From: Catellatospora sp. IY07-71
GTDB taxonomy: Bacteria; Actinomycetota; Actinomycetes; Mycobacteriales; Micromonosporaceae
DNA: 64,000 nt
Reading direction: 5' to 3'
Assembly (NCBI RefSeq): GCF_018326265.1
Contig: NZ_AP023360.1
Coordinates: forward strand, 4,869,501-4,933,500
Below are positions 1 to 64,000 of this stretch, piece by piece. The notes beneath the pieces were generated by a model. It did not search any database and was not told where the DNA came from. It was given only the letters and a program-made list of their open reading frames with translations. Positions within the stretch are counted from its first letter, which is position 1, and every line of letters begins with the position of its first letter. The position numbers and the translations under genes were made by a program.

Positions 1-128
1 GCCACGAACCGGGTCACGTCCCGCTGGGTCGCGGCGACGAACGCCTCCGCGGCACCGCGGTCGCCGCCCCGGGCCGCCAGGGCCAGCGCCGTGACGCGCT
101 CGTCGTCGCCGTGGGGGCCGTAGGACAT
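1..128 (-). CDS. sigC: ECF sigma factor, SigC-like (N-terminal part only)
   Basis: The gene enters the window from the left edge, so only the first 42 codons are visible. They read MSYGPHGDDERVTALALAAR and then a stretch ending ATQRDVTRFVA. The pattern DDExVTALALxAxxGxxxAxEAF matches, from memory, the start of the mycobacterial ECF sigma factor SigC, and this part lies at the beginning of sigma-70 region 2. The product would direct RNA polymerase to a small regulon. No clear ribosome binding site precedes the ATG, which suggests a leaderless transcript. The gene is transcribed away from a zf-HC2 membrane protein, the usual neighbour of an ECF factor, so the two probably form a sigma/anti-sigma pair. 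The promoter-binding region 4 is outside the window and cannot be checked. Confidence 0.75.
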   Translation of the reverse strand, partial: MSYGPHGDDERVTALALAARGGDRGAAEAFVAATQRDVTRFV

Positions 129-255
129 GACCGGAAGCGTAACGTTCGCCGCCCGTCGATGCGATCCCCCCGGTGCGGGACCGCGCCGCAGGTCACAGCA
201 CGGTCCGGGAACCAACTGGCGGCCACGGGCGACAATGTGTCGCATGGGAGTGGGT

Positions 256-1071
256 ATGGATTGCGAGCAGGTACGCGAGCTGCTGTCGGCCCGCCTGGAC
301 GGCGAGGACGACCCGGCCGGCCGGGCACCGGTCGACGCGCACGTCGCAGGCTGCGCGGGCTGCGCGCAGTGGCTGGACCGCGCCGAGTCGGTGACCCGGC
401 TGGCACGTACGGCCGCCGCCCTGCCCGTGCCCCCGCTGCACCCGGATGCGCTGGCCGCCGTGCTGGCCGCGGCGCCCGCCCCCGCTCAGCCCCGGCGCCG
501 CCGGGAGGTGGCGCGGCTGCTGCGGGTGCTGCTGCTGGCGGTGGGGCTGGGTCAGCTGCTGCTCGGCGTGGCGCAGATCAGCAGCCTCGCCGCCGCCGAC
601 CGGCACGCCCACCCGGCCGTGGGCTCGGTGTCGTCGGGGCACCTGTGGCACGAGTCGGCCGCCTGGAACGTCGCCATCGGCGCGGCGCTGGCCTGGCTGG
701 CGTGGCGGCGCACCCGGCCCGCCGCGCTGCTGCCGGTGATGACCGCGTTCGTGGTCATGCTGACCCTGCTTACCGCCAACGACGCGCTCGCCGGGCGGGT
801 CGAGGGCGCGCGGATCATGTCGCACGGCCTGGTGCTGGCCGGATACGGCCTGCTGCTGGCGCTGAACCTGCGCCGCTTCCGGGGCGAGGAACCGCCCGGC
901 GTACGGCGGCGCCCGCCGTCGGCGTGGTCGCTGCGCGGCGGCGACGACGGGGACGGCCCGCTCGCGCCGGTGTACCCGTTCCCGGTCCGGGTCGCGGTCA
1001 CGCAGACGCCTGTCAGGGTGGGCGGAGCCGGACACGGACGGGTGGATGCCATGCTCCGGCGCGCTGCCTGA
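256..1071 (+). CDS. zf-HC2 membrane protein, probable anti-sigma factor
   Basis: This is a 271-residue protein with a cytoplasmic N-terminal zinc-finger domain. It starts MDCEQVRELLSARLDGE and carries the HVAGCAGC (H-x3-C-x2-C) signature near residue 30, typical of ZAS-type anti-sigma factors. Four hydrophobic segments follow, around residues 95-115, 140-160, 160-185 and 190-215, then a charged tail. Members of this family hold an ECF sigma factor inactive at the membrane. The GTG/ATG choice is settled by a GGGAG at 246-250 placed five bases before this ATG; an in-frame ATG at 244 lacks such a site. The divergent SigC-like gene is the natural partner. The role as anti-sigma factor is inferred from the domain and the neighbour. 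Confidence 0.75.
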   Translation: MDCEQVRELLSARLDGEDDPAGRAPVDAHVAGCAGCAQWLDRAESVTRLARTAAALPVPPLHPDALAAVLAAAPAPAQPRRRREVARLLRVLLLAVGLGQLLLGVAQISSLAAADRHAHPAVGSVSSGHLWHESAAWNVAIGAALAWLAWRRTRPAALLPVMTAFVVMLTLLTANDALAGRVEGARIMSHGLVLAGYGLLLALNLRRFRGEEPPGVRRRPPSAWSLRGGDDGDGPLAPVYPFPVRVAVTQTPVRVGGAGHGRVDAMLRRAA

Positions 1072-1118
1072 CGGCGGTTCTTGTCCCACCCCTGCGGTAG
1101 ACGTCGTGCGAAACGAAG

Positions 1119-1149
1119 TTGACGTCAACCTCGCTTGAGGTTCTACCGT
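1119..1149 (+). promoter_or_regulatory. MerR-type promoter of the ABC exporter
   Basis: A -35 box TTGACG (1119-1124) and a -10-like box TACCGT (1144-1149) are separated by 19 bases, longer than the usual 17. The spacer contains the palindrome AACCTC-GCTT-GAGGTT (1127-1142). A stretched 19-20 base spacer filled by a dyad is the hallmark of promoters activated by MerR-family regulators such as MerR and SoxR, which twist the DNA to realign the boxes. The transcript would start about 50 bases before the ABC exporter. No merR-like gene lies in the window, so the regulator must be encoded elsewhere. Confidence 0.65.
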
Positions 1150-1205
1150 GGCGCACGGCGGCACCCGCCCGCCGTGCGCCCGTACACAGGGGAGAGGCAA
1201 GCCCG

Positions 1206-3083
1206 ATGAGCATGGAGATGGCGGCGTGGAACTCGCTCTACCACGCCATGAACGCCCAGGACGAGAAGCGGCCGTTCTCGCTCGCCACGCTGAAGCGCAT
1301 CCTCGGCTTCGCCCGCCCGCACCGCGGGCAGCTGCTGGCCTTCCTCGCGCTGAGCGTGGTCGGCGCGGTCCTGGCGGTGGCGACCCCGGTGCTGGCCGGG
1401 CGCGTGGTCGACACCATCACCGACAACGGCGCGGCCGAGACGGTGGTGTGGCTCGCGGTGATCATCGCGGTGCTGGCGCTGGCCGAGGCCGGGCTGAGCC
1501 TGGCCACCCGCTGGCTGTCGGCGACCATCGGTGAGGGCCTGATCCTCGACCTGCGTACGGCGGTCTTCGACCACGTGCAGCGTATGCCGGTGGCGTTCTT
1601 CACCCGCACCCGCACCGGCGCGCTGGTCAGCCGGCTCAACAACGACGTGATCGGGGCGCAGCGGGCGTTCAGCGACACCCTGTCCGGGGTGGTGGCCAAC
1701 CTGGTGATGCTGGCGCTCACGCTGGTCGTGATGATCCAGCTGTCCTGGCAGATCACGCTGCTGTCGCTGGTGCTGCTGCCCGTGTTCGTGCTGCCCGCCC
1801 GGCGTATGGGCAACCGGCTGGCCCGGCTGGAGCGCGAGGCCGCCGAGCACAACGCGACGATGAGCACCACCATGACCGAGCGCTTCTCCGCGCCCGGCGC
1901 GACGCTGGTCAAGCTGTTCGGGCAGCCGGAGCGGGAGTCGGCGGAGTTCGCGGCGCGGGCGCGGCGGGTGCGCGACATCGGCGTACGCACCGCGATGGTG
2001 CAGTGGGTGTTCGTCACCGCGCTGATGCTGGTCTCGTCGCTCGCGCTGGCCCTGGTGTACGGCCTGGGCGGCGTGTTCGCGCTGCGCGGCACCCTGGACA
2101 CCGGCGCGGTGGTCGCGCTGGCGCTGCTGCTCGCCCGCCTCTACGCGCCGCTGACCTCGCTGGCCAGCGCCCGGGTCGAGGTGATGAGCGCGCTGGTGAG
2201 CTTCGAGCGGGTGTTCGAGATCCTCGACCTCAAGCCGCTGATCGCCGAGCCCGCGCAGCCCCGGCAGGTGCCGGACGGGCCGGTGTCGGTGCAGTTCGAC
2301 GGCGTGGACTTCGCGTACCCGTCGGCGGACAAGGTGTCGCTGGCCTCGCTGGAGGAGGTCGCGGTGCTGGACACCCGGGGCGGGGCGCAGGTGCTGCACG
2401 ACGTGTCGTTCACGGCCGAGCCCGGTCAGCTGGTCGCGCTCGTCGGCTCGTCCGGGGCGGGCAAGTCGACGATCGCGCAGCTGCTGCCCCGGCTGTACGA
2501 CACCGACGGCGGCACGGTCCGGCTGGCCGGGGTCGACGTACGCGACCTGCCGCAGCAGACGATCCGTGAGACGCTGGGCATGGTCACCCAGGACGGCCAC
2601 CTGTTCCACGAGTCGGTGCGGGCGAACCTGCTGCTGGCCCGGCCGGAGGCGAGCGACGAGGAGCTGTGGGACGCGCTGCGCCGGGCGCGGCTGGCCGATC
2701 TCGTCGAGGCGCTGCCCGACGGGCTCGACACGATCGTGGGGGAGCGCGGCTACCGGCTGTCCGGCGGCGAGCGGCAGCGGCTGACCATCGCGCGGGTGCT
2801 GCTGGCCCGGCCGCGGGTGGTGGTGCTGGACGAGGCCACCGCGCACCTGGACTCCACGTCGGAGGCGGCGGTGCAGGAGGCGCTGGGCGAGGCGCTGGCG
2901 GGGCGGACCTCGGTGGTGATCGCGCACCGCCTGTCCACGGTGCGCCAGGCCGACCAGATCCTGGTCATCGAAGCGGGGCGGATCGTGGAGCGAGGCACGC
3001 ACGCGGAACTGCTGGCGCGCAACGGCCGCTACACCGAGCTCTACCGCACCCAGTTCGACCAGCCGGTGCCCGCGGCAGCCTGA
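1206..3083 (+). CDS. ABC exporter, fused membrane and ATPase domains
   Basis: This 625-residue half-transporter of the MsbA/multidrug type should act as a homo- or heterodimer in the cell membrane and expel an unknown substrate. Residues about 40-330 form the six-helix membrane domain. The ATPase domain shows the Walker A motif GSSGAGKST near residue 413, the signature LSGGERQR near 518 and Walker B VVVLDEA near 538, followed by the switch histidine in VIAHRLSTV. The start at MSMEMAAWNSLYH is preceded by GGGGAGAGG at 1189-1197; a longer reading frame begins inside the promoter and is not used. It is a single-gene unit behind a MerR-type promoter, which suggests induction by a small toxic compound. 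The substrate cannot be told from the sequence. Confidence 0.88.
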   Translation: MSMEMAAWNSLYHAMNAQDEKRPFSLATLKRILGFARPHRGQLLAFLALSVVGAVLAVATPVLAGRVVDTITDNGAAETVVWLAVIIAVLALAEAGLSLATRWLSATIGEGLILDLRTAVFDHVQRMPVAFFTRTRTGALVSRLNNDVIGAQRAFSDTLSGVVANLVMLALTLVVMIQLSWQITLLSLVLLPVFVLPARRMGNRLARLEREAAEHNATMSTTMTERFSAPGATLVKLFGQPERESAEFAARARRVRDIGVRTAMVQWVFVTALMLVSSLALALVYGLGGVFALRGTLDTGAVVALALLLARLYAPLTSLASARVEVMSALVSFERVFEILDLKPLIAEPAQPRQVPDGPVSVQFDGVDFAYPSADKVSLASLEEVAVLDTRGGAQVLHDVSFTAEPGQLVALVGSSGAGKSTIAQLLPRLYDTDGGTVRLAGVDVRDLPQQTIRETLGMVTQDGHLFHESVRANLLLARPEASDEELWDALRRARLADLVEALPDGLDTIVGERGYRLSGGERQRLTIARVLLARPRVVVLDEATAHLDSTSEAAVQEALGEALAGRTSVVIAHRLSTVRQADQILVIEAGRIVERGTHAELLARNGRYTELYRTQFDQPVPAAA

Positions 3084-3161
3084 CAGGCGGGTGTTTCGCC
3101 AAATTAGGGGCTGTTTGTCCTAGTTGTGCCACGATGGGGCCTGATCGAGTGGAGGCCTCGA

Positions 3162-4622
3162 ATGACAGCAACCTCGGCGTACCGAACCTGGTCGCCCACC
3201 CGCAGAAGTCTGCTCACCGCCGGACTGTCCGCCCTGGCGCTGCTGACCACCGCGGCGGGAGCCGTCGCGGCTCCCCCCGCACCGCCCGTCGCACCGCCGC
3301 CCGCCGACGGACTCGGACAGCTGGACCCGCGGTTCGGCGTGCAGGGGAGGGTGGTCACCACCTTCCCGGACCTCGCGGCGGGCGCGAGCGCGCTCGCCGT
3401 ACACGGTGACGGGTTCGTCGCGGCAGGCGGATCGCTGCCGAACGACTCGCCGGACTTCCTGCTCGCCCGCTACCGCGCCGACGGCCGGCTGGATCGTCGG
3501 TTCGGCACCGGCGGCCAGGTGGTGACCCCGTTCGCGGCGGTCACCGGCGCCGGCGGCGCCGAGGGCGTGGCGGTCCAGCGCGACCGCCGCATCGTCGCGG
3601 TCGGCACGGCAGGACTGGGCACGGACGGCGACCTCGGCTTCGCGTTCGCCCGTTACCGCGAGGACGGCAGGCTGGACCGCAGCTTCGGCGGCGGCGACGG
3701 CATCGTGGTCCTGCCGGTCGGCCCGGCGGGCGACTCCGGTGCCTCCGACGTCGCCGTGCAGCGGGACGGCAGGATCGTCGCGGTCGGCGGCGCGAACGAC
3801 GCGGCGGGCAACGCGGTCTTCGCGGCGGCGCGGCTGCTGCCCGACGGCAGGCCGGACCCCTCCTTCGGCGACGGCGGCACCGCCCTCGTACTCATCCCCG
3901 GTGGTGACGCCGCGGCCTTCGCGGTCGCCCTGCAGCCTGACGGCAAGATCGTGCTGGCGGGTACGGCCATCGGCCCCGGCCTGACCGGACAGCAGTTCGC
4001 CGTGGTCCGGCTCACCGACCGCGGCGTGCCCGACAGCACGTTCGGCGAGGACGGGATCGCGGTCGCGCAGAACCAGCCCGAGCAGGGCAAGGGCGGCGCG
4101 GAGGACGTGGTCGTCGGCCGCGACGGCCGGATCCTGGTCGCCGGGCTCGGGCAGAACGCCGCCGGGCAGGGCGCCTTCGGGCTCGTGCGGTTCCTGCCGG
4201 ACGGTGCGCTGGACCCGTCGTTCGGCGGCGGCACGGGCCTGGTGCTGACCGAGTTCCCCGAGGGCGAGTCGGTGGCCGCGAGCGTGCTGCTGCGGCGTGA
4301 CGGCCGCATCGTCGCGGTCGGCAGCGCCGGGTTCCCGTCGCGGTTCGCGCTGGCCGGATACCTGCCCGACGGCACCCTGGACCCGGCTTTCGGCAGCTGC
4401 GGGCGGACCACGACGGTGATCGGCGAGGGGTCCGGCGCGACCGGTGCGGTGCTGCTCGACCGGGGTGCGGTCGTCGCGGCCGGATCCACGTTCGACAGCA
4501 CCCAGACCACCGGCGGCTTCGCGCTGGCCCGCTACCTCGGCGACCCCCGCCGGCCGCAGCGCCCGGCCGAGGCCACCGCGCCGGTGACGGCGGGCATCGC
4601 GGCTCCGGTGTGCCTGGGCTGA
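3162..4622 (+). CDS. Secreted delta-60 repeat protein
   Basis: The 486-residue product begins with a twin-arginine-like stretch (TRRSLLTAGLSALALLTTAA) and an Ala-rich cleavage region ending near residue 45, so it is probably exported. The rest consists of about eight repeats of some 55 residues, each with a core like LDPSFGGGTG...ALQPDGKIVLAG...ARYLPDGxLD. This is the delta-60 repeat (TIGR02608), expected to form a beta-propeller-like fold. The function of such proteins is unknown; adhesion or envelope roles have been suggested. The start is set by GGAGG at 3151-3155. A strong terminator follows the stop codon, so the gene is monocistronic. Confidence 0.8.
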   Translation: MTATSAYRTWSPTRRSLLTAGLSALALLTTAAGAVAAPPAPPVAPPPADGLGQLDPRFGVQGRVVTTFPDLAAGASALAVHGDGFVAAGGSLPNDSPDFLLARYRADGRLDRRFGTGGQVVTPFAAVTGAGGAEGVAVQRDRRIVAVGTAGLGTDGDLGFAFARYREDGRLDRSFGGGDGIVVLPVGPAGDSGASDVAVQRDGRIVAVGGANDAAGNAVFAAARLLPDGRPDPSFGDGGTALVLIPGGDAAAFAVALQPDGKIVLAGTAIGPGLTGQQFAVVRLTDRGVPDSTFGEDGIAVAQNQPEQGKGGAEDVVVGRDGRILVAGLGQNAAGQGAFGLVRFLPDGALDPSFGGGTGLVLTEFPEGESVAASVLLRRDGRIVAVGSAGFPSRFALAGYLPDGTLDPAFGSCGRTTTVIGEGSGATGAVLLDRGAVVAAGSTFDSTQTTGGFALARYLGDPRRPQRPAEATAPVTAGIAAPVCLG

Positions 4623-4643
4623 GGCAGCCGCTCCACGTGCATC

Positions 4644-4679
4644 AAAGCTCCCGCCGCGCTGTGTCGCGGCGGGAGCTTT
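4644..4679. terminator. Intrinsic terminator hairpin
   Basis: A perfect 15-bp stem (AAAGCTCCCGCCGCG and its complement) encloses the loop CTGTGT. The AAA/TTT ends make it usable in both directions. It lies 21 bases after the delta-60 repeat gene. Confidence 0.85.
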
Positions 4680-4712
4680 CGTACACCTAGCCTCCACCGT
4701 CGCACCGCGGCC

Positions 4713-4777
4713 AAGATCGCTGTCTCGTGTCGAAACCTGTGGCCTGACCAGAGGTTTCGACACGAGACAGCGATCTT
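4713..4777. repeat. 26-bp perfect inverted repeat in a convergent spacer
   Basis: The arms at 4713-4738 and 4752-4777 are exact complements, running from AAGATCGCTGTC to GAAACCT on the left, with a 13-base loop. The arms are clearly less GC-rich than the surroundings. A separate good terminator already serves the upstream gene, so this element may be a mobile or dispersed palindrome, or a second terminator for the oxidoreductase gene arriving from the other side. Confidence 0.8.
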
Positions 4778-4823
4778 CGGGCGACAGCTGGGCTTGGTGA
4801 CGCCCGGCGGTGGCTGAAGGTGG

Positions 4824-5777
4824 TCAGTTGACGGTCACGACGACCTTGCCGAGGGCGCGTCCCTCGCCTACCCAGGCCAGTGCCTGGGGCGCCTCGTCGA
4901 GGGTGAACGTGCGGTCGATGTGGATGGTGAGATCGCCCGCTGTGCACAGCGCGGCGACCGGCTCGAAATGCGCCGGGCCTTCCTTGACGGCGAGCACGCC
5001 CAGCCGGCGGTGCGTGAGCAGGCCGATCGCCGAGCCGATCGTCAGTACGCGCAGCAGCGCTCGCACCGAGCCGCCGACGCACCGGTAACGGCCGCCGGGG
5101 GCCAGCGCCCGGCGGTAGGCGAACACCGACCGGTGCGCGACCAGATCGAGGATGAGATCGTACGGCCCGCTGCGAGTGAAATCCTGGCCGCGGTAGTCGA
5201 TCACCGCGTCCGCCCCGACCGACCGCATGAAGTCGAGCTTGGCCGCGTTGTCGACGCCGGTCACCTCAGCGCCGAGTTGCTTGGCCAGCTGGATCGCGAA
5301 CGCGCCGGAACCGCCGCCGGCCCCGTTGATCAGCACCCGCTGCCCGGCCACGGCACCGGCGATGCCCTGGTGCGCGATGACGCCCGCCTGCGGAATCGTC
5401 GACGCCTCAGCGAAGGTCAACGCCGCGGGCTTATGGGCCAGCGCCGACTCGGGGACGATCGCGTACTCGGCGAACCCGCCCTTGAGCATGAGGTTGTCGC
5501 CGTACACCTCGTCACCAGGCCGGAAGCGGGTGACGTCCGGCCCGACCGCCTCGACCCGGCCGGCGATGTCCGAACCGAGCACTCGGCGGGCCGGCGTGCG
5601 CAGCCCACCGATGCGCGAGTACATCGGCGAGCCGCGCAGGGTCTCCCAGTCGCTGAGGTTGATCGAAGTCGCCGCGACTTCGACGAGCACCTGCCCCGCG
5701 CCGGGCACGGGCTTGGGAACGTCCTCGATCCGCAGTACGTCCGGCGGGCCGTAACGGTCGTACACCACCGCTCTCAT
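4824..5777 (-). CDS. NAD(P)-dependent oxidoreductase, MDR/quinone reductase family
   Basis: The 317-residue protein is a medium-chain dehydrogenase/reductase without the structural zinc lobe. The N-terminal GroES-like part runs to about residue 125. The nucleotide-binding part holds NGAGGGSGAFAIQLAKQLGA near residues 151-170. It lacks the zinc ligands of true alcohol dehydrogenases, so it more likely reduces quinones or enones with NADPH. The start MRAVVYDRYGPPDVL is preceded by GAGGGG with a seven-base gap; an upstream in-frame ATG lies between the two. The gene stands alone, followed by an acetyltransferase gene upstream in the same direction. The physiological substrate is not evident. Confidence 0.82.
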   Translation of the reverse strand: MRAVVYDRYGPPDVLRIEDVPKPVPGAGQVLVEVAATSINLSDWETLRGSPMYSRIGGLRTPARRVLGSDIAGRVEAVGPDVTRFRPGDEVYGDNLMLKGGFAEYAIVPESALAHKPAALTFAEASTIPQAGVIAHQGIAGAVAGQRVLINGAGGGSGAFAIQLAKQLGAEVTGVDNAAKLDFMRSVGADAVIDYRGQDFTRSGPYDLILDLVAHRSVFAYRRALAPGGRYRCVGGSVRALLRVLTIGSAIGLLTHRRLGVLAVKEGPAHFEPVAALCTAGDLTIHIDRTFTLDEAPQALAWVGEGRALGKVVVTVN

Positions 5778-5850
5778 CGGCATACCCCTCAATCCGTCCA
5801 GGGCCCGGCGGCCCCCGCCATCATTAGCACCCCGGCACAAGCGGCGTCCG

Positions 5851-6468
5851 TCAGCTCAGGTCGAGCACCATGTCGACGCTCGGCCCGGCGGAGGTGGTGA
5901 ACGTGCCCGCTTCCGTGAAGCCGCAGCGGCGGTAGAAGCGGCGGGCGCGGTGGTTGTCCGCGTGCACGCCGCCGAAGAGCACAACGCGGTCGCGGCCGAG
6001 GAGACGTACGGCCTGCCAGGTCGGCGGCAGCAGAGCACCGGCGAGCCCGCGGCCGTGCCAGGCGTCGGCCACACACGGCCCGAAACGGACGGTCCTGCCG
6101 GGATCCAGCGTGATCCCGTAGCCCGCGTACCGGTGCAGTTCGAACTCGGCCGGCAGCGAGAAGCTGAGGTCGACCACGGCGTCGAGCCGGTCGGTCCGGT
6201 CGGGCTGATGGACGACGAGCCGCAGCTTGTCGTAGCGGCCGATGGCCTCGATCCACCCAGCGGCCTCGCCGGCGTGGTCGGTGTGGCCGTGCCAGAACCG
6301 TCGGCTGTCATCGCCGAGCCCGGCGAGAAAGGTCGTCAGTGCTGCCGTGTCCGCCGCGCACAGGGCCCGGAAGGTGAACGAGGTGTCCGCCACGATCAAC
6401 CGCCGGGCCAGCGGGGCAGGATCGACGGCGAGAGCGGCAAGAGCCGGCAGCACGTCATGACCTCCCAT
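5851..6468 (-). CDS. GNAT family N-acetyltransferase
   Basis: A 205-residue protein with a GNAT fold in its C-terminal two thirds. The acetyl-CoA loop is degenerate (ADAWHGRGLAGALL, motif A with the R/Q-x-x-G-x-G/A pattern), followed by the helix and the ADNHRARRFYRRCGF motif typical of the family. An N-terminal segment of about 35 residues precedes the domain. The chosen ATG has GGAGG nine bases upstream. It lies 46 bases downstream of the methyltransferase gene in the same direction and could be co-transcribed with it. The acceptor substrate is unknown. Confidence 0.78.
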   Translation of the reverse strand: MGGHDVLPALAALAVDPAPLARRLIVADTSFTFRALCAADTAALTTFLAGLGDDSRRFWHGHTDHAGEAAGWIEAIGRYDKLRLVVHQPDRTDRLDAVVDLSFSLPAEFELHRYAGYGITLDPGRTVRFGPCVADAWHGRGLAGALLPPTWQAVRLLGRDRVVLFGGVHADNHRARRFYRRCGFTEAGTFTTSAGPSVDMVLDLS

Positions 6469-6514
6469 CCGGCCCTGCCTCCATGGATCCTGCACTCGGA
6501 TCTGCGGTCACCTG

Positions 6515-7243
6515 CTACGCCGGGCGGCGGGCGATGAAGACCATCTCGCGGCCCGGCCGGTCGGGTGCGCCGCGCACCTCGTCCACGACGTAGCCGGCCG
6601 CCGCCAAGGACGCCGTCACGTCCGCGCGGCTGCGGAAGCGCAGCGTCGAGTCCGACGTCAGCACCGCGCCGTCGGCGTCGAAGACGTAGGTCCACCGGAA
6701 CGAGACCAGCTCGCCCTCGACGGCGGTCAGGTCGCACCAGGTGCGCAGGCCGCCGACGTCCGGCACGACCGTGTGCTCGTCGGTCCGCTCGCGAATCCAC
6801 TCCCGCCAGGCCTGCGCCGCCGGGTCACGGGTCTCGAAGACCAGGCGCCCGCCGGGCCGCAGCGCGGCGTACGCGGCGAGCAGGACGCCCGTCCACTCGG
6901 CGTCGGTCAGGAAGACCTGGGCGACGTTGCCGGTCATGGTCGCCAGGTCCACCTGGAGCGGGGGCAGGTCACCGGCCTGCCCGTGCACCCAGCGCACCCG
7001 GTCGGCGCCGGGTTTGCGCCGGGCCAGCTCCAGTGACGCGGCGGCCGGGTCCAGCCCGGTCACGGCCAGGCTCCGCTCGGCGAGCAGGCAGGCGAACGTG
7101 CCGGTCCCGCAGCCGATGTCGAGCACGGAGCGGGCCCCGAACTCGTCGGCGATCGCCGCGTAGACGTCCAGGTCACTGCGGTCGGGGTCGAGCGGGTCGT
7201 AGAGCGCGGCGAGGCGGGGCTCGGTGAAGGCCTTGTCGGGCAT
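6515..7243 (-). CDS. Class I SAM-dependent methyltransferase
   Basis: The 242-residue protein has the Rossmann-like methyltransferase core. Motif I is VLDIGCGTGTFACLLAE around residue 40, motif II ends GLDPA, and LRPGGRLVFETRDP is post-motif III. The family methylates small molecules or proteins; the substrate cannot be predicted. The reading frame extends 24 bases further upstream to a GTG, but the ATG of MPDKAFTEPRLAALYDP matches the usual N terminus of this group. It precedes the GNAT gene in the same direction with a short gap, so both may modify related substrates. Confidence 0.82.
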   Translation of the reverse strand: MPDKAFTEPRLAALYDPLDPDRSDLDVYAAIADEFGARSVLDIGCGTGTFACLLAERSLAVTGLDPAAASLELARRKPGADRVRWVHGQAGDLPPLQVDLATMTGNVAQVFLTDAEWTGVLLAAYAALRPGGRLVFETRDPAAQAWREWIRERTDEHTVVPDVGGLRTWCDLTAVEGELVSFRWTYVFDADGAVLTSDSTLRFRSRADVTASLAAAGYVVDEVRGAPDRPGREMVFIARRPA

Positions 7244-7322
7244 GGTCGCGACGTTAGATCCCGTCACGTGCGGCCGCCACGGGATATCGAGCCGCGTCCG
7301 CCGCTACAGCAGGTCGGGTGGA

Positions 7323-7922
7323 TCAGGACGGCTGCTCGGGAGCGGTGTCCGGCGGGCGGCTCGCGGCGGGAGCCGTGCCGCCTGCCGTCGCGGACGGGCC
7401 GGGCTGCTCGCGCAACGCGCGCAGCACCCCGTGCTGGTGCAGGCGGCGGACCAGGCGCCGGGCGGTGCGATGGCGGGCCAGCAGGACGATCACCTCGGCG
7501 AGCAGGGCCAGGCGGCGACGGCGTACGCCGTCCTCGGCCACCCGCAGCAGCAGCCCGCGCAGCCGCGGGGTCTCCAGGGTGGCGCGCAGGTCGGCGCGTA
7601 CGACCGGATCGTCGAGCGCGGCCGCGATGGTGATCACCAGCGCGGGCCGGTCGGCCAGCTCCTCGGCGACGGCCGCGACGATCTCGCGGCGGATGCGGTC
7701 GCTCTCCACGAGCAGCAGCAGGGCCTCGCGGACCTCGGCGGAGTCCAGGGCCGACCGGACCAGGTCCACCGCGCGCCGCTCCTGCTCGTGGTCCCCGGTC
7801 TCCGTGGACAGCGCGGCGAGCAGCGCGGACACCTCGTCGAGGTCGACCGCACGCTGCAGTCCGGCGCGGAACTCGGGGTACTGCCAGGCGAACAGCAGGG
7901 CCCGGATCAGGTTGCGGTTCAT
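7323..7922 (-). CDS. Hypothetical leucine/arginine-rich helical protein
   Basis: The 199-residue product starts MNRNLIRALLFAWQYPEFRA and is almost entirely predicted helix, with regularly spaced Leu, Val and Ala and paired acidic and basic residues. There is no signal peptide and no clear membrane helix. The C-terminal 25 residues are Pro/Ala/Thr-rich and look disordered. I do not recognise the family; the spacing of short amphipathic helices recalls HEAT-like repeats, but this is weak. No good ribosome binding site is seen at the chosen ATG. The gene is transcribed away from the large sugar dehydrogenase gene, with a 260-base regulatory region between them. Confidence 0.6.
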   Translation of the reverse strand: MNRNLIRALLFAWQYPEFRAGLQRAVDLDEVSALLAALSTETGDHEQERRAVDLVRSALDSAEVREALLLLVESDRIRREIVAAVAEELADRPALVITIAAALDDPVVRADLRATLETPRLRGLLLRVAEDGVRRRRLALLAEVIVLLARHRTARRLVRRLHQHGVLRALREQPGPSATAGGTAPAASRPPDTAPEQPS

Positions 7923-7983
7923 GCCCGCTGATACCCGCTCGTCGCGGCGGGGAAACAGGCCCGTTGAGCAGGCGCGGCGATCC

Positions 7984-8105
7984 ACTTTCGATGGTGCGAT
8001 CAGAACTTTCCGTTGACTGATCCGAAAGTATGGACACGTCGATGGAAAGTCCCTAGTGTGTCCGTCACGCAAGTGTTTCACCTTTGTAACCGGCGGCGCG
8101 GTTAC
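7984..8105. promoter_or_regulatory. Cluster of GAAAGT half-sites and dyads
   Basis: Four copies of GAAAGT or its complement ACTTTC occur at 7984-7989, 8005-8010, 8024-8029 and 8045-8050. Between the first and third lies the dyad GATCAG-N13-CTGATC (7998-8022). A further dyad GTAACC-N8-GGTTAC sits at 8086-8105. The cluster lies between the divergent helical protein and the sugar dehydrogenase, where operators would be expected. Actinobacterial LacI-type regulators of plant polysaccharide genes use CGAAA-TTTCG operators, but no complete copy is present here, so the assignment is tentative. Confidence 0.4.
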
Positions 8106-8182
8106 CCTGGCCCACCCCCGGCATCAGGCGCGTCGGCGCGCGCCCTGCCTGGCCCATCCCCAGTCAGGAAGGGTTGGACGGC

Positions 8183-11020
8183 ATGTCCAGAAGACATCCA
8201 CACATGAGCATTCCGCTATGGCGCGCGGCTGCTGCCGCGCTTCTGACGGCCGGCACCGCGCTGGTCGGGGTCACCGCCACCACCGCGCCCGCGGCCGCGC
8301 ACACCATCGATCCGACCAAGTTCCAGCAGGTCGAGCTGGCCCGCGGCGTGGCCGAGATGGGCGAGCCCATGTCGCTGGCGGTGCTGCCGGACCGCTCCGT
8401 GCTGCACACCGCCCGCAACGGCACGCTGCGCCGCACCGACGCCAACGGCGTCACCTCGGTGGTCGGCACCATCCCCGTCTACACCCACGACGAGGAGGGC
8501 CTGCAGGGCGTCGGCGTCGACCCGGGCTTCGCCACCAACCGATTCATCTACCTGTACTTCGCGCCGCCGCTGTCCACTCCCGCCGGTGACGCGCCGGCGA
8601 CCGGCACGAGCTGGTCGCAGTGGCAGGGCGTCAACCGGCTGGCCCGGTTCACCCTCAACGCCGACTTCACGGTGAACATGTCGAGCCAGGTGACCGTGCT
8701 GGACGTGCCGGCCGACCGGGGCCTGTGCTGCCACGTCGGCGGCGACATCGACTTCGACGCGGCGGGCAACCTCTACCTGTCCACCGGTGACGACACCAAC
8801 CCGTTCGCCTCCGACGGGTACGCCCCGCTGGACGAGCGCACCGACCGCAACCCCGGCTACGACGCGCAGCGCTCGGCGGGCAACACCAACGACCTGCGCG
8901 GAAAGATCCTGCGTATCAAGGTCAACGCCAACGGGTCGTACTCGATCCCGTCCGGCAACCTGTTCGCGCCCGGCACCGCCGGCACCCGCGCGGAGATCTA
9001 CGCGATGGGCTTCCGCAACCCGTTCCGGATGAGCGTCGACAAGGCCACCGGCGTGGTCTACGTCGGCGACTACGGCCCGGACGCGGGCACCACCAACGCC
9101 AACCGGGGCCCCAGCGGCCAGGTCGAGTTCAACCGGATCACCTCGCCCGGCAATTACGGCTGGCCGTACTGCACCGGCGCGAACACCACCAGCGAGATCT
9201 ACAACGAGTGGAACTTCGCCACGGCGTCCACCGGCCCGAAGTTCAACTGCGCGGGCGGGCCGACCAACAACTCGTTCCGTAACACCGGCCAGTCGACGCT
9301 GCCCGCGGCTCGCGCCGCCTGGATCAAGTACGGCGGCGACAGCGGCAGCCCGAGCGAGTTCGGCGGCGGCTCCGAGTCCCCGATGGGCGGCCCGGTGTAC
9401 CGGTACAACGCCTCCTCGACGTCCACGGTGAAGTTCCCGCAGGACATGGACGGGCAGTTCTTCGCCACCGAGTTCGGCCGCGGCTGGATCAAGCCGATCC
9501 ACGTCAACGCCGACGGCTCGCGGGGCACCATCGACGCGTTCCCCTGGACCGGCAAGCAGGTCATGGACTCCGCGTTCGGCCCGGACGGCGCGCTGTACGT
9601 GCTCGACTACGGCACCGGCTACTTCAACGGCGACGCCAACTCGGCGCTGTACCGCTTCGAGTACATCGGCACCGGCAACCGTGCCCCGATCGCGAACGCG
9701 ACGGCGACCCCGACCGCCGGCGCCGCGCCGCTGACCGTGCAGTTCTCCTCGGCGGGCTCGTCGGACCCGGAGGGCGGCGCGCTGACCTACTCGTGGGCGT
9801 TCGGCGACGGCACCACCTCCACGGCCGCCAACCCGAGCAAGACGTACACGGCCAACGGCACCTACACGGCGACGCTGACCGTGCGCGATCCCCAGGGCGC
9901 GACCGGCGGCGACAGCGTCGTCATCACCGTCGGCAACACCCCGCCCGTGGTGACGATCAACAGTCCCGGCAACGGGCAGCTGTTCGCCTTCGGTGACACG
10001 GTCGGCTACTCGATCGCGGTCAGTGACGCCGGTGACGGCACGATCGACTGCGCCCGGGTCAAGATGACCTACGTGCTCGGCCACGACCAGCACGGCCACC
10101 AGATCACCTCGAAGACCGGCTGCTCGGGCACCATCACCATTCCCGTGGACGGCGAGCACGACGACGCGGCGAACATCTTCGCGATCTTCGACGCGGAGTA
10201 CACCGACAACCAGGGCCTGACCACGCACACCCAGCACACCCTGCAGCCGCGGCACCGGCAGGCCGAGCACTTCGGCACCTCGTCCGGGATCAACACGTTC
10301 ACCAAGGCCACGGCCGAGGGCGGCAAGACCGTCGGTGACATCCACAACGGCGACTGGATCTCGTTCACCCCGTACCGGCTGAGCAACGCCACGGGCTTCA
10401 CCGCCCGGGTGTCCTCCGGCGGCGTCGGGGGCACGCTGCAGATCCGGGCGGGCTCGGCCACCGGGACCGTCCTCGGTACGGCCACCGTCCCGGTGACCGG
10501 CGGCTGGGAGACCTTCACGACCGTGACCGGCACCATCACCAACGCGCCGAACAACACCACCCCGCTGTTCCTCACCTTCGCGGGCGGGACCGGGGCGCTG
10601 TTCGACCTGGACGCGTTCACGTTCACCACCGCCGCCGGGGTGGGCCCGATCAAGGGCCTGGCCGGCAAGTGCCTCGACGTGCGCAGCGGCGCCACCGCCG
10701 ACGGCACCCAGATCCAGATCTACACCTGCAACGGCACCGGCTCGCAGACCTGGACCCGCAACGGCCAGACCCTGCGCGCCTTCAACAAGTGCCTGGACAT
10801 CTCCGGCGGCGGCACCGCGGACGGCACGAAGATCCAGCTGTGGACCTGCAACGGCTCCGGCGCGCAGAACTGGACCTACCAGAGCAGCGACCAGACCCTG
10901 CGCAACCCGCAGTCGGGCAAGTGCCTGGACGTGTCCGGCAACAACTCCGCCGACAGCACGATCGTCCACCTCTGGACGTGCGTCGCGAACGCCGCCAACC
11001 AGAAGTGGACCCTGCCCTGA
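8183..11020 (+). CDS. Secreted PQQ-type sugar dehydrogenase with PKD, CBM6-like and ricin-lectin domains
   Basis: The 945-residue product has a signal peptide (about residues 1-40, ending APAAAHT). Residues about 40-495 form a glucose/sorbosone dehydrogenase beta-propeller, with motifs such as HDEEGLQGVGVDPGF, GFRNPFRM and the CCHVGGDIDFD stretch. A PKD domain follows (about 500-590, with YSWAFGDG), then a region containing HRQAEHF that leads into a CBM6-like domain (about 690-815), and finally a ricin-type beta-trefoil lectin (about 820-945) with three QxW-like repeats (SQTW, AQNW, NQKW). It should oxidise an extracellular sugar while bound to polysaccharide. AGGAAGGG lies nine bases before the ATG used. 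A hairpin separates it from the ThuA gene, which shares the same tail domains. Confidence 0.85.
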   Translation: MSRRHPHMSIPLWRAAAAALLTAGTALVGVTATTAPAAAHTIDPTKFQQVELARGVAEMGEPMSLAVLPDRSVLHTARNGTLRRTDANGVTSVVGTIPVYTHDEEGLQGVGVDPGFATNRFIYLYFAPPLSTPAGDAPATGTSWSQWQGVNRLARFTLNADFTVNMSSQVTVLDVPADRGLCCHVGGDIDFDAAGNLYLSTGDDTNPFASDGYAPLDERTDRNPGYDAQRSAGNTNDLRGKILRIKVNANGSYSIPSGNLFAPGTAGTRAEIYAMGFRNPFRMSVDKATGVVYVGDYGPDAGTTNANRGPSGQVEFNRITSPGNYGWPYCTGANTTSEIYNEWNFATASTGPKFNCAGGPTNNSFRNTGQSTLPAARAAWIKYGGDSGSPSEFGGGSESPMGGPVYRYNASSTSTVKFPQDMDGQFFATEFGRGWIKPIHVNADGSRGTIDAFPWTGKQVMDSAFGPDGALYVLDYGTGYFNGDANSALYRFEYIGTGNRAPIANATATPTAGAAPLTVQFSSAGSSDPEGGALTYSWAFGDGTTSTAANPSKTYTANGTYTATLTVRDPQGATGGDSVVITVGNTPPVVTINSPGNGQLFAFGDTVGYSIAVSDAGDGTIDCARVKMTYVLGHDQHGHQITSKTGCSGTITIPVDGEHDDAANIFAIFDAEYTDNQGLTTHTQHTLQPRHRQAEHFGTSSGINTFTKATAEGGKTVGDIHNGDWISFTPYRLSNATGFTARVSSGGVGGTLQIRAGSATGTVLGTATVPVTGGWETFTTVTGTITNAPNNTTPLFLTFAGGTGALFDLDAFTFTTAAGVGPIKGLAGKCLDVRSGATADGTQIQIYTCNGTGSQTWTRNGQTLRAFNKCLDISGGGTADGTKIQLWTCNGSGAQNWTYQSSDQTLRNPQSGKCLDVSGNNSADSTIVHLWTCVANAANQKWTLP
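10640..11020 (+). repeat. Ricin-lectin coding repeat, copy 1
   Basis: The last 126 codons of the sugar dehydrogenase are a near copy of the end of the next gene (12817-13197). The two translated segments differ at 17 of 126 positions by my count and have no gaps. The similarity reaches back, more weakly, into the preceding CBM6-like domain. Confidence 0.9.
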
Positions 11021-11027
11021 TGAACCC

Positions 11028-11061
11028 GGTCCGGGTGGGACAGCCCCGTCCCACCCGGACC
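11028..11061. terminator. Intergenic hairpin between the two secreted-protein genes
   Basis: A perfect 14-bp stem (GGTCCGGGTGGGAC and its complement) with a six-base loop starts 8 bases after the sugar dehydrogenase stop codon and ends 24 bases before the next start codon. There is no U-tract. It may terminate part of the transcripts or protect the 3' end. Confidence 0.6.
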
Positions 11062-11085
11062 GCCGTCCCTGAAAGGAGCTCCGAC

Positions 11086-13197
11086 GTGCACACTCTCTTG
11101 AAGTCCGGTTTCAAACCCGCGCTGGGCATGGCCGCGGCCGCGCTCACCGTCGTCGCGATGACCGCCTGCCCGGCGGCTGCCGCCGACGCCCCGTACGACG
11201 TGCTGGTCTTCTCCAAGACCGCCGGCTTCCGGCACGACTCCATCGCCGTGGGCACCCAGGCCATCCGTGACCTGGGCGCCGCCAACAGCTTCACCGTCAC
11301 CGCCACCGAGGACGCGAACGCGTTCACCACCGCCAACCTCGCCCAGTACGAGGCCGTCGTCTTCCTCAACACGACCGGCGACGTGCTCAACGACACCCAG
11401 CAGGCCGCGTTCGAGAGCTACATCCGCTCGGGCAAGGGCTACGTGGGCGTGCACGCCGCCGCCGACACCGAGTACGGCTGGGCCTGGTACGGCAACCTGG
11501 TCGGCGCGTGGTTCGCCTCGCACCCGGCCATCCAGCAGGCCAACGTCAAGGTCGAGGACCGCGGCCACGCTGCGACCGGGCACCTGCCGCAGACCTGGAC
11601 CCGCACCGACGAGTGGTACAACTACCAGACCAACGCCCGGTCCACCGCGCACGTGCTGGCCACGCTCGACGAGTCGTCGTACAGCGGCGGCGGCATGGGC
11701 GCCGACCACCCGCACGCCTGGTGCAAGGCGTTCGACGGCGGCCGCTCGTTCTACACCGGCGGCGGCCACACCCAGGCGTCGTACAGCGAGGCGAACTTCC
11801 GCAACCACCTGCTCGGCGGCATCCGGTACGCGGCCGGGCGCAGCAAGGCCGACTGCCGTCCCGAGACCGGCTACACCGCGATCTACAACGGCTCGACCAC
11901 GGGCTGGTCGCAGGCGGGTCCGGGCAGCTTCACCAATGCGGACGCCACGCTGACCTCGGTCGGCGGCATGGGCCTGTACTGGTACAGCGCCAAGCAGTAC
12001 ACCAGCTACTCGCTGAAGCTCGACTGGAAGATGACCGGCGACTCCAACTCCGGCATCTTCATCGGCTTCCCGGCGTCCACCGACCCGTGGTCGGCGGTCG
12101 ACAACGGCTACGAGATCCAGATCGACGCCACCGACAGCGCCGACCGCACCACCGGCTCGGTGTACACGTTCCAGTCCGCCAACATCGCCGCCCGCGACGC
12201 GGCGCTCAACGCCCCCGGCGAGTGGAACACCTACGAGCTGCTGGTCGAGGGCGAGCGGCTGCGCATCTACCTCAACGGCTCGCTGATCAACGACTTCACC
12301 AACACCAACCCGGCCCGCAACCTGGCCGGCCACATCGGCATCCAGAACCACGGGTCGGCCGACACCGTCGCGTTCCGCAACGTGCGCATCAAGGAGCTGG
12401 GCACCCCGCCGGTCGGTGACGTGACCGTGCAGGCGGAGTCGTTCAGCAGCCAGAGCGGCGTGCAGGCGTTCACCAAGGCCGGCGCGAACAACGGCCAGAC
12501 GCTGGGCTACATCGAGCCGGGCGACTGGGCGTCGTACAACAACGTGAACGTCGGCGGCGCGACCACCTTCCGGGCGCGCGTCGTGTCCGGCGGCGCGGGC
12601 GGCGGCATCCAGGTGCGCACCGGTTCGACCACCGGCCCGATCCTGGGCACGGTCGCGGTGCCCAACACCGGCGGCTGGAGCACGTTCGCCAACGTGCAGA
12701 CCACGCTGACCGGGGTGCCGTCCGGCAACGCCAACGTGTTCCTGACGTTCACCGGCACCGGCACCGGCCTGTTCGACGTCGACGACTTCACCTTCGTGAA
12801 GACCGCGACGCCGGGCGTCGGGCCGATCAAGGGCCTGGGCGGCAAGTGCCTCGACGTACGCAGCAGCGGCACCGCCGACGGCACCCAGATCCAGATCTAC
12901 ACCTGCAACAACTCGGCCGCGCAGACCTGGACCCGCAACGGCAGCACGCTGCGGGCGCTGGGCAAGTGCCTGGACGTGTCCGGCGGCGGGAGCGCCAACG
13001 GCACGAAGATCCAGCTGTGGACCTGCAACGGCTCCGGCGCGCAGAACTGGACCTACCAGACCAGCGACCAGACCCTGCGCAACCCGCAGTCCGGCAAGTG
13101 CCTGGACGTCTCCGGCAACAACTCGGCCGACAGCACCATCGTCCACCTGTGGCAGTGCATCGCCGGTGCGGCCAACCAGAAGTGGACCCTGCCCTGA
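11086..13197 (+). CDS. Secreted ThuA / DUF1080 / CBM6-like / ricin-lectin protein
   Basis: The 703-residue protein starts at a GTG preceded by AAAGGAG. A signal peptide covers about residues 1-35 (ending CPAAAADAPY; the Cys could be a lipobox, but the context is poor). Residues about 37-265 form a ThuA-like, glutamine-amidotransferase-fold domain (DVLVFSKTAGFRHDS, GKGYVGVHAAADTEY, GGGHTQASY). Residues about 270-445 form a 3-keto-disaccharide hydrolase (DUF1080) domain, with GIFIGFP and the NGYEIQIDATDS stretch. A CBM6-like domain (450-575) and a ricin-type lectin (578-703) follow. ThuA and DUF1080 domains are linked to 3-keto-sugar chemistry, which fits the sugar dehydrogenase encoded upstream: one enzyme may oxidise a glycoside and the other split the keto product. 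This pairing is inferred. Confidence 0.85.
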   Translation: MHTLLKSGFKPALGMAAAALTVVAMTACPAAAADAPYDVLVFSKTAGFRHDSIAVGTQAIRDLGAANSFTVTATEDANAFTTANLAQYEAVVFLNTTGDVLNDTQQAAFESYIRSGKGYVGVHAAADTEYGWAWYGNLVGAWFASHPAIQQANVKVEDRGHAATGHLPQTWTRTDEWYNYQTNARSTAHVLATLDESSYSGGGMGADHPHAWCKAFDGGRSFYTGGGHTQASYSEANFRNHLLGGIRYAAGRSKADCRPETGYTAIYNGSTTGWSQAGPGSFTNADATLTSVGGMGLYWYSAKQYTSYSLKLDWKMTGDSNSGIFIGFPASTDPWSAVDNGYEIQIDATDSADRTTGSVYTFQSANIAARDAALNAPGEWNTYELLVEGERLRIYLNGSLINDFTNTNPARNLAGHIGIQNHGSADTVAFRNVRIKELGTPPVGDVTVQAESFSSQSGVQAFTKAGANNGQTLGYIEPGDWASYNNVNVGGATTFRARVVSGGAGGGIQVRTGSTTGPILGTVAVPNTGGWSTFANVQTTLTGVPSGNANVFLTFTGTGTGLFDVDDFTFVKTATPGVGPIKGLGGKCLDVRSSGTADGTQIQIYTCNNSAAQTWTRNGSTLRALGKCLDVSGGGSANGTKIQLWTCNGSGAQNWTYQTSDQTLRNPQSGKCLDVSGNNSADSTIVHLWQCIAGAANQKWTLP
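12817..13197 (+). repeat. Ricin-lectin coding repeat, copy 2
   Basis: Second copy of the 381-bp lectin-coding segment also present at 10640-11020. The shared end of both proteins is identical over long stretches, for example LRNPQSGKCLDVSGNNSADS. It indicates domain duplication or gene conversion between neighbours. Confidence 0.9.
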
Positions 13198-13213
13198 TGA
13201 TCCGCTGAGCACC

Positions 13214-13246
13214 ACCGGGCCGTCACCGTGTCGGTGGCGGCCCGGT
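13214..13246. terminator. Terminator-like hairpin after the ThuA gene
   Basis: A 15-bp stem with one G-T pair and the 3-base loop TGT begins 16 bases after the stop codon (ACCGGGCCGTCACCG on the left). It sits between convergent genes and ends five bases before the end of the gene on the other strand. Confidence 0.75.
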
Positions 13247-13251
13247 CCGGG

Positions 13252-13677
13252 TCAGGGCGGCGTCAGCCGTTCGAACACCGGCAGGCGCACGCCGTCGCTG
13301 TCGCGGACCACGACGCGCTCGCCCAGCGGCTCGGCAAGCTGCAGCTCGTCCCAGGCCATGCCGTCCATGGTGCCGAGGCCGGCGCAGGCGCCGCCGACGT
13401 ACTCGCGGCTGACCACGTCTTGCACGCGCACCTCGGTTGCGGTCTCGATCGCGGACGCGGTCAGCTGGCCGGAGCAGTAGCCGTTGTCGGGCCAGGTCAC
13501 CCCGATCGTGATCACTCGTGGGGCGTCGTGCTCGCCGGGCAGGCGCACGGCCTGCGGCTGGTGCCCCCGCGTCTCGACCAGGCGCGGCCCGAACATCCCG
13601 TTCCGATACGCCCCCACCGTGCACACCACGACGACGCCGACGACGACAGCGGCGGCGGCAAGTTTGCGGCGATCCAT
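13252..13677 (-). CDS. Small secreted or membrane-anchored hypothetical protein
   Basis: The 141-residue protein begins MDRRKLAAAAVVVGVVVVCT, a short basic start followed by a hydrophobic helix that could be an uncleaved anchor or a signal sequence. The rest is polar and contains two Cys (GYCSGQ and GACAG), which could form a disulfide outside the cell. No known domain is recognised. An upstream in-frame start exists, but the ATG used gives the compact signal-like N terminus. GATACT lies six bases before the ATG and would make the gene leaderless. Confidence 0.6.
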   Translation of the reverse strand: MDRRKLAAAAVVVGVVVVCTVGAYRNGMFGPRLVETRGHQPQAVRLPGEHDAPRVITIGVTWPDNGYCSGQLTASAIETATEVRVQDVVSREYVGGACAGLGTMDGMAWDELQLAEPLGERVVVRDSDGVRLPVFERLTPP

Positions 13678-13784
13678 GCGTCGAGTATCCGCGCGCGACG
13701 GCATGTGCGCGGTCCCGAGAACACGTTGCCCGGCCTCGATTCGGGCACGATCATCGTCACCTTGATCACCCGGTAGCCCTTGCG

Positions 13785-13838
13785 GTTTCGGGGAAACTGC
13801 ACCTTCCTCACCACCGATTCGTGCAGTTTCCCCGAAAC
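13785..13838. repeat. 18-bp inverted repeat in a divergent spacer
   Basis: Perfect complementary arms at 13785-13802 and 13821-13838 (GTTTCGGGGAAACTGCAC on the left) with an 18-base loop. Both neighbouring genes point away from it, so it cannot be their terminator. It could be an operator or a dispersed palindrome. Confidence 0.8.
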
Positions 13839-13910
13839 AGGGGGCACGGGATCGGCCGGACGCGGCGGGGTACGGTGTCCGTCAAGATCCGGATTGGTGG
13901 GAGTGTGGGC

Positions 13911-14384
13911 GTGCGCGATTTCCTGGACGACGAGCGGCTGCGGGCATTCGGGGAGCCGGCGCGGATCACGGTGTGGCCCGAGGAGGGTGCGCTGCTGTGC
14001 ATCGGCGACCTGGAGACGCTGCTGCGGATCGTCGAGCGCGACGGCTGGTGCCACGTGGAGAAGCAGGACCGGGGCGGCCCGTGGCGTGAGCTGATGCGCA
14101 GCGAGCAGCTCGCGGTGGCGCGCCGGTTCGTGCTGTGGGAGATCGGCGGCTGGGTGCGGTCGATGGCGAACCGCGGCCTGGCCACGCGCTCGCCCGAGCC
14201 GCAGCTGCGGGCCGGGTTCACGCTGACCGAGGACGGCGACGAGGTCGTGCTGAGCTGGCGCGAGGCCGGGGCGGCGCGGTCGGCCCGCCTGCTGGGCGGC
14301 ATCTGGCGGTCCAGGGCCGTCCGGTTCTCCGCGTACGCCGACCTGCCGGAGGACGCGATCCTGGCCCGGTTCGGCGGGCGCTGA
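13911..14384 (+). CDS. Hypothetical protein, possibly immunity-like
   Basis: The 157-residue product starts at a GTG seven bases after GGGAG (13899-13903) and reads VRDFLDDERLRAFGEPARIT. It is a soluble alpha/beta protein with no signal peptide or membrane helix. The order of features (early strand, a helix with RRFVLWEIGGWVRS, then two strands with GFTLTEDGDEVVLSW and a final FSAYADLPEDAILARF) reminds me of the Imm61 immunity family, but I cannot confirm this and no toxin gene lies beside it. It stands alone between a small secreted protein and an EF-hand protein. Confidence 0.6.
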   Translation: MRDFLDDERLRAFGEPARITVWPEEGALLCIGDLETLLRIVERDGWCHVEKQDRGGPWRELMRSEQLAVARRFVLWEIGGWVRSMANRGLATRSPEPQLRAGFTLTEDGDEVVLSWREAGAARSARLLGGIWRSRAVRFSAYADLPEDAILARFGGR

Positions 14385-14465
14385 CCGGACGGAACGAGTC
14401 TGCCGGACCCGGGGCGGCCGGGGGAAGCATTCGTACCCGACCGGATGAAGAGGTTTTGCCCGATA

Positions 14466-14495
14466 TCGACAGCTCGCGGGGACAAACCCTAGATT
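14466..14495 (+). promoter_or_regulatory. Probable promoter of a leaderless EF-hand gene
   Basis: A -35-like TCGACA (14466-14471) and a -10-like TAGATT (14490-14495) are 18 bases apart. Transcription would start at or next to the ATG at 14503, and no ribosome binding site is visible. Confidence 0.45.
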
Positions 14496-14502
14496 TCCGG
14501 AC

Positions 14503-15048
14503 ATGGCTACGGAGATGCAGCTACGCAAACTGGACAAGGCTTTCAGCCACCTGGACGCCGACGGCAGCGGTTTCGTCGAGCGGCAGGACCTGAACAACCT
14601 GGGGGTACGCCTGCTGGCGAACTTCGGCACCGCGCACGACGCGCCCAAGGCGCAGCGCATCGCCGAGGACTTCGCGCTCTTCTGGCAGGAGCTGGCCAAG
14701 GCGCTCGACGTCGACCAGGACGAGCGGCTCACCCGGCAGGAGTGGCGGCAGGGCATGACGTCGGCATTCGTGCACGGCGACGCCTTCGACCGCAGCTTCC
14801 GGCCCGGGGCGCTGGCGGTGCTGCGCCTGGCCGACACCGACGATGACGGCCGGGTCAGCCGGGACGAGTTCGCCGCGATGCAGCGCGCCTTCGGCACCCC
14901 GGCCGGTGAGATCAACCTGGCGTTCGACAGGCTCGACGCCGACGAGGACGGCTATCTCACCATCGACGAGCTGATGGTCGGGGTACGCCAGTTCTACATC
15001 GGCGCTGACGAGACCGCGCCGGGTAACTGGTTCTTCGGCACCGTCTGA
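14503..15048 (+). CDS. EF-hand calcium-binding protein
   Basis: The 181-residue cytoplasmic protein has four EF-hand loops: DADGSGFVERQD (about residues 18-29), DVDQDERLTRQE (about 69-80), DTDDDGRVSRDE (about 109-120) and DADEDGYLTIDE (about 144-155). The first, third and fourth have good calcium ligands at positions 1, 3, 5 and 12; the second has Glu in place of the usual Gly at position 6 and may bind more weakly. This matches the actinobacterial calerythrin-like/CabD group of sarcoplasmic-type calcium buffers or sensors. It is a single gene and appears to be leaderless. Confidence 0.88.
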   Translation: MATEMQLRKLDKAFSHLDADGSGFVERQDLNNLGVRLLANFGTAHDAPKAQRIAEDFALFWQELAKALDVDQDERLTRQEWRQGMTSAFVHGDAFDRSFRPGALAVLRLADTDDDGRVSRDEFAAMQRAFGTPAGEINLAFDRLDADEDGYLTIDELMVGVRQFYIGADETAPGNWFFGTV

Positions 15049-15064
15049 CCGGGAAGATCAGCGC

Positions 15065-15107
15065 TTCGTGCCATGATCTGCGCTGGGACCGCAGATCATG
15101 GCACGAA
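15065..15107. terminator. 18-bp palindrome between convergent genes
   Basis: Arms at 15065-15082 and 15090-15107 (TTCGTGCCATGATCTGCG on the left) are perfect complements with a 7-base loop. It lies between the ends of the EF-hand and MFS genes and can act as a bidirectional terminator, although it has no T-tract and resembles the other low-GC palindromes of the window. Confidence 0.65.
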
Positions 15108-15158
15108 CCAGTGGACTTCGACGGGAGCGGCTCGTGGCGGGCCGCCGGGGCCGGGCCG

Positions 15159-16376
15159 TCAGGCGCGCTTGAGGTGGCCGAGACCGCCGGTGGCCGCGAG
15201 GTAGGCCGCGATCAGGGCGGCGGCGAGCACGACCAGCGACGGCCCGAGCGCCTCGACACCGGCCGCGCCCATCACGACACCGATCAGTGCGGGGATGATC
15301 GAGCCGCCGAGCCCGGCACCGGCCATCTGCAGGCCGATGGTCCGGTCGGCGTGCGCGGCCCCGACCCGCTCCGCCGTCAGCAGCGTGAACATCGGGAACA
15401 CCGCAGCGGCGGCGAAGCCGATGACCATGAGGCCGAACGCGGCCAGCCAGCCCGGCCCCGGGATCGCGACCAGCACCGCCCCGGCCGCCATACCGCCGAT
15501 GGACCAGACCACCACCCGGCCCGGCATGAACCGGTGCGCCGCGAAACCCTGCAGCACCCGGCCCGCGAACAGGCTGCCCCAGTACAGCGACACGCACACG
15601 CCCGCCGCCGCGTCGCCCATGCCGCGACCCTCGGTGAGCAGCTGGTACGCGAACAGGCCGGCCGCCACCTCCAGCGCGACGTACACGGCGATGGTCAGCA
15701 CGCTGAACCAGACCCGCGGCAGCTTGAGGGTGTCCCGTGCCCGCACCGGCCCGGCGTGGACCTCGTGCGCGTGCGCCTCGTAGGCGGGCCGCCGCGTCCA
15801 CTGCCGCGCGGTCAGCGCGAACGCCAGCGCCAGCGCCGCCTGCCCCGTGGCGACGAGCAGGTAACCCGGCCGCCACGCGTCGGCGTACTGGATGGAGGCG
15901 GTCATGATGAGCGGCCCCATCGCCACACCGAGGCCGAAGAAGGCGTGCAGCCAGTTCATGTGCCGAGGACCGAAGGCCGAGGCGGCGTACGCGTTCAGGC
16001 CCGCGTCGATCGCGCCGCCCGCGAAACCGGCCGCCAGCGCGGCGACCATGGTCACCCCGATCGCGGGGGAGAGGCCGTAGCCGAACAGGGCCGCGCTGGC
16101 CAGCGCGGTGCTGCCCGCCAGCAGCCGGCCGACGCCCAGCTTGGACAGCACGAACCCGGCCGTCACGCTGGACACCAGGTAGCCGCAGGTGGCCGGGATG
16201 AGCAGCAGGCCGATCGTCTCGCGTCCCACGTTCAGCTCGGCGCTCATCGACGGCCAGGCCACGCCGAGCAGACCGTCCGGCAGCCCGAGGCTGATGAACG
16301 CGAAGTAGGCCAGGACCAGCAGGGACATGCGCACGGGGGTGACGGTGGGAGCGCTCACCCAGTGATCATGCCTCAT
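15159..16376 (-). CDS. MFS transporter
   Basis: A membrane protein of about 405 residues with twelve hydrophobic segments. After a short polar start it opens with SLLVLAYFAFISLGLPDGLL and shows AGFAGGAIDAGLNAYAA in the fourth to fifth helix region, and a long polar loop around residue 215. The GLPDGLLGVAWPSM stretch is common in a group of actinobacterial sugar/drug permeases (FucP- or YcaD-like), but the substrate is not evident. Start choice is uncertain: the ATG given, a GTG 18 bases later (VSAPTVTP) and an ATG at 16328 are all possible. The gene is divergent from the following small gene, with a palindrome in between. Confidence 0.8.
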   Translation of the reverse strand: MRHDHWVSAPTVTPVRMSLLVLAYFAFISLGLPDGLLGVAWPSMSAELNVGRETIGLLLIPATCGYLVSSVTAGFVLSKLGVGRLLAGSTALASAALFGYGLSPAIGVTMVAALAAGFAGGAIDAGLNAYAASAFGPRHMNWLHAFFGLGVAMGPLIMTASIQYADAWRPGYLLVATGQAALALAFALTARQWTRRPAYEAHAHEVHAGPVRARDTLKLPRVWFSVLTIAVYVALEVAAGLFAYQLLTEGRGMGDAAAGVCVSLYWGSLFAGRVLQGFAAHRFMPGRVVVWSIGGMAAGAVLVAIPGPGWLAAFGLMVIGFAAAAVFPMFTLLTAERVGAAHADRTIGLQMAGAGLGGSIIPALIGVVMGAAGVEALGPSLVVLAAALIAAYLAATGGLGHLKRA

Positions 16377-16424
16377 CCCGGGCTCTGCCTGCCTCCGGGC
16401 TCGGGCGGTGCTGCTGCGCGGGGT

Positions 16425-16460
16425 ACAACTTCTGGGATGTAGGTACAACCCAGAAGTTGT
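16425..16460. repeat. 12-bp inverted repeat in a divergent spacer
   Basis: Perfect arms ACAACTTCTGGG (16425-16436) and its complement (16449-16460). GTACAA occurs both at the left arm and in the loop. It lies upstream of the MFS gene start and of the opposite gene, so it is placed as an operator would be rather than a terminator. Confidence 0.6.
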
Positions 16461-16547
16461 GGCCTGCCGGGAGAGGGTCCGGCTCGGCGGATTGGCCTAA
16501 GGTGGGCCGCGAGCGGACCGGCCGGGTGCGCGGAAGGGTGCGAGACC

Positions 16548-17087
16548 GTGGAGGACGCTGGGCGGGTGGCCGCGTCGCTGACGGCGTGGCTCGGCACGGT
16601 GACGTTCGAGGACCGGGACGCCGACCAGGTCACGGACCTGTTGGTGGAGTCGGTGCTCGCGTGGGGCACCGCGCAGGGCTGGCGGGTGTATCGCCGCGCG
16701 CGCAGCGTCGCGCAGCTGCCGCCGCCCTACGCCGACCGGCACTCCTGGGTCGACGTCGGCATCGCCCGGCAGGGACTGCCGCCGATCGTGGTCGAGGTCG
16801 ACCAGTCCGACCGCAAGCGCACCCTGGAGAAACTCCAGGCCGAGGCGGCGCAGGGCCGGGTGGCCCTCTGGCTGCGCTGGGGCACCGGCCCCTTCAATAC
16901 CCCGCCGGCACCTGTGCTCCTGGTGACCTATCAGGTGAGCAGCCGGAAAGACTCGGGGGGCAGGCGACTGTTCGCAACACCGGCTCCCGAGCGCCCCGCG
17001 CCCGCCCATAGCGGGGTCGTGTCCGCAGACGCCAGCCAGCAAGACCTCTTCGGGTCGGCATCGCCCCGTAGCGGGCCGAATGGGTAG
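16548..17087 (+). CDS. Hypothetical protein, possible PD-(D/E)XK-like fold
   Basis: The 179-residue product starts at a GTG preceded by GGAAGGG. Its central part reads SWVDVGIARQGLPPIVVEVD followed by a helix (RKRTLEKLQAEAAQGRVALW). A D-x(n)-E-x-D pair on adjacent strands followed by a basic helix resembles the core of PD-(D/E)XK nuclease-like folds, but the usual Lys is replaced by Asp, so catalytic activity is doubtful. The last 45 residues are Pro/Ser-rich and probably disordered. No partner gene is evident. Confidence 0.55.
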   Translation: MEDAGRVAASLTAWLGTVTFEDRDADQVTDLLVESVLAWGTAQGWRVYRRARSVAQLPPPYADRHSWVDVGIARQGLPPIVVEVDQSDRKRTLEKLQAEAAQGRVALWLRWGTGPFNTPPAPVLLVTYQVSSRKDSGGRRLFATPAPERPAPAHSGVVSADASQQDLFGSASPRSGPNG

Positions 17088-17144
17088 CCGGCCGCCTGAA
17101 GGCAACCCGGTTGAATGTCTTTGCGATCGCAGTGACAGGAAGGA

Positions 17145-17732
17145 TCAGTCACCAGTAGCAGCCGACGTGTAGAGCCCGAGCGACGGAACGTCCTCGATCA
17201 GCGTGGGGTCCACGCTCCAGGCACCGGCCACGCGCATCACGTCGGTCTCACCGGGGACGGTGCGCCACCAGGCGTCCCAGCCATCGTCGTCGAGCGAATC
17301 CGGATCCTGCGGGTAGGGCAGCGTCGCTTTGCCGAGGGCGCGTTCGATGTCGGTGGGCTCACCCCGGAAGTGGTGCAGCTCCCCGTCGCCGATGCTGTAC
17401 GCCCGCAGCACCCGCCCGTGCCGTGCGTGCGCCCAGGCCGCGTAGCCGACGCCGCGATGCGTGCCGAAGAACTGAACCTCGCCGAGGGCCGTGCTCAGGC
17501 TGGACAGCCTGCCGGGGAACTCGGCGTAGTCGCTGATGAGCGGCAGGTGCCGGCCGTGTGCGAGTGTCCAGCCCGCCACCGGCCCACCCACGTAGACGCC
17601 CTGGCCATAGGCGCGGTCGGTGCCGTCCTCCCAGGGCAGCGGCTGGAGACCGGTCAGGCCGAGGGCCGCCGCGACGTCGGCGGCGGACCGCTCGCGTACC
17701 GCGATCCAGGTGGTCTTGTACCCGATGGCCAT
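17145..17732 (-). CDS. Conserved hypothetical protein
   Basis: The 195-residue soluble protein starts MAIGYKTTWIAVRERSAADV. It contains GQGVYVGGPVAGWTLAHGR and FFGTHRGVGYAAWAHARHGR, patterns I associate with a family of uncharacterised actinobacterial proteins often found singly. It has no signal peptide, is rich in Trp and acidic at the C terminus. There is no evident catalytic motif. It is convergent with the previous gene. A role as an immunity-type protein is possible but unsupported. Confidence 0.65.
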   Translation of the reverse strand: MAIGYKTTWIAVRERSAADVAAALGLTGLQPLPWEDGTDRAYGQGVYVGGPVAGWTLAHGRHLPLISDYAEFPGRLSSLSTALGEVQFFGTHRGVGYAAWAHARHGRVLRAYSIGDGELHHFRGEPTDIERALGKATLPYPQDPDSLDDDGWDAWWRTVPGETDVMRVAGAWSVDPTLIEDVPSLGLYTSAATGD

Positions 17733-17891
17733 GACTACTCCTCAGCCGCGGCGAAACCCACTACCCGGACGGTAGCCAGGGGGCGTGGCGTCGGCTACCT
17801 CGTTCGCTGGGAGCGTGTGCGGTGAGTAGGGAGTCTAGGTCGGCGGAGTAAGGTGCCCGGCATCCCCGTCGGACCACACCAGGGAGCGCGC

Positions 17892-18677
17892 ATGAGCACG
17901 ACCACCGTCCCGCACGTGCCGGCACTGCTGGGAGACCGCGGGCTCGCCGGGACCGAGGCGCCGCTGCTCACGTACTGCGACGACGCGACCGGCGAGCGGG
18001 TCGAGCTGTCCGCGTCCGAGCTGGCCGGATGGGCCTCGCGGACCGCTGCGCTGCTGCACGAGGGCTGCGGGCTGGGCGCGGGCAGCCGGATGGCGGTGCT
18101 GCTGCCGCCGCACTGGCAGACCGCGGCCGTGCTGCTCGGCGCCTGGTCGGCGGGGATCGCCGTGTCGTTCCGGCTGGCGGCCACGGCCGGGCTGACCCGG
18201 GTCGGCGACGAGACCGGCCCGCTGGACGCGGTGTTCGCCGCACGCAGCCGGATCGGCAGCTGGCTGGAGGACGTGCCCGAGGCGCCGCACCGGTTCGCGC
18301 TCGGGCTCGCGCCGGGCGGCGCGCCGCTGGCCGACGTGCCCGACGGCTACCGGGACTTCATCGCCGAGGTGGCGTGGTACACCGACAGCCTGCCCGGGTA
18401 CGCGCCGGTGCGGCGTACCGACGCGGCGAGCGCGGACGGCACCACGTTCCGCGAGTGGGGCGGGTTGGCGCACGGCCTGACCAAGCTGATCGACCTGCGC
18501 CCCGGCGACCGGCTGCTGGTCGACGCGGGCCGCTACGAGCACCCGGTGCAATGGCTGCTCACCCCACTGGCCGCCGGTGCGTCCGTCGTGCTGTGCGCGA
18601 ACCTCGACCCCTTCGGCCTGCACGCCCGCGCGGCAGCGGAGGGCGCCACCCGCGTCCTGGGCGTCGGCCGGGCGTAA
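17892..18677 (+). CDS. TIGR03089 family protein
   Basis: The 261-residue protein matches the actinobacterial family TIGR03089, a shortened relative of the AMP-binding acyl-CoA synthetases. It keeps the N-terminal alpha/beta part, with LLTYCDDATGERVELSASEL and MAVLLPPHWQTAAVLLGAWS, and lacks the adenylate-forming P-loop and the C-terminal domain. It is therefore unlikely to activate acids by itself. The start MSTTTVPHVPALL is preceded by GGGAG. In other actinobacteria this gene is often found near cell-envelope genes. It is convergent with a septum-formation-domain gene here. Confidence 0.75.
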   Translation: MSTTTVPHVPALLGDRGLAGTEAPLLTYCDDATGERVELSASELAGWASRTAALLHEGCGLGAGSRMAVLLPPHWQTAAVLLGAWSAGIAVSFRLAATAGLTRVGDETGPLDAVFAARSRIGSWLEDVPEAPHRFALGLAPGGAPLADVPDGYRDFIAEVAWYTDSLPGYAPVRRTDAASADGTTFREWGGLAHGLTKLIDLRPGDRLLVDAGRYEHPVQWLLTPLAAGASVVLCANLDPFGLHARAAAEGATRVLGVGRA

Positions 18678-18716
18678 GCGCAGGACGGACCGCCGGGTGC
18701 GGCCGGGCTCCAGGCG

Positions 18717-19322
18717 TCAGGCAGCCACGCCCGGCGAAGGTGCCTCCGTGCCCTGCCACGACTTGATGGAGCCGGTGCGCATCTTGAGGTCCGTGGCGAA
18801 GCACACCACGCGATACGCGGGGTCGTCCCACTGCTCCTCGGTCGGCAGCACGTACGACGTGCCGATGTGGGCAGCCGCGGCGGGCGCGTAGCTGCGCAGG
18901 AGGTCGGCGCAGCGCTCGCGCCAGCCCTCCGGGTCGACGAGTACGCCCGGATAGGGCCCGCTCGGGGCGAAGGTGCCCACGACCTCGCTCTGGTGCGGCT
19001 CGTCGCAGGGCACCTCGGGCATCGTCGTCGCGCCCTGCGCGTCGACCGTCCGCGCGACACAGTCGCCGATCTGCAGATGCGCGGTGATGATCGGTTCGCC
19101 GGGGTAGCCGTCGTGGGTGATCGCCTTCGCGATGACGCCCCCGACGACGGCCGACAGGATCAATCCGGCCACGACGATGAGGGACACCCGCTGCCCACGG
19201 GTCAGCTCCGTGTCCTGAACCTCGCGGGTGTACCGCAGGCGTGCCGGGTCGCCGGGCGTGTCCCCGGGCGGCGGCTCGATCGGCGGCGTACCGGCTGTTT
19301 CGCCATGCGTGCTATCGGACAC
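18717..19322 (-). CDS. Membrane protein with septum-formation-like domain
   Basis: The 201-residue product has a proline-rich cytoplasmic N terminus (about 45 residues), one membrane helix (SLIVVAGLILSAVVGGVIAK) and an extracellular domain with paired Cys: IGDCVART, EVPCDEPHQSEVVG, RCADLL and VVCFAT. The DCV...V.C..PH..EV.G pattern is that of the septum formation domain (PF13845) found in actinobacterial envelope proteins. It starts with GTG. TAGCAT lies eight bases before the GTG, so the message may be leaderless. The exact function is unknown. Confidence 0.72.
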   Translation of the reverse strand: MSDSTHGETAGTPPIEPPPGDTPGDPARLRYTREVQDTELTRGQRVSLIVVAGLILSAVVGGVIAKAITHDGYPGEPIITAHLQIGDCVARTVDAQGATTMPEVPCDEPHQSEVVGTFAPSGPYPGVLVDPEGWRERCADLLRSYAPAAAAHIGTSYVLPTEEQWDDPAYRVVCFATDLKMRTGSIKSWQGTEAPSPGVAA

Positions 19323-19379
19323 AGCGGGTCATGCTAGCCAGGATCGGATCATCCTGCCGTCCCGAGCGGCCGGCTGGGG

Positions 19380-20444
19380 TCAGCCCCAGATGCGGTCGGC
19401 GTAGGCGAGGAAGTTCGCGCCCATGATCTTCTCGATACGGGTGGCGGAGAGACCGCGCTGCTCCAGCAGGCGGATGAGCTTGTGGAACTGGTCCACCCCG
19501 CGCAGGTCCTCGACGAACGGGAACGTGTCGGCGCGCTCGCCGGCCGCGCCGACACCGGCGGCCTGCCGGTGGGCGACGTGCTCGGCGAGCCGTGCCCGGT
19601 ACGCGTCTAGGTCGTCGATCGAGGTCACCGTGCCGTCGGTGCCGATGCCGACGGCGTCCTCGCCGCACACGTTCACCGCGTGCACGATGTGGTCGACGAC
19701 GTCCTCGGCGCGGGCGTGGCCGGTCGCGTTGACGAACGGCATGAAGTAGATGCCGACGAACCCGCTGCGCTCGGCGACCAGGCGCAGTTCCTCGTCGGTC
19801 TTGTTGCGGGGCAGGTCGACCAGGGCACGGCAGCCGGTGTGGTTGATGGACACGGGCAGCGTGGCGAGCCGGGTCGCCTCCAGGCAGGTGTGCTCGCCGC
19901 TGTGCGACAGGTCGACCATGACGCGGCTGTCGCACAGCGCCTCGACGACCTCGCGCCCGAACGCGGTCAGGCCGCGGTTCTGCGGCGCCATGGAGCCGTC
20001 GCCGAGGTGGTTGGCCTGGTTGTAGGTGAGCTGGATGACGCGTACGCCCAGGTCGTGGAACTGCTTGACGCGGCTCAGGTCGTCACCGACGGCGACCGCG
20101 TTCTGGAAGCCGTAGATGATGCCGACGCGGCGGTCGCGGTGGGCCGCGCGGATGTCGTCGGCGGTGAGCACCTTGACCAGGTCGCCGGGGTGGTCCGCGA
20201 TGATCCGGTCCCAGACCTCGATCTCGTGCAGCGTGTGCGGGTAGGGCTCGGCGTCGCCGAGGGTGTAGCCGAGGGTGATGTTGACCGCGGTGAGGCCGGA
20301 GGCGTGCGCGTCGGCGATGGTGCGGGCGTCGATGGTGAGGTCGTCGCTGTCCTGGCTGAGCTTGTGCGCGGCGGCGAGGGAGTGCTCGGCGTTGGGGTTG
20401 TCCAGGATGCCCAGCGCGTTGATGATCATGTAATCGGTGCTCAT
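19380..20444 (-). CDS. Membrane-dipeptidase family (M19) zinc peptidase
   Basis: The 354-residue enzyme belongs to the renal dipeptidase family. It has YGFQNAVAVGDDL, IQLTYNQANHLGDG, MVDLSHSGEHTCLEAT and PVSINHTGCRALVDLPRN, and the late GIGTDGT segment. The usual first motif HxD near the N terminus is not obvious (MIINALGILDNPNAEHS), so one metal site may be altered. It should hydrolyse dipeptides or related amides. Its ATG overlaps the stop codon of the amidohydrolase gene by four bases, so translation is coupled. It is the second gene of the minus-strand arm controlled by the divergent IclR regulator. Confidence 0.8.
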   Translation of the reverse strand: MSTDYMIINALGILDNPNAEHSLAAAHKLSQDSDDLTIDARTIADAHASGLTAVNITLGYTLGDAEPYPHTLHEIEVWDRIIADHPGDLVKVLTADDIRAAHRDRRVGIIYGFQNAVAVGDDLSRVKQFHDLGVRVIQLTYNQANHLGDGSMAPQNRGLTAFGREVVEALCDSRVMVDLSHSGEHTCLEATRLATLPVSINHTGCRALVDLPRNKTDEELRLVAERSGFVGIYFMPFVNATGHARAEDVVDHIVHAVNVCGEDAVGIGTDGTVTSIDDLDAYRARLAEHVAHRQAAGVGAAGERADTFPFVEDLRGVDQFHKLIRLLEQRGLSATRIEKIMGANFLAYADRIWG

Positions 20445-21748
20445 CGCGCGTCCTCGGTGTAGTCGGCCCGGTCGAAGCGGTGCCCGCGCTTCACGGTGTA
20501 CTCGATGGTGCTGAGGTTGGCCAGGTCGGCGGTGGGGTCGGCGGCCAGCACCACGAAGTTGGCGAGCTTGCCCGCCTCGACGGTGCCCATGTCGGCCGGC
20601 GCGCCCGCGCTGATGGCGCCGGTGCGGGTGGCGCAGACGAGCACCTCGGCAGCGGGGATGCCGCAGCGCTCGGCCAGGTAGCGCAGCTCCAGGTGCAGCG
20701 ACGGGAACGGCTCGCCGGGCTCGGTCTCGTAGTCGGTGCCGGTCGCGAGCAGGACCCCGGCACGGTACGCGTCCGCGGTGAGCTTCGCCGACAGCGTGTC
20801 GTTGGCCGCGGCGCGGGCCTTGGCGTCGGCGTCGTCGGCCTGCTCGCCGAGGAACGTCCACATGCTCGCGGTCGCGTCGAGCACCGTGCCGCGCTCGCGC
20901 ATCGCCGTGTAGAGGGCGTCCAGCCGCGGGTCGCCGTCGCCGGTCAGCCGCTCGACGTCGAGCACGGGCTTCGTCTTGTACGAGGTCAGCGGCTCGTCGG
21001 CGGCCTCCTGCGCGATCAGCGTGATGTGCGAGACGGCGTCCACGCCCGCGCCCACCACCTCGCCGGGCGTGGCCGGGAACGTGGCCGCGTGCGCCCACAC
21101 CCCGATGCCCTGCCGTTTCGCCTCGGCGGTGATCGCGGCGACCAGGTGCGCGGGCAGCTCGGCGTACACCTTGATCGCCTTGGCGTGCGTGCCGCGCGCC
21201 AAGGCGACGGCCATGACCAGGTCGGTGTCGTCGTCGATCGCCTGCATCCACGGCACGTGGCCGGGGGTCTCGCCCTGCGACACCTGCCAGGTGCGCGGGT
21301 CGTCGAAGAAGCCGGGCCCGGCCATCAGCGCGGCGTAGTGGATGTCGGGGCCGGGGATCTCGCCGACCAGGGTGCCGCGGGTGAGGTCGGCGATGTGGCG
21401 CAGGTCGTCGGCCATGTCGCGGATCGCGGTGACGCCGCCGTAGACCTGGCGGCGCAGCGCCGCCTCGGCCGCCTCCCGGTTGGGCGGGGTGGCCAGGTGC
21501 TGGTGCGCGTCGATCAGGCCCGGGATGACGAACCGGCCGGCCAGCTCGACGACCTGCGCCCCGGCGGGGACCTCGGCGTCGGCGTCAGGCCCGACGGCGG
21601 CGATCCGCGCCCCGTCGACCGTGATCGAGGTGCCGGGGCGGGCGGGCGCGCCGGTGCCGTCGAACAGGGTCGCGCCCCGATACACGGTCACGGCGCCGGC
21701 CGCCGGTGGGGCGTACGGCGCCGGCGCGGGCTCGTCCAGGTGGGCCAT
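20441..21748 (-). CDS. Amidohydrolase family protein
   Basis: The 435-residue protein is a metal-dependent amidohydrolase of the imidazolonepropionase/prolidase type. Metal motifs are visible: GLIDAHQHL (HxH), VYAELPA with a Lys at IKVYAE that could be the bridging ligand, GVWAHA and VDAVSHITL (the two further His), and LATGTDYETEP (the Asp). The C-terminal TRTGAISAGAPADMGTVEAG is typical of the group. It likely cleaves a cyclic amide or a peptide-like bond. AGGGAG precedes the ATG. The gene is first in the arm that also encodes the M19 peptidase and is divergent from the IclR regulator. Confidence 0.83.
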   Translation of the reverse strand: MAHLDEPAPAPYAPPAAGAVTVYRGATLFDGTGAPARPGTSITVDGARIAAVGPDADAEVPAGAQVVELAGRFVIPGLIDAHQHLATPPNREAAEAALRRQVYGGVTAIRDMADDLRHIADLTRGTLVGEIPGPDIHYAALMAGPGFFDDPRTWQVSQGETPGHVPWMQAIDDDTDLVMAVALARGTHAKAIKVYAELPAHLVAAITAEAKRQGIGVWAHAATFPATPGEVVGAGVDAVSHITLIAQEAADEPLTSYKTKPVLDVERLTGDGDPRLDALYTAMRERGTVLDATASMWTFLGEQADDADAKARAAANDTLSAKLTADAYRAGVLLATGTDYETEPGEPFPSLHLELRYLAERCGIPAAEVLVCATRTGAISAGAPADMGTVEAGKLANFVVLAADPTADLANLSTIEYTVKRGHRFDRADYTEDAR

Positions 21749-21760
21749 CGGTGCTCCCTT

Positions 21761-21806
21761 GTTACAGCTGTTGTAACGTCTGTATCGTTGAACGCAACGT
21801 TGTTCG
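21761..21806. promoter_or_regulatory. Two dyads between amidohydrolase and IclR genes
   Basis: GTTACA-N5-TGTAAC (21761-21777) lies 13 bases before the amidohydrolase start and GAAC-N8-GTTC (21790-21805) lies 24 bases before the iclR start. The divergent gap is only 81 bases. IclR-type regulators commonly bind such dyads in the space shared with their target genes, so these are candidate operators for autoregulation and control of both arms. Confidence 0.5.
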
Positions 21807-21829
21807 CACTGTACCCCAGGAGGCGATCC

Positions 21830-22594
21830 GTGCCGAGATCCGCCAGCACGGCGGTCGACAAGGCGCTCGACCTCATCGAGGCGGTGGCCCGCGCCGACCG
21901 GCCGCAGCGGCTGGGCGAGCTGGCGCAGGCCGTCGGCCTGCACCGGGCCACGGCCTACCGGGTGCTGCTCGACCTGGTCCGGCGCGGCTGGATCCTGCGC
22001 GCGGGGGAGCACTACCTGCCCGGGGTGGTCGCGCTGCAGGTCTCACGCGCTGCGGCGACCCGCTCGCTCGGGGCGCTGTGCCGCCCCGTCCTGGAGGAGC
22101 TGGCCGAGCAGACCGGGCTGATGGTGAACCTGCAGGTGCTGGAGGCCGACCGGTCCCGGGTGATCGACGTCGTGCGCCCGCCGCGCCTGGCGATGATCAG
22201 CGACCTGCTCGGCGAGGCCCTGCCCGTGCACCGGTTCGCCGGGGCGCTGGCGCTGGTCGCGCAGCTGGACGAGGCAGGTCGCGCGCCGTATCTCACCGTC
22301 GCCGCCTCGGCCGGTTACCCGCTCGTCCAGCTGCGCGCCGACCTCGACCGGGTGCGCGACACCGGCTTCGCCCTGGAGCGCGGCCGCAACGACAAGGTCG
22401 TCGCCTCGGTGAGCCGCGCGGTGACGACGGCCAAGGGTGCGCCGCTGTGCGCGGTGACCATGGTCGGGCCGGACGCCGAGTTCGCCCCGGAGCAACTGAC
22501 CGAGCTGGAACGACACCTCGCCGCCGCCACCGCACGGCTGGCGGCCGAGCTGGCAGCGCCCTCCGGCGCCGTCATGCAGGAGGGCCCCCGATGA
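21830..22594 (+). CDS. IclR family transcriptional regulator
   Basis: The 254-residue protein has an N-terminal winged helix-turn-helix (SASTAVDKALDLIEAVARA, then LGELAQAVGLHRATAYRVLL) and the IclR effector domain from about residue 75, ending with ERGRNDKVVASVSRAV and GAPLCAVTMVGP. The family represses or activates catabolic genes in response to a small ligand. The GTG start is set by GGAGG six bases upstream. It diverges from the amidohydrolase/peptidase arm and overlaps a tiny coupled ORF that leads to the ornithine-cyclodeaminase-like gene, so it very likely controls the whole cluster. Confidence 0.87.
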   Translation: MPRSASTAVDKALDLIEAVARADRPQRLGELAQAVGLHRATAYRVLLDLVRRGWILRAGEHYLPGVVALQVSRAAATRSLGALCRPVLEELAEQTGLMVNLQVLEADRSRVIDVVRPPRLAMISDLLGEALPVHRFAGALALVAQLDEAGRAPYLTVAASAGYPLVQLRADLDRVRDTGFALERGRNDKVVASVSRAVTTAKGAPLCAVTMVGPDAEFAPEQLTELERHLAAATARLAAELAAPSGAVMQEGPR

Positions 22595-22674
22595 GCCAGT
22601 CGCCGGAGCGAGACCGGTCTGGGCCGCCGATGAGCCGGGAGCTGGACCGGCATGCGCGGGAGGGCAGCCGATGA
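22591..22674 (+). CDS. 27-residue ORF coupled to both neighbours
   Basis: A short frame begins at an ATG with an ideal site (GGAGGG, six-base gap) and encodes a very polar peptide, MSQSPERDRSGPP followed by MSRELDRHAREGSR. Its ATG overlaps the iclR stop as ATGA, and its own stop overlaps the ATG of the next gene as ATGA. The sequence CCGATGAGCC occurs at its start, at its internal ATG (22627) and at the start of the following gene, so it may have arisen by duplication of a start region. It may encode a real micropeptide or serve only to pass ribosomes along the operon. It is too short for database-type recognition. Confidence 0.5.
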   Translation: MSQSPERDRSGPPMSRELDRHAREGSR

Positions 22675-23612
22675 GCCGGGTGCTGGTGCTGGACAAGGAG
22701 CAGACCCGGGCCGGGCTCGATCCGGGCCGGGTGCTCGACGCGGTGGCCGCCGCCCTGGTCGCGCTGAGCCGCGGCGAGGTGTCCGCGCCGCCGCGCATCG
22801 CCGCCGTGGCCCCGGCCGGGCTGCTGGGCGCGATGCCCGCGTACGTGCCCGGCCTCGGCCTGGCCGCCAAGCTGGTCTCGGTGTTCGCCACCCCGGGCGC
22901 GTCCGGGCGCAGCAGCCACCGCGGCCTGGTCGCGCTGTTCGACCACACCGACGGCCGACCGCTCGGGCTGCTGGACGCCGAGCCGATCACCGCCGTGCGC
23001 ACCGCCGCCTCCGCGACGCTGAGCCTGCGCACGCTGGCCCCCGACGCGCGGCGCATCGCCGTCATCGGCACCGGCGTGCAGGCGTCGGCGCAGGTCGCGC
23101 TGCTCGCCGCGGTGCACCCCGCACTCCCGGTGACCGTCGGCGCGCGCGACGGCGGCCAGGCCCGCGCGCTGGCCGCCACCCACCCGAACGCCGGCGCGGC
23201 GACGATCGAGCAGGCGGTGCGCGGCGCGGACGCCGTGTTCTGCTGCACCGGCGCGACCACGCCGGTCTTCCCCCGTGCCTGGCTGGCGGAGGGGGCGCAT
23301 GTCAGCTCGGTCGGCGGCTCGCACGGGCACGAGCTGGACCGCGACGTGATCCGCGACGGCACGCTGTTCGCCGAGTGGCCGGGCGCGGCGGCCGCCGCGC
23401 CGCCCGCGGGGGCGTACGAGCTGCAGGACGTCGACCCGCAGCGGGTGACCCTGCTCGGCGCGGTGCTGGACGGGCGCCACCCCGGCCGCGTGGACCGGGG
23501 TGGGCTGACGGTGTTCAAGTCGACCGGGCACGGCGCCCTCGACGTGGCGGCCGCGTCGGTCGTGCACGCCTGGGCCCGTGACCAGGGCGTGGGCACGGCG
23601 GTGGACCTGTAG
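22671..23612 (+). CDS. Ornithine cyclodeaminase/mu-crystallin family protein
   Basis: The 313-residue protein has the family layout: an N-terminal substrate part with AAKLVSVF (Lys equivalent to the active-site lysine), GLVALFDHTDGRPLGLLDAE and PITAVRTAASATLSL, then a Rossmann domain with IAVIGTGVQASAQ near residue 128, and SSVGGSHGHELD near residue 215. Members are ornithine cyclodeaminases, alanine or ketimine dehydrogenases and opine-type synthases, so the exact reaction is open. The position in an IclR operon with a dipeptidase and an amidohydrolase favours a catabolic role on an amino-acid derivative. GGGAGGG precedes the ATG, which overlaps the small ORF upstream. Confidence 0.83.
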   Translation: MSRVLVLDKEQTRAGLDPGRVLDAVAAALVALSRGEVSAPPRIAAVAPAGLLGAMPAYVPGLGLAAKLVSVFATPGASGRSSHRGLVALFDHTDGRPLGLLDAEPITAVRTAASATLSLRTLAPDARRIAVIGTGVQASAQVALLAAVHPALPVTVGARDGGQARALAATHPNAGAATIEQAVRGADAVFCCTGATTPVFPRAWLAEGAHVSSVGGSHGHELDRDVIRDGTLFAEWPGAAAAAPPAGAYELQDVDPQRVTLLGAVLDGRHPGRVDRGGLTVFKSTGHGALDVAAASVVHAWARDQGVGTAVDL

Positions 23613-23618
23613 CGGCGG

Positions 23619-24821
23619 CTACACGCCCGCGCCGGCCAGCATCTGGTTCGGGTCGAGGACGTACTTGCTGGCGGCGCCGTGGTCGAAGTCGCTGTATCCC
23701 TTCGGTGCGTCGTCCAGCGGCAGCACGGTGGCGTGCACGTTGCGGGCGATGTGCACCCGGTCGTGCAGGATCGCCATCATCAGCTGCCGGTTGTAGCGCT
23801 TCACCGGGCACTGGCCGGTGGTGAAGCTGTGCGACTTCGCCCAGCCCGTGCCGATGCTCACCCGCAGGCTGCCGACCTTGGCCTCGGCGTCCTTGCCGCC
23901 GGGGTCCCCGGTGACGTACAGGCCGGGGATGCCCAGCCGGGCCGCCGGCCGGGCGATCGACATGATGTCGTTGAGCACGGTGGCCGGCTCCTCCTCGGCG
24001 TTCTGGCCGTGCCCGCGCGCCTCGAAACCGACCGCGTCGACGGCGGCGTCGACCTCCGGCTCGCCGGTGACCTGCTCGATCATCTCCGGCAGCGAGGCGC
24101 CGCTGGTGAGGTCGATGGTCTCGCAGCCGAAGCTGCGCGCCTGGGCCAGCCGCTGCTCGTTCAGGTCGCCGACCATCACCACGGCCGCGCCCAGCAGCAG
24201 CGCCGACGTCGCCGCCGCGAGCCCGACGGGTCCCGCTCCGGCGATGTAGACGGTGGAGCCGGTGGTCACGCCCGCGGTGTAGCAGCCGTGATAGCCGGTC
24301 GGGAAGATGTCGCTGAGCATGGCCAGGTCCAGGATCTTCTCCATGGCCCGGTCCTTGTCCGGGAACTTCAGCAGGTTGAAGTCGGCGTACGGCACGAGCA
24401 CGTACTGGGCCTGCCCGCCGAACCAGCCGCCCATGTCGACGTACCCGTACGCCGCGCCGGCGCGGGCCGGGTTCACGTTGAGGCATACGCCGGTGTGGCC
24501 CTCCATGCACATGCGGCAGCGGCCGCAGGCGATGTTGAACGGCACCGAGCACAGGTCGCCGACCTTGATGTACTCGACGTCCGGCCCCACCTCCACGACC
24601 TCGCCGGTGATCTCGTGGCCGAGGGTCTGGCCCTCCGGGGCGGTGGTGCGGCCGCGCACCATGTGCTGGTCGCTGCCGCAGATGTTGGTGGCGACGACCT
24701 TCAGGATCGCGCCATGGTTGATCTTGCGGTGCTGTTCGGCGAGTTCCAGCTTCGGGTAGTCGAGATCCTCGACTTCGACGTGCCCGGGGCCGTGATAGAC
24801 GACGGTCTTGTTACCCGACAT
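23619..24821 (-). CDS. fdhA: Zinc-dependent dehydrogenase, glutathione-independent formaldehyde dehydrogenase type
   Basis: The 400-residue enzyme is a zinc-containing medium-chain dehydrogenase. Catalytic zinc ligands are in ICGSDQH and GHEITGEV, the structural zinc site is CGRCRMCMEGHTGVC with four Cys, and NAD binds at IAGAGPVGLAAA. The long insert (QAQYVLVPYADFNLLKFPDK) and the TGWAKSHSFTTGQCPVK segment are characteristic of the Pseudomonas-type formaldehyde dismutase/dehydrogenase. The start MSGNKTVVYHGPG is preferred; an in-frame start five codons upstream exists. It is convergent with the cyclodeaminase-like gene and 6 bases from it. A six-bp hairpin (23608-23623) spans both stop codons. 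Confidence 0.85.
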   Translation of the reverse strand: MSGNKTVVYHGPGHVEVEDLDYPKLELAEQHRKINHGAILKVVATNICGSDQHMVRGRTTAPEGQTLGHEITGEVVEVGPDVEYIKVGDLCSVPFNIACGRCRMCMEGHTGVCLNVNPARAGAAYGYVDMGGWFGGQAQYVLVPYADFNLLKFPDKDRAMEKILDLAMLSDIFPTGYHGCYTAGVTTGSTVYIAGAGPVGLAAATSALLLGAAVVMVGDLNEQRLAQARSFGCETIDLTSGASLPEMIEQVTGEPEVDAAVDAVGFEARGHGQNAEEEPATVLNDIMSIARPAARLGIPGLYVTGDPGGKDAEAKVGSLRVSIGTGWAKSHSFTTGQCPVKRYNRQLMMAILHDRVHIARNVHATVLPLDDAPKGYSDFDHGAASKYVLDPNQMLAGAGV

Positions 24822-24987
24822 CGTGGTCACCCCCATGTCCGGGCCGGCCGGGTGCGCCAGCCTCCGACTCTATCTTCGCAGCTCAGTAGGCTCTACAGCG
24901 ATTCGCGGAGGCGGAAATCCGGTGGGCCGGGGCGCGCGGGCGGCTCATACTCGTAGCCGGTCATCGGCGAGGGGACGGCGGGTCGGC

Positions 24988-27900
24988 GTGTTCACCAGCG
25001 AGCAGATCTACCACCGCGTGCGCTGGGATCCCCGGTTCGACCCGGAGCGGTTCGTGCTGGGCGTCCAGCAGCGCGGCGCGGCCCCCAAACGGGTCCCGCT
25101 GCCCGCGTTCACGCCCGGCGGCGACATCCCCTGGCACCGGATCCTGTTCGTCGAGGCCGACGGCGAAGTGGTGTGGGACCGGGCGGCCGGCATCGACCGC
25201 CTCGACACCGCCGGCGTGGGCCGGGTCCGTGAGCAGCGCCTGCTCCCGGCGCCGTTCTTCACTCCGCGTACGCCGCACGCCTGGGACTCCTCCCGCGGCT
25301 GGGCGCCCGCGGCGTTCCCGCAGCCCGCCCCGGGGCCGTCCCGGCTGCGGGTGCTCACCTGGAACACGCTCTGGGACCGTTACGACCGCGACCGCATCGA
25401 CACCGCACGCCGCCGCCCGCTGCTGGTCGCGGCCCTGGAGGCGGCCGACGCCGATGTCGTCGCGCTCCAGGAGGCCGAGCCCGGCCTGCTGGAGCTGCTG
25501 CTGCGTGAGCCGTGGATCCGGGCGCGCTACACCGTGGCCGGTGACCCGGCCGACCCCACCGACCTCGACGGCGGCGGCCTGCTGCTGCTCAGCCGCCTGC
25601 CGGTGCGCGAGGCGGGCTGGCACCGGCTCGGTCCGCACAAGGCCGCCGCCGCCATCACGGTCGACACCGCGGCCGGGCCGCTGGTCGTGGTGGCGACCCA
25701 CCTGAGCAGCGACCGCTCCGGCGAGGCCGTCCAGCGGCGGCAGGCGGAGCTGACCGCGCTGGCCGAGGGCATGGCCGGGATCGGCGCGGACCTGGTGCTC
25801 GCCGGCGACTTCAACGACGGCGGCCCCGCCCCGACCGCGATGCTGGGCCTGGCCGACGCGTGGTCGCAGGTGCACGGCCCGGCCGACGACACGCCCACCT
25901 TCGATCCGGGCGTCAACCCGCTGGCGGCGATCTCGTCGCTGTCCGGCCAGGCCCGGCGGCTGGACCGGGTGCTGCTGCGCGGCGGGCTCCGGCCCGATAC
26001 GGCGGTGCTGCTCGGGGACCGGCCCGGTCCGGACGGGCTGTTCCCGTCCGACCATTTCGGGCTGGCCGTGGACCTGTCCTGCGGGGACGAGCCGGACGCG
26101 CTCGACGTGGCGGCGACCGCGCGCACCGCGCTGGCATGGCTGCCGCCGCAGCGGCTGTGGCCCGCCCTGCAGGAGCTGCGCCGGGCGCACGACCCGTCGT
26201 TCCACCGCTGGCCGCCGCACGTGAACGTGCTGTTCGGGTTCGTGCCCGAGTCGAGCTTCGAGGACGCCGCGCCGCTGCTGTCGGCGGTCGCCGCCGAGAT
26301 CGCTCCGTTCCCGGTACGCCTGGACGGGGTGCACACGTTCGGCCACCGCGACGACGCGACCGTCTGGCTGGACCCGGCCGCCGCGGGGGAGGAGCCGTGG
26401 TCCCGGCTCTGGAGCAGCCTGCGCGAGCGGTTCCCGCGCTGCCGGGGCCGGGCCGAGGGGTTCACCCCGCACCTGACCCTGGGCCGCGCCAAGGACGCGC
26501 AACGCGTGGCCGAACTCTGCGCCGCCCGGCTGAGCGCGTCAGCTGCCCAGGTGGGGGAGCTGGCGCTGCTGTCGCGCCGGGGCGATGAGCCGATGCGCGT
26601 ACGGGCTGTGCTGGCCCTGGGCACCGGGGAGCTGCGCTGGCTGCCCGACGACCCTGCCAGCGGGAAGAGCGGCGACGTCCACACCGGCGGGGTCCACGAC
26701 TCGGAAGTCGCCGGCGCACCTTCTGGGTCGCGGCCGCCCGGCCACGGGGCAGCGGCCCGTGAGCGAGCGGCGTCGATCGACCGCGCCGTCGGCCAGGCCG
26801 CTGCGGTCGTCGATGCGCTGCGGTCGGCGCTGGGCGGCGGTGTGGTGCACGTGACCGGGTCGCGGCGGATGGGCTGCGAGCTGCCCGGCGCGGACCTGGA
26901 CCTGGTGGCGGTGCTGCCCGGCACGGTCAGCGCGGCCGAGGTCGCCGCCCGGGCAGCGGCGGCGCTGCCGGACGCGGCAGGGCTGCGCGAGGTCACCGGG
27001 GCGCGAGTGCCCGGCCTGCGGTTCACGGTCGGGGAGCTGGACGTCGATCTGGTGGTGGTGAGCAGCGGCGGGATCGCTGCGGCCGAGGCCGTGGCGCGCC
27101 GGGAGGAGCTGGGCGAGGCGGCAGCGGTCGCGCTGAGCGCGGTCAGCGACGCCGACGCGGTGCTGGGTGTGCTCGGCGACCGTGACCGGGCCGCGTTCGT
27201 GCTGCTGGCGCGGCAGGTCAAGGAATGGGCGCGAGCGCGCGGGCTGGACGCGGCGCCGTTCGGCGGGCTGCCGGGCCTGGCCTGGTCGGTGCTGGCCGCC
27301 CGGACCGTGGCCGGGCTGCGGGAGCCGCTCCCCGAGCCGATGGGCCTGCTGCGCCGGTTCTTCGAGGACTGGGCGGGCTGGGACCGGCGGCAGCCCGTGA
27401 CGCTGTCCGGAGACGTGCCGGGCGGGTGGCCGGAGGGCACCGTGCTGACGCCGAGCGCGCCGGTGCGCTCGTGCAGCGCCCAGCTCGGGCCGGACGGGCT
27501 GGACCTGCTCGAGCAGGAGCTCTACCGGGCGTGGGAGGTGCTGGACGCGGCTTCGGGCACGGGAGCGGACCCGTGGTCGCGGCTTGTCGCGCCGCCGCCA
27601 CTGCACCGCCGCCACGGCGCGTGGGCGGTGGTGACCGTACGCGGCGGCGAGGACCTGCACGGCCGGGTGCGCGGCCGGATGCGGGCGCTGCTGAGCGCCC
27701 TGAAGGAGCTGGGTGTGACCGGCACGCACGCCTGGCCGCGGCCGTTCACCACCGATCCGGTGACCCGGTACGCCGTGGGCCTGGGCCGGACCCCGCCGGA
27801 CGCGGCCACGCTGGCGGCGGCGGCCGCACGCTGGTCGGCCGGGCTGCCCGGGGTCACCGTCGAGCGGGCCGACAACGGCGCGGTGCCGACGCTGCGCTGA
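24988..27900 (+). CDS. Multidomain RNA-repair protein: RCED (DUF504), EEP, 2H phosphoesterase and nucleotidyltransferase
   Basis: The 970-residue protein has four parts. Residues about 1-80 (EQIYHRVRWDPRFDPERFVL) match the MJ1316/DUF504 RNA cyclic-group end-recognition domain. Residues about 118-360 form an endonuclease/exonuclease/phosphatase domain with its full motif set (LTWNTLWD, VVALQEAEP, LAGDFND, PSDHFGL). Residues about 365-550 are a 2H phosphoesterase with HVNVLFGF and HLTLGRA. After a flexible linker (about 555-590) comes a nucleotidyltransferase with GSRRMGCELPGADLDL near 623 and a third Asp in LDVDLVVV, followed by a poly(A)-polymerase-like C terminus. Such fusions are thought to process damaged RNA ends: recognise 2',3'-cyclic phosphate, trim or open it, and add nucleotides. 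The GTG start has GAGGGG upstream. RtcB is encoded 3.3 kb away. Confidence 0.85.
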   Translation: MFTSEQIYHRVRWDPRFDPERFVLGVQQRGAAPKRVPLPAFTPGGDIPWHRILFVEADGEVVWDRAAGIDRLDTAGVGRVREQRLLPAPFFTPRTPHAWDSSRGWAPAAFPQPAPGPSRLRVLTWNTLWDRYDRDRIDTARRRPLLVAALEAADADVVALQEAEPGLLELLLREPWIRARYTVAGDPADPTDLDGGGLLLLSRLPVREAGWHRLGPHKAAAAITVDTAAGPLVVVATHLSSDRSGEAVQRRQAELTALAEGMAGIGADLVLAGDFNDGGPAPTAMLGLADAWSQVHGPADDTPTFDPGVNPLAAISSLSGQARRLDRVLLRGGLRPDTAVLLGDRPGPDGLFPSDHFGLAVDLSCGDEPDALDVAATARTALAWLPPQRLWPALQELRRAHDPSFHRWPPHVNVLFGFVPESSFEDAAPLLSAVAAEIAPFPVRLDGVHTFGHRDDATVWLDPAAAGEEPWSRLWSSLRERFPRCRGRAEGFTPHLTLGRAKDAQRVAELCAARLSASAAQVGELALLSRRGDEPMRVRAVLALGTGELRWLPDDPASGKSGDVHTGGVHDSEVAGAPSGSRPPGHGAAARERAASIDRAVGQAAAVVDALRSALGGGVVHVTGSRRMGCELPGADLDLVAVLPGTVSAAEVAARAAAALPDAAGLREVTGARVPGLRFTVGELDVDLVVVSSGGIAAAEAVARREELGEAAAVALSAVSDADAVLGVLGDRDRAAFVLLARQVKEWARARGLDAAPFGGLPGLAWSVLAARTVAGLREPLPEPMGLLRRFFEDWAGWDRRQPVTLSGDVPGGWPEGTVLTPSAPVRSCSAQLGPDGLDLLEQELYRAWEVLDAASGTGADPWSRLVAPPPLHRRHGAWAVVTVRGGEDLHGRVRGRMRALLSALKELGVTGTHAWPRPFTTDPVTRYAVGLGRTPPDAATLAAAAARWSAGLPGVTVERADNGAVPTLR

Positions 27901-27906
27901 GCCGGG

Positions 27907-28761
27907 TCACTCGTGCACGACCACCACCGGGCAGGCCGCGTGGTGGACCAGGGCGTGGCTGACCGAGCCGAGCATCAGGCTGGCGAAGCCGCCCCGGCCC
28001 CGGCAGCCGACCACGACCGTCTCGGCCCCGGCCGACGCCTCGACCAGGGCCCGCGCGGCCGTCTGCTTCAGCACGAGCTTGCGTACGTCCACCTCCGGGT
28101 AGCGCGACAGCCAGGGCGCGAGCGCGTCGTTGAGCACCATCCGGGCCCGGACCTCCAGCGCGTCCTGCATATCGAGCCCGGCGGTGGCCTCGCTGAGCGA
28201 GCCGACCCAGGCGTGCAGCACGGTCAGCCCGACGCCGCGCAGGCTCGCCAGCTCGAACGCGACCCGGGCGGCCGCCGCGGAGCGGGGCGAGCCGTCGACG
28301 CCCAGCACGATGCGCCTGCCCTCGTCCGGGTCCGGGGCGGTACGCGGCCGGATCACCGCGACCGGGCAGGTGGCGTGCATGGCGGTCTGCAGGCTGGTGG
28401 AGCCGAGCAGCAGGTCATGGAAGCCGCCGTGGCCACGGCTGCCGACGGCGAGCAGGGCGGCCTCCTTCGCCTCGCGGATGAGCCCGTGCGCCGGGTCGTC
28501 ACAGACGATGGCGGTGGTCGTGGGGACCTGCCGCGCCGCCGCCAGTTCCCGGGCACCGGCCAGCAGGTCCTCGCCGAACGTGGTGACCTCGTCGGTGAGG
28601 TAGCCGTAGGCGCCGCGCGGTCCGGGGGAGTCGACCACGTAGACGAGCCGCAGCGGCGCGCCGCGGAGCCGGGCCTCCTCGATCGCCCAGTCCAGGGCGA
28701 GGTCGGAACAGGTCGAGCCGTCGACGCCGACGACGATCGGGGCGGGCAGCGTGGTGTTCAT
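27907..28761 (-). CDS. Tandem universal stress protein
   Basis: The 284-residue protein consists of two UspA domains. Each begins with a VVGVDGS or VLGVDGS motif and ends with an ATP-binding signature: VGSRGHGGFHDLLLGSTS in the first and VGCRGRGGFASLMLGSVS in the second. Both carry the G-x2-G-x9-G-S/T pattern, so the protein should bind ATP. Tandem Usp proteins are common in actinobacteria and respond to hypoxia or stationary phase. GGAGGTGA lies four bases before the ATG. A 23-bp element found also upstream of the DUF3103-like gene lies about 110 bases before the start. Confidence 0.88.
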   Translation of the reverse strand: MNTTLPAPIVVGVDGSTCSDLALDWAIEEARLRGAPLRLVYVVDSPGPRGAYGYLTDEVTTFGEDLLAGARELAAARQVPTTTAIVCDDPAHGLIREAKEAALLAVGSRGHGGFHDLLLGSTSLQTAMHATCPVAVIRPRTAPDPDEGRRIVLGVDGSPRSAAAARVAFELASLRGVGLTVLHAWVGSLSEATAGLDMQDALEVRARMVLNDALAPWLSRYPEVDVRKLVLKQTAARALVEASAGAETVVVGCRGRGGFASLMLGSVSHALVHHAACPVVVVHE

Positions 28762-28869
28762 GGGGTCACCTCCGGCGGTGTCAGGCCGTGTATGCCGATC
28801 CGCGGCGGGTCCCGCCAGCTCCAGCCTATACGTCCACGCAGGTCCCGGCATGTTCGGCCGGACCCGCGC

Positions 28870-28892
28870 AGGATCTCATGAATCTAAATGGA
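28870..28892 (-). promoter_or_regulatory. Shared 23-bp element, copy 1 (upstream of the stress protein)
   Basis: Read on the minus strand it runs TCCATTTAGATTCATGAGAT and then CCT. It matches the element at 31054-31076 at 21 of 23 positions. Its end overlaps the small dyad ATGGAC-ACC-GTCCAT (28888-28902). The next minus-strand gene is the universal stress protein. TTTAGAT may include a -10 box, but no matching -35 box is clear. Confidence 0.5.
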
Positions 28893-28932
28893 CACCGTCC
28901 ATCCTGGAGGGTCGGCGGGGAATGGCGCAAGG

Positions 28933-29820
28933 TCATGAAAGTGAACGATGTAGCGGTTTGCGGAAGCGCGGCAGCCGCTGCACGACCCGGTAACCGGCCC
29001 GTTCGTAGAGGTCGACGGTGCGGTGGGGGTTCTCGGCGACGGTCCGGAGCAACGCGGTCCGCGCGCCGTGCTCGCGCATCGTGGTCAGGCTGCGGGCCAG
29101 CAGCGCCGAGGCCAGACCCCGCCCTCGGTACGCCGCCCGCACCGCGACCCACGGCGAGTCCACGCTGCCGTCGTCCTGGCGTTCGTTGACGATCAGGCCG
29201 GCCACCTCGTCGCCGTCCCAGGCGACCACCCACAGGCCGGTGTCGCGCGCGTCGGCCAGGTATTCGTCGTAGTCGACGGCGATGAACCCGAGGCGGTCGT
29301 CGGCGAAGCACTCCTCGATCGCGGCATGGATCGTCGGGTGGTGTTCGGCTCGCACCGGACGCAGCCGCAGCCCGACCGGCAGCGGCGGGATCGGCACCAC
29401 GTCCACCGGCCGGCTCAGCCGCACCACGGTGAAGGCCACCTGATACCCGTGGTCGCGCAGCAGCTGCTGGGCGTCCGTGTGGCCCTCGTCGGCATTGCCG
29501 CCCAGCACCGCCTGCGGCACCGCGGCACCGAGCGCCGCTGCGCCCGTCTCCTGACGGCGCAGCATCGCCGTGGCGTGGCCCCGGTCGCGATGGGCGGGAT
29601 GCACGCACCCGGTCACCAGGAACATCTCCGTGCCGTCGGATTCCGTCCACCGGTCCAGCCGGCTGTATCCGACGACCTCGCCCGCGTCGACGGCGACCAG
29701 TCCGGACGCGCCGAGATCAGCCGGGCCGGGCAGCGAAACCTCGCCGTCCACGGCGCGGGCCGCGTGCCACACCCGGTCGAGCGCCTCGTCGTCGGTTCTC
29801 GCGTACGGCCGCAGCTCCAT
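28933..29820 (-). CDS. Tandem-GNAT acetyltransferase
   Basis: The 295-residue product contains two GNAT-like halves. The first (about 1-140) has VTGCVHPAHRDRGHATAML, a recognisable acetyl-CoA loop. The second (about 150-290) has VAVRAAYRGRGLASALLARS and ENPHRTVDLYERAGYRVV, the complete motif A and B. The duplicated layout is the same as in mycothiol synthase, but the sequence is not close enough to call it that. One half probably catalyses and the other is structural. The gene starts MELRPYARTDDEALD. No operon partner is evident; the stress protein gene lies 171 bases downstream. Confidence 0.8.
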   Translation of the reverse strand: MELRPYARTDDEALDRVWHAARAVDGEVSLPGPADLGASGLVAVDAGEVVGYSRLDRWTESDGTEMFLVTGCVHPAHRDRGHATAMLRRQETGAAALGAAVPQAVLGGNADEGHTDAQQLLRDHGYQVAFTVVRLSRPVDVVPIPPLPVGLRLRPVRAEHHPTIHAAIEECFADDRLGFIAVDYDEYLADARDTGLWVVAWDGDEVAGLIVNERQDDGSVDSPWVAVRAAYRGRGLASALLARSLTTMREHGARTALLRTVAENPHRTVDLYERAGYRVVQRLPRFRKPLHRSLS

Positions 29821-29940
29821 GCCCTCGCACGCTACCGCCGCCGCTGCCCCCGTCGCCGTTGATTTCTCCGCGCGCAGCCCACACCGGTGCGCCGACGTGG
29901 TGCGGCCCGCCCGCCGAGGTGGCCGGGCGGGCCGCCCCGG

Positions 29941-31017
29941 TCACAGTTCGGACACCCAGTACGGGCTGACCTCCAGCCAGCCGTTGGCGGCGGCGCCGTT
30001 GAGGCGGCCGCTGCTCGCGGTGGACAGGGTGTACCACGAGTCCACATAGTCGGGGTCGTCCGTCCACCAGGACGTCGGGATCGCCGACAGGATCGGGTCG
30101 ACCAGCGGGATGTACACCCCCAGGTCGAAGATGGTCAGCAGCGCCGTGGCGATGGCCGAGGCGAGCTGTTGGTAGTTGGTGTCGCCGTCGTCCTCCATCA
30201 TCACCACGTCGGCGAGGTCGTACTTGTAGCCGGAGAAGTGGACGAGCAGCTGATTGGGGTGATACGTCGTGCCGTCGTGGTCGAGGTAGGGCAGCTGGAC
30301 GATGTCGACCTTGGCCTTGCCGTCGAGGCCGAACCCGCCGACGATGCTGTAGATCTCGGCCGCGCCCTTGATCCAGGGCTCCTCGTCGTCGGACAGGCGC
30401 ACCGCGTTGACCTTGGTGGCCCAGTAGCCTCCGGCGCGCGTGGCGGCGCCGGTGACGCCGTTGCGGGCGAGTTCCCGGCGCACCACGTCCAGGCCTGCGG
30501 GCAGCGCCTTGGCGACGTCCACCTCGATGACGACGACGGGCTGGGCGGGGGCGCGCCGAGGGTCGAGCCGGACCTGCCGGCCGTCGGGGGCGTACGCGAC
30601 GACCGCCGCGTCCTCGTCGTCGTTCGGCGCGGCCGCCACCAGCGGGGTCGCGCCTGAGGCCAGGGCGGCGCGCATCGCGTCGGTGGCCAGCCGGGCGCGG
30701 ACCAGCGAGCCGGTGGCCTCGGGGAGGCCCTTGGCGGTGCGTACGGCACGGTCGGCCGCCTGGGCGCGGCCGGTGAGGGCGGCGTCGGCCCGTAGCGCGG
30801 ACAGGTCGACGGGTCCGGTCAGCAGCGCGGCGCCGAGCCGGTCGCGGACGGCGTGATCGGACAGCGAGCCGGCCACCTGCCGGGCGAGCGTGTCCAGGGC
30901 GGTCGCCACGCCGGAAACCGGGGCGGCGGGGGCCGGGGCGGCCGTGGCGGGCAGCGCGGGCAGGGCGACGGCGAGGGCCGTGCACAGGGGCAGGAGAAGG
31001 CGGCGCAGGGCGTGCAT
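29941..31017 (-). CDS. Secreted DUF3103-like protein
   Basis: The 358-residue protein starts MHALRRLLLPLCTALAVALP with a clear signal peptide ending near ATAAPAPAAP. The rest matches, as far as I can recall, the DUF3103 family (PF11301): a helical region to about residue 130, a strand pair (VVAYAPDGRQVRLDP, PVVVIEVDVAKALPAG), and a C-terminal domain with NQLLVHFSGYKYDL and two Trp-rich segments. Function unknown. The GGGGAG site seven bases before the ATG decides the start over an ATG five codons upstream. The shared 23-bp element lies 37 bases before the start codon. Confidence 0.72.
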   Translation of the reverse strand: MHALRRLLLPLCTALAVALPALPATAAPAPAAPVSGVATALDTLARQVAGSLSDHAVRDRLGAALLTGPVDLSALRADAALTGRAQAADRAVRTAKGLPEATGSLVRARLATDAMRAALASGATPLVAAAPNDDEDAAVVAYAPDGRQVRLDPRRAPAQPVVVIEVDVAKALPAGLDVVRRELARNGVTGAATRAGGYWATKVNAVRLSDDEEPWIKGAAEIYSIVGGFGLDGKAKVDIVQLPYLDHDGTTYHPNQLLVHFSGYKYDLADVVMMEDDGDTNYQQLASAIATALLTIFDLGVYIPLVDPILSAIPTSWWTDDPDYVDSWYTLSTASSGRLNGAAANGWLEVSPYWVSEL

Positions 31018-31053
31018 GTGGATACTCCCCATCCGATCCGCCGCTCGTGGCGA

Positions 31054-31076
31054 AGGATCTCACGCATCTAAATGGA
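31054..31076 (-). promoter_or_regulatory. Shared 23-bp element, copy 2 (upstream of the DUF3103-like gene)
   Basis: On the minus strand it reads TCCATTTAGATGCGTGAGAT and then CCT, differing from copy 1 at two positions. The dyad CGCATC-N6-GATGCG (31063-31080) overlaps it. It lies directly upstream of the start of the secreted DUF3103-like gene, so it may contain the promoter or be a regulator binding site. Confidence 0.5.
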
Positions 31077-31125
31077 TGCGTTTATGGTGAGCTGCCGCGA
31101 GTGTGGTGGCAAGGTCGGGAAGGTT

Positions 31126-31174
31126 AAGAAGGGCACCTTCTTCTACGCAAAGCGTTAAGAAGGTGCCCTTCCTT
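31126..31174. repeat. Compound palindrome after rtcB
   Basis: A 15-bp perfect inverted repeat has arms at 31128-31142 (GAAGGGCACCTTCTT) and 31157-31171. Each arm is itself nearly symmetrical (AAGAAGG-GCA-CCTTCTT at 31126-31142). It ends seven bases before the rtcB stop codon and could terminate that gene. The AAGAAGGxxCCTT type of palindrome is one I associate with repeats scattered through Micromonosporaceae spacers. Confidence 0.75.
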
Positions 31175-31180
31175 TCTCGG

Positions 31181-32368
31181 TCAGCCCTTGACGCAGATGA
31201 TCTGCTTGAGGCGGGCCACGACGGTGACCAGGTCGGACTGCTGGGCCATGACCTCGTCGATGTCCTTGTACGCCGCCGGGATCTCGTCGACCACGCCGCT
31301 GTCCTTACGGCACTCCACGCCCCGGGTCTGCTCGGCCAGGTCCTTAGCGCTGAACTGCTTGCGGGCCTGGGTGCGGCTCATCCTGCGGCCGGCCCCGTGT
31401 GAGGCCGAGTGCAGCGACTCGGCCGAGCCGAGCCCACGCACGATGAACGACGAGGCGCCCATCGAACCCGGGATGATGCCGAGGTCGCCCCGGCCGGCGC
31501 GGATCGCGCCCTTGCGGGTGACCAGCAGCTCCTGCTCGTCGTGGACCTCCTCCGCGACGTAGTTGTGGTGGCAGGAGATCTCCGGCTCGAACTCGACCTT
31601 CTTGAACTGCCGCCGCACCACGTCCCGCAGCAGCGCCATCATCACCGCGCGGTTGCGCCGGGCGTAGTCCTGCGCCCAGAACAGGTCCCGCCGGTAGGCG
31701 TCCATCGTGGGCTCGCCGGTGACGAAGACGGCCAGGTCCGGGTCGGCCAGGTCGGCGTTGTGCGGCAGGTCCTTGGCCTTCGCGATGTGGTATTGCGCCA
31801 GGTCGTTGCCGATGCCGCGCGAACCCGAGTGCAGCATCAGCCAGACCCGTTCCTCGCCGTCCAGGCACACCTCGATGAAGTGGTTGCCGCCGCCGAGGGT
31901 GCCGAGCTGCTGCATGGCCCGGCCCTTGCGGCGCAGCACGCGCTGGGCCGACAGGTCGTCGAAGTCGGTCCAGAAGCGGTGCCAGCCGCGCAGTCCGGTG
32001 TTCAGATGGTCGACGTCGACCGAGTGCTTGTGCAGGCCGAGGCCCACCGGCACGGCCTTCTCGATCTCCGCGCGGAGTCTGCCCAGGTCGTCGGGCAGCT
32101 GGTGGGCGCGCAGCGACGTCAGCTGGGCGGTCATGCCGCAGCCGATGTCGACGCCCACCGCGGCGGGCGCGACCGCGCTGCGCATCGCGATGACCGAGCC
32201 CACCGTCGCGCCGATGCCGACGTGGACGTCGGGCATGACCGCGACCGAGTGCGTCCACGGCAGCCCGGCGACGTTGCGCAGCTGCTCCATGGCGCGTTCG
32301 TCGACGCCCGCGGGATCGGCCCACAGCCGCAGCGGCGCCATGGTGCCGGTGATGGTCTGGAACGGCAT
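31181..32368 (-). CDS. rtcB: RNA-splicing ligase RtcB
   Basis: The 395-residue enzyme joins RNA ends bearing a 2',3'-cyclic or 3'-phosphate to a 5'-OH, using GTP and manganese. Diagnostic motifs are all present: MPDVHVGIGATVGSV, VGVDIGCGM (metal-binding Cys), TLGGGNHFIEV, LHSGSRGIG, CHHNYV, and SASHGAGRRMSR, which holds the histidine that becomes guanylylated. The length matches the bacterial family. The start MPFQTITGTM follows GGGGGGAAA. It lies near the multidomain RNA-repair protein, suggesting shared repair work. A PadR gene ends 63 bases upstream in the same direction, so both may be on one transcript. Confidence 0.95.
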   Translation of the reverse strand: MPFQTITGTMAPLRLWADPAGVDERAMEQLRNVAGLPWTHSVAVMPDVHVGIGATVGSVIAMRSAVAPAAVGVDIGCGMTAQLTSLRAHQLPDDLGRLRAEIEKAVPVGLGLHKHSVDVDHLNTGLRGWHRFWTDFDDLSAQRVLRRKGRAMQQLGTLGGGNHFIEVCLDGEERVWLMLHSGSRGIGNDLAQYHIAKAKDLPHNADLADPDLAVFVTGEPTMDAYRRDLFWAQDYARRNRAVMMALLRDVVRRQFKKVEFEPEISCHHNYVAEEVHDEQELLVTRKGAIRAGRGDLGIIPGSMGASSFIVRGLGSAESLHSASHGAGRRMSRTQARKQFSAKDLAEQTRGVECRKDSGVVDEIPAAYKDIDEVMAQQSDLVTVVARLKQIICVKG

Positions 32369-32431
32369 GTGGTTTCCCCCCGTAGTCGGTGCCGACACAG
32401 GAGTGTGCCGAGCCCGGCACCTTTCGACCAC

Positions 32432-33055
32432 TCAATATCCATTGTCCCGCGGGGCGGGCGGGTGGGGATAGGGCACCGGCGCGCCGCCGTCCAGCGACGC
32501 GGCCAGCCAGGCCGACCAGCGGTGCACGACGCGCTGCGACTCCAGGCCCATGAGCAGCACGGCGTAGTTGCCGAACCGGGGATGCGCCGGGTCGTCCATG
32601 CCCTGGGCACGCATGTCCGCGGCGTCCTGCTCGTATTCGGCCAGGGTGCGCGCGGCCTGCGCGGCGAGGTCGCCGTAGAGCGCGGCCATCGCCGCCGGGT
32701 CGCCGCTGTTGGCCGCGTACGCCTTGAGCGTGATCTCGCTGCGCGGCTGCGCCACGGGCGGCACGACCAGCCAGGCCCGCAGCGCGGCGAGCCCCTCGGG
32801 GGTCAGCTCGTACGTCTTCTTCGCGCGCGGACCCGGCCCGGCCTCCTCGGCGGCACGCACCCAGCCGGCGGCCGCGAGCCGGGCCAGCTCGGGATAGATC
32901 TGGCTGTGCTTCGCCGTCCAGAAGTGGCCGATCGGCGCCTTGACCCTGCTCGCGAGCTGGTAGCCGGTCGCCGGGCCGCGGGTGAGCAGGGAGAGCAGCG
33001 CATAGCCCAGCGTCGAACCGGCCGTTGCCGAATCGTCACCGTCGCGGGCTCCCAT
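32432..33055 (-). CDS. PadR family transcriptional regulator
   Basis: The 207-residue protein has the PadR winged helix at residues about 15-95 (LGYALLSLLTRGPATGYQLA, FWTAKHSQIYPELARLAAAG, KKTYELTPEG) and the C-terminal PadR_C dimerisation helix (about 110-185). Such regulators repress genes for detoxification or multidrug export. AGGAGG precedes the ATG. Two overlapping ATGT-N8-ACAT boxes lie just upstream in the space shared with a divergent lipoprotein esterase gene, so the regulator probably controls itself and that gene, and perhaps rtcB downstream. Confidence 0.88.
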   Translation of the reverse strand: MGARDGDDSATAGSTLGYALLSLLTRGPATGYQLASRVKAPIGHFWTAKHSQIYPELARLAAAGWVRAAEEAGPGPRAKKTYELTPEGLAALRAWLVVPPVAQPRSEITLKAYAANSGDPAAMAALYGDLAAQAARTLAEYEQDAADMRAQGMDDPAHPRFGNYAVLLMGLESQRVVHRWSAWLAASLDGGAPVPYPHPPAPRDNGY

Positions 33056-33068
33056 GGCGCCTCCTTGC

Positions 33069-33100
33069 TATGTAACTTTTGACATGTCAACTCTGACATA
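33069..33100. promoter_or_regulatory. Double PadR operator
   Basis: The segment from TATGT to ACATA contains ATGT-N8-ACAT at 33070-33085 and a second ATGT-N8-ACAT at 33084-33099, sharing the central palindrome TTGACATGTCAA. This is the published consensus form of PadR operators. It begins 14 bases upstream of the padR start and ends 27 bases before the esterase start. Confidence 0.75.
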
Positions 33101-33126
33101 TTCGCGACGTGAGACAGGGGTCCGCC

Positions 33127-33993
33127 GTGAAACGCGTCATCGCCCTCGCGGGCATCGTCACCGTACTCAGCGCCTGCGGTTCCACCACGCCCGCACCACC
33201 GGCCCCGGCGGCGAGCCCGGCGCTCAGCCTGCCCGCCGAGCAGCCGGGGCCGGGCGACCATCAGCTCGCCATGGCTCACGGCGGCGTCCGGCGTGACTTC
33301 ACGCTGCACGCGCCCGCCGCGTACCGGCCGGGCCTGCCGGTGGTGCTGGTGCTGCACGGATACGGCAGCGACAGCGCCGGGGCCGTCCGGCAGAGCGGCC
33401 TGAACGCGGTCGCCGACCGGGCCGGCTTCCTCGCCGTCTACCCGCAGGGCCTGGGCGGCGCCTGGGATCCGGGCGCGGGCGGGCCGACCGGCGGCGACGT
33501 CGGCTTCCTCGCCGCGCTGGCAGACCACCTGGTGACCGTCTGGGGCGCGGACCGGACCAGGGTGTACGCCGCCGGGTTCTCGGCGGGGGCCGCCTTCACC
33601 TACCGGCTGGCCCGGGAGCTGCCGGGCCGGTTCGCGGCGATCGCGCCGGTCAGCGGCCGGATGGACAACGTCCCGGCCTGGCGGACGCCGCTGGGTGCGG
33701 GCAATGCGGTCTCCGTGGTGACGTTCCAGGGTGGACGCGACCAGATGGCGGGCTCGTGGGCGAGCACCAACGAGGCGTGGTCGGCCGCGGCCGGGTGCGG
33801 CACGCCGCAGGCCACCACGGTGCGCAACGCCAGGGGTATCGCCGAACGGCGGGTCGCCACCTGCGCCAGCGGTGCCGAGCACGTCGTCTACGCCATCCCG
33901 GCGATGGGCCACGAGTGGCCGAACGCGACGGAGCACCCGGTCGCCGCTTCCGAACTGATGTGGGAGGTCTTCTCCCGCCACCGCCTGCCCTGA
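33127..33993 (+). CDS. Lipoprotein esterase of the PHB-depolymerase/LpqC type
   Basis: The 288-residue product begins VKRVIALAGIVTVLSACGS with a clear lipobox (LSAC), so it is a lipid-anchored surface protein. The rest is an alpha/beta hydrolase: oxyanion region VLVLHGYGSDSAG, nucleophile elbow AAGFSAGAAFTYRLA (G-x-S-x-G), and late His in AMGHEWPNAT. The match is to the esterase/PHB-depolymerase family (feruloyl esterase-like). A GTG 18 bases upstream could also be used as a leaderless start. The gene diverges from padR across a double operator, so it is probably a PadR target. Confidence 0.83.
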   Translation: MKRVIALAGIVTVLSACGSTTPAPPAPAASPALSLPAEQPGPGDHQLAMAHGGVRRDFTLHAPAAYRPGLPVVLVLHGYGSDSAGAVRQSGLNAVADRAGFLAVYPQGLGGAWDPGAGGPTGGDVGFLAALADHLVTVWGADRTRVYAAGFSAGAAFTYRLARELPGRFAAIAPVSGRMDNVPAWRTPLGAGNAVSVVTFQGGRDQMAGSWASTNEAWSAAAGCGTPQATTVRNARGIAERRVATCASGAEHVVYAIPAMGHEWPNATEHPVAASELMWEVFSRHRLP

Positions 33994-34085
33994 GCCGTCC
34001 CGCCGGAAACGGGCACGCCCGACTGACGGATCTTCGCTATCCTTCGGCACCGTCCACCACGGGCGAGACCACGGGGGTCACCACG

Positions 34086-34133
34086 ATGCGACGTCGCGCG
34101 CTGCTCATATCCGGTGTCGCCGGATCGCGGTGA
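34086..34133 (+). pseudogene. Gene-start remnant
   Basis: After TATCCT and GGGGGT there is a normal-looking start, MRRRALLISGVAGSR, that resembles the first residues of a signal peptide but stops after 15 codons, just before a strong hairpin. It looks like the beginning of a secreted-protein gene whose body has been lost. Confidence 0.35.
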
Positions 34134-34138
34134 TCAGC

Positions 34139-34167
34139 GGTGGCTCCTCCGGCCCGGAGGAGCCACC
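34139..34167. terminator. Strong GC-rich hairpin
   Basis: GGTGGCTCCTCCGG and its exact complement are separated by a single base. It lies between two opposed gene remnants and could terminate transcripts from both sides. Confidence 0.7.
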
Positions 34168-34260
34168 GCCCACCGGCTCGAAGTTCCGCTCGCCGAGCCC
34201 GCTGCCGTCCATGGACGACTCGGCCCGGCAGGACTGACCTGGCCGCGAGCGGTGGGCGTC

Positions 34261-34425
34261 ACCTGGTCCGGCCGGGAGGGCGGCGGCAGCGACGGCCGCG
34301 GCGTAGGCGGGCATGTCGTCGCCGTATTTGACGTCCCAGCTCGCGGCGCGTTCGGCGAAGAAGGCCTGGGTCCGCCTCAGGTAGTGCTGGTCGTCCGTGC
34401 GTCGGTGCGGCGCCGGCTCGGTCAT
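34261..34425 (-). pseudogene. Truncated SAM-dependent methyltransferase
   Basis: The first 55 codons read MTEPAPHRRTDDQHYLRRTQ and on to ASWDVKYGDDMPAY, the usual N terminus of a group of class I methyltransferases. The expected motif I (VLDVGCGTG) never appears; after LPAGP the frame continues into unrelated sequence until a stop at 34105. The body of the gene has been deleted. The region 33994-34558 holds no intact gene. Confidence 0.55.
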
Positions 34426-34497
34426 GGTGTCCATCATGCAGTTGCGATGTTGAAATCGCCAATGGTTCGTACTACAACTAGGTGATGGGTGGCGAAG

Positions 34498-34515
34498 TCC
34501 TCGCATCTGCGAGGA
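34498..34515. promoter_or_regulatory. Palindromic operator in the modA promoter
   Basis: The perfect dyad TCCTCGCA-TC-TGCGAGGA lies directly before a -10-like TAGGCT (34516-34521), with GAAGTC (34494-34499) as a possible weak -35. The position between the boxes suits a repressor. It does not resemble the known ModE site, so the regulator is open. Confidence 0.5.
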
Positions 34516-34558
34516 TAGGCTGAACCCGGCTCGTCGGCCTGCCAGGGGAGGAACGGTC

Positions 34559-35341
34559 ATGAACAGGTGGGCAAGGTCTGCGGTGGCGGGTCTCGCGCTG
34601 GTGGCGGCGCTGGGCACGGCCGCCTGCGGTTCCGGCGGAGAACCGCAGGCCTCCGGTGCGGGCGTGGCCGGGGACGTGACGGTGTTCGCGGCGGCGTCGC
34701 TGACCGAGTCGTTCACCAAGCTGGGCCGGGAGTTCGAGAACGCACACCCCGGCACGAAAGTGACCTTCAACTTCGCGGGCAGTTCCGCGCTGGCCACCCA
34801 GATAACGCAGGGCGCCCCGGCCGACGTGTTCGCGGCGGCGAGCCCGGCCACCATGAAGACGGTCGCCGACGCGGGCGACGCCGACGGCACGCCGACCGTG
34901 TTCGTGAAGAACCAGCTCGTCATCGCGGTGCCCAAGGGCAACCCGAAGGGCGTCACCACGCTGGCGCAGCTGTCCAGGCCGGAGCTGAAGGTCGCGCTGT
35001 GCGCCGAGCAGGTGCCGTGCGGCACGGCGGCGAAGAAGGCCCTCGACGCGGCCGGGGTGACGGTGCCGCCGGTGACGCTGGAGCAGGACGTCAAGGCGGC
35101 GCTGCAGAAGGTGCGGCTCGGCGAGGTCGACGCCGCGCTGGTGTACCGCACCGACGCGAAGGCCGCGTCCGCCGAGGTGGACGGCGTCGAGTTCCCCGAG
35201 TCCGCGCAGGCGAGCAACGACTACCCGATCGTGGTGCTGAAGAACGCCCCGAACAGGGCCGCCGCGCGGGCTTTCCTCGACTTCATCGCGTCCGAGCGGG
35301 GCAGGGCCGTGCTCGGCGAGGCAGGTTTCCAGACGCCCTGA
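34559..35341 (+). CDS. modA: Molybdate-binding lipoprotein ModA
   Basis: The 260-residue protein starts MNRWARSAVAGLALVAALGT with the lipobox TAAC, so it is an extracellular lipoprotein. The mature part has the ModA signature: VTVFAAASLTESFTKLG, FNFAGSSALATQITQGAPAD, VFAAASPATM, VPKGNPKG, and LVYRTDAKAA. These residues line the oxyanion pocket, with two Ser and backbone amides around molybdate or tungstate. GGGGAGGA precedes the ATG. No modB or modC genes follow, so the permease parts must be elsewhere or shared. The neighbouring molybdenum hydroxylase gives a reason for its presence here. Confidence 0.92.
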   Translation: MNRWARSAVAGLALVAALGTAACGSGGEPQASGAGVAGDVTVFAAASLTESFTKLGREFENAHPGTKVTFNFAGSSALATQITQGAPADVFAAASPATMKTVADAGDADGTPTVFVKNQLVIAVPKGNPKGVTTLAQLSRPELKVALCAEQVPCGTAAKKALDAAGVTVPPVTLEQDVKAALQKVRLGEVDAALVYRTDAKAASAEVDGVEFPESAQASNDYPIVVLKNAPNRAAARAFLDFIASERGRAVLGEAGFQTP

Positions 35342-35349
35342 CGGCACGC

Positions 35350-35790
35350 CTACGGCGTCTGCTCCGCGAGCCGGTACACCTTCGAGTCGCGCACCCGGAA
35401 ACCGAGGCGCTCGTAGAGCCGGTTCGCCGCTTCGCGGGACGGCCGGGAGGTCAGGTCCACGGTGGATGCCCCGTCGGCGCGCGCGAGCCGGATCGCCTCC
35501 TGGGTCAGCGCGGCGCCCACCCCGCGTCCCCGGGCCGCGTCGTCGACTACCACGTCCTCGATCCAGGCCCGCAGCCCTGACGGGATGGGGAAGACGGCCA
35601 GCGTCAGGGCGCCGACGATCTGCCCGTCCACGCGCGCGACGAGCAGGCGGTGCCCCGGCCAGCTGACCAGGGTCCGCAACTGCTGCGCGTCGGGTGCGGC
35701 GGCGGAGCCGGTCAGCTGCGGCAGCAGCCGCGCGAACGCCGCCACCACCTCGTCGGTGACGTCCCGCACGACCTCGATGTCCACGCCCAT
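35350..35790 (-). CDS. GNAT family N-acetyltransferase
   Basis: The 146-residue protein is a compact GNAT enzyme. Motif A is WIEDVVVDDAARGRGVGAAL with the R-x-x-G-x-G/A acetyl-CoA loop, and the C-terminal motif is SREAANRLYERLGFRVRDSK. These two features together are close to those of small actinobacterial amino-group acetyltransferases. The ATG of MGVDIEVVRDVTDEVV is used; longer in-frame starts exist upstream without better sites. It is convergent with modA, only eight bases apart, and 95 bases downstream of the molybdenum hydroxylase gene in the same direction. Confidence 0.82.
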   Translation of the reverse strand: MGVDIEVVRDVTDEVVAAFARLLPQLTGSAAAPDAQQLRTLVSWPGHRLLVARVDGQIVGALTLAVFPIPSGLRAWIEDVVVDDAARGRGVGAALTQEAIRLARADGASTVDLTSRPSREAANRLYERLGFRVRDSKVYRLAEQTP

Positions 35791-35885
35791 GCCGCTGACT
35801 TTAACGGCGGTCCCGCGCGTGCGTGCCGATCGTCCCGTGCGAGCCGCCGGACCGTGCCTGACCGGCCGTGCCCGGCGGCCGACGC

Positions 35886-38081
35886 TCACCGGCGCAGCGG
35901 CAGCGTCCGCAGCCGTGGCCCGCCGGCCGCCCGGACCGCGTTGGCCACCGCGGCGGGCACCGGGCCGATGACCGGCTCGCCCATGCCCTGCGGCACCTCG
36001 CCGTCGCCGGTGAAGCTCACCCGGATCGGGGGCGTGCTCGCCATGTCGATGATCGGGTAGCGGTCGAAGTTGTCGGAGACGACCTGGCCGTCCTCGATCC
36101 GCAGCTCCTCGTGCAGGGCCGAGCTGAGGCCCATCACCACCGACCCCTGGGCCTGCAGCTTCGCCCCGGCCGGGTTGACCACCAGCCCGCAGTCCACGGC
36201 GACGTCCATCCCGGTGACCCGCAGCCGCCCCTCCGAGAGGTCCACCTCGGCGACCATCGCGACCACCGTGCCGACGTCGCCCGAGCAGGCGATGCCGCGC
36301 CCGCGCCCGGGCGGCAGCGGCTCACCCCAGCGGGCCATCTGTGCCGCGGTGCGCAGGACGGTCCGCAACCGCCGTGCCTCCGGATCGGACTCGCTCAGGT
36401 GCGCGAGCCGGAACTCCAGCGGGTCCGCGCCGGCGGCCTCGGCCAGCTCGTCGACGAAACTCTCCAGCGCGAAGGTGTTGGGCATCAGCCCGAGCCCGCG
36501 CCACGGCCCGGTCGGCACGGGCAGCTGCTCGCGGCGGTTCACCAGCCGGTACGCGGGCAGCTCGTACGGCAGGAACAGCCCGAGCAGCCCGCCCGGGTCG
36601 AAGCCGAGCAGGTCGCGCACCGGCTCGGGCAGCCCGGCGACGGCCCAGATGATGTCACCGGCGGCGGTGACCTGCTCCACGCCCCGGATGCGCCCGTCGG
36701 CGCCGACCGAGCCGCGCATGACGGTGTGCGTCGGCGGGCGGTAGAAGCCCTGCCGCATGTCGGTGTCCCGGGTCCAGCCGACGTGCACCGGCCGGCCCGC
36801 GGCCGCGGACAGCCGGGCGGCCGCGACGGCGAGGTGCTGGCCGCCCTTGCGCCCGAACGATCCGCCGAGCTGGGTGACGTGGAGCACGACCTCGCGCTCC
36901 TCGCCGAGTGCCGCGCGTACGTCCTCGACCACGGACCCCGGGCTCTGCGTGGGCACCCACAGCTCCACCCGGCCACCGGTGCCGGGCTCGACCCGGGCCA
37001 GCGCCGCCAGCGGCTCCAGGTGCGCGTGCGCCGCGAGCGGCGTACGGTACGCCGCCTCGATCCGGGTGCCCTCCGTGAGCGCCCGGCTGATCGAGCCGTC
37101 CCGGCGCAGCACCACGCCGTGGCTCGCGGTGACCTGCTCTTCGACGGCCGCCGTGTCGGCGCGGCTGCCCTCGCTCCAGCTCAGCCGCAGGACGTTCAGC
37201 GCGGCCCAGGCCCTGGTCCTCGTGTCGGCGACCACGCCCGCGAAGCCGGCGGCCAGGTCGATGACGACCTGCTGCACGCCCGGCATGCCGGCGGCGTCGC
37301 CCGGCTGGGCGTCGAGCAGCTCGGCCCCGAACCGGGGCGGGACGGCGTACGCGCCGTAGCCCATGTCCGGCAGGCGCGCGTCGTAGCCGTACACCGCCTC
37401 GCCGAGCAGCTTGGCCCGGAAGTCGACGCGGGGCGCGGAGCGGCCGATGCTGGTGAACTCCCGTGCCGGGCGCAACTCCGGCTGCTCCGCGGGCTCCTGC
37501 CAGGGCCCGCTGTGTGCGCTGATCACCTCGCCGTAGGTGAGCCTGCGGCCGGTCCCGGCGACCTGGAACGCGCCGTCGGCGGCGGCCAGGTCCTTCGCGT
37601 CGACGGCGAGCTGTCGGGCCGCTTCGAGCGCGAGCATCTCGCGTACGGCGGCGGCCGCTTCGCGGATCGGGGTGTACAGCGAGGCCACCGACGTGGACCC
37701 GAAGGTGAACAGGGTCTGCGCCGGGAATCCGCGCGCGGTGTCGGCCTGCACGACGGCCAGCCGCTCCGGCGGCACCCGCAGCTCCTCGGCCGCGATCTGC
37801 GCCAGCGCCGTGTGGACGCCCTGCCCCATCTCGATCTTCGGCACGTGCACGGTGACGCCGTCGCCGGTCAGCTCGAACCACACCAGCGACGACTCGGGGA
37901 TCTCCGCCGGGCCGGTGCCGCGCCCCAGCATCCACTCCGCCAGCGCGGGACGGCCGTACTCCACGGCCAGCGGCACGCCCACGACCAGCGCGCCCATCGT
38001 GGCACCGGTGCCGATCAGCAGCCGGCGGCGGGTGGCCCGCCGGCGCAGGCGGCGGCCGTATGACTCGTAGGGGCCGGTCAT
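35886..38081 (-). CDS. Molybdopterin-binding subunit of a xanthine-oxidase-family hydroxylase
   Basis: The 731-residue protein resembles the large subunit of isoquinoline 1-oxidoreductase and related aldehyde dehydrogenases. It begins with a basic RRR-LLIGTGATMGAL segment that looks like a twin-arginine signal or anchor, so the enzyme may face the outside. Cofactor-contact motifs include KIEMGQGVHTALAQIAAEEL, TLFTFGSTSV, QLGGSFGRKGG, PWRGLG and VDCGLVVNPAG with QAQGSVVMGLSSAL near the end, and GMGEPVIGPVPAAVANAV. The catalytic Glu is expected in the final motif (GEP). It overlaps the iron-sulfur subunit gene by four bases and must work with it. Substrates of such enzymes are aldehydes or N-heterocycles. 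Confidence 0.87.
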   Translation of the reverse strand: MTGPYESYGRRLRRRATRRRLLIGTGATMGALVVGVPLAVEYGRPALAEWMLGRGTGPAEIPESSLVWFELTGDGVTVHVPKIEMGQGVHTALAQIAAEELRVPPERLAVVQADTARGFPAQTLFTFGSTSVASLYTPIREAAAAVREMLALEAARQLAVDAKDLAAADGAFQVAGTGRRLTYGEVISAHSGPWQEPAEQPELRPAREFTSIGRSAPRVDFRAKLLGEAVYGYDARLPDMGYGAYAVPPRFGAELLDAQPGDAAGMPGVQQVVIDLAAGFAGVVADTRTRAWAALNVLRLSWSEGSRADTAAVEEQVTASHGVVLRRDGSISRALTEGTRIEAAYRTPLAAHAHLEPLAALARVEPGTGGRVELWVPTQSPGSVVEDVRAALGEEREVVLHVTQLGGSFGRKGGQHLAVAAARLSAAAGRPVHVGWTRDTDMRQGFYRPPTHTVMRGSVGADGRIRGVEQVTAAGDIIWAVAGLPEPVRDLLGFDPGGLLGLFLPYELPAYRLVNRREQLPVPTGPWRGLGLMPNTFALESFVDELAEAAGADPLEFRLAHLSESDPEARRLRTVLRTAAQMARWGEPLPPGRGRGIACSGDVGTVVAMVAEVDLSEGRLRVTGMDVAVDCGLVVNPAGAKLQAQGSVVMGLSSALHEELRIEDGQVVSDNFDRYPIIDMASTPPIRVSFTGDGEVPQGMGEPVIGPVPAAVANAVRAAGGPRLRTLPLRR

Positions 38082-38578
38082 GACCTGCGCGCCAGCTCGG
38101 CGGCGCGGGCGACCGCCGCCTTGATCGTGTTGTAGCCGCCGCACCGGCACAGGTTGGGCTGCGCGGCCTCGGCGATGGCGGCCTCATCGGGCGCCGGGTT
38201 CCGGTTGAGCAGCGCGACCGCGCACAGGACGTGACCCGGCAGGCACCACCCGCACTGCAGCGGCGTCTCCAGGAACGCCTGCTGCACCGGGTGCAGCGCG
38301 GTGACCTGGCCGTCGGGACCGCGCTCGGCGAGGCCCTCCAGGGTCGTCACGGGGCGCTCGCCGACCGACGCGGCGGTGATCTGGCAGCTGCGCACCGGCT
38401 CCCCGGCCACCAGCACGGTGCAGCAGCCGCATGCGCCGATGCCGCAACCGTAGTGGGTGCCGGTCAGTCCCAGCTCGTCGCGCAGCACCCACAGCAGCGG
38501 CTCGTCGGCGTGCTCGATCGGATGGGACCGTCCGTTCACGATGATCCGTGTCGGGTCCGCTGCGGAACTGCTGGGCAT
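38078..38578 (-). CDS. [2Fe-2S] subunit of the molybdenum hydroxylase
   Basis: The 166-residue protein carries both iron-sulfur clusters: the plant-ferredoxin type with YGCGIGACGCCTVLVAG and a fourth Cys in RSCQ, and the helical type with QCGWCLPGH and NLCRCGGY. CGWC-L-P-G-H differs slightly from the common CGYCTPGQ. It passes electrons from the molybdenum centre to an unknown acceptor; no FAD subunit is encoded here, as in isoquinoline oxidoreductases. TACACT lies seven bases before the ATG and no ribosome binding site is seen, so the transcript is probably leaderless. Its stop codon overlaps the start of the large subunit. Confidence 0.92.
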   Translation of the reverse strand: MPSSSAADPTRIIVNGRSHPIEHADEPLLWVLRDELGLTGTHYGCGIGACGCCTVLVAGEPVRSCQITAASVGERPVTTLEGLAERGPDGQVTALHPVQQAFLETPLQCGWCLPGHVLCAVALLNRNPAPDEAAIAEAAQPNLCRCGGYNTIKAAVARAAELARRS

Positions 38579-38613
38579 AGCAAGCAGTGTAGGGATGCGC
38601 GTACGGCCCGGCC

Positions 38614-38655
38614 ATGATCGCTCCACCCTGCCGCGCGGCAGAGCGGAGCGATCAT
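38614..38655. terminator. Terminator-like hairpin after the ABC permease gene
   Basis: An 11-bp perfect stem (ATGATCGCTCC at 38614-38624 and its complement at 38645-38655) encloses a further GCCGC-GCGGC fold. It lies 26 bases after the permease stop on the minus strand and upstream of the iron-sulfur subunit promoter, so it insulates two same-direction operons. Confidence 0.65.
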
Positions 38656-38680
38656 CGGTGGGCTGCGGCCGGTGCCGGGC

Positions 38681-41220
38681 TCAGTCGCCGGTGCCGAGCG
38701 CGGCGATCGGGCTGATCCGCGACGCCCGGCGGGCAGGCAGCACACCGGCGAGAGCGGTGAGCGCGACCAGCACCGCGAACAGGCCGAGCAGCGGCAGCAC
38801 CGGCAGCTCCACCGGGGCGCCGACGCCGAGCGCCCGCACCGCCAGCCACGCGTACGGCACCCCGAGCAGCAGACCCAGCGTCGCGCCGAGCACGCCGTAC
38901 AGCCCGGACTCGGTGGTCAGCATGAGCCCCAGCCGGGCGCGGGACAGGCCGATCGCCCGCAGCACACCGGACTCGGCGGCCCGCTCGACCACGGACAGCG
39001 CGGTGGTGGTGCCGACGCCGACGACCGCGATGAGCACGGTCAGGCCGACGACGCCGAGCGCGATGCCGAGCAGCGAGTCGAGCACGTCCTGGTACTGGTC
39101 GCGCTCGTCGGCGAGCACGCTGAGCCGCAGCCCGCCCGTGCTCTCGGCGACGCCGCGCAGGGCCCGCTGCCCGGCGGTGCGCCCGTCTTCACCGGACGCC
39201 GCGGCGTCGGCCAGGATCCCGGAGTAGCCCGCCGGTGCGCCGAGCCGGTCCAGGTCGGCCGGGTCGGCCAGCAGCGCAGAGTCGAGCGGCACCCAGCCCG
39301 GCAGGACCGCGGCGATGCGCACCTCGACCGTGTGCCCTTCCCGGGACAGGGTGAGCCGGTCGCCCGCCGTCCTGCCGAGCACCTCGGCGAAGTATCCGGA
39401 CAGCACCACCCGCCCCGCGCCGGTGTCGGCGAGCGAACCCGCCTCGACGTCGAGCACGCCGAGCGCCGGCAGCGCCTTGACGTCCAGGTCGCTGGCGTCG
39501 TACGTGTTCTCCGGGTCGCCGTCGATCCGCAGCTCGCCGAGCCGCCGGTAGGGCGTCACGTGCGCCAGTTCGGACCGGTCCCGCACCTGCGCCACGACCG
39601 CCGCCGGGATCGGCTGCTCACCGGCGGTCAGCTCGAAGTCGGCCGGGGCGGACAGGGCCATCTCCCGGTCGGCGAGGGCCTGCACCGAGGCGCTGCCGAC
39701 CAGGACCCCGGCGATGAGGGTCACGCCGAGGGCGACGACCGTCGACACCGCCGCGGCGCGGCGCGGCGCGCCCCCGATGCCGCCGACGGCCAGCCGCCCG
39801 ACCGGGCCGAGGCGGCGCAGCGGCCACCCGGCCACCGCCAGCAGCGGCCGGACCAGCAGCGGGCCGAGCAGCATGAGGGCCAGGAAGGCGAGCATGCCGG
39901 AGGCGACCAGCCCCAGCAGCATCGGCAAGGGCGCGTAGTTCTCGGTGTCCTGACCAGGCAGCCGGGACCCGATGAACAGCCCGGACAGGACCGCGCCGAT
40001 GGCCAGGAGCAGGCCGGACACCAGCCGGAACCCGCCGATGCCGCGCCGGGCCGGGGCGGTCTGCGCGGCGCGCAGCGCGGCCAGCGGGGCCACCCGGGCC
40101 GCGGACAGCGCGGGGGCCAGCACCGCGGCGACCGTGACGGCGACGGCGCCGCACACCACCGCGAGGGCCGCGCCCAGCGGCAGGCCCGGGCCGGATAGCC
40201 CCACCCCGAACCAGCCGAGCACCGCCGGCAGGCCGTGCCCGAACGCCAGCGCGGCCAGCACCCCGACCACGCCCGCGACCAGACCGGTGAGCGCCCCCTC
40301 GGCGGCCAGCGCCAGGCTGATCCCGCCGCGCCCCGCACCGACCGCGCGCAGCAGCGCGAGCTGCCGGGTGCGCTGGGCGAACACGATCCGGAAGGTGGAC
40401 GCGGCGACGAGCCCGGCCGCGATCACCGCGATCGCCACGAACATGGCGACCAGCGCGAACAGGTTGCCGATCTGCTCCACGGCGCGGGCCGCCTCCTCGG
40501 CGCGCACCTCGGCGCCGGGGCGGACGCCCGGCACGGCCATGTCCTGCGGCCGGGGCGCGGCGTCGAGCACGGCCTGGATGCGCTGCCGCGCCTCGTCGGC
40601 GGACGCGCCGTCGGCCAGGCGCACCTCGATCCGGCCGAGCGGGCCGCCGGGGGTGAGCGCGGCGACGGCGGCCTCCGAGGCGTACGCCTGCGCGCCGGAG
40701 TCGCGTGCGGTCTCGACGATCCCGGTCACGGTCAGCGCGACCGGTGGCGTGTCGGAGCCGGTCCGCACGTTCGCCACCGAGCCGAGGGGCAGGCCCACCC
40801 GCTCGGCGGTGCGGGCGGTCACCGCGATCTCGTTCGCCGCCTGCGGGAAGCGCCCGGTCACGGTCCGGACCAGGGCCAGCGGTCCGCTGCCCGGGTCGGC
40901 CGTCACCTGGAGGAAGGCCCCGTGGCCGGCCGAGCCGACCAGCACCGAGGTCTCGAACCGGCCCACCGCCTCGGCCACGCCGGGCACGGCCCGGACGGCG
41001 GCCAGGTCCGGCGCGGTCGCCGTGGCGTCGCCGCCCACCACGAACGCCGCCTGCTCCGGCGTGCCGCTGAGGCCGTCGAGCACGGTCCGCTCGGTGATCT
41101 GCTGGGCCAGCACCGTGGCGAACACCACGAACGAGGCGACCAGCACGGCCAGGCCGGTCAGCAGCAGCCGCGCCGGGCGCCGGGCCAGCGCCGCCAGCTG
41201 GGTACGCAGCACCGTCCGGC

Positions 41221-41224
<4 letters not shown>
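38681..41224 (-). CDS. MacB/FtsX-type ABC transporter permease
   Basis: The 847-residue protein has the duplicated FtsX layout: an N-terminal helix (about 18-40), a large extracellular domain to about 245, three helices (about 250-390), then a second unit with a helix near 470-500, another extracellular domain, and three helices from about 700 to the C terminus (LLGIALGVVGLTVLIAVVGV and on). The final VLPARRASRISPIAAL is the typical end of the family. It forms a complex with the ATPase encoded just upstream; the genes overlap by four bases. Such systems export peptides or lipids or transmit a mechanical signal. The divergent two-component system probably regulates it. Confidence 0.9.
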
Positions 41225-41976
<752 letters not shown>

Positions 41977-42125
41977 ATGTCCTCCAGGGATGGCTCCTGA
42001 TTCCGCAGCAGAGCCTTTCGCGGCGGGGACGGGCGGCGCATCGGCCGACCGCAAGGTTCGCCGCCGGGCGGCTATGACTTTCGGCCGATCCGGGCACCGC
42101 CGAGCGCTCGCTACGCTGGGTGACG

Positions 42126-43301
42126 ATGACATCCCCGCTACGCCCCTGGTGGCAGGTCCTCGGCCGGCTGGCCCTGCTCGTCGCGCTGGCCGTGCTCGGC
42201 GTCTTCGACGTGCGCTACGGTCTGCTGCGCTCGATGCCCCCGGTCGCGCTGATGCGGCTGTTCCTGCCGATGGCGGTGGCCGCGGTCTGGCTGCTGCCGT
42301 ACCGGCAGAATTCGCGCGTGCTGCCGCGGCTGGCGCTGCCGGTCGCGGCGGTGTCGCTGGCCCTGAGCGGCTTGATGCTGCTGGTCGGCGCCGCCGAGTA
42401 CGGGTCGCCGGACAGCTGGGGTCTGGCCGAGACCGCCGCCCTGCTCGGACTGCTCTACGTGACCGCCCGCCGGGCCTCGGCTGCCATGGCGCCGTGGGCG
42501 GTGCTCGTCATCGGTGCCGCGGTGGTGCTGCTCCCGCTGCGCAACGGCACCGCCAACGTCTTCGTGGTCTTCGGGCTGCTGCTGGCCATCGCGGCGGCCG
42601 TGGCGGTGACCGCCGGCACGTACGTGCGGATGCTGGACAGTGGCCGGCGGCGGGCGCTGGAGGAGGTCCGTGCCGCCCAGCGCGCCGAGTTCGCCCGGGA
42701 CCTGCACGACTTCATCGCACACCACGTGACCGGCATCATCGTGCAGGCTCAGGGCGCCCGCTACGTCGGCGAGCAGGACCCGCAGCGGGCGCTGGCCGCG
42801 CTGGAGCAGATCGAGCACGCCGGGGCGGAGACGATGGCGTCGATGCGGCGCATGGTCACCGTGCTGCGCGCACCGGAGGCGCCGCTCGCGCCGCTGGCCA
42901 CCGCGACGGACCTGGCGCCGCTGCTGGACGGGTTCAACCGGGCGAGCGCGGCGACGGCCCGCCTGCACGTGGACGGCAGGCTGGACGATCTGCCGGTCGA
43001 GGTGTCGACCAGCGTCTACCGGGTGGTGATGGAGGCGCTGACCAACGTCCGCCGCCACGCCGTCCAGGCCGGGGCGGTGGACGTGTGGGTACGCCGTACG
43101 CCCGGCTGGCTGTTCGTCCGCGTCGCCGACGACGGCGCCCCGCCGCGCCCGGCCAGCGGCCGGGAGCCCGCCGGATACGGCCTGGTCGGCCTGCACGAGC
43201 GGGTCCGCGCGGTGGGCGGCTGGATCACCGCCGGTCCCGGCATCGAGCGGGGCTGGGTGCTGGACGCGGCGATGCCGCTGACCTGGCGGGAGCCCGCATG
43301 A
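42126..43301 (+). CDS. Sensor histidine kinase, NarL/DesK type
   Basis: The 391-residue kinase has five or six membrane helices in the first 170 residues with short loops, so it senses something within or near the membrane. The histidine-kinase dimerisation box is FARDLHDFIAHHVTGIIVQA, with the phospho-acceptor in DLHDFIAHH. The ATPase domain shows ALTNVRRHA and GYGLVGLHERV. This is the HisKA_3 class that pairs with LuxR-type regulators. TACGCT lies eight bases before the ATG, consistent with a leaderless start; a GTG six bases earlier is also possible. The response regulator gene overlaps its stop codon, and an ABC transporter operon is divergent. Confidence 0.88.
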   Translation: MTSPLRPWWQVLGRLALLVALAVLGVFDVRYGLLRSMPPVALMRLFLPMAVAAVWLLPYRQNSRVLPRLALPVAAVSLALSGLMLLVGAAEYGSPDSWGLAETAALLGLLYVTARRASAAMAPWAVLVIGAAVVLLPLRNGTANVFVVFGLLLAIAAAVAVTAGTYVRMLDSGRRRALEEVRAAQRAEFARDLHDFIAHHVTGIIVQAQGARYVGEQDPQRALAALEQIEHAGAETMASMRRMVTVLRAPEAPLAPLATATDLAPLLDGFNRASAATARLHVDGRLDDLPVEVSTSVYRVVMEALTNVRRHAVQAGAVDVWVRRTPGWLFVRVADDGAPPRPASGREPAGYGLVGLHERVRAVGGWITAGPGIERGWVLDAAMPLTWREPA

Positions 43302-43942
43302 TCAAGGTGATGATCGCCGATGACCAGGCCATGGTCCGCACCGGCTTCAGCATGATCATCGGCGCGCAGCCCGACATGGCGGTCGTCGGCGAGGCCGCCG
43401 ACGGCGTCGAGGCCGTCGACCTGGCCCGCCGGGTGCGGCCCGACGTCGCGCTGATGGACATCCGCATGCCGCGCCTGGACGGCCTGGAGGCGCTGCGCCT
43501 GCTGGCCGGTCCCGGCACCCCGGATCCGCCGAAGGTCGTCGTGGTGACCACGTTCGACCTGGACGAGTACGTGCACGCCGCGCTGCGCAACGGCGCCTGC
43601 GGCTTCCTGCTCAAGGACTCCGGGCCCGCGCTGCTGGTCGAGGCGGTCCGCGCCGCCGCGTCCGGCGACTCGCTGATCAGCCCGTCGATCACGGTGCGGC
43701 TGCTGGCCCACCTGACCCCGTCGCTGCCCGGCCGGGGTGGCGACGACCAGGGCCTGTCGCCGCGCGAGCTGGAGGTCGTCAAGCTGACCGCGCGCGGCCT
43801 GACCAACGCCGAGATCGCCGCGCAGCTGTTCATCTCCCTGGGCACCGTCAAGACCCACCTGGGCAGCGTGCAGACCAAGCTCGGCGCCCGCAACCGGGTG
43901 GAGATCGCCGCCTGGGCCTGGGAACGCCGCCTGGTCGGCTGA
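43298..43942 (+). CDS. LuxR-family response regulator
   Basis: The 214-residue protein has a receiver domain (IADDQAMVRTG, phospho-acceptor Asp in VALMDIRMPRLDG, the Thr in VVTTFD and Lys in LLKDSG) and a C-terminal helix-turn-helix (LSPRELEVVKLTARGLTNAE, GTVKTHLGSVQTKLGA). Its ATG overlaps the kinase stop as ATGA, so both are translated together. The most probable target is the divergent ABC transporter operon, as in many actinobacterial DesK/DesR-like pairs. Confidence 0.92.
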   Translation: MIKVMIADDQAMVRTGFSMIIGAQPDMAVVGEAADGVEAVDLARRVRPDVALMDIRMPRLDGLEALRLLAGPGTPDPPKVVVVTTFDLDEYVHAALRNGACGFLLKDSGPALLVEAVRAAASGDSLISPSITVRLLAHLTPSLPGRGGDDQGLSPRELEVVKLTARGLTNAEIAAQLFISLGTVKTHLGSVQTKLGARNRVEIAAWAWERRLVG

Positions 43943-44130
43943 TGTCCGGAAGTCGCCCTCGAGGGCGGCCCGGTACGGTTCGTCCGCGTACTGCCCAACC
44001 CCTTGCGCAGGCGATGCGGCCGGTCACGGACGCGCCTGGTTCTACCATGGCTCGAAGAGGGTTGCTTCACGCTGCACGAGCAAGAGTCGGAGCGGGCGCG
44101 CGCCGGACGCGCCGCTCACGAGCGGTTATC

Positions 44131-44175
44131 ACCGCGGGGCAGCTTGAACCGCGGTCTGAAGGGCAGGGGCCCTTC
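44131..44175 (+). promoter_or_regulatory. Two small dyads upstream of the first epoxide hydrolase
   Basis: ACCGCGG (44131-44137) pairs with CCGCGGT (44149-44155), and GAAGGGC (44158-44164) pairs with GCCCTTC (44169-44175). They lie 35-79 bases before the start codon. They could be an attenuator-like leader structure or a terminator for the upstream response regulator. The rest of 43943-44209 shows no gene. Confidence 0.35.
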
Positions 44176-44209
44176 CCGATTTCTCATCAGCACATAAGGA
44201 AACCACCCC

Positions 44210-45424
44210 ATGTCTGCCACATCCGACGCCACTGCGGTCAGGCCGTTCCGGGTCGAGACGTCCGAGGCCGACCTTAAGGACATGCACGCGCGGATCATGC
44301 ACACCCGCTGGCCCGAGAAGGAGACCGTCCCCGACGACACACAGGGCCCGACACTCGCCACCATGCAGGCGCTGGCCCATTACTGGGCACATGACTACGA
44401 CTGGTATCAGTGCGAGGAGCGGCTCAACTCGTACCCCGGCTACCTCACCGAGATCGACGGGCTGGACTTCCACTTCCTGCACATCCGGTCGAAGCACGAG
44501 AACGCCATGCCGATCGTCATCTGCCACGGCTGGCCCGGCTCGATCATCGAGCAGATGAAGCTCATCGAGCCGCTCACCGACCCGACCGCGCACGGCGGCA
44601 CCGCTGAGGACGCGTTCCACGTGGTCATCCCGTCGATGCCCGGATACGGCTACTCGGGCAAGCCCACGCAGCCCGGCTGGGGCCCGGACCGGATCGCCCG
44701 GGCCTACGGCGAGCTGATGAACCGCCTGGGCTACGACCGCTACGTCGCGCAGGGCGGTGACTGGGGCGCGATCGTCGTCGACCTGATGGGCGCGCAGGAG
44801 GTGCCGGGCCTGGTCGGCATCCACACCAACATGGCCGGCGTGGTCCCGGCCGAGATCGACAACCTGTTCCAGCGCAACGTCATCGGCGCGGCGGACGCGC
44901 TGCACCACCTGCCCGCCGGGTTGTCCGACGAGGAGCGGGCCGCCTGCGAGCAGCTCGACTTCACCTGGAAGCACGTCGCATACGCGCTGCAGATGGGCTC
45001 GCGGCCGCAGACCCTGACCGGCCTGGCGGACTCGCCCGTCTTCCTGGCGGCGTGGCTGCTCGACCACGACCCGCGCAGCATGGCGCTGATCTCGCGCTCG
45101 TTCGCCGGGGTGCCCGAGGGCCTCACCCGCGACGACGTGCTCGACAACGTCACCCACTTCTGGCTGACCAACTCGGGGGCGTCGGCGGGCCGGATCTACG
45201 CGGAGAACAAGTACTCGTTCTTCGGGGTGAAGGGCGTCAGGCTGCCCGTCGCGGTCAGCGTCTTCCCCGACGAGCTCTACCAGGCGCCGAGGAGCTGGGC
45301 GGAGCAGGCGTACCCGAATCTCGTCCACTACAACAAGCTGCCCAAGGGCGGGCACTTCGCCGCCTGGGAGCAGCCCGGATACCTGGTCGACGAGATCCGC
45401 ACCGGCCTGCGCCCGGTCCGGTAG
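44210..45424 (+). CDS. Epoxide hydrolase 1
   Basis: The 404-residue enzyme has the epoxide-hydrolase N-terminal lid domain (residues about 10-110: RPFRVETSEADLKDMHARI, HTRWPEKE) and an alpha/beta hydrolase core. The oxyanion region is CHGWPGSIIE, the nucleophile is Asp in AQGGDWGAIV, Tyr in SMPGYGYSG and later Tyr residues can activate the epoxide, and the base is His in KGGHFAAWEQP. It opens epoxides to diols by a covalent ester intermediate. AAGGAAA lies upstream of the ATG. It is followed after six bases by the thioredoxin-like gene, and by a close paralogue, so the three probably form one operon. Confidence 0.9.
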   Translation: MSATSDATAVRPFRVETSEADLKDMHARIMHTRWPEKETVPDDTQGPTLATMQALAHYWAHDYDWYQCEERLNSYPGYLTEIDGLDFHFLHIRSKHENAMPIVICHGWPGSIIEQMKLIEPLTDPTAHGGTAEDAFHVVIPSMPGYGYSGKPTQPGWGPDRIARAYGELMNRLGYDRYVAQGGDWGAIVVDLMGAQEVPGLVGIHTNMAGVVPAEIDNLFQRNVIGAADALHHLPAGLSDEERAACEQLDFTWKHVAYALQMGSRPQTLTGLADSPVFLAAWLLDHDPRSMALISRSFAGVPEGLTRDDVLDNVTHFWLTNSGASAGRIYAENKYSFFGVKGVRLPVAVSVFPDELYQAPRSWAEQAYPNLVHYNKLPKGGHFAAWEQPGYLVDEIRTGLRPVR

Positions 45425-45430
45425 CGGGCC

Positions 45431-46363
45431 ATGTACGAACGTGTGCACCTGCCCGCGTTCGGCGGGGCGACCGAGTGGCTCAACCGTGAGCCGCTCGGTC
45501 GCCCCGAGTTCCGGGCCCGCGCCGTGCTCGTCGACTTCGGCACGCTGACCTGCATCAACTGGCTGCGCACCCAGCCCTGGACCAGGGCCTGGGCGGCGGC
45601 CTACCGCGACGACGGCCTGGTCGTGCTCGGCGTGCACACGCCCGAGTTCTCCTTCGAGCACGATGTCGACCTGGTCCGCCGAGCGGTGCGCGAGCGCGGC
45701 ATCGACTACCCGGTGGCGGTCGACAACGACTACAAGATCTGGACCGCCTTCGACAACCACTACTGGCCCGCGCTGTACTTCCTAGACGGTGACGGCGTCG
45801 CCCGTGACCAGCACTTCGGCGAGGGACGGTACGAGGAGTCCGAGCGGACCCTCCAGTGGCTGCTCGGCATCGAGCGGGACCCGGTCCAGGTCGAGGGCGC
45901 CGGGGTGGAGGCGGCGGCCGACTGGGACCATTTGCGCACCCCCGAGACCTATCTCGGGTACGCGCGCGGCGAGCGCTTCTCCGCCGACGGCGAGCACCTC
46001 TCGTACACGCTTCCGCTGGAGCTGCGCCTCAACCACTGGGCGCTGGCCGGCGCGTGGGCGGTGGAACGCGAACGGGCCGCGCTGCAGCGGGGCCGCGGGA
46101 GCATCGCGTTCCGGTTCGAGGCCCGTGACGCGCACCTGGTGATGAACCGCTCGGTGCCCGCGTCGATCCCGTTCCGGGTGCTGGTGGACGGGCTCCCGCC
46201 CGGCGATTCGCACGGCGTGCACGTCGGAGCAGACGGCGCCGGGCTGCTCGACGAAGGCCGTATGTACCAGCTGATCCGCGAGCGGGACCGGGTCCGGGAG
46301 CGGACCCTGGAGATCGCTTTCGAGGAGCCGGGCGCGGAGGCGTACGCGTTCACGTTCGGCTGA
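45431..46363 (+). CDS. DipZ-like thioredoxin-fold protein lacking the resolving cysteine
   Basis: The 310-residue protein has a TlpA-like redoxin domain (about residues 30-155) and a C-terminal domain related to the end of the actinobacterial DipZ protein (about 160-310, with LRTPETYLGYARGERF and an all-beta region). The redox motif of DipZ is normally C-x-x-C; here it reads LTCINWLRTQPW, so the second Cys is replaced by Trp. It can therefore not form the intramolecular disulfide and would need a partner thiol or act as a peroxidase-like or binding module. There is no signal peptide or membrane helix. It starts six bases after one epoxide hydrolase gene and ends 16 bases before the other. Confidence 0.82.
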   Translation: MYERVHLPAFGGATEWLNREPLGRPEFRARAVLVDFGTLTCINWLRTQPWTRAWAAAYRDDGLVVLGVHTPEFSFEHDVDLVRRAVRERGIDYPVAVDNDYKIWTAFDNHYWPALYFLDGDGVARDQHFGEGRYEESERTLQWLLGIERDPVQVEGAGVEAAADWDHLRTPETYLGYARGERFSADGEHLSYTLPLELRLNHWALAGAWAVERERAALQRGRGSIAFRFEARDAHLVMNRSVPASIPFRVLVDGLPPGDSHGVHVGADGAGLLDEGRMYQLIRERDRVRERTLEIAFEEPGAEAYAFTFG

Positions 46364-46379
46364 CCGGCGAGGTGGCACC

Positions 46380-47603
46380 ATGACAGTGACAGCCGAGCGG
46401 GCGGCGCTGCGGCCGTTCCGGATCGAGATCCCCGACGCCGAGCTGGCGGACCTGCGCGCGCGGATTCTGCGCACACGCTGGCCGGAACGGGAGACGGTGG
46501 ACGACGAATCGCAGGGGCCGCGCCTGGCCACGGTCCAGGAGCTAGCCCGGTACTGGGCCGAGGAGTACGACTGGCGCCGCTGCGAGGCGCGCCTGAACGC
46601 GTACCCGGGCTTCCTCACCGAGATCGACGGGCTCGACGTCCACTTCCTGCACGTCCGCTCGCCGCACGAGGACGCCCTGCCGATCGTGCTCTGCCACGGC
46701 TGGCCCGGCTCGGTCGTCGCGCTGCTGAAGGTCGTCGAGCCGCTGACCGACCCCACGGCGCACGGCGGCCGGGCCGAGGACGCGTTCCATGTGGTCATCC
46801 CGTCGATGCCTGGCTACGGCTTCTCCGGCAAACCGGCCGCCCCCGGCTGGGGACCGGACCATGTCGGCAGGGCCTGGGCGGAGCTGATGCGCCGCCTGGG
46901 CTACGACCGGTACGTCGCGCAGGGCGGCGACTGGGGCGCGATCGTGGTCGACCTGATGGCGGCGCAGGAGGTCCCCGGTCTGGCCGGCATCCACACCAAC
47001 ATGGCCTGTGTGGTGCCCGCCGAGATCGACCGGCTGTTCCAGCAGAACATCGTCGGCGCGGCCGACGCGCTCCGTCACCTGCCCGCCGGGCTGTCCGAAG
47101 AGGAGCGGGCCGCCTGCACGCAGCTCGACTTCACCTGGAAGCACGTCACGTACGCGCTCCAGCAGGGCTCGCGGCCGCAGACGCTGACCGGGCTGGCGGA
47201 CTCGCCCGTGTTCCTGGCGGCGTGGCTGATCGACCTCGAAGCCAAGGGCCTGGCGCTGATCTCACGTGCCTTCGCCGGTGGCCATGAGCCACTGACCAGG
47301 GACGACGTGCTCGACAACGTGACCCTGTTCTGGCTGACGAACACGGGTGTGTCCGCCGCTCGCCTCTACGCGGAGAACAGCTTCTCGTTCTTCGGCGTCA
47401 AGGGCGTGCGGCTGCCAGTCGCGGTGAGCGTCTTCCCGGACGAGCTGTACCTGGCGCCCCGGAGCTGGGCGGAACAGGGTTACCCGAACCTGATCCACTA
47501 CCACCGGCTGCCCGCGGGCGGCCACTTCCCGGCCTGGGAGCAGCCGACGTCGTACGTGGACGAGGTCCGCGCGGGCCTGCGCTCCCTGCGTCAGCCCGGC
47601 TAG
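46380..47603 (+). CDS. Epoxide hydrolase 2
   Basis: The 407-residue enzyme is a close paralogue of the first epoxide hydrolase. The lid (LRPFRIEIPDAELADLRARI, RTRWPERE), oxyanion stretch CHGWPGSVVA, nucleophile in AQGGDWGAIV and His in AGGHFPAWEQP are all kept. Long segments are identical to the first enzyme, for example SRPQTLTGLADSPVFLAAWL, while the lid and loops near residue 270 differ, which may change substrate range. The ATG lies close behind GCGAGGTGG. It ends the three-gene unit. Confidence 0.9.
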   Translation: MTVTAERAALRPFRIEIPDAELADLRARILRTRWPERETVDDESQGPRLATVQELARYWAEEYDWRRCEARLNAYPGFLTEIDGLDVHFLHVRSPHEDALPIVLCHGWPGSVVALLKVVEPLTDPTAHGGRAEDAFHVVIPSMPGYGFSGKPAAPGWGPDHVGRAWAELMRRLGYDRYVAQGGDWGAIVVDLMAAQEVPGLAGIHTNMACVVPAEIDRLFQQNIVGAADALRHLPAGLSEEERAACTQLDFTWKHVTYALQQGSRPQTLTGLADSPVFLAAWLIDLEAKGLALISRAFAGGHEPLTRDDVLDNVTLFWLTNTGVSAARLYAENSFSFFGVKGVRLPVAVSVFPDELYLAPRSWAEQGYPNLIHYHRLPAGGHFPAWEQPTSYVDEVRAGLRSLRQPG

Positions 47604-47703
47604 CGCCAGGTGTCGACCACGTCACAGCGGGAGCCTGTCACACACGTGCGCCGACGGGAGTCATCCAGGTGAAAGCCGCCGCCACTCCCGAGGAGCACGC
47701 GCC

Positions 47704-48051
47704 ATGCACACCGCCTATGTCGTCGTCACCGTCCTGGCCGCCCTGTGGGTCGGCTTCTCGTCGGTCTCGCTGTTCCGCCGCGCGGACTTCGTGGTCGCCC
47801 CGCTGGTGAGCTACGGCGTCCCGCGTTCCTGGTGGCCCTGGCTGGCCACCGCCAAGGGCACCGGGGCGCTGGGCCTGCTCGTCGGCCTGATCATCCCGGC
47901 GGTCGGGGTGGCGGCGGCGATCGGCCTGATCCTGTACTTCACCGGTGCCGTGATCACGGTGCTGCGCGCCCGCTCGTACCGGACCCTCGCCTTCCCGGTG
48001 CTGTACCTGGTCCCGGTCGCGGTGGCGCTTGCCCTCGGCATGGCCGCCTAG
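47704..48051 (+). CDS. DoxX-like small membrane protein
   Basis: The 115-residue protein consists of four membrane helices: VVVTVLAALWVGFSSVSLF, a region near residues 45-65, VGVAAAIGLILYFTGAVI and FPVLYLVPVAVALALGM. The layout and the GVPRSWWPWLATAKGTGALG stretch match the DoxX-like family (PF13564). Members have been linked to redox or quinone-related functions but most are uncharacterised. GAGGAG precedes the ATG. It is alone, 100 bases after the second epoxide hydrolase, and could be read through from it. Confidence 0.78.
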   Translation: MHTAYVVVTVLAALWVGFSSVSLFRRADFVVAPLVSYGVPRSWWPWLATAKGTGALGLLVGLIIPAVGVAAAIGLILYFTGAVITVLRARSYRTLAFPVLYLVPVAVALALGMAA

Positions 48052-48075
48052 CACCGCGCCTGGCCGATCACGCGG

Positions 48076-48118
48076 TGACGCCGTCCCCGGGACCACGTCG
48101 GTCCCGGGGACGGCGTCA
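48076..48118. terminator. Bidirectional terminator hairpin
   Basis: A perfect 19-bp stem (TGACGCCGTCCCCGGGACC and its complement) with loop ACGTC lies between the convergent DoxX-like and SGNH hydrolase genes. Confidence 0.85.
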
Positions 48119-48120
48119 GC

Positions 48121-49794
48121 TCAAGGGGTGCCGCAGGCGGCGGCGGTGGGTACGGCCGTGTCGCCGTTCGGCCGCGACGCCTGGAAGCCCCACGTGGTGC
48201 TCGACCCGGCCGCGATGGTCGCGTTCTGGCCCGCGATGCCGCGTGCGGTGACGGTCTGGCCGCTCACGCTCACCGTGGCGTTCCACGAGCCGGTGAGGAC
48301 ATGCCCGGCGGGCAGTGTGAACGTGACCGTCCAGCCGCTGATGGCGGCGCTGCCGGTGTTGGTCACGGTGTTGGGCTGCATGACGTAGCCGCCGCCCCAT
48401 CCCGTCTGGAGGGTCAGCGCGGCCGTGCAGCCGCCACCGGACATGGTCGTGACGGTGACCGCGGGGGAGAACGACGAGACGTTCCCGGCCGCGTCTCGCG
48501 CCCGCACCTGGTAGCGGTAGGTGCTGCCGGGGGCGAGCCCGGTGTCGGTGAAGGTCCCGGCGGTCGAGGCGCCCACCTGGGTGAAGGTGCCACCGGTGGC
48601 GCCGGACGCGCGGTGGATTTCGTACCCCGCGATGCCGATGTTGTCGGTGGACGAGGCCCAGGTCAGGGTGGTGGAGGTCGCGCTCGTCGCCGAGGCGGTG
48701 GGGGTGCCCGGGGTGGTCGGCGGCTGGGTGTCCGGCGGCGGGCACGGCGGGGGCAGGGCGCTGACCGGTGCGGTGAGGGCCGAGGTGTTGCCCGCCGCGT
48801 CGCGTGCCCGGACCTGGTACTGCGCCAGGCCGTTCAGCCGGTCGGTGAACGTCGTCGCCGTGGTTGTGCCGACGACGGTGAGCGGGGAGCCGTTCGTCAG
48901 GCGGAACACGTCGTAGCCGGTGACGGCGACGTTGTCGGTGGACGGGGACCAGTTCAGCGTGACCACCATGCTGCAGTTCACGCTCACCCGCAGCCCGGCC
49001 GGGACGCTCGGCGGGGTGGTGTCGGCGGGCGTCGTGCCGCCGAGCAGCGGGGTCAGCGCCGGATACCACCGGTCGGACATCTTCTGGAAGCCCGAGTCGT
49101 CGGGGTGTACGCCGTCGGAGGTGTCCACGGCGGTGTCGAAGCCGGAGAACTGGTCCACCACCGTGACGGGGGACTGCGCGGTGGACTTGCCGGCGGCCCA
49201 GGCGGGGATCGCCGCGTTGAGCGCCGATACGCCGGTCGGGCACCAGGAGCAGCCGCTGGGCGTCATCGGGATGATCTGCGCGACCAGGACCTTGATGTTC
49301 GGGTTGTCGGCGCGCATCTGGTCGACGAGCTTGCCGAACGCGGCGAGGATCGTCGCGGTGGGCTGGTTGTTCCAGACGTCGTTGGTGCCCAGGTGCATGA
49401 GCACGACGTCGGGGTGGGTGGCGGCCAGCCAGCCGGGCAGCTGGTTCTGGTCGGCGATCCCGGTCGCCTGGTAGCCGCCGTGTCCCTCGTTGTCGCCGTC
49501 CCAGCCGTTCATGCCGCAGCCGCCGCCGGCCAGCGTCCCGACGAAGTCGACGTCGGTGAAGCCGTTGCGCTGCAGGCGATCCCAGAGCACGGCGCGCCAG
49601 CAGCCGGGACCGCCGGTGATGGAGTCGCCGAGCGGCATGACGCGCACCGGTGCGGCGGCGTGTGCGGCCGGCGCACCGGTGATCGCGACGGTCAGCGCGA
49701 GCGCGAGCGCGCAGAGCGCCGCCAGCGCGGTCCGGCGCCGGGCGCCGCTGGTGGGTCCGTGGAGTGCGGTTTCAGGCGGGTGGTGTCGAGACAT
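48121..49794 (-). CDS. Secreted SGNH/GDSL hydrolase with two FnIII domains and CBM2
   Basis: The 557-residue protein has a signal peptide (about residues 1-47, ending PAAHAAAPVRV). The SGNH esterase domain (about 48-255) has block I PLGDSITGGPGCW, block III HLGTNDVWNN and block V DGVHPDDSGFQ, so Ser, Asn, Asp and His are present. Two fibronectin type III domains follow (about 265-355 and 365-450), then a family 2 cellulose-binding module (about 457-557) with the cysteine pair near its ends and Trp residues in TGWGGGYV, SGWTVTF and TTWGFQ. It is likely an acetyl-xylan or similar carbohydrate esterase. GGAGG lies seven bases before the ATG. A CebR-like operator is found 38 bases upstream. Confidence 0.9.
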   Translation of the reverse strand: MSRHHPPETALHGPTSGARRRTALAALCALALALTVAITGAPAAHAAAPVRVMPLGDSITGGPGCWRAVLWDRLQRNGFTDVDFVGTLAGGGCGMNGWDGDNEGHGGYQATGIADQNQLPGWLAATHPDVVLMHLGTNDVWNNQPTATILAAFGKLVDQMRADNPNIKVLVAQIIPMTPSGCSWCPTGVSALNAAIPAWAAGKSTAQSPVTVVDQFSGFDTAVDTSDGVHPDDSGFQKMSDRWYPALTPLLGGTTPADTTPPSVPAGLRVSVNCSMVVTLNWSPSTDNVAVTGYDVFRLTNGSPLTVVGTTTATTFTDRLNGLAQYQVRARDAAGNTSALTAPVSALPPPCPPPDTQPPTTPGTPTASATSATSTTLTWASSTDNIGIAGYEIHRASGATGGTFTQVGASTAGTFTDTGLAPGSTYRYQVRARDAAGNVSSFSPAVTVTTMSGGGCTAALTLQTGWGGGYVMQPNTVTNTGSAAISGWTVTFTLPAGHVLTGSWNATVSVSGQTVTARGIAGQNATIAAGSSTTWGFQASRPNGDTAVPTAAACGTP

Positions 49795-49831
49795 GGGCGT
49801 GCCTCCGTGGTATGGATTCCAGATGCTTCGA

Positions 49832-49845
49832 TGGAAGCGCTCCCA
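49832..49845. promoter_or_regulatory. CebR-like operator
   Basis: TGGAAGCGCTCCCA matches the published CebR operator TGGGAGCGCTCCCA at 13 of 14 positions. CebR is a LacI-type repressor released by cellobiose or cellotriose. The site is 38 bases before the start codon of a secreted esterase with a cellulose-binding module, where a repressor would act. No cebR gene is in the window. Confidence 0.7.
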
Positions 49846-49886
49846 CCATGCCGTGGACTTCGCGCGGAAGTCAAGGCGTACGCGAT

Positions 49887-49930
49887 GATCGGGAGCTGCC
49901 GCCACGCTGCTCCGGCGGCAGCTCCCGATC
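49887..49930. terminator. Terminator hairpin after the HMA gene
   Basis: A perfect 17-bp stem (GATCGGGAGCTGCCGCC and its complement) with a 10-base loop, starting 8 bases after the minus-strand HMA gene ends. It separates the metal island from the SGNH hydrolase promoter. Confidence 0.8.
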
Positions 49931-49937
49931 GGGGAGG

Positions 49938-50159
49938 TCAGGGGGTGGCGTCAAGCACGGCTTGATAGCCGGCCGCGGTGATCGCGGCGGCGATGACGGC
50001 CGGGTCCAGGCCGTCGTCGGCGGTCACCACGGTGCGGCCGCGGCGCACGGACGTCTCCGCCCGCTGGACGCCGGCGACCTCTTCCTCCAGCGTCTCGTCG
50101 ATGAGGATGCCGCAGCTGGCGCAGTGCATGCCGGTCACCGCGAAGGTGTAGGTGGTCAC
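49938..50159 (-). CDS. Heavy-metal-associated (HMA) domain protein, CopZ-like
   Basis: This 73-residue cytoplasmic protein is a single HMA domain with the metal motif GMHCASCGILIDE. The Cys pair binds Cu(I) or a similar soft metal and passes it to a membrane partner. The GTG start overlaps the stop codon of the preceding TauE/cupredoxin gene by four bases, so both are translated together. The fold (alternating strands, DETLEEEVAGVQRAETSV) has the normal length for CopZ, with a somewhat acidic surface. No copper ATPase is encoded in the window. Confidence 0.85.
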   Translation of the reverse strand: MTTYTFAVTGMHCASCGILIDETLEEEVAGVQRAETSVRRGRTVVTADDGLDPAVIAAAITAAGYQAVLDATP

Positions 50160-51232
50160 GGCGTCGCCTCCGTGATCGTCAGGCGGCCGGTGTACATGCC
50201 CATGCTGCACGAGTACGCCAACGTGCCGGGCTTGAGCACGCCGAGGTCGATGCGCGTGTCGCCGCTGATCGGCAGGATCTTCTCGATGCCCAGGTCCGGG
50301 ATCACGAACGCGCGCACGCAGCCGCGCGCCTTCGCCGACCGCACGATCAGCGTCGTGGGCAGACCGGCGGCGACCTGCAGGCTGGCGGGCTCGTAGGCGC
50401 CGGTGACCGCGCTGACGACCACCGTCTGGCGGCCGTCGGCGACGGTCACCCGGTCCCCGGTGACGGCGTCCGGTTCGTCGCCGCCCAGGCCGAGCGCGTA
50501 CGCCAGCTGGCTGGCCGCCACGGGGGAGCCGGACAGTTCCAGGCCGCCGTTGAGGGTGTACGCGCCCAGGGCGAGGACCACCACGCCGGTGGTGACGGCG
50601 AGGCGGCGGGCCCAGGCGCCGGCGGCGCGGCGGGCGCGGGCGGCGGCGTAGCCGAGCAGCGTGAACAGCGGCGCGGTGCCGAGGACGAACACCGCCATGA
50701 TCGCGGCGCCCTGCCACGGCGAACCGGACGCGACCGCCAGCGCCATCACCGACAGCGTCACCCCGCACGGGATGAGCACGCTGGCCACGCCGAGCACCGC
50801 CGGGGCGAGCGCGGACTGCGACCGGGCCCTGCCCCGCACCAGGCGCGTCCACGATGCCGGGGGAGTGAAGGTGAGGCCGCGGAACGCCTTGACGCCCAGC
50901 TGGGCCAGGCCCATCGCGATGATGAGCAGCCCGGCGCCGACCTGGACCATGGCGCGCACGTGCATGCCCAGCTGGACCGCGGTGCCCAGGAGGCCGAGCA
51001 GGACGCCGAGCAGCGTGTGCGACAGCAGCTTGCCGGCGAGGAATCCGCCGACGGGGGCGAGATCGTCACCGGGCCCGGCGGCGGGCTGCCCGCGGCGGGG
51101 GCCGGGATCGGCGGGGACGGGCCGGCGCTGGCGGGAGACCAGGCCTGCCAGCAGGCCGCCTTGCACGGCGGCGCAGGACACGCCGCCGGCCAGCAGGCCG
51201 AGCAGCAGTACGGAGACAAGATTGACCGACAC
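50156..51232 (-). CDS. TauE/UreH-type membrane protein with C-terminal cupredoxin domain
   Basis: The 358-residue protein begins at a GTG (VSVNLVSVLLLGLLAGGVSC) and has six to seven membrane helices to about residue 250, with a conserved Cys in GGVSCAAVQGGLL and another in SVLIPCGVTLSVMALAVASG, features of the UreH-like (cytochrome biogenesis/SafE) group. The last 100 residues form a cupredoxin-like domain with GYEPASLQ-type strands (TGAYEPASLQVAAG) and the metal motif YSCSMGMYTG. The domain probably faces outward and binds copper. It is coupled to the HMA protein gene, so the pair may move copper across the membrane. Confidence 0.8.
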   Translation of the reverse strand: MSVNLVSVLLLGLLAGGVSCAAVQGGLLAGLVSRQRRPVPADPGPRRGQPAAGPGDDLAPVGGFLAGKLLSHTLLGVLLGLLGTAVQLGMHVRAMVQVGAGLLIIAMGLAQLGVKAFRGLTFTPPASWTRLVRGRARSQSALAPAVLGVASVLIPCGVTLSVMALAVASGSPWQGAAIMAVFVLGTAPLFTLLGYAAARARRAAGAWARRLAVTTGVVVLALGAYTLNGGLELSGSPVAASQLAYALGLGGDEPDAVTGDRVTVADGRQTVVVSAVTGAYEPASLQVAAGLPTTLIVRSAKARGCVRAFVIPDLGIEKILPISGDTRIDLGVLKPGTLAYSCSMGMYTGRLTITEATP

Positions 51233-51274
51233 GGGAGCAGGAACCCTTTCACGGAGGAGGACAACTCGACTAAC

Positions 51275-51297
51275 ATCCATACCCATGGATTTATGGG
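51275..51297. promoter_or_regulatory. Overlapping dyads upstream of the TauE/cupredoxin gene
   Basis: ATCCAT-ACCC-ATGGAT (51275-51290) overlaps CCCAT-N6-ATGGG (51282-51297). Copper sensors of the CsoR type bind related TACCC/GGGTA dyads, but the match is only partial. The site is 43 bases before the start codon. Confidence 0.4.
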
Positions 51298-51309
51298 AGT
51301 CGGTTGCTC

Positions 51310-51699
51310 CTATGTGCGCAGGATGCACAACTGGGCGAGCGTCGCCGTCCGGGGTGGTGGCCCGGCCGCCCGCAGGGGCGTGAGCCCGGCCCGGCGCAGC
51401 AGGGCAAGCAGCCGCAACGGGTCGGCCATCAGCCAGAACGCCGCCGCGATGGAGGCCAGCACGCTGAGGCAGGCCGCGAGCAGGCCGTGCCCGCCGTCGT
51501 CGGACGGTCCCTCGGGATGCCAGGTCATGGCTGCATGGTGGGGCCCGGCGTCCGCCGTCACGGTGGTGACCGGGAGCAGCAGGGGCGACATCTCCGCGCC
51601 GCACTGCCAGGACTGCCACAGCCCGAGCCCGGCCAGCAGCAGCGCGACGAGCGCGACGCGCACCGGCATCCGGGCCGGTCGCGTCGCGGTGTGCTGCAT
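51310..51699 (-). CDS. Small membrane protein of unknown function
   Basis: The 129-residue protein has a first helix (VRVALVALLLAGLGLWQSWQ), a polar loop with His residues and one Cys (SWQCGAEM; DAGPHHAAMTWHPEG), a second helix (LLAACLSVLASIAAAFWLM) and a basic tail ending LCILRT. The His-rich loop and the position in a metal island suggest metal contact, but I recognise no family. TATCCT lies seven bases before the ATG, and no ribosome binding site is visible, so the message is probably leaderless. It precedes the TauE/cupredoxin gene in the same direction. Confidence 0.65.
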   Translation of the reverse strand: MQHTATRPARMPVRVALVALLLAGLGLWQSWQCGAEMSPLLLPVTTVTADAGPHHAAMTWHPEGPSDDGGHGLLAACLSVLASIAAAFWLMADPLRLLALLRRAGLTPLRAAGPPPRTATLAQLCILRT

Positions 51700-51780
51700 G
51701 TGGACAGGATAGGGTCCGGCCGGCCGGTGGCGGGAGCGACATCCGTTTCCATGTTCATGTTGCGATGAATTCACGATTCG

Positions 51781-51805
51781 CTGTACTGTGCTGGTCATGG
51801 TGTAC
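51781..51805 (+). promoter_or_regulatory. TGTAC motifs upstream of the metal-transport genes
   Basis: CTGTACTGTG (51781-51790) and TGTAC (51801-51805) precede the plus-strand operon. The 8-mer TGTACTGT also forms one half of the perfect dyad at the CmtR-like gene (53411-53436), so both may be sites for the same regulator. Here the two half-sites face the same way and do not form a palindrome. Confidence 0.4.
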
Positions 51806-51834
51806 GTCAATATGCTGTGCGCGGGCGGGTGGCG

Positions 51835-52458
51835 ATGACGGCCGCGTGGTTCGCGCTGACGGCCAACCTCACCGGCGCCGTCTACGCCTTCGGGGTGCGC
51901 AGCTACCTGGCCTGGCGCGCCACCCGTGACACGGGCATGCGGCTGGGCACCCAGCCGCCGGGCTCGCTCGCCTGGTGGGCCAGGGTGCTGTTCGTCGGGG
52001 CGCTGGCGCTGCTGCTCGCCGCGCCGGTGGCGGCGCTGGCGGGCCTGCCGGCTCTCGCCGTGGCCACCGCCGTGACCGTCACCGGTGCGGTGCTCACCGC
52101 CGCCGGGACCGTCATGGTGGTGCTGGCGCAGCTGACCATGGGCTCGTCCTGGCGGGTCGGGGTGGACCCGGCCGAGCGCACCGACCTGGTGGTGGGTGGG
52201 CTGTTCCGGTTCTGCCGCAACCCGATCTTCACCGCGATGGGCATGACGGCCGCGGGCACACTGCTGCTGGTGCCGAACCTGGTCAGCGCGGCCGGCCTGG
52301 TGGCGCTGCTCGTCGGGGTGCAGTTGCAGGTGCGCGTGGTCGAGGAGCCGTACCTGCTCGGCGCGCACGGCGCGGCCTACCGTCGGTACGCCGCCCGCAC
52401 CGGCCGGTTCCTGCCGCTGGTGGGCCGCCTGAAGACCGCCGCCCTGGGGGAGGCGTAG
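51835..52458 (+). CDS. Isoprenylcysteine carboxyl methyltransferase-like membrane protein
   Basis: The product of about 207 residues has five hydrophobic helices and the C-terminal signature of the ICMT/NnrU-like family: GLFRFCRNPIFTAMGMTAAG followed by the RVVEEPYLLGAHGAAYRRYA stretch. The E-E-x-x-L-x-x-x-x-G-x-x-Y motif binds the SAM cofactor. Bacterial members methylate unknown lipids or small molecules and often sit next to metal-transport genes. Start choice between ATG and a GTG six bases earlier is open. The CDF gene follows without a gap, so both are in one operon. Confidence 0.78.
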   Translation: MTAAWFALTANLTGAVYAFGVRSYLAWRATRDTGMRLGTQPPGSLAWWARVLFVGALALLLAAPVAALAGLPALAVATAVTVTGAVLTAAGTVMVVLAQLTMGSSWRVGVDPAERTDLVVGGLFRFCRNPIFTAMGMTAAGTLLLVPNLVSAAGLVALLVGVQLQVRVVEEPYLLGAHGAAYRRYAARTGRFLPLVGRLKTAALGEA

Positions 52459-53427
52459 ATGCGCGAGCATCACGACCACGACCACGACGGACACTCGCAC
52501 AGCGTCAGCGTCAGCGCCGACGCGGACCGGCGCTGGCTCGCCGTCGCGCTGGTGGTCATCGCCGGGTTCATGCTGGTCGAGGTCGCCGTCGGGGTCGTCG
52601 CACAGTCGCTGGCGCTGATCTCGGATGCGGCGCACATGCTCACCGACGCCGCCGCGATCGTGCTGGCGCTGTTCGCCCTGCGGATCGCGGCCCGGCCCGC
52701 CGGGGGCCGCTACACGTTCGGCCTCGCCCGCGCGGAGGTCCTGTCCGCGGCGGCCAACGGGCTGAGCCTGCTGCTGCTGGCCGGCTGGCTGGGCGTGGAG
52801 GCGGCCGGGCGGCTGGCCGACCCGCCGCCGGTCACCGGATGGATGGTCGTGGTCACGGGCGTGCTCGGGCTGGCGGTCAACGTGGTGGCCGCGTGGGCGA
52901 TCAGCAGGGCCGACCGCGCGCGCCTCAACATCGAGGGGGCCTACCAGCACGTGCTGATGGACATGTTCGCCTCGGGCGCGGCCGTGGCCGCCGGTGTGGT
53001 GGTGATGCTGACCGGCTGGGTGCGCGCGGACGCGGTCGCGACCCTGGTGGTCGTCGCGCTGATGGTCAGGGGTGCGTGGCCGCTGCTGCGCGAGTCGGGC
53101 CGGGTGCTGCTCAACGCGGCCCCCGCGCACGTGCGCCCCGACGACCTCGGCACCGACATGCTGGCCGTCGACGGCGTGGTCGAGGTCCACGACCTGCACG
53201 TATGGGCACTCGACGGCGAGCAGGCCGCGCTGTCGGCGCACGTGCTCGTCGGCGAGCCGGCCGACTGCCACGAGGTGCGCCAGGCGCTCGAGCGCAGGCT
53301 GGCCGCCGCACACGGGATCCGGCACACCACCCTGCAGGTCGACCACTTCGGCGAGCGGCCTGCCGACGTCGAGCACTGCGAGGTCGCGCACGGCCAGGTG
53401 CATCGCCGTCGACAGTACAGCGGATGA
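52459..53427 (+). CDS. CDF cation efflux protein, CzcD-like
   Basis: The 322-residue protein has an His/Asp-rich N terminus (EHHDHDHDGHSH), six membrane helices, and the transport site made by SDAAHMLTDA in helix 2 and YQHVLMDM in helix 5 (H-x3-D twice), which favours zinc, cobalt or cadmium. The cytoplasmic C-terminal domain (about 215-310) has VDGVVEVHDLHVWALDGEQA and ends in HTTLQVDHF. It exports metal ions in exchange for protons. GGGGGAGG precedes the ATG. Its stop overlaps the start of the CmtR-like gene by four bases. Confidence 0.92.
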   Translation: MREHHDHDHDGHSHSVSVSADADRRWLAVALVVIAGFMLVEVAVGVVAQSLALISDAAHMLTDAAAIVLALFALRIAARPAGGRYTFGLARAEVLSAAANGLSLLLLAGWLGVEAAGRLADPPPVTGWMVVVTGVLGLAVNVVAAWAISRADRARLNIEGAYQHVLMDMFASGAAVAAGVVVMLTGWVRADAVATLVVVALMVRGAWPLLRESGRVLLNAAPAHVRPDDLGTDMLAVDGVVEVHDLHVWALDGEQAALSAHVLVGEPADCHEVRQALERRLAAAHGIRHTTLQVDHFGERPADVEHCEVAHGQVHRRRQYSG

Positions 53428-53436
53428 TGTACTGTC
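53411..53436. promoter_or_regulatory. Perfect dyad at the start of the metal-sensor gene
   Basis: GACAGTACA-N8-TGTACTGTC overlaps the end of the CDF gene and the start codon region of the ArsR-type sensor. ArsR/SmtB repressors bind dyads of this size next to their own genes. Bound protein would block transcription from an internal promoter. Confidence 0.6.
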
Positions 53437-53780
53437 GGGACGTGGAGACCATCGGCGCCCTCACCCACGGGCAGGTTCTGGCCCGCTTCGGCCACGCCCT
53501 GTCCGACCCGACCCGCGCGCGGCTGCTGCTGGCCCTGCGGGATGCCCCCGCCTACCCCGCCGACCTGGCCGACCTGCTCGGCGTGAGCCGGCAGAACCTG
53601 TCCAACCACCTCGCCTGCCTGCGCGGCTGCGGCCTGGTCGTGGCGACCCCGGAGGGACGCCGCTCGCGCTACGAGCTGTCCGACCCGCGCCTGGCGCACG
53701 CCCTCGGCGACCTGCTCGGGGTGGTGCTGGCGGTCGACCCGAGCGTCTGCCCGGCCGCGCAGACCGAGGAATGCTGCTGA
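53424..53780 (+). CDS. ArsR-family metal sensor, CmtR-like
   Basis: The 118-residue winged-helix repressor reads MMYCRDVETIGALTHGQVLA at the N terminus and VSRQNLSNHLACLRGCGLVV in the recognition helix. The Cys pair in ACLRGC matches the metal ligands of mycobacterial CmtR (Cys57 and Cys61), the N-terminal MxxC matches its Cys4 and a C-terminal Cys-rich tail (VCPAAQTEECC) can supply the third ligand. CmtR responds to cadmium and lead. It overlaps the CDF gene by four bases and the next transporter gene by one, so it likely controls the operon it lies in. Confidence 0.88.
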   Translation: MMYCRDVETIGALTHGQVLARFGHALSDPTRARLLLALRDAPAYPADLADLLGVSRQNLSNHLACLRGCGLVVATPEGRRSRYELSDPRLAHALGDLLGVVLAVDPSVCPAAQTEECC

Positions 53781-54478
53781 TGACCGGACTGCCGCAGCTG
53801 CGGCTCGGCCCGCCTCCGGCCCGCCGGGCGGTGCTGGCCCGCCGGGTGCGGCTGCTGGTCGCCGCGACCATCGCCTACAACGTGATCGAGGCGGTCGTCG
53901 CGATCACGGCCGGGCGCGTGGCCGGCTCGACCGCGCTCATCGGCTTCGGACTCGACTCGATCATCGAGGTGTCCTCGGCCGCTGCCGTGGCCTGGCAGTT
54001 CTCCGCCGCCGACCACGAGGCCCGGGAGCGTTCGGCGCTGAGGATCATCGCGGTCTCGTTCTTCGCCCTGGCCGCCTACGTCACCTTCGAGGCCGTGCAG
54101 GCGCTGGTCGCGGGCCACCGCCCCGAGCACTCCACGGTCGGCATGGTGCTGGCGGCGCTGTCGCTCGCGGTGATGCCGGCGCTGTCGTACGCCCAGCGCC
54201 GGGCCGGGCGGGAGCTCGGCTCGCGCAGCGCGGTGGCGGACTCGAAGCAGACGCTGCTGTGCACGTACCTGTCGGCGGTGCTGCTGGTGGGGCTGGCGGC
54301 GAACAGCCTGCTCGGCTGGTGGTGGGCCGATCCGGTCGCGGCGCTGGTCATCGCGGTGGTCGCGGTCAAGGAGGGCCGGGAGGCGTGGCGCGGCGACGCC
54401 TGCTGCGGCCCGGCGGCGGCGCTGCGTCCCGGTGCCGAGTGCGCCGACGGGTGCTGCTCCACCGGGGCCGACGGCTGA
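53780..54478 (+). CDS. Short CDF-type cation transporter
   Basis: The 232-residue membrane protein has five or six helices, with GFGLDSIIEVSSA and ADSKQTLLCTYLSA in the positions of the metal site (DS and D replacing the first and second H-x3-D), the pattern of a distinct CDF branch. It lacks the usual C-terminal domain and ends instead in a Cys-rich tail (ACCGPAAALRPGAECADGCC). GAGGA lies nine bases before the ATG, which overlaps the sensor stop codon. It may export or import a soft metal such as cadmium or mercury; direction is not shown by sequence. Confidence 0.82.
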   Translation: MTGLPQLRLGPPPARRAVLARRVRLLVAATIAYNVIEAVVAITAGRVAGSTALIGFGLDSIIEVSSAAAVAWQFSAADHEARERSALRIIAVSFFALAAYVTFEAVQALVAGHRPEHSTVGMVLAALSLAVMPALSYAQRRAGRELGSRSAVADSKQTLLCTYLSAVLLVGLAANSLLGWWWADPVAALVIAVVAVKEGREAWRGDACCGPAAALRPGAECADGCCSTGADG

Positions 54479-54479
54479 G

Positions 54480-54794
54480 TTACGCGTCGTCGCGCCGGTG
54501 GAAGCTCTCACCCGCGTGATCGGGGTCCGTGTACACCTTCAGGGTGCCGTCGGGGTACGCCGCGAACGGCAGGATCACGCCGTCGGGGCAGCGGTGCAGG
54601 AACATCAGCGTCGGTCCCACCACGACGAAGGAGTACGCCTCGGCCGTGGCGTCCTCGTGCCCGTGCTCGGCCCGCCACTGCTGGACCCGCTCGGCGATGC
54701 CCGGCTGCGCCGACGTGTCGTTGACCTTGCCGATGAGATCGTCCACGGCCGGCCGGTCCAGGATCTCGATCTGCAGATTCCGAAGCTGGCTCAT
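54480..54794 (-). CDS. Small hypothetical protein
   Basis: The 104-residue acidic protein reads MSQLRNLQIEILDRPAVDDL and later AYSFVVVGPTLMFLHRCPDG and GTLKVYTDPDHAGESFH. It looks like a compact alpha/beta domain with no membrane helix or signal. I do not recognise the family. GAGAGGGG lies seven bases before the ATG. It is convergent with the second CDF gene, only one base between the stop codons. Confidence 0.65.
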   Translation of the reverse strand: MSQLRNLQIEILDRPAVDDLIGKVNDTSAQPGIAERVQQWRAEHGHEDATAEAYSFVVVGPTLMFLHRCPDGVILPFAAYPDGTLKVYTDPDHAGESFHRRDDA

Positions 54795-54847
54795 CGCCGG
54801 GCCCCTCTCAGCGCATCCGGCGCACGACCGTGCGCTCTATCTCGACC

Positions 54848-55216
54848 CTAGGCCCGGCTCCCCGGCGCGCGGGTGAGTTTCACCAGCAGCTCGGTGTCGT
54901 TGTGGTGGCCTTCGAAGTCCGAGAACTCACCCGCCACGAAGGTCCAGCCGCCCTCGGCGATGAGCGTGCGGAGCCGGTCCAGGGGCAGCCGGGCCACTGT
55001 CGCGGGCGCGTCCCACTCCCCGCCGATGACCTCCTCGACCCGCTCGGCCAGGGCCTCGATCGTGTCGAACTCGTCCGGATCGACGTCCTCGACTTCGAAC
55101 CAGGTGCCCTCGGTCGCACGGCGGAGCAGCTCGGCGTCCGCCTTCTCGGGCGAGTCGATGTCCTCGTCCCATTCGTGCTCGAAGAAGGAGAAACGGAGAA
55201 GGACGCTCTCGGTCAT
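54848..55216 (-). CDS. Small acidic hypothetical protein
   Basis: The 122-residue protein is strongly acidic (LRFSFFEHEWDEDIDSPEKA, EVEDVDPDEFDTIEALAERV) and shows a strand-helix-helix-strand pattern. No motif for catalysis is evident and I do not recognise the family. It starts MTESVLLRFSFF and has no clear ribosome binding site. It lies between another small hypothetical gene and the sigma factor fusion, all on the same strand with gaps near 50 and 107 bases. Confidence 0.6.
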   Translation of the reverse strand: MTESVLLRFSFFEHEWDEDIDSPEKADAELLRRATEGTWFEVEDVDPDEFDTIEALAERVEEVIGGEWDAPATVARLPLDRLRTLIAEGGWTFVAGEFSDFEGHHNDTELLVKLTRAPGSRA

Positions 55217-55323
55217 CGCAGGATCGTACAAGCGGCGCCCGCCCCGGGCGGGGGCGGCCGCCGACCCGTGCGCAGGACCTGGTCCGGCCGACCTCTTCGG
55301 GCGAGGGCCGGTGCGCCCGGCGC

Positions 55324-56862
55324 TCACTCGGCCAGCGGCGGGCGGACCCGGAAGGCGCTCTCCGCCTGGAAGGCCGCCGAGCCGTCGCTGTGGTCGACCC
55401 ACAGCTGCGTGCCACGCCGGTGCACGAACCAGCCAGGGTAGTTCGACGCTTCGAGCAGCACCGTGCCCGCTGACGGCCCGGGGCGTACGCAGAAGGTGGC
55501 GTCGCCGCGGAACAGCTCCGTGCCGATCGCCGGGTCCAGCCGCAGCCGCCACGAGGAGTGGCGCAGGTAGCGGCCGTCCGAGGCGCGGAAGGAGAAGCAC
55601 TTCGCGTCGGCCAGACCGGAGACGGCCTGGAAGGTCGCCGTTGCGCGCGTGTCGGCGCCGCTGGCGGCCGACAGCGGCGCCAGCACGGCCAGCCCGTCCG
55701 CGGTCGTGGCGAACAGGCCGGGCTCACCGCCCGCCTCCAGCGAGAACGGCCCGGTCGTCAGCGGGGCCGCCGGGGCCGGTGACGACCGCGTGGTGGCGCT
55801 GGGGGCCGGACGGGTGCGGGAGGGGCTCGGCGAGGGTGGCAAGGCGGCAGATGTGGTCACGGCCGGTGGCTGCGGCGCCACGGTGGACGGGGGCGGCGCG
55901 GGTGACGGCGACGGCCAGGCGATCGCGGCCACCGCGGCGGCGGCGACCACGGATCCGGTCACGGCGGTCGCGGCGATCGGCGAGGCCGCGAACGTCTTCG
56001 CGAGATTGCCGAGCACCCCGGCCTTGGCTGCCAGCGTCACCGACGACGTCCCGGTGACGGCGCCCTTGCCGAGCACGGCGGCGGTGAGCGCGACCGGGAC
56101 GGGCAGCAGGGCGAACCCGGTCAGCAGCTGCTCGGCGGCGACCAGTCCGCCCGCGGCCCCGGCGCAGGTGGCGCAGTCGCGCACGTGCCGGGTCAGGCGC
56201 TTGCGCCAGGCCGAGCCCGGCGTGCCGTCCCACCCGGCGGCCAGGCTCTCCAGCCCGGGGCAGCGCGGCCGCTCGTCGAGGGCTGCGAGCAGGGCGCGGC
56301 ACTGCTCCAGCTGCTGCCGCAGGCGCTGAACGCGTACCCCGGCGTGGGCCACGCTCACCCCGGCGGCCGCCGCCAGCTCGGTGCGGGTCAGCCTGCCCGC
56401 GACCTCCAGCCACCACAGCGAGAGCAGCACCCGGTCGTCGTCGTCCAGCCACCGGGCGGCGAGGGCCGCCTGCCGCCGCTGCGCGGCGACGTTCAGGCGC
56501 AGCATCGTCACGCCCTCGAACGACGCGTCCGCGTCGGCCGTCTCGATCAGGTCGTCGAGCCCGCCGCCGGTGTACGGCTCGGCGCTGCGCCGCCGCTGCA
56601 GGTGGGTGCTGACCTGCCGGACGGCGATGGTGCCCAGCCACGCCCGGAAGGTGCGCGGGTCGCGCAGTTCGCGCAGCTCGCGTACGGCGCGCAGCATGGT
56701 CTCCTGCACCACGTCGTCCACGTCGGCGCCGGAGCCGAGGGCACGGCGCACGATGGTGTACGCGAAGGGCAGGTACGTCTCGAGCAGGGCGGCGAGCGCA
56801 CGCCGGTCGCCCGCTTGCGCCGCGGTGACGAGAGCGGCCTCGCCGGTGCTGGTGGAAGGCAT
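55324..56862 (-). CDS. ECF sigma factor fused to zinc-finger, membrane helix and AbfB ectodomain
   Basis: The 512-residue protein combines an ECF sigma factor and a surface sensor. Region 2 lies at about residues 15-90 (VDDVVQETMLRAVRELRELR) and region 4 at about 140-195 (ELAAAAGVSVAHAGVRVQRL). Near residue 224 is HVRDCATC (H-x3-C-x2-C), the ZAS anti-sigma signature. A hydrophobic stretch near 300 (AVTGSVVAAAAVAAIAWP) can span the membrane. After a Pro/Ser linker, residues about 372-512 match the AbfB domain (CBM42), with SFRASDGRYLRHSSWRLRLD, binding arabinofuranose side chains. A free sigma factor would need proteolysis or conformational release. No ribosome binding site is clear. It diverges from the phosphatase/B12 operon. 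Confidence 0.85.
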   Translation of the reverse strand: MPSTSTGEAALVTAAQAGDRRALAALLETYLPFAYTIVRRALGSGADVDDVVQETMLRAVRELRELRDPRTFRAWLGTIAVRQVSTHLQRRRSAEPYTGGGLDDLIETADADASFEGVTMLRLNVAAQRRQAALAARWLDDDDRVLLSLWWLEVAGRLTRTELAAAAGVSVAHAGVRVQRLRQQLEQCRALLAALDERPRCPGLESLAAGWDGTPGSAWRKRLTRHVRDCATCAGAAGGLVAAEQLLTGFALLPVPVALTAAVLGKGAVTGTSSVTLAAKAGVLGNLAKTFAASPIAATAVTGSVVAAAAVAAIAWPSPSPAPPPSTVAPQPPAVTTSAALPPSPSPSRTRPAPSATTRSSPAPAAPLTTGPFSLEAGGEPGLFATTADGLAVLAPLSAASGADTRATATFQAVSGLADAKCFSFRASDGRYLRHSSWRLRLDPAIGTELFRGDATFCVRPGPSAGTVLLEASNYPGWFVHRRGTQLWVDHSDGSAAFQAESAFRVRPPLAE

Positions 56863-57068
56863 GTCCGTGTCGCTGTCTTCAGTGGATCGGGGGCTCGACT
56901 CTGGCCGAGGAACGGCGTGGCGTCAAGCGGCCCGCGCGGCGGTCGGCGAGATCGCGCCCGGCGAACGACGGAGTGACCGGCGTCACGATTAGCGGATCGC
57001 GCTGGCGGGTAGTGTCCCGAGGACCCGTGCCGTCGGCGATGCGGGGGCGGTCGTGGCAGGGTAGGGGC

Positions 57069-58742
57069 ATGAGCGAAGAGATCACGACGGTGCGGCCGCA
57101 GCCTCCCCTGGCCTCTGATCCTCTTGCCGTGAACGTTTTCACCGGCCACGACACCGCCGGCCCGGACGGTCCGGCCGCGCCCGCAGACCTCGACGGGATG
57201 CCCTGGGCCGAGCTGCTGGACGGCTCCGACGAGATGATCTTCACGGTCGACCGCGGCGGCGTCGTCCGTTTCGCCAACGCCGAGGCGGTGCGCGTCCTCG
57301 GCGTCGCGGCCGGACGGGCCGTGACCGCCCCGCCGCTGGCCGCCGTCGTACAGGGACCGCCGGGCGCGTTCGACGCCGACCTGGCCGAGCGGCGGTTGCG
57401 CGGCCGCGGCGTGCGCTCCGGCGAGCACACCCTCTGGTATGTCCGCGACGTCACCGAACAGGTCATGCGCGTCGACGCGCTGCTGGCCGAGCGGTGGCGC
57501 TCGGCGTTCCTCGCCGACGCGGGCCGCCGCCTCGGCTCCTGCCTCAACCGCGGGCGCGCCGCGCGGACCACGGCGCTGCTCGCCGTGCCCGCGCTGGCCG
57601 ACTGCGCCGTGGTCGTCTGCGACGACGAGCGGGAGCTGTCCTGGATCCGGATCGACGCCGGTCCCGAGGACCGGACGGAGAGCGCCGGCACGCTGCCGAG
57701 GTGGGGCGTGCCGCCCGGCAGCGCCCTGGACCAGGCCCTGACCGGGCTCACCGTGCAGGACGACCCCCGGCTCGGCGAGGACATCGCCGCCCTGCTCGCC
57801 GACGGGTTCGGGCCGGTCGGCTCGGCGATGGTCGTGCCGCTGCCGGGCCACGGCCTGCCGGCCGGGGCGCTGGTGCTGGCCCGGCATGCCGGCCGTGCGC
57901 CGTTCGAGGCGGTGGAGGTGCACCTGGTCCGCCAGTTCGCGGCACGGGCGGGCGCGGCGATCAGCGCCGCCGCGCTGTACGCGGCCCAGGCCGACGCCGC
58001 GGAGCTGGTGCAGCGCAGTGTCGAGCCGCCCGCGCTGCCGCAGGTGCCCGGTGTCGCGCTCGGCGCCGCCTACCGCCCCGCGTGGGAGCGGCTGCGCATC
58101 GGCGGCGACTTCTACGACGTACGCCCCGGTCCCGACGGCCGGTGGATGTTCGTGCTGGGCGACGTGTGCGGCAAGGGCATCGAGGCCGCCGTGCAGTCGG
58201 GCAACATACGCCAGAGCCTGCGCGCGCTGTGGCTGACCGAGTCGTGCCCGTCCCGGCTGCTCGACCTGCTCAACCGGGCGACGCTGACCGGTGACGGGCC
58301 GACGCTGGCCACGCTGATGATCGGAGCGATGACGCCGGAACCCGACGGCTCGCTCACGGTGAGCCTCGCCACCGGCGGTCACGCGCCGCCGCTGCTGATG
58401 CGGGCCGCCGACGAGGCGGCCGAGGTCGACATCTCCGGCACCGCCATCGGCCTGCTCCTCGACGCGCCGTTCGGGCAGGCACAGGTCGTGCTCGGGCCGG
58501 GCGACGCGCTGGTCCTCTACACCGACGGCGTCACCGAGGCCCGCGGCAGGTCCGCCGACCGCCCGTTCTTCGGCCCGCAGCGGCTGGCCGCCGAGTTGCA
58601 GGCCTACCGTGGCGCACCCGCGGCGGTCATCGCCGAACGCGTCGCGCAGCGGGTCACCGACTGGGTCGGCGACCGCCTTCAGGACGACATCGCGGTGCTC
58701 GTGATCCAGGCCGCGGGCGGGCCGACGGGACCAGCAGCATGA
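57069..58742 (+). CDS. PAS/GAF/SpoIIE-type protein phosphatase
   Basis: The 557-residue protein has a PAS-like domain (about residues 50-130: EMIFTVDRGGVVRFANAEAV), a GAF-like domain (about 150-310, including CAVVVCDDERELSW and MVVPLPGHGLPAGALVLARH) and a PP2C SpoIIE phosphatase (about 325-550). Metal-binding residues appear in IGGDFYDV, VLGDVCGKG, LYTDGVTEARG and DDIAVLVI. Such enzymes dephosphorylate anti-anti-sigma factors and so activate a sigma factor. The B12-binding protein gene starts 13 bases downstream with a perfect ribosome binding site. The signal input and the target are not visible in the window. Confidence 0.88.
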   Translation: MSEEITTVRPQPPLASDPLAVNVFTGHDTAGPDGPAAPADLDGMPWAELLDGSDEMIFTVDRGGVVRFANAEAVRVLGVAAGRAVTAPPLAAVVQGPPGAFDADLAERRLRGRGVRSGEHTLWYVRDVTEQVMRVDALLAERWRSAFLADAGRRLGSCLNRGRAARTTALLAVPALADCAVVVCDDERELSWIRIDAGPEDRTESAGTLPRWGVPPGSALDQALTGLTVQDDPRLGEDIAALLADGFGPVGSAMVVPLPGHGLPAGALVLARHAGRAPFEAVEVHLVRQFAARAGAAISAAALYAAQADAAELVQRSVEPPALPQVPGVALGAAYRPAWERLRIGGDFYDVRPGPDGRWMFVLGDVCGKGIEAAVQSGNIRQSLRALWLTESCPSRLLDLLNRATLTGDGPTLATLMIGAMTPEPDGSLTVSLATGGHAPPLLMRAADEAAEVDISGTAIGLLLDAPFGQAQVVLGPGDALVLYTDGVTEARGRSADRPFFGPQRLAAELQAYRGAPAAVIAERVAQRVTDWVGDRLQDDIAVLVIQAAGGPTGPAA

Positions 58743-58755
58743 AGGAGGTCGATAC

Positions 58756-59784
58756 ATGACCACTGCCGTGTCCGAAGCGGACCGCGCGCGATACCTCGAC
58801 CTGGTCGGCCAGGGCGCGCAGGCGCCCGCCGTCGATTTCGCGCTCGCCCTCGCCGAGCGGGGCGTGCCGCCCCGCGACGTGCTGCTCGACCTGGTCGCAC
58901 CGACCCAGGCGGTGATCGGCGACCGGTGGGCGCGCAACGAGTGGAGTGTCGCCCAGGAGCACGCGGCGACCCATGTCAGCGAGCACGTGGTCGCCGCGCT
59001 GGCCGCCCACCACCGGCCGCGAGCCGCCGAGCGGGGCATCCTCGTGGTGGCGTGCGTGGACGGCGAGTGGCACGCGCTGCCCGCACGGCTGTTCGCCGAG
59101 GTGGTCCGCTGGGACGGCTGGGACGTGCGGTTCCTGGGCGCCAGCGTGCCGGGGCCGCACCTGATCTCCTACCTGCACCGCCACGGCCCCGAGGTGGTGG
59201 CCGTCAGCTGCTCGGTGCCGACCCGGCTGGCCGCCGCGCACCGCGTCATCGAGGCGGCGCAGAGCACCGCGACGCCCGTGCTGGCCGGCGGCCGCGGGTT
59301 CGGCCCGGCGGCGTGCTGGGGGCGGACGCTGGGCGCCGACCGGGTGGCCGGTGACGCCCGCGAGGCGATCGAGGTGCTGCGCACCTGGCCGGGGCTGTCC
59401 CTGGCCGAGAGCGAACCGCGGCGCGAGTCGTTCGTCAGTGACGACGAGCACGTGCTGATCGCCAAGCGCGGTCCGCAGCTGGTCGCCTCCGGCATGGAGG
59501 CCCTGGCCGAGCGGTTCCCCGTGGTGGGCCGCCACACCCCGGCCCAGCGGGAGGCCACCGAGTTCGACCTCGGCCAGATCGTCGAGTTCCTGTGCGCCGG
59601 GCTGCTCGTCGATGACCCGGAGCTGTTCGGGACGTTCCTCGACTGGCTCTGCGTCGTCCTGGGCACCCGGCATGTCCCGCTGCCCACGGTCGACCTGGTG
59701 CTCGACGTGTACCAGCAGCAGCTCTACGACTTTCCCCGGGCGCGGGCGCACCTCGCCGCCGGGCGCCGTCGGCTGGTTCGCTGA
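58756..59784 (+). CDS. Cobalamin-binding protein with CarH-type photosensory motif
   Basis: The 342-residue protein has the cobalamin cap (about residues 5-85) and B12-binding Rossmann domain (about 90-205). W58 is followed by nine residues and E68-H69 (W-x9-EH), the motif of CarH/LitR-type light sensors that bind adenosylcobalamin. The lower axial His is H106 in VDGEWHALPA, 37 residues later, close to the 35 seen in CarH. There is no DNA-binding domain. The C-terminal 110 residues are helical (IVEFLCAGLLVDDPELFGTF) and resemble the RsbRD-type stressosome N-terminal domain. With GAAGGAGGT upstream and a phosphatase gene 13 bases before it, it probably passes a light or B12 signal to a sigma-factor cascade. 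Confidence 0.82.
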   Translation: MTTAVSEADRARYLDLVGQGAQAPAVDFALALAERGVPPRDVLLDLVAPTQAVIGDRWARNEWSVAQEHAATHVSEHVVAALAAHHRPRAAERGILVVACVDGEWHALPARLFAEVVRWDGWDVRFLGASVPGPHLISYLHRHGPEVVAVSCSVPTRLAAAHRVIEAAQSTATPVLAGGRGFGPAACWGRTLGADRVAGDAREAIEVLRTWPGLSLAESEPRRESFVSDDEHVLIAKRGPQLVASGMEALAERFPVVGRHTPAQREATEFDLGQIVEFLCAGLLVDDPELFGTFLDWLCVVLGTRHVPLPTVDLVLDVYQQQLYDFPRARAHLAAGRRRLVR

Positions 59785-59797
59785 GGCACGAGCGCCC

Positions 59798-59992
59798 CTA
59801 CGGCGACTCCTGCAACGGCCACACCTCGACGACCCCGTGCGCGACGGCGCAGGGTGAGGCCGAAACGAGCTGTACCGCCTCCTCCAGCGCACGCAGCCGG
59901 TCGTCGTGGGCGTGTGCCGCATCCCGCAGCGCGGGGTCGGTGCGGTCGTAGCCTTCCCGGCTGCCATACCCGATGGTCACGAACCTGGCCAC
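59798..59992 (-). CDS. YCII-like small protein
   Basis: The 64-residue product starts at a GTG seven bases after AGGAGG and reads VARFVTIGYGSREGYDRTDP. The pattern KFVTIGYGxxAGYDRTxxAxR is that of a group of short YCII-related proteins, here shortened: the second half keeps only a helix (AHAHDDRLRALEEAVQLV) and a strand. The catalytic His-Asp pair of YCII enzymes is not complete. Function unknown. It is convergent with the B12-binding protein gene. Confidence 0.65.
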   Translation of the reverse strand: MARFVTIGYGSREGYDRTDPALRDAAHAHDDRLRALEEAVQLVSASPCAVAHGVVEVWPLQESP

Positions 59993-60112
59993 AGTGACAC
60001 CTCCTCCCGCTCGGCTACCCCGCCCGGCGTGGGGCAAACCATCACATCGGGCTGTATGTCCAGACACGGTCCCGGCGGGTTCGCGGGGGTGCGGGACGGG
60101 TAGGCGCCGTGC

Positions 60113-61762
60113 ATGAGCACCACCGCGGCTGGATCCTGGCAGACGGGCACGCTGCTCGACGACCGCTATCGGCTTGCCGCGCCCGTCGGCAGCGGCGGCA
60201 GCGCCACCGTCTGGCAGGCCCGTGACGAGCGGCTCGGCCGCATGGTCGCCGTGAAGCTGCTCAATCCGCGGTTCGTGGCCGACGAGTGGGCGGTGCAGCG
60301 GCTGAGCACCGAGGCGCAGGCCCTGGCCCGGCTGCGGCACCGCCACATCGCCGAGGTGTACGACTTCGGCCTGGACCGCCAGGACGACCGGGTCCCGGTC
60401 GCGTTCCTGGTCATGGAGCTGATCGACGGCAGTTCCGTCGGCCAGGCGCTGCACGGCGGGCGAAGCCTGCCCTGGCCGCAGGCCGTCGCGGTCGCCGCGC
60501 AGACCGCCGGTGCGCTCGCCGCCGCGCACGCCCGCGGAGTCGTGCACCGCGACATCGCGCCCGGCAACATCCTGCTCACCGGCGACGGCGTGCAGATCAT
60601 CGACTTCGGCATCTGCGCCTCCACGGGCAGCGACGAGGTCGGCCCGGACGGCAACCTGATCGGCACCCCGGCCTACCTCGCACCCGAACGGGTCGACGGG
60701 CAGCCGGTCCAGCCCGCCGCCGACGTGTACGCCCTGGGCGTGCTGCTGTACCGCATGCTCAGCGGCGAGCTGCCCTGGCGGGCCGACACCCCGGTCGGCC
60801 TGCTCACCGCGCCGCGTTTCCGGCCGCCGGATCCGTTGCCCGACATCGAGGGCCTGCCCCCGGCCGTCGCGGCGGCGGTGACCGCCTGCCTCGACCGCGA
60901 TCCCGCCGCCAGGCCCACGGCCGCGCAGCTCGCGCAGACCCTCGGCGAGGTGGACATCGCCGGTCCGGCGGCGGCCGTCGGCGCGGCGCTGCCCGCCGAT
61001 GCCGCCGCCACCCTGACCCACATCCTGCCCTGGCAGCCGCTTGCCGAACCCGCCGTGCCCCGCCGCCGCGGCCGTACGGTGGCGCTCGCGGCCGGGGTCG
61101 CCGGACTCGCCGCAGCCGCCGTCGCGGTATGGGTCCTGAACGGCTCCAAGCCGTCCGAGCCTTCGACGGCGGTGCCCGCCGCCAGCGCCCCGCCCGCGTG
61201 CGACGCGACTTTCCAGCTGCGCGACGACACCGGCCGCCGATTCGCGGCGACGGTCACGGTGGTCAACGCCGCCGGGGACACCCGGAGCCCGGCACGGATC
61301 TCGTTCGACCTGCCCGGCACGCAGCGCGTCGACACCGACGCGCGGTGGCGGCAGGACGGCCGGACCGTCACCGCCACCGGCACCCGGGAGCTGGCTCCCG
61401 ACGCCCGGCTGAGCCTGCCCGTCAGCTGGACCTATCAGGAGAGCAATCCGCTGCCGACCGCGTTCCGGCTCGACGGCCGGCCGTGCGCGGCGTCCCTGCT
61501 CGGACCGGCGGGCGCGCCCATCACCGGACAGCCGAGCCCGACCGTCCAGGCGCCCGGATCCGCCGAGCCCACCGGCCCGGTGCCGCCGCCGCAGCAGAGC
61601 CCCGGAACGGATCCGGAACCGGCTTCACCCAGCCCCGAGCCCAGCCCGACGGAGGCCGCGAGCCCGCCCGCGCCCTCACCGTCCACAGCGGAGGACGGAC
61701 AGGAGGAGGACGTCACCGGGCAGCCCGCCGCAGGAAGTGGACCGCTGGGCAGACCTTGGTAG
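60113..61762 (+). CDS. Membrane serine/threonine kinase with CBM2-like ectodomain
   Basis: The 549-residue protein has a kinase domain at about residues 16-285: glycine loop VGSGGSATVW, Lys in MVAVKLL, catalytic VVHRDIAPGNILL, IDFGICAS and the APE motif in YLAPERVDG. A membrane helix lies near 325-343 (LAAGVAGLAAAAVAVWVLNG). The extracellular part (about 363-465) begins with CDATFQLRDD and ends with a paired Cys in GRPCAASL; its spacing of aromatic and Val residues resembles a family 2 carbohydrate-binding module. A Pro/Ser-rich tail follows. It may sense a polysaccharide and phosphorylate cytoplasmic targets. Confidence 0.83.
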   Translation: MSTTAAGSWQTGTLLDDRYRLAAPVGSGGSATVWQARDERLGRMVAVKLLNPRFVADEWAVQRLSTEAQALARLRHRHIAEVYDFGLDRQDDRVPVAFLVMELIDGSSVGQALHGGRSLPWPQAVAVAAQTAGALAAAHARGVVHRDIAPGNILLTGDGVQIIDFGICASTGSDEVGPDGNLIGTPAYLAPERVDGQPVQPAADVYALGVLLYRMLSGELPWRADTPVGLLTAPRFRPPDPLPDIEGLPPAVAAAVTACLDRDPAARPTAAQLAQTLGEVDIAGPAAAVGAALPADAAATLTHILPWQPLAEPAVPRRRGRTVALAAGVAGLAAAAVAVWVLNGSKPSEPSTAVPAASAPPACDATFQLRDDTGRRFAATVTVVNAAGDTRSPARISFDLPGTQRVDTDARWRQDGRTVTATGTRELAPDARLSLPVSWTYQESNPLPTAFRLDGRPCAASLLGPAGAPITGQPSPTVQAPGSAEPTGPVPPPQQSPGTDPEPASPSPEPSPTEAASPPAPSPSTAEDGQEEDVTGQPAAGSGPLGRPW

Positions 61763-61883
61763 CGTCGCACACCCGACGGGCATGTCAGCGGAGCCGGCCG
61801 GTCGGACCACGACCGATCGGCGCCGCAGGCAGAACCGATGCTCCGTGCCACCCCCGGCGCGGCGAGTGTGAAGCGAGGTCGCG

Positions 61884-64000
61884 ATGGTCGCCGCCGCCCA
61901 CAGCCGTGAGGCGCGTGCCCTGGTCACCGAGGCCGCAGACGCGCAGCGTGCCGCCCGGGCGGTGCTCGACGCCGAGCAGCGGCTGCTCGCCGAGATCCGC
62001 GGCCTCGCCGACACCCACCGGCGGCAGTCGCTCGACGAGCGCCTGCACCAGGCAGACCTCACCCGGCTGCGGCAGGCGGCGGACGGCAGACTGCGGCTCG
62101 GGCCGCTGCAGGCGGCCGGGATCACCACGGTCGGGCAGCTGATCGCCCGGCGCCACCAGCTCCACCAGGTCCCCGGCATCGGGCGGGCCACCGTCGCGCA
62201 GCTCGAAGGCGCCATGGAGGCCCTGGCCGCCGAGGTCGAGGCGGAGACCGCGCTGCGCCCCGACCCCGACCGCCGCTCACCGGCCGACACCCACCTGCTG
62301 CGCTCGCTGCACCGGCTGCTGCTGGTGCGCCGCCGGGTGCGGCCCGCCCTAGGCCGGGCCGGTGAGCTGCACGACGCCATCGCCGGCCGGATCGAGGCGG
62401 CCCGGCGGGCCAACAGCCGCTGGCGCAGCCTGTTCCGTGGCCGCCAGGGCCGCGAGGCGGACCGGGCCGCGCTCGCCGAGCTCGAGGCGGCGCTGCGCTC
62501 GCCACGGCTGGAGACCGCCCGGGCCAAGGTGCACGCCGCCGAGGCGGCCCTGGCCAAGGAGCCGACCGATCAGCAGCTGTGGCGCAGGTACCAGGCCGAC
62601 GCCGCGAGCTACCTGACGCTGCTGGCCGAGGCGACCGGCCGGGAGACCAGCGGGCGGACCGGGCAGCTGCCGTCCGACACCGCCGCCCGCGTCGACCAGC
62701 TGCGCCTGGACACCAGCCTGCTGAACTCCAGCCTGCGCGGGTACCAGTCCTTCGGCGCGCGGTTCATGATCGCGCAGCGGCGGGTGATCCTCGGCGACGA
62801 GATGGGTCTGGGCAAGACGGTGGAGACCCTCGCCGCCATGTGCCACCTGGCGGCGCAGGGCGAGCGGCACTTCCTGGTCGTCTGCCCGCCGAGCCTGGCC
62901 GGCAACTGGATGCACGAGATCCGGCGGCACTGCCGGCTCACCCCGCGCCTGCTGTACGGCGGCGACGCCGCCAAGAACACCGCCGCCTGGCGCACGCACG
63001 GCGGTATCGGCGTGACCGCGTACACGGCGCTGGAGCGGCTGGACCTCAAGGGTGTGCAGCTCGCCATGGTGGCGTTCGACGAGGCGCACTACATCAAGAA
63101 CCCCACCGCCAACCGCACCCGGCGCAGCCGCCGCGTCATCGATCACGCCGAACGGGTGGCCCTGCTCACCGGCACCCCGCTGGAGAACCGGGTGGAGGAG
63201 TTCGGCGTGCTCACCGAGCACATCAACCCCGACGTCGCCCGGGAGGCCGCCGCGGCGTCCTCACCGGACGCGTTCCGGCAGGCCATCGCTCCGGCGTACC
63301 TGCGCCGCAACCAGTCCGACGTGCTCGACGAGCTGCCCGGCCGGATCGAGACGGTGCAGCCGGTGACGCTGTCCGCCGAGGAGGCCGCCGCCTACCGCAA
63401 GGCCGTCTGGGAGGGGCACTTCATGACCATGCGCCGGGCCACCTTCGGTGATCCGACCGGGACGTCGACCAAGCTCGACCACGTCCGCGAGATCGCCGGC
63501 GAGGCGCTGGCCGAGGGCCACAAGGTGGTCGTCTTCTCGTACTTCCGCGACGTGCTGACCGCGGTGACGGCGGCGCTGGGCGACCGGGCGCACGGGCCGC
63601 TCACCGGTTCCACCCCGCCCCTGCAGCGCCAGCAGGTCATCGACGCGTTCACCGCGAGCCGGAGACCGGCCGTGCTGGTCAGCCAGATCGAGGTCGGTGG
63701 CGTCGGCCTCAACCTGCAGACCGCCTCGGTCGTGATCCTGATCGAGCCGCAGTGGAAGCCCAGCACGGAGGAGCAGGCCATCGCCCGCTGCCATCGGATG
63801 GGCCAGGTCCGGCCGGTGCAGGTGTTCCGCCTGATCGCCGAGGACACCGTGGACACCAGCATGCGGGAGCTGGTCGCGGGCAAGGCCGCGCTGTTCGACG
63901 AGTACGCCCGGCCCAGCGCGGCCAAGGAGGCCAACGCGCAGGCGGTCGACGGCGGCGACGGCACCCGGGCCACCGCCGAGAAGAAGATCATCGAGCAGGA
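61884..64000 (+). CDS. SNF2-family helicase with N-terminal helix-hairpin-helix (3' end outside)
   Basis: The gene runs off the right edge after 705 codons. The N terminus is helical with a helix-hairpin-helix element (GITTVGQLIARRHQLHQVPG, then IGRATVAQLEGAM) near residues 70-110, followed by coiled-coil-like helices to about 250. The SNF2 ATPase starts near 280: motif I ILGDEMGLGKTVE near 305, motif II VAFDEAHYIKN near 397, LTGTPLENRVEEF and, in the second lobe, VSQIEVGGVGLNLQTA and ARCHRMGQVRPV. It should move along double-stranded DNA and displace bound proteins. GCGAGG precedes the ATG. The preceding gene is the kinase, 121 bases away. Confidence 0.87.
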   Translation, partial: MVAAAHSREARALVTEAADAQRAARAVLDAEQRLLAEIRGLADTHRRQSLDERLHQADLTRLRQAADGRLRLGPLQAAGITTVGQLIARRHQLHQVPGIGRATVAQLEGAMEALAAEVEAETALRPDPDRRSPADTHLLRSLHRLLLVRRRVRPALGRAGELHDAIAGRIEAARRANSRWRSLFRGRQGREADRAALAELEAALRSPRLETARAKVHAAEAALAKEPTDQQLWRRYQADAASYLTLLAEATGRETSGRTGQLPSDTAARVDQLRLDTSLLNSSLRGYQSFGARFMIAQRRVILGDEMGLGKTVETLAAMCHLAAQGERHFLVVCPPSLAGNWMHEIRRHCRLTPRLLYGGDAAKNTAAWRTHGGIGVTAYTALERLDLKGVQLAMVAFDEAHYIKNPTANRTRRSRRVIDHAERVALLTGTPLENRVEEFGVLTEHINPDVAREAAAASSPDAFRQAIAPAYLRRNQSDVLDELPGRIETVQPVTLSAEEAAAYRKAVWEGHFMTMRRATFGDPTGTSTKLDHVREIAGEALAEGHKVVVFSYFRDVLTAVTAALGDRAHGPLTGSTPPLQRQQVIDAFTASRRPAVLVSQIEVGGVGLNLQTASVVILIEPQWKPSTEEQAIARCHRMGQVRPVQVFRLIAEDTVDTSMRELVAGKAALFDEYARPSAAKEANAQAVDGGDGTRATAEKKIIEQ

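Follow-up and report, generated by a model that had tools for sequence, protein, structure and literature searches.

A B12-binding protein encoded behind a SpoIIE phosphatase

What might a B12-binding protein do when its gene directly follows that of a serine phosphatase? This question is raised by a locus in the single-contig, 8.6-Mb actinobacterial genome of Catellatospora sp. IY07-71, in a stretch of 64,000 nucleotides (contig NZ_AP023360.1, positions 4,869,501 to 4,933,500) referred to here as the window. The open reading frame at 57069..58742 (+) encodes P0001, a PAS-GAF-SpoIIE (PPM/PP2C) serine phosphatase of 557 aa, as assigned from the frame, Pfam, and motif alignment. The frame at 58756..59784 (+) encodes P0002, a B12-binding protein of 342 aa. 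The spacer of 13 bases between them (58743..58755, +) carries the Shine-Dalgarno sequence AGGAGG, 7 bases ahead of the P0002 ATG, in agreement with a preliminary description of the locus that had reported two frames 13 bases apart with a ribosome binding site.

Assignment of the B12-binding protein to the photocobilins

Judged from its sequence, P0002 is a standalone photocobilin, a member of the photoreceptor family that uses adenosylcobalamin (AdoCbl) and biliverdin. A phmmer search against the sequences of solved structures matched residues 8-340 of P0002 to SasPcob (PDB 8J2W and 8J2X) with an E-value of ~1e-79, and the match to AbPcob (8J2Y) was weaker (E 4e-45). Pfam assigned B12-binding (5.7e-19) and B12-binding_2 (8.2e-12) to the protein. 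On the basis of Pfam and alignment, the B12-binding_2 four-helix bundle spans residues 11-82 (58786..59001, +) and bears the putative adenosyl cap W58/E68/H69, and the B12-binding Rossmann domain spans residues 96-208 (59041..59379, +) and bears E104-x-H106, with H106 as the predicted lower axial His, together with H135. The C-terminal photoglobin (biliverdin) domain, at residues ~226-342 (59431..59781, +) with D271 and W297, was recognized by alignment, its start (~residue 226) being set by eye. P0002 is 96% identical to a protein of Catellatospora bangladeshensis.

Functional residues of SasPcob, as given in sections of PMC10979010, were placed on an alignment of 79 relatives, which yielded the correspondences W61 to W58, E71 to E68, H72 to H69, E106 to E104, H108 to H106, H137 to H135, D270 to D271, and W296 to W297. 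All eight AdoCbl- or bilin-side residues compared are identical in P0002 and SasPcob, and the W58, E68, and H69 positions are also identical between SasPcob and AbPcob. A contig scan had returned 346 relatives, the best 80 of which were kept as 79 loci; within this set, W58, E68, H69, E104, and H106 are retained in 79/79 loci, and H135, D271, and W297 in 78/79 each. D270 of SasPcob is held chiefly responsible for biliverdin binding in the relevant part of PMC10979010, and since D271 is its counterpart, the main biliverdin residue is present in P0002, unlike in AbPcob, where a His takes its place.

The near-full-length match to the solved SasPcob also means that the C-terminal half of P0002 is, by homology, a bilin-binding photoglobin domain. 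The preliminary description had likened this half to an RsbRD-type domain, which did not hold: RsbRD is not among the 17 families that Pfam gave at E≤1 for P0002 together with 47 relatives. The remark was not far off in fold, as the RsbR globin serves as the outgroup of the photoglobins in the portion of PMC10151467 concerned. The Phycobilisome family was weakly matched by 7 of the same 48 proteins (Pfam, E≤1; best 2.3e-4), and in L017, the sole case with a visible match position among 20 members viewed singly, the match sits in the C-terminal half with an E-value of 0.037, below the cut-off.

The arrangement W58-x9-E68-H69 with an axial His 37 residues further on had been described correctly, the axial His being H106. 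CarH/LitR likewise have a W-x9-EH cap and an E-x-H axial motif in the B12 domain, but P0002 differs from them by its additional photoglobin and by the absence of an N-terminal MerR-type DNA-binding domain, as residues 11-82 already form the B12 four-helix domain. A Pfam scan of P0002 found no HTH family, consistent with the earlier statement that the protein has no DNA-binding domain, and no STAS domain. Assignment as a CarH repressor was rejected on account of the missing DNA-binding domain and an NCBIfam CarH score of 47 against a cut-off of 400.

Zhang et al. 2024 (PMC10979010) report that photocobilins take up both AdoCbl and biliverdin and that, in the ternary complex, the Co-C bond is cleaved whichever of the two is excited; SasPcob is reported to be dimeric in darkness and to become monomeric under light. 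By analogy, P0002 is predicted to bind AdoCbl and biliverdin and to undergo light-driven Co-C cleavage and a change of oligomeric state.

The SpoIIE phosphatase

The PAS/GAF/SpoIIE composition proposed earlier for P0001 was borne out by Pfam, with matches to SpoIIE (9.4e-40; domain at ~residues 355-547) and GAF (2.4e-5), and a PAS match (5e-4; 20.5 bits) just under the cut-off of 22.6. The acidic motifs GGD347FYD, GD365VCGKG, YTD486GV, and D539D540IA, which presumably hold metals, are intact. In the alignment of the window protein with the phosphatases of the 79 loci (best 80 of 346 relatives; L009 incomplete), D347, D365, and D486 are conserved in 79/79 rows having a residue there, and D539 and D540 in 80/80. 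With a SpoIIE/PPM domain and these motifs placed behind sensor domains (PAS sub-cut-off), P0001 fits a partner-switching phosphatase of the RsbU/RsbP type. A LOV-type PAS was discarded for this phosphatase, as inspection of the PAS stretch by eye showed no cysteine motif of the LOV type.

Conservation of the gene pair

A search for the same pair in other genomes, which the preliminary description had put forward, found SpoIIE directly upstream of the photocobilin gene on the same strand in 79/79 loci (best 80 of 346 relatives). Counted as called genes, the two are neighbors in 78/79, and the L009 contig holds just the end of the SpoIIE gene. In the same set, the two genes overlap by 4 bases in 58/79 loci by one start rule and in 49/78 by a second, and by 1 base in 10 loci under both, the counts varying with the choice of start; the overlap in L021 is 4 bases. 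Because most loci overlap by 4 or 1 bases, the sequences suggest that SpoIIE and the photocobilin are translationally coupled.

As the 79 loci are the best-scoring part of the relatives, wider sampling was added. In an order-level sample, 110 of 397 genomes matched SasPcob at E≤1e-30, and SpoIIE lies upstream in 30/30 loci chosen as the best SasPcob matches among those in the 110 genomes. Chance adjacency of the pair is estimated at ~0.1-0.2%, from 11 SpoIIE matches in the 8.6-Mb host genome and an assumed gene number, so its recurrence in 79/79 and 30/30 loci is more than chance. In a phylum-level sample, 66 of 396 genomes gave a hit to the family profile at E≤1e-20, in many cases through the B12 domain alone, and 30 loci were fetched, comprising 9 close full-length, 13 distant full-length, and 8 mainly B12-domain matches. 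SpoIIE is upstream in 9/9 close full-length matches, our own included, and in 2 of the 13 distant full-length photocobilins (13 of 17 fetched), namely L099 and L100. It is absent from 11/13 of the distant ones within a flank of ~1.5 kb or less (0.6 kb in L095), which indicates that the SpoIIE link belongs to one clade. In a FastTree phylogeny of 104 sequences, one duplicating the window protein, the SpoIIE-linked photocobilins and SasPcob all fall in one clade with a support of 0.998. The divergent L099 and L100 were taken as mycobacterial on the strength of L084, a locus from their genus whose closest named loci are those of Mycobacterium; L099 and L100 both keep the AdoCbl residues and have the bilin Asp replaced by Ala or Thr.

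Distances among photocobilins and among SpoIIE proteins correlate strongly (r = 0.97, 79 sequence pairs), which was not counted as evidence because both follow the species tree. Gene order, for its part, speaks for a functional link, not for contact or direction. Given that many related bacteria have kept the two genes side by side, light probably sets the activity of the SpoIIE phosphatase.

A third gene for an anti-anti-sigma protein

A small STAS (anti-anti-sigma) gene comes next on the same strand in 34/79 loci (best 80 of 346 relatives) and overlaps the photocobilin gene by 4 bases in 30 of these 34. The phosphorylatable Ser is kept in 33 of the 34 operonic STAS proteins in the alignment, L047 having Pro, and Pfam confirmed STAS/STAS_2 for three operonic proteins and for the STAS protein of L021, encoded near but not adjoining the photocobilin. 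A STAS match shortly downstream on the same strand was found in 26/30 best order-sample loci. No gene follows the photocobilin in L014 and L045.

A STAS gene does not directly follow the photocobilin in the Catellatospora loci (the window, L004, L005, L006, and L021) or in the Actinoplanes group, and L021 has a STAS gene and genes of a HATPase cluster nearby. Six-frame reading of 59701-60200 by eye revealed no STAS-like frame downstream of the window photocobilin. The host genome has 28 STAS_2 matches, and a profile built from 16 operonic STAS sequences found no clear best match there (top three, 64.1, 63.5, and 61.8 bits). A search for the anti-sigma kinase type gave 48 HATPase_c_2 matches, 26 above the family cut-off. 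The window locus without an adjoining STAS gene and the absence of a single outstanding genomic STAS protein weigh against our best reading.

We lean, by a modest measure, toward a three-gene translationally coupled module (PAS-GAF-SpoIIE, photocobilin, and STAS) occurring in Micromonosporaceae, mycobacteria, and Streptomyces, in which green and red light, acting through B12 and biliverdin together, would govern an alternative sigma factor through partner switching; the STAS target of the Catellatospora version would be encoded elsewhere.

A proposed light-gated partner switch

Partner proteins switch the phosphatases at the head of the general stress response, as set out in parts of PMC12143880: RsbT orders the linker of RsbU, and RsbQ plays the corresponding part for RsbP, a PAS phosphatase. 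The photocobilin gene could, by analogy, supply such a partner protein. A separate photocobilin also alters the activity and the oligomeric state of a diguanylate cyclase in experiments reported in PMC10979010, and for these two reasons we regard the pair as the likely input end of a light-gated partner switch, in which light-driven breakage of the Co-C bond would let the photocobilin alter SpoIIE by contact and so feed sigma-factor partner switching. Its observed elements, taken from sequence comparison, are photocobilin membership with the key residues, the phosphatase motifs, the conserved pair, and the frequent third STAS gene. Sections of PMC10979010 report chromophore binding and the light chemistry for SasPcob and AbDPcob, and loss of the dimer for SasPcob.

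In the dark, the photocobilin would hold AdoCbl under the W58/E68/H69 cap with H106 below the cobalt, and biliverdin in the D271/W297 pocket, forming a dimer in head-to-tail arrangement. The Co-C bond would be broken by green light, or by red light through the bilin, upon which the adenosyl group would leave and the dimer would open. These changes would alter SpoIIE activity through direct contact with the co-translated phosphatase, probably at its PAS/GAF region or helical linker. A STAS anti-anti-sigma protein may in turn be dephosphorylated at its serine by the phosphatase and would then bind the anti-sigma kinase and free the sigma factor. Contact between the photocobilin and SpoIIE, the sign of the effect, a STAS target in the host, and the sigma factor are our inferences. 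SpoIIE is more likely switched on in light, as in AbDPcob, with the sign uncertain because SasPcob with AdoCbl only acted in the opposite direction in an assay described in part of PMC10979010. Since the phosphatase carries its own PAS and GAF domains, light may be one input only.

SasPcob, from Saccharothrix syringae (8J2W, dark; 8J2X, light), is standalone like P0002, lies in the same clade, and is homologous over nearly the full length, and its closest relatives found here (L127 and L128; 64-65% identical) carry SpoIIE upstream; its SpoIIE/STAS link comes from a network analysis in PMC10979010, whereas that of P0002 comes from the gene neighborhood. AbDPcob, a photocobilin-diguanylate cyclase fusion (domain structure 8J2Y), shares the B12-plus-photoglobin architecture and has a light-controlled output enzyme, but it is fused to GGDEF and has the bilin Asp replaced by His, whereas the likely partner of P0002 is a separate SpoIIE protein. 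In RsbQ-RsbP and RsbT-RsbU of Bacillus subtilis, as treated in parts of PMC12143880, a separate partner likewise controls a PPM phosphatase whose substrate for dephosphorylation is an anti-anti-sigma STAS protein, RsbP being PAS-bearing, although the partner here would be a photoreceptor rather than an alpha/beta hydrolase or RsbT. A partner-switching module such as RsbQ-RsbP is a closer counterpart than a stressosome.

Other explanations of the locus were weighed against this switch. That the B12 protein senses cellular AdoCbl (B12 status) or heme/bilin turnover instead of light, and sets SpoIIE accordingly, seems unlikely to us: the same residues would bind AdoCbl with or without light, and L099 and L100 have kept SpoIIE without the bilin Asp, but the W/EH cap and the bilin-side residues are near-invariant in the 79 loci (best 80 of 346 relatives), and photoactivity is described in PMC10979010 for SasPcob, a member of this clade. 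It is improbable that the photocobilin acts on another target, such as a diguanylate cyclase as in AbDPcob, with SpoIIE merely co-expressed. Published photocobilins, in the sections of PMC10979010 concerned, do act on a diguanylate cyclase, and in 32/79 loci (best 80 of 346), all from Actinoplanes and near relatives, SpoIIE is preceded by a nuclease-like gene and, ahead of that, a GGDEF-EAL gene; this cluster was, however, not found in the remaining 47/79 loci or among the genes called in window positions 45001-64000, and SpoIIE alone is constant (79/79 and 30/30 best loci).

The preliminary description had further envisaged a stressosome-like pathway, in which the C-terminal half, as an RsbR/RsbRD domain, would assemble with STAS partners. 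A distant relationship of the RsbR globin to the photoglobins (part of PMC10151467) speaks for it, but the 48 members yielded no RsbRD match, a STAS domain is lacking in the protein, and SasPcob, its relative of solved structure, is reported in PMC10979010 to form a dark dimer and a light monomer; with neither an RsbRD nor a STAS match in the protein, we rejected this highly improbable reading. What may be retained from that proposal is a CarH-type AdoCbl sensor acting by contact on SpoIIE, given the pair kept in the clade and the frequent STAS gene, without the stressosome label, for which the STAS and RsbRD domains are missing.

Relation to earlier work and chromophore supply

The photocobilin family and a proposed SpoIIE/STAS link were already known from PMC10979010, which in the sections concerned describes SasPcob as potentially interacting with STAS, SpoIIE, and PP2C-like proteins on the basis of network analysis, suggests a stress-response role, and calls the function of standalone photocobilins less clear. 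Light input to SpoIIE/STAS signaling was likewise known for YtvA (LOV-STAS) and flavin photoreceptors with SpoIIE domains (part of PMC4844311), but these respond to blue light with sensor and output in one protein, whereas P0002 would use B12 and bilin in a separate protein. To this our analysis adds that the coupled pair is present in all members of the clade that were looked at, that a STAS gene with its serine often follows, and how far the clade extends. At the level of gene organization, the conserved operon backs the published SpoIIE/STAS suggestion, and comparative evidence gives good support to the predicted function of the pair. Among B12-photoreceptor papers in the literature searched, PMC10979010 alone also contained the word SpoIIE, and no paper on a SpoIIE-photocobilin operon was found there; earlier photoglobin work may describe the neighborhood, and we claim no priority.

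Light-dependent pigmentation in mycobacteria was considered as a possible output and is a lead only; in the main text of an M. kansasii paper (PMC9861118), the terms B12, cobalamin, photoreceptor, SpoIIE, and SigF each occur 0 times.

The partners of the photocobilin are named by the operon, which is conserved, mostly overlapping, and includes a phosphatase and a likely STAS substrate, and the scheme thereby becomes testable in vitro with three purified proteins. If the light-gated switch is correct, many soil actinobacteria and mycobacteria would possess a B12/bilin-controlled stress pathway, and the pair might serve as a two-protein green/red optogenetic phosphatase switch. The host genome encodes one heme oxygenase, a biliverdin source, and one cobalamin adenosyltransferase of the PF01923 family, and biliverdin and AdoCbl are therefore plausibly made in the host.

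Recurrent gene content around the SpoIIE-photocobilin pair was traced among the 79 loci representing the best 80 of 346 relatives. In the Actinoplanes group, 32 of the 79 loci share the order of a GGDEF-EAL gene, a nuclease-like (Exo_endo_phos) gene and then SpoIIE (e.g., L024:760-2955), these domain assignments being based on one member per cluster checked against Pfam. This arrangement may link light to c-di-GMP. In Hamadaea tsunoensis, the gene next after the photocobilin (L008:7080-7901) encodes a MEDS-domain protein (4e-32), the C-terminal part of which gave a weak STAS_2 match (2.8e-4, below the family cut-off); this protein is possibly a variant of the STAS output.

Within the window, the photocobilin is followed by a Ser/Thr protein kinase gene (60113-61762, + strand). 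Comparison of gene neighbourhoods among the Catellatospora loci also placed this kinase gene downstream of the photocobilin in L006; it is not the next gene in L004, L005 and L021. Upstream of the SpoIIE gene lies a divergent gene (55324-56862, - strand) whose product has an unusual architecture for a sigma factor: sigma-70 region 2 is joined to an AbfB domain (arabinofuranosidase-type) at the C-terminus.

The genome also encodes a separate B12-binding protein (L002, about C1:7413957), with an N-terminus that appeared MerR-like by eye and a cap Trp that is seemingly replaced. Two loci from a genus taken to be Mycobacterium (L099 and L100) carry a divergent photocobilin-SpoIIE pair, and their photocobilins keep the AdoCbl residues, with the bilin Asp replaced by Ala/Thr. 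At another locus (L107), the B12 domain accounts for most of the match of one protein (1570-2085), and a SpoIIE match (3018-3548) lies about 0.9 kb downstream on the same strand.
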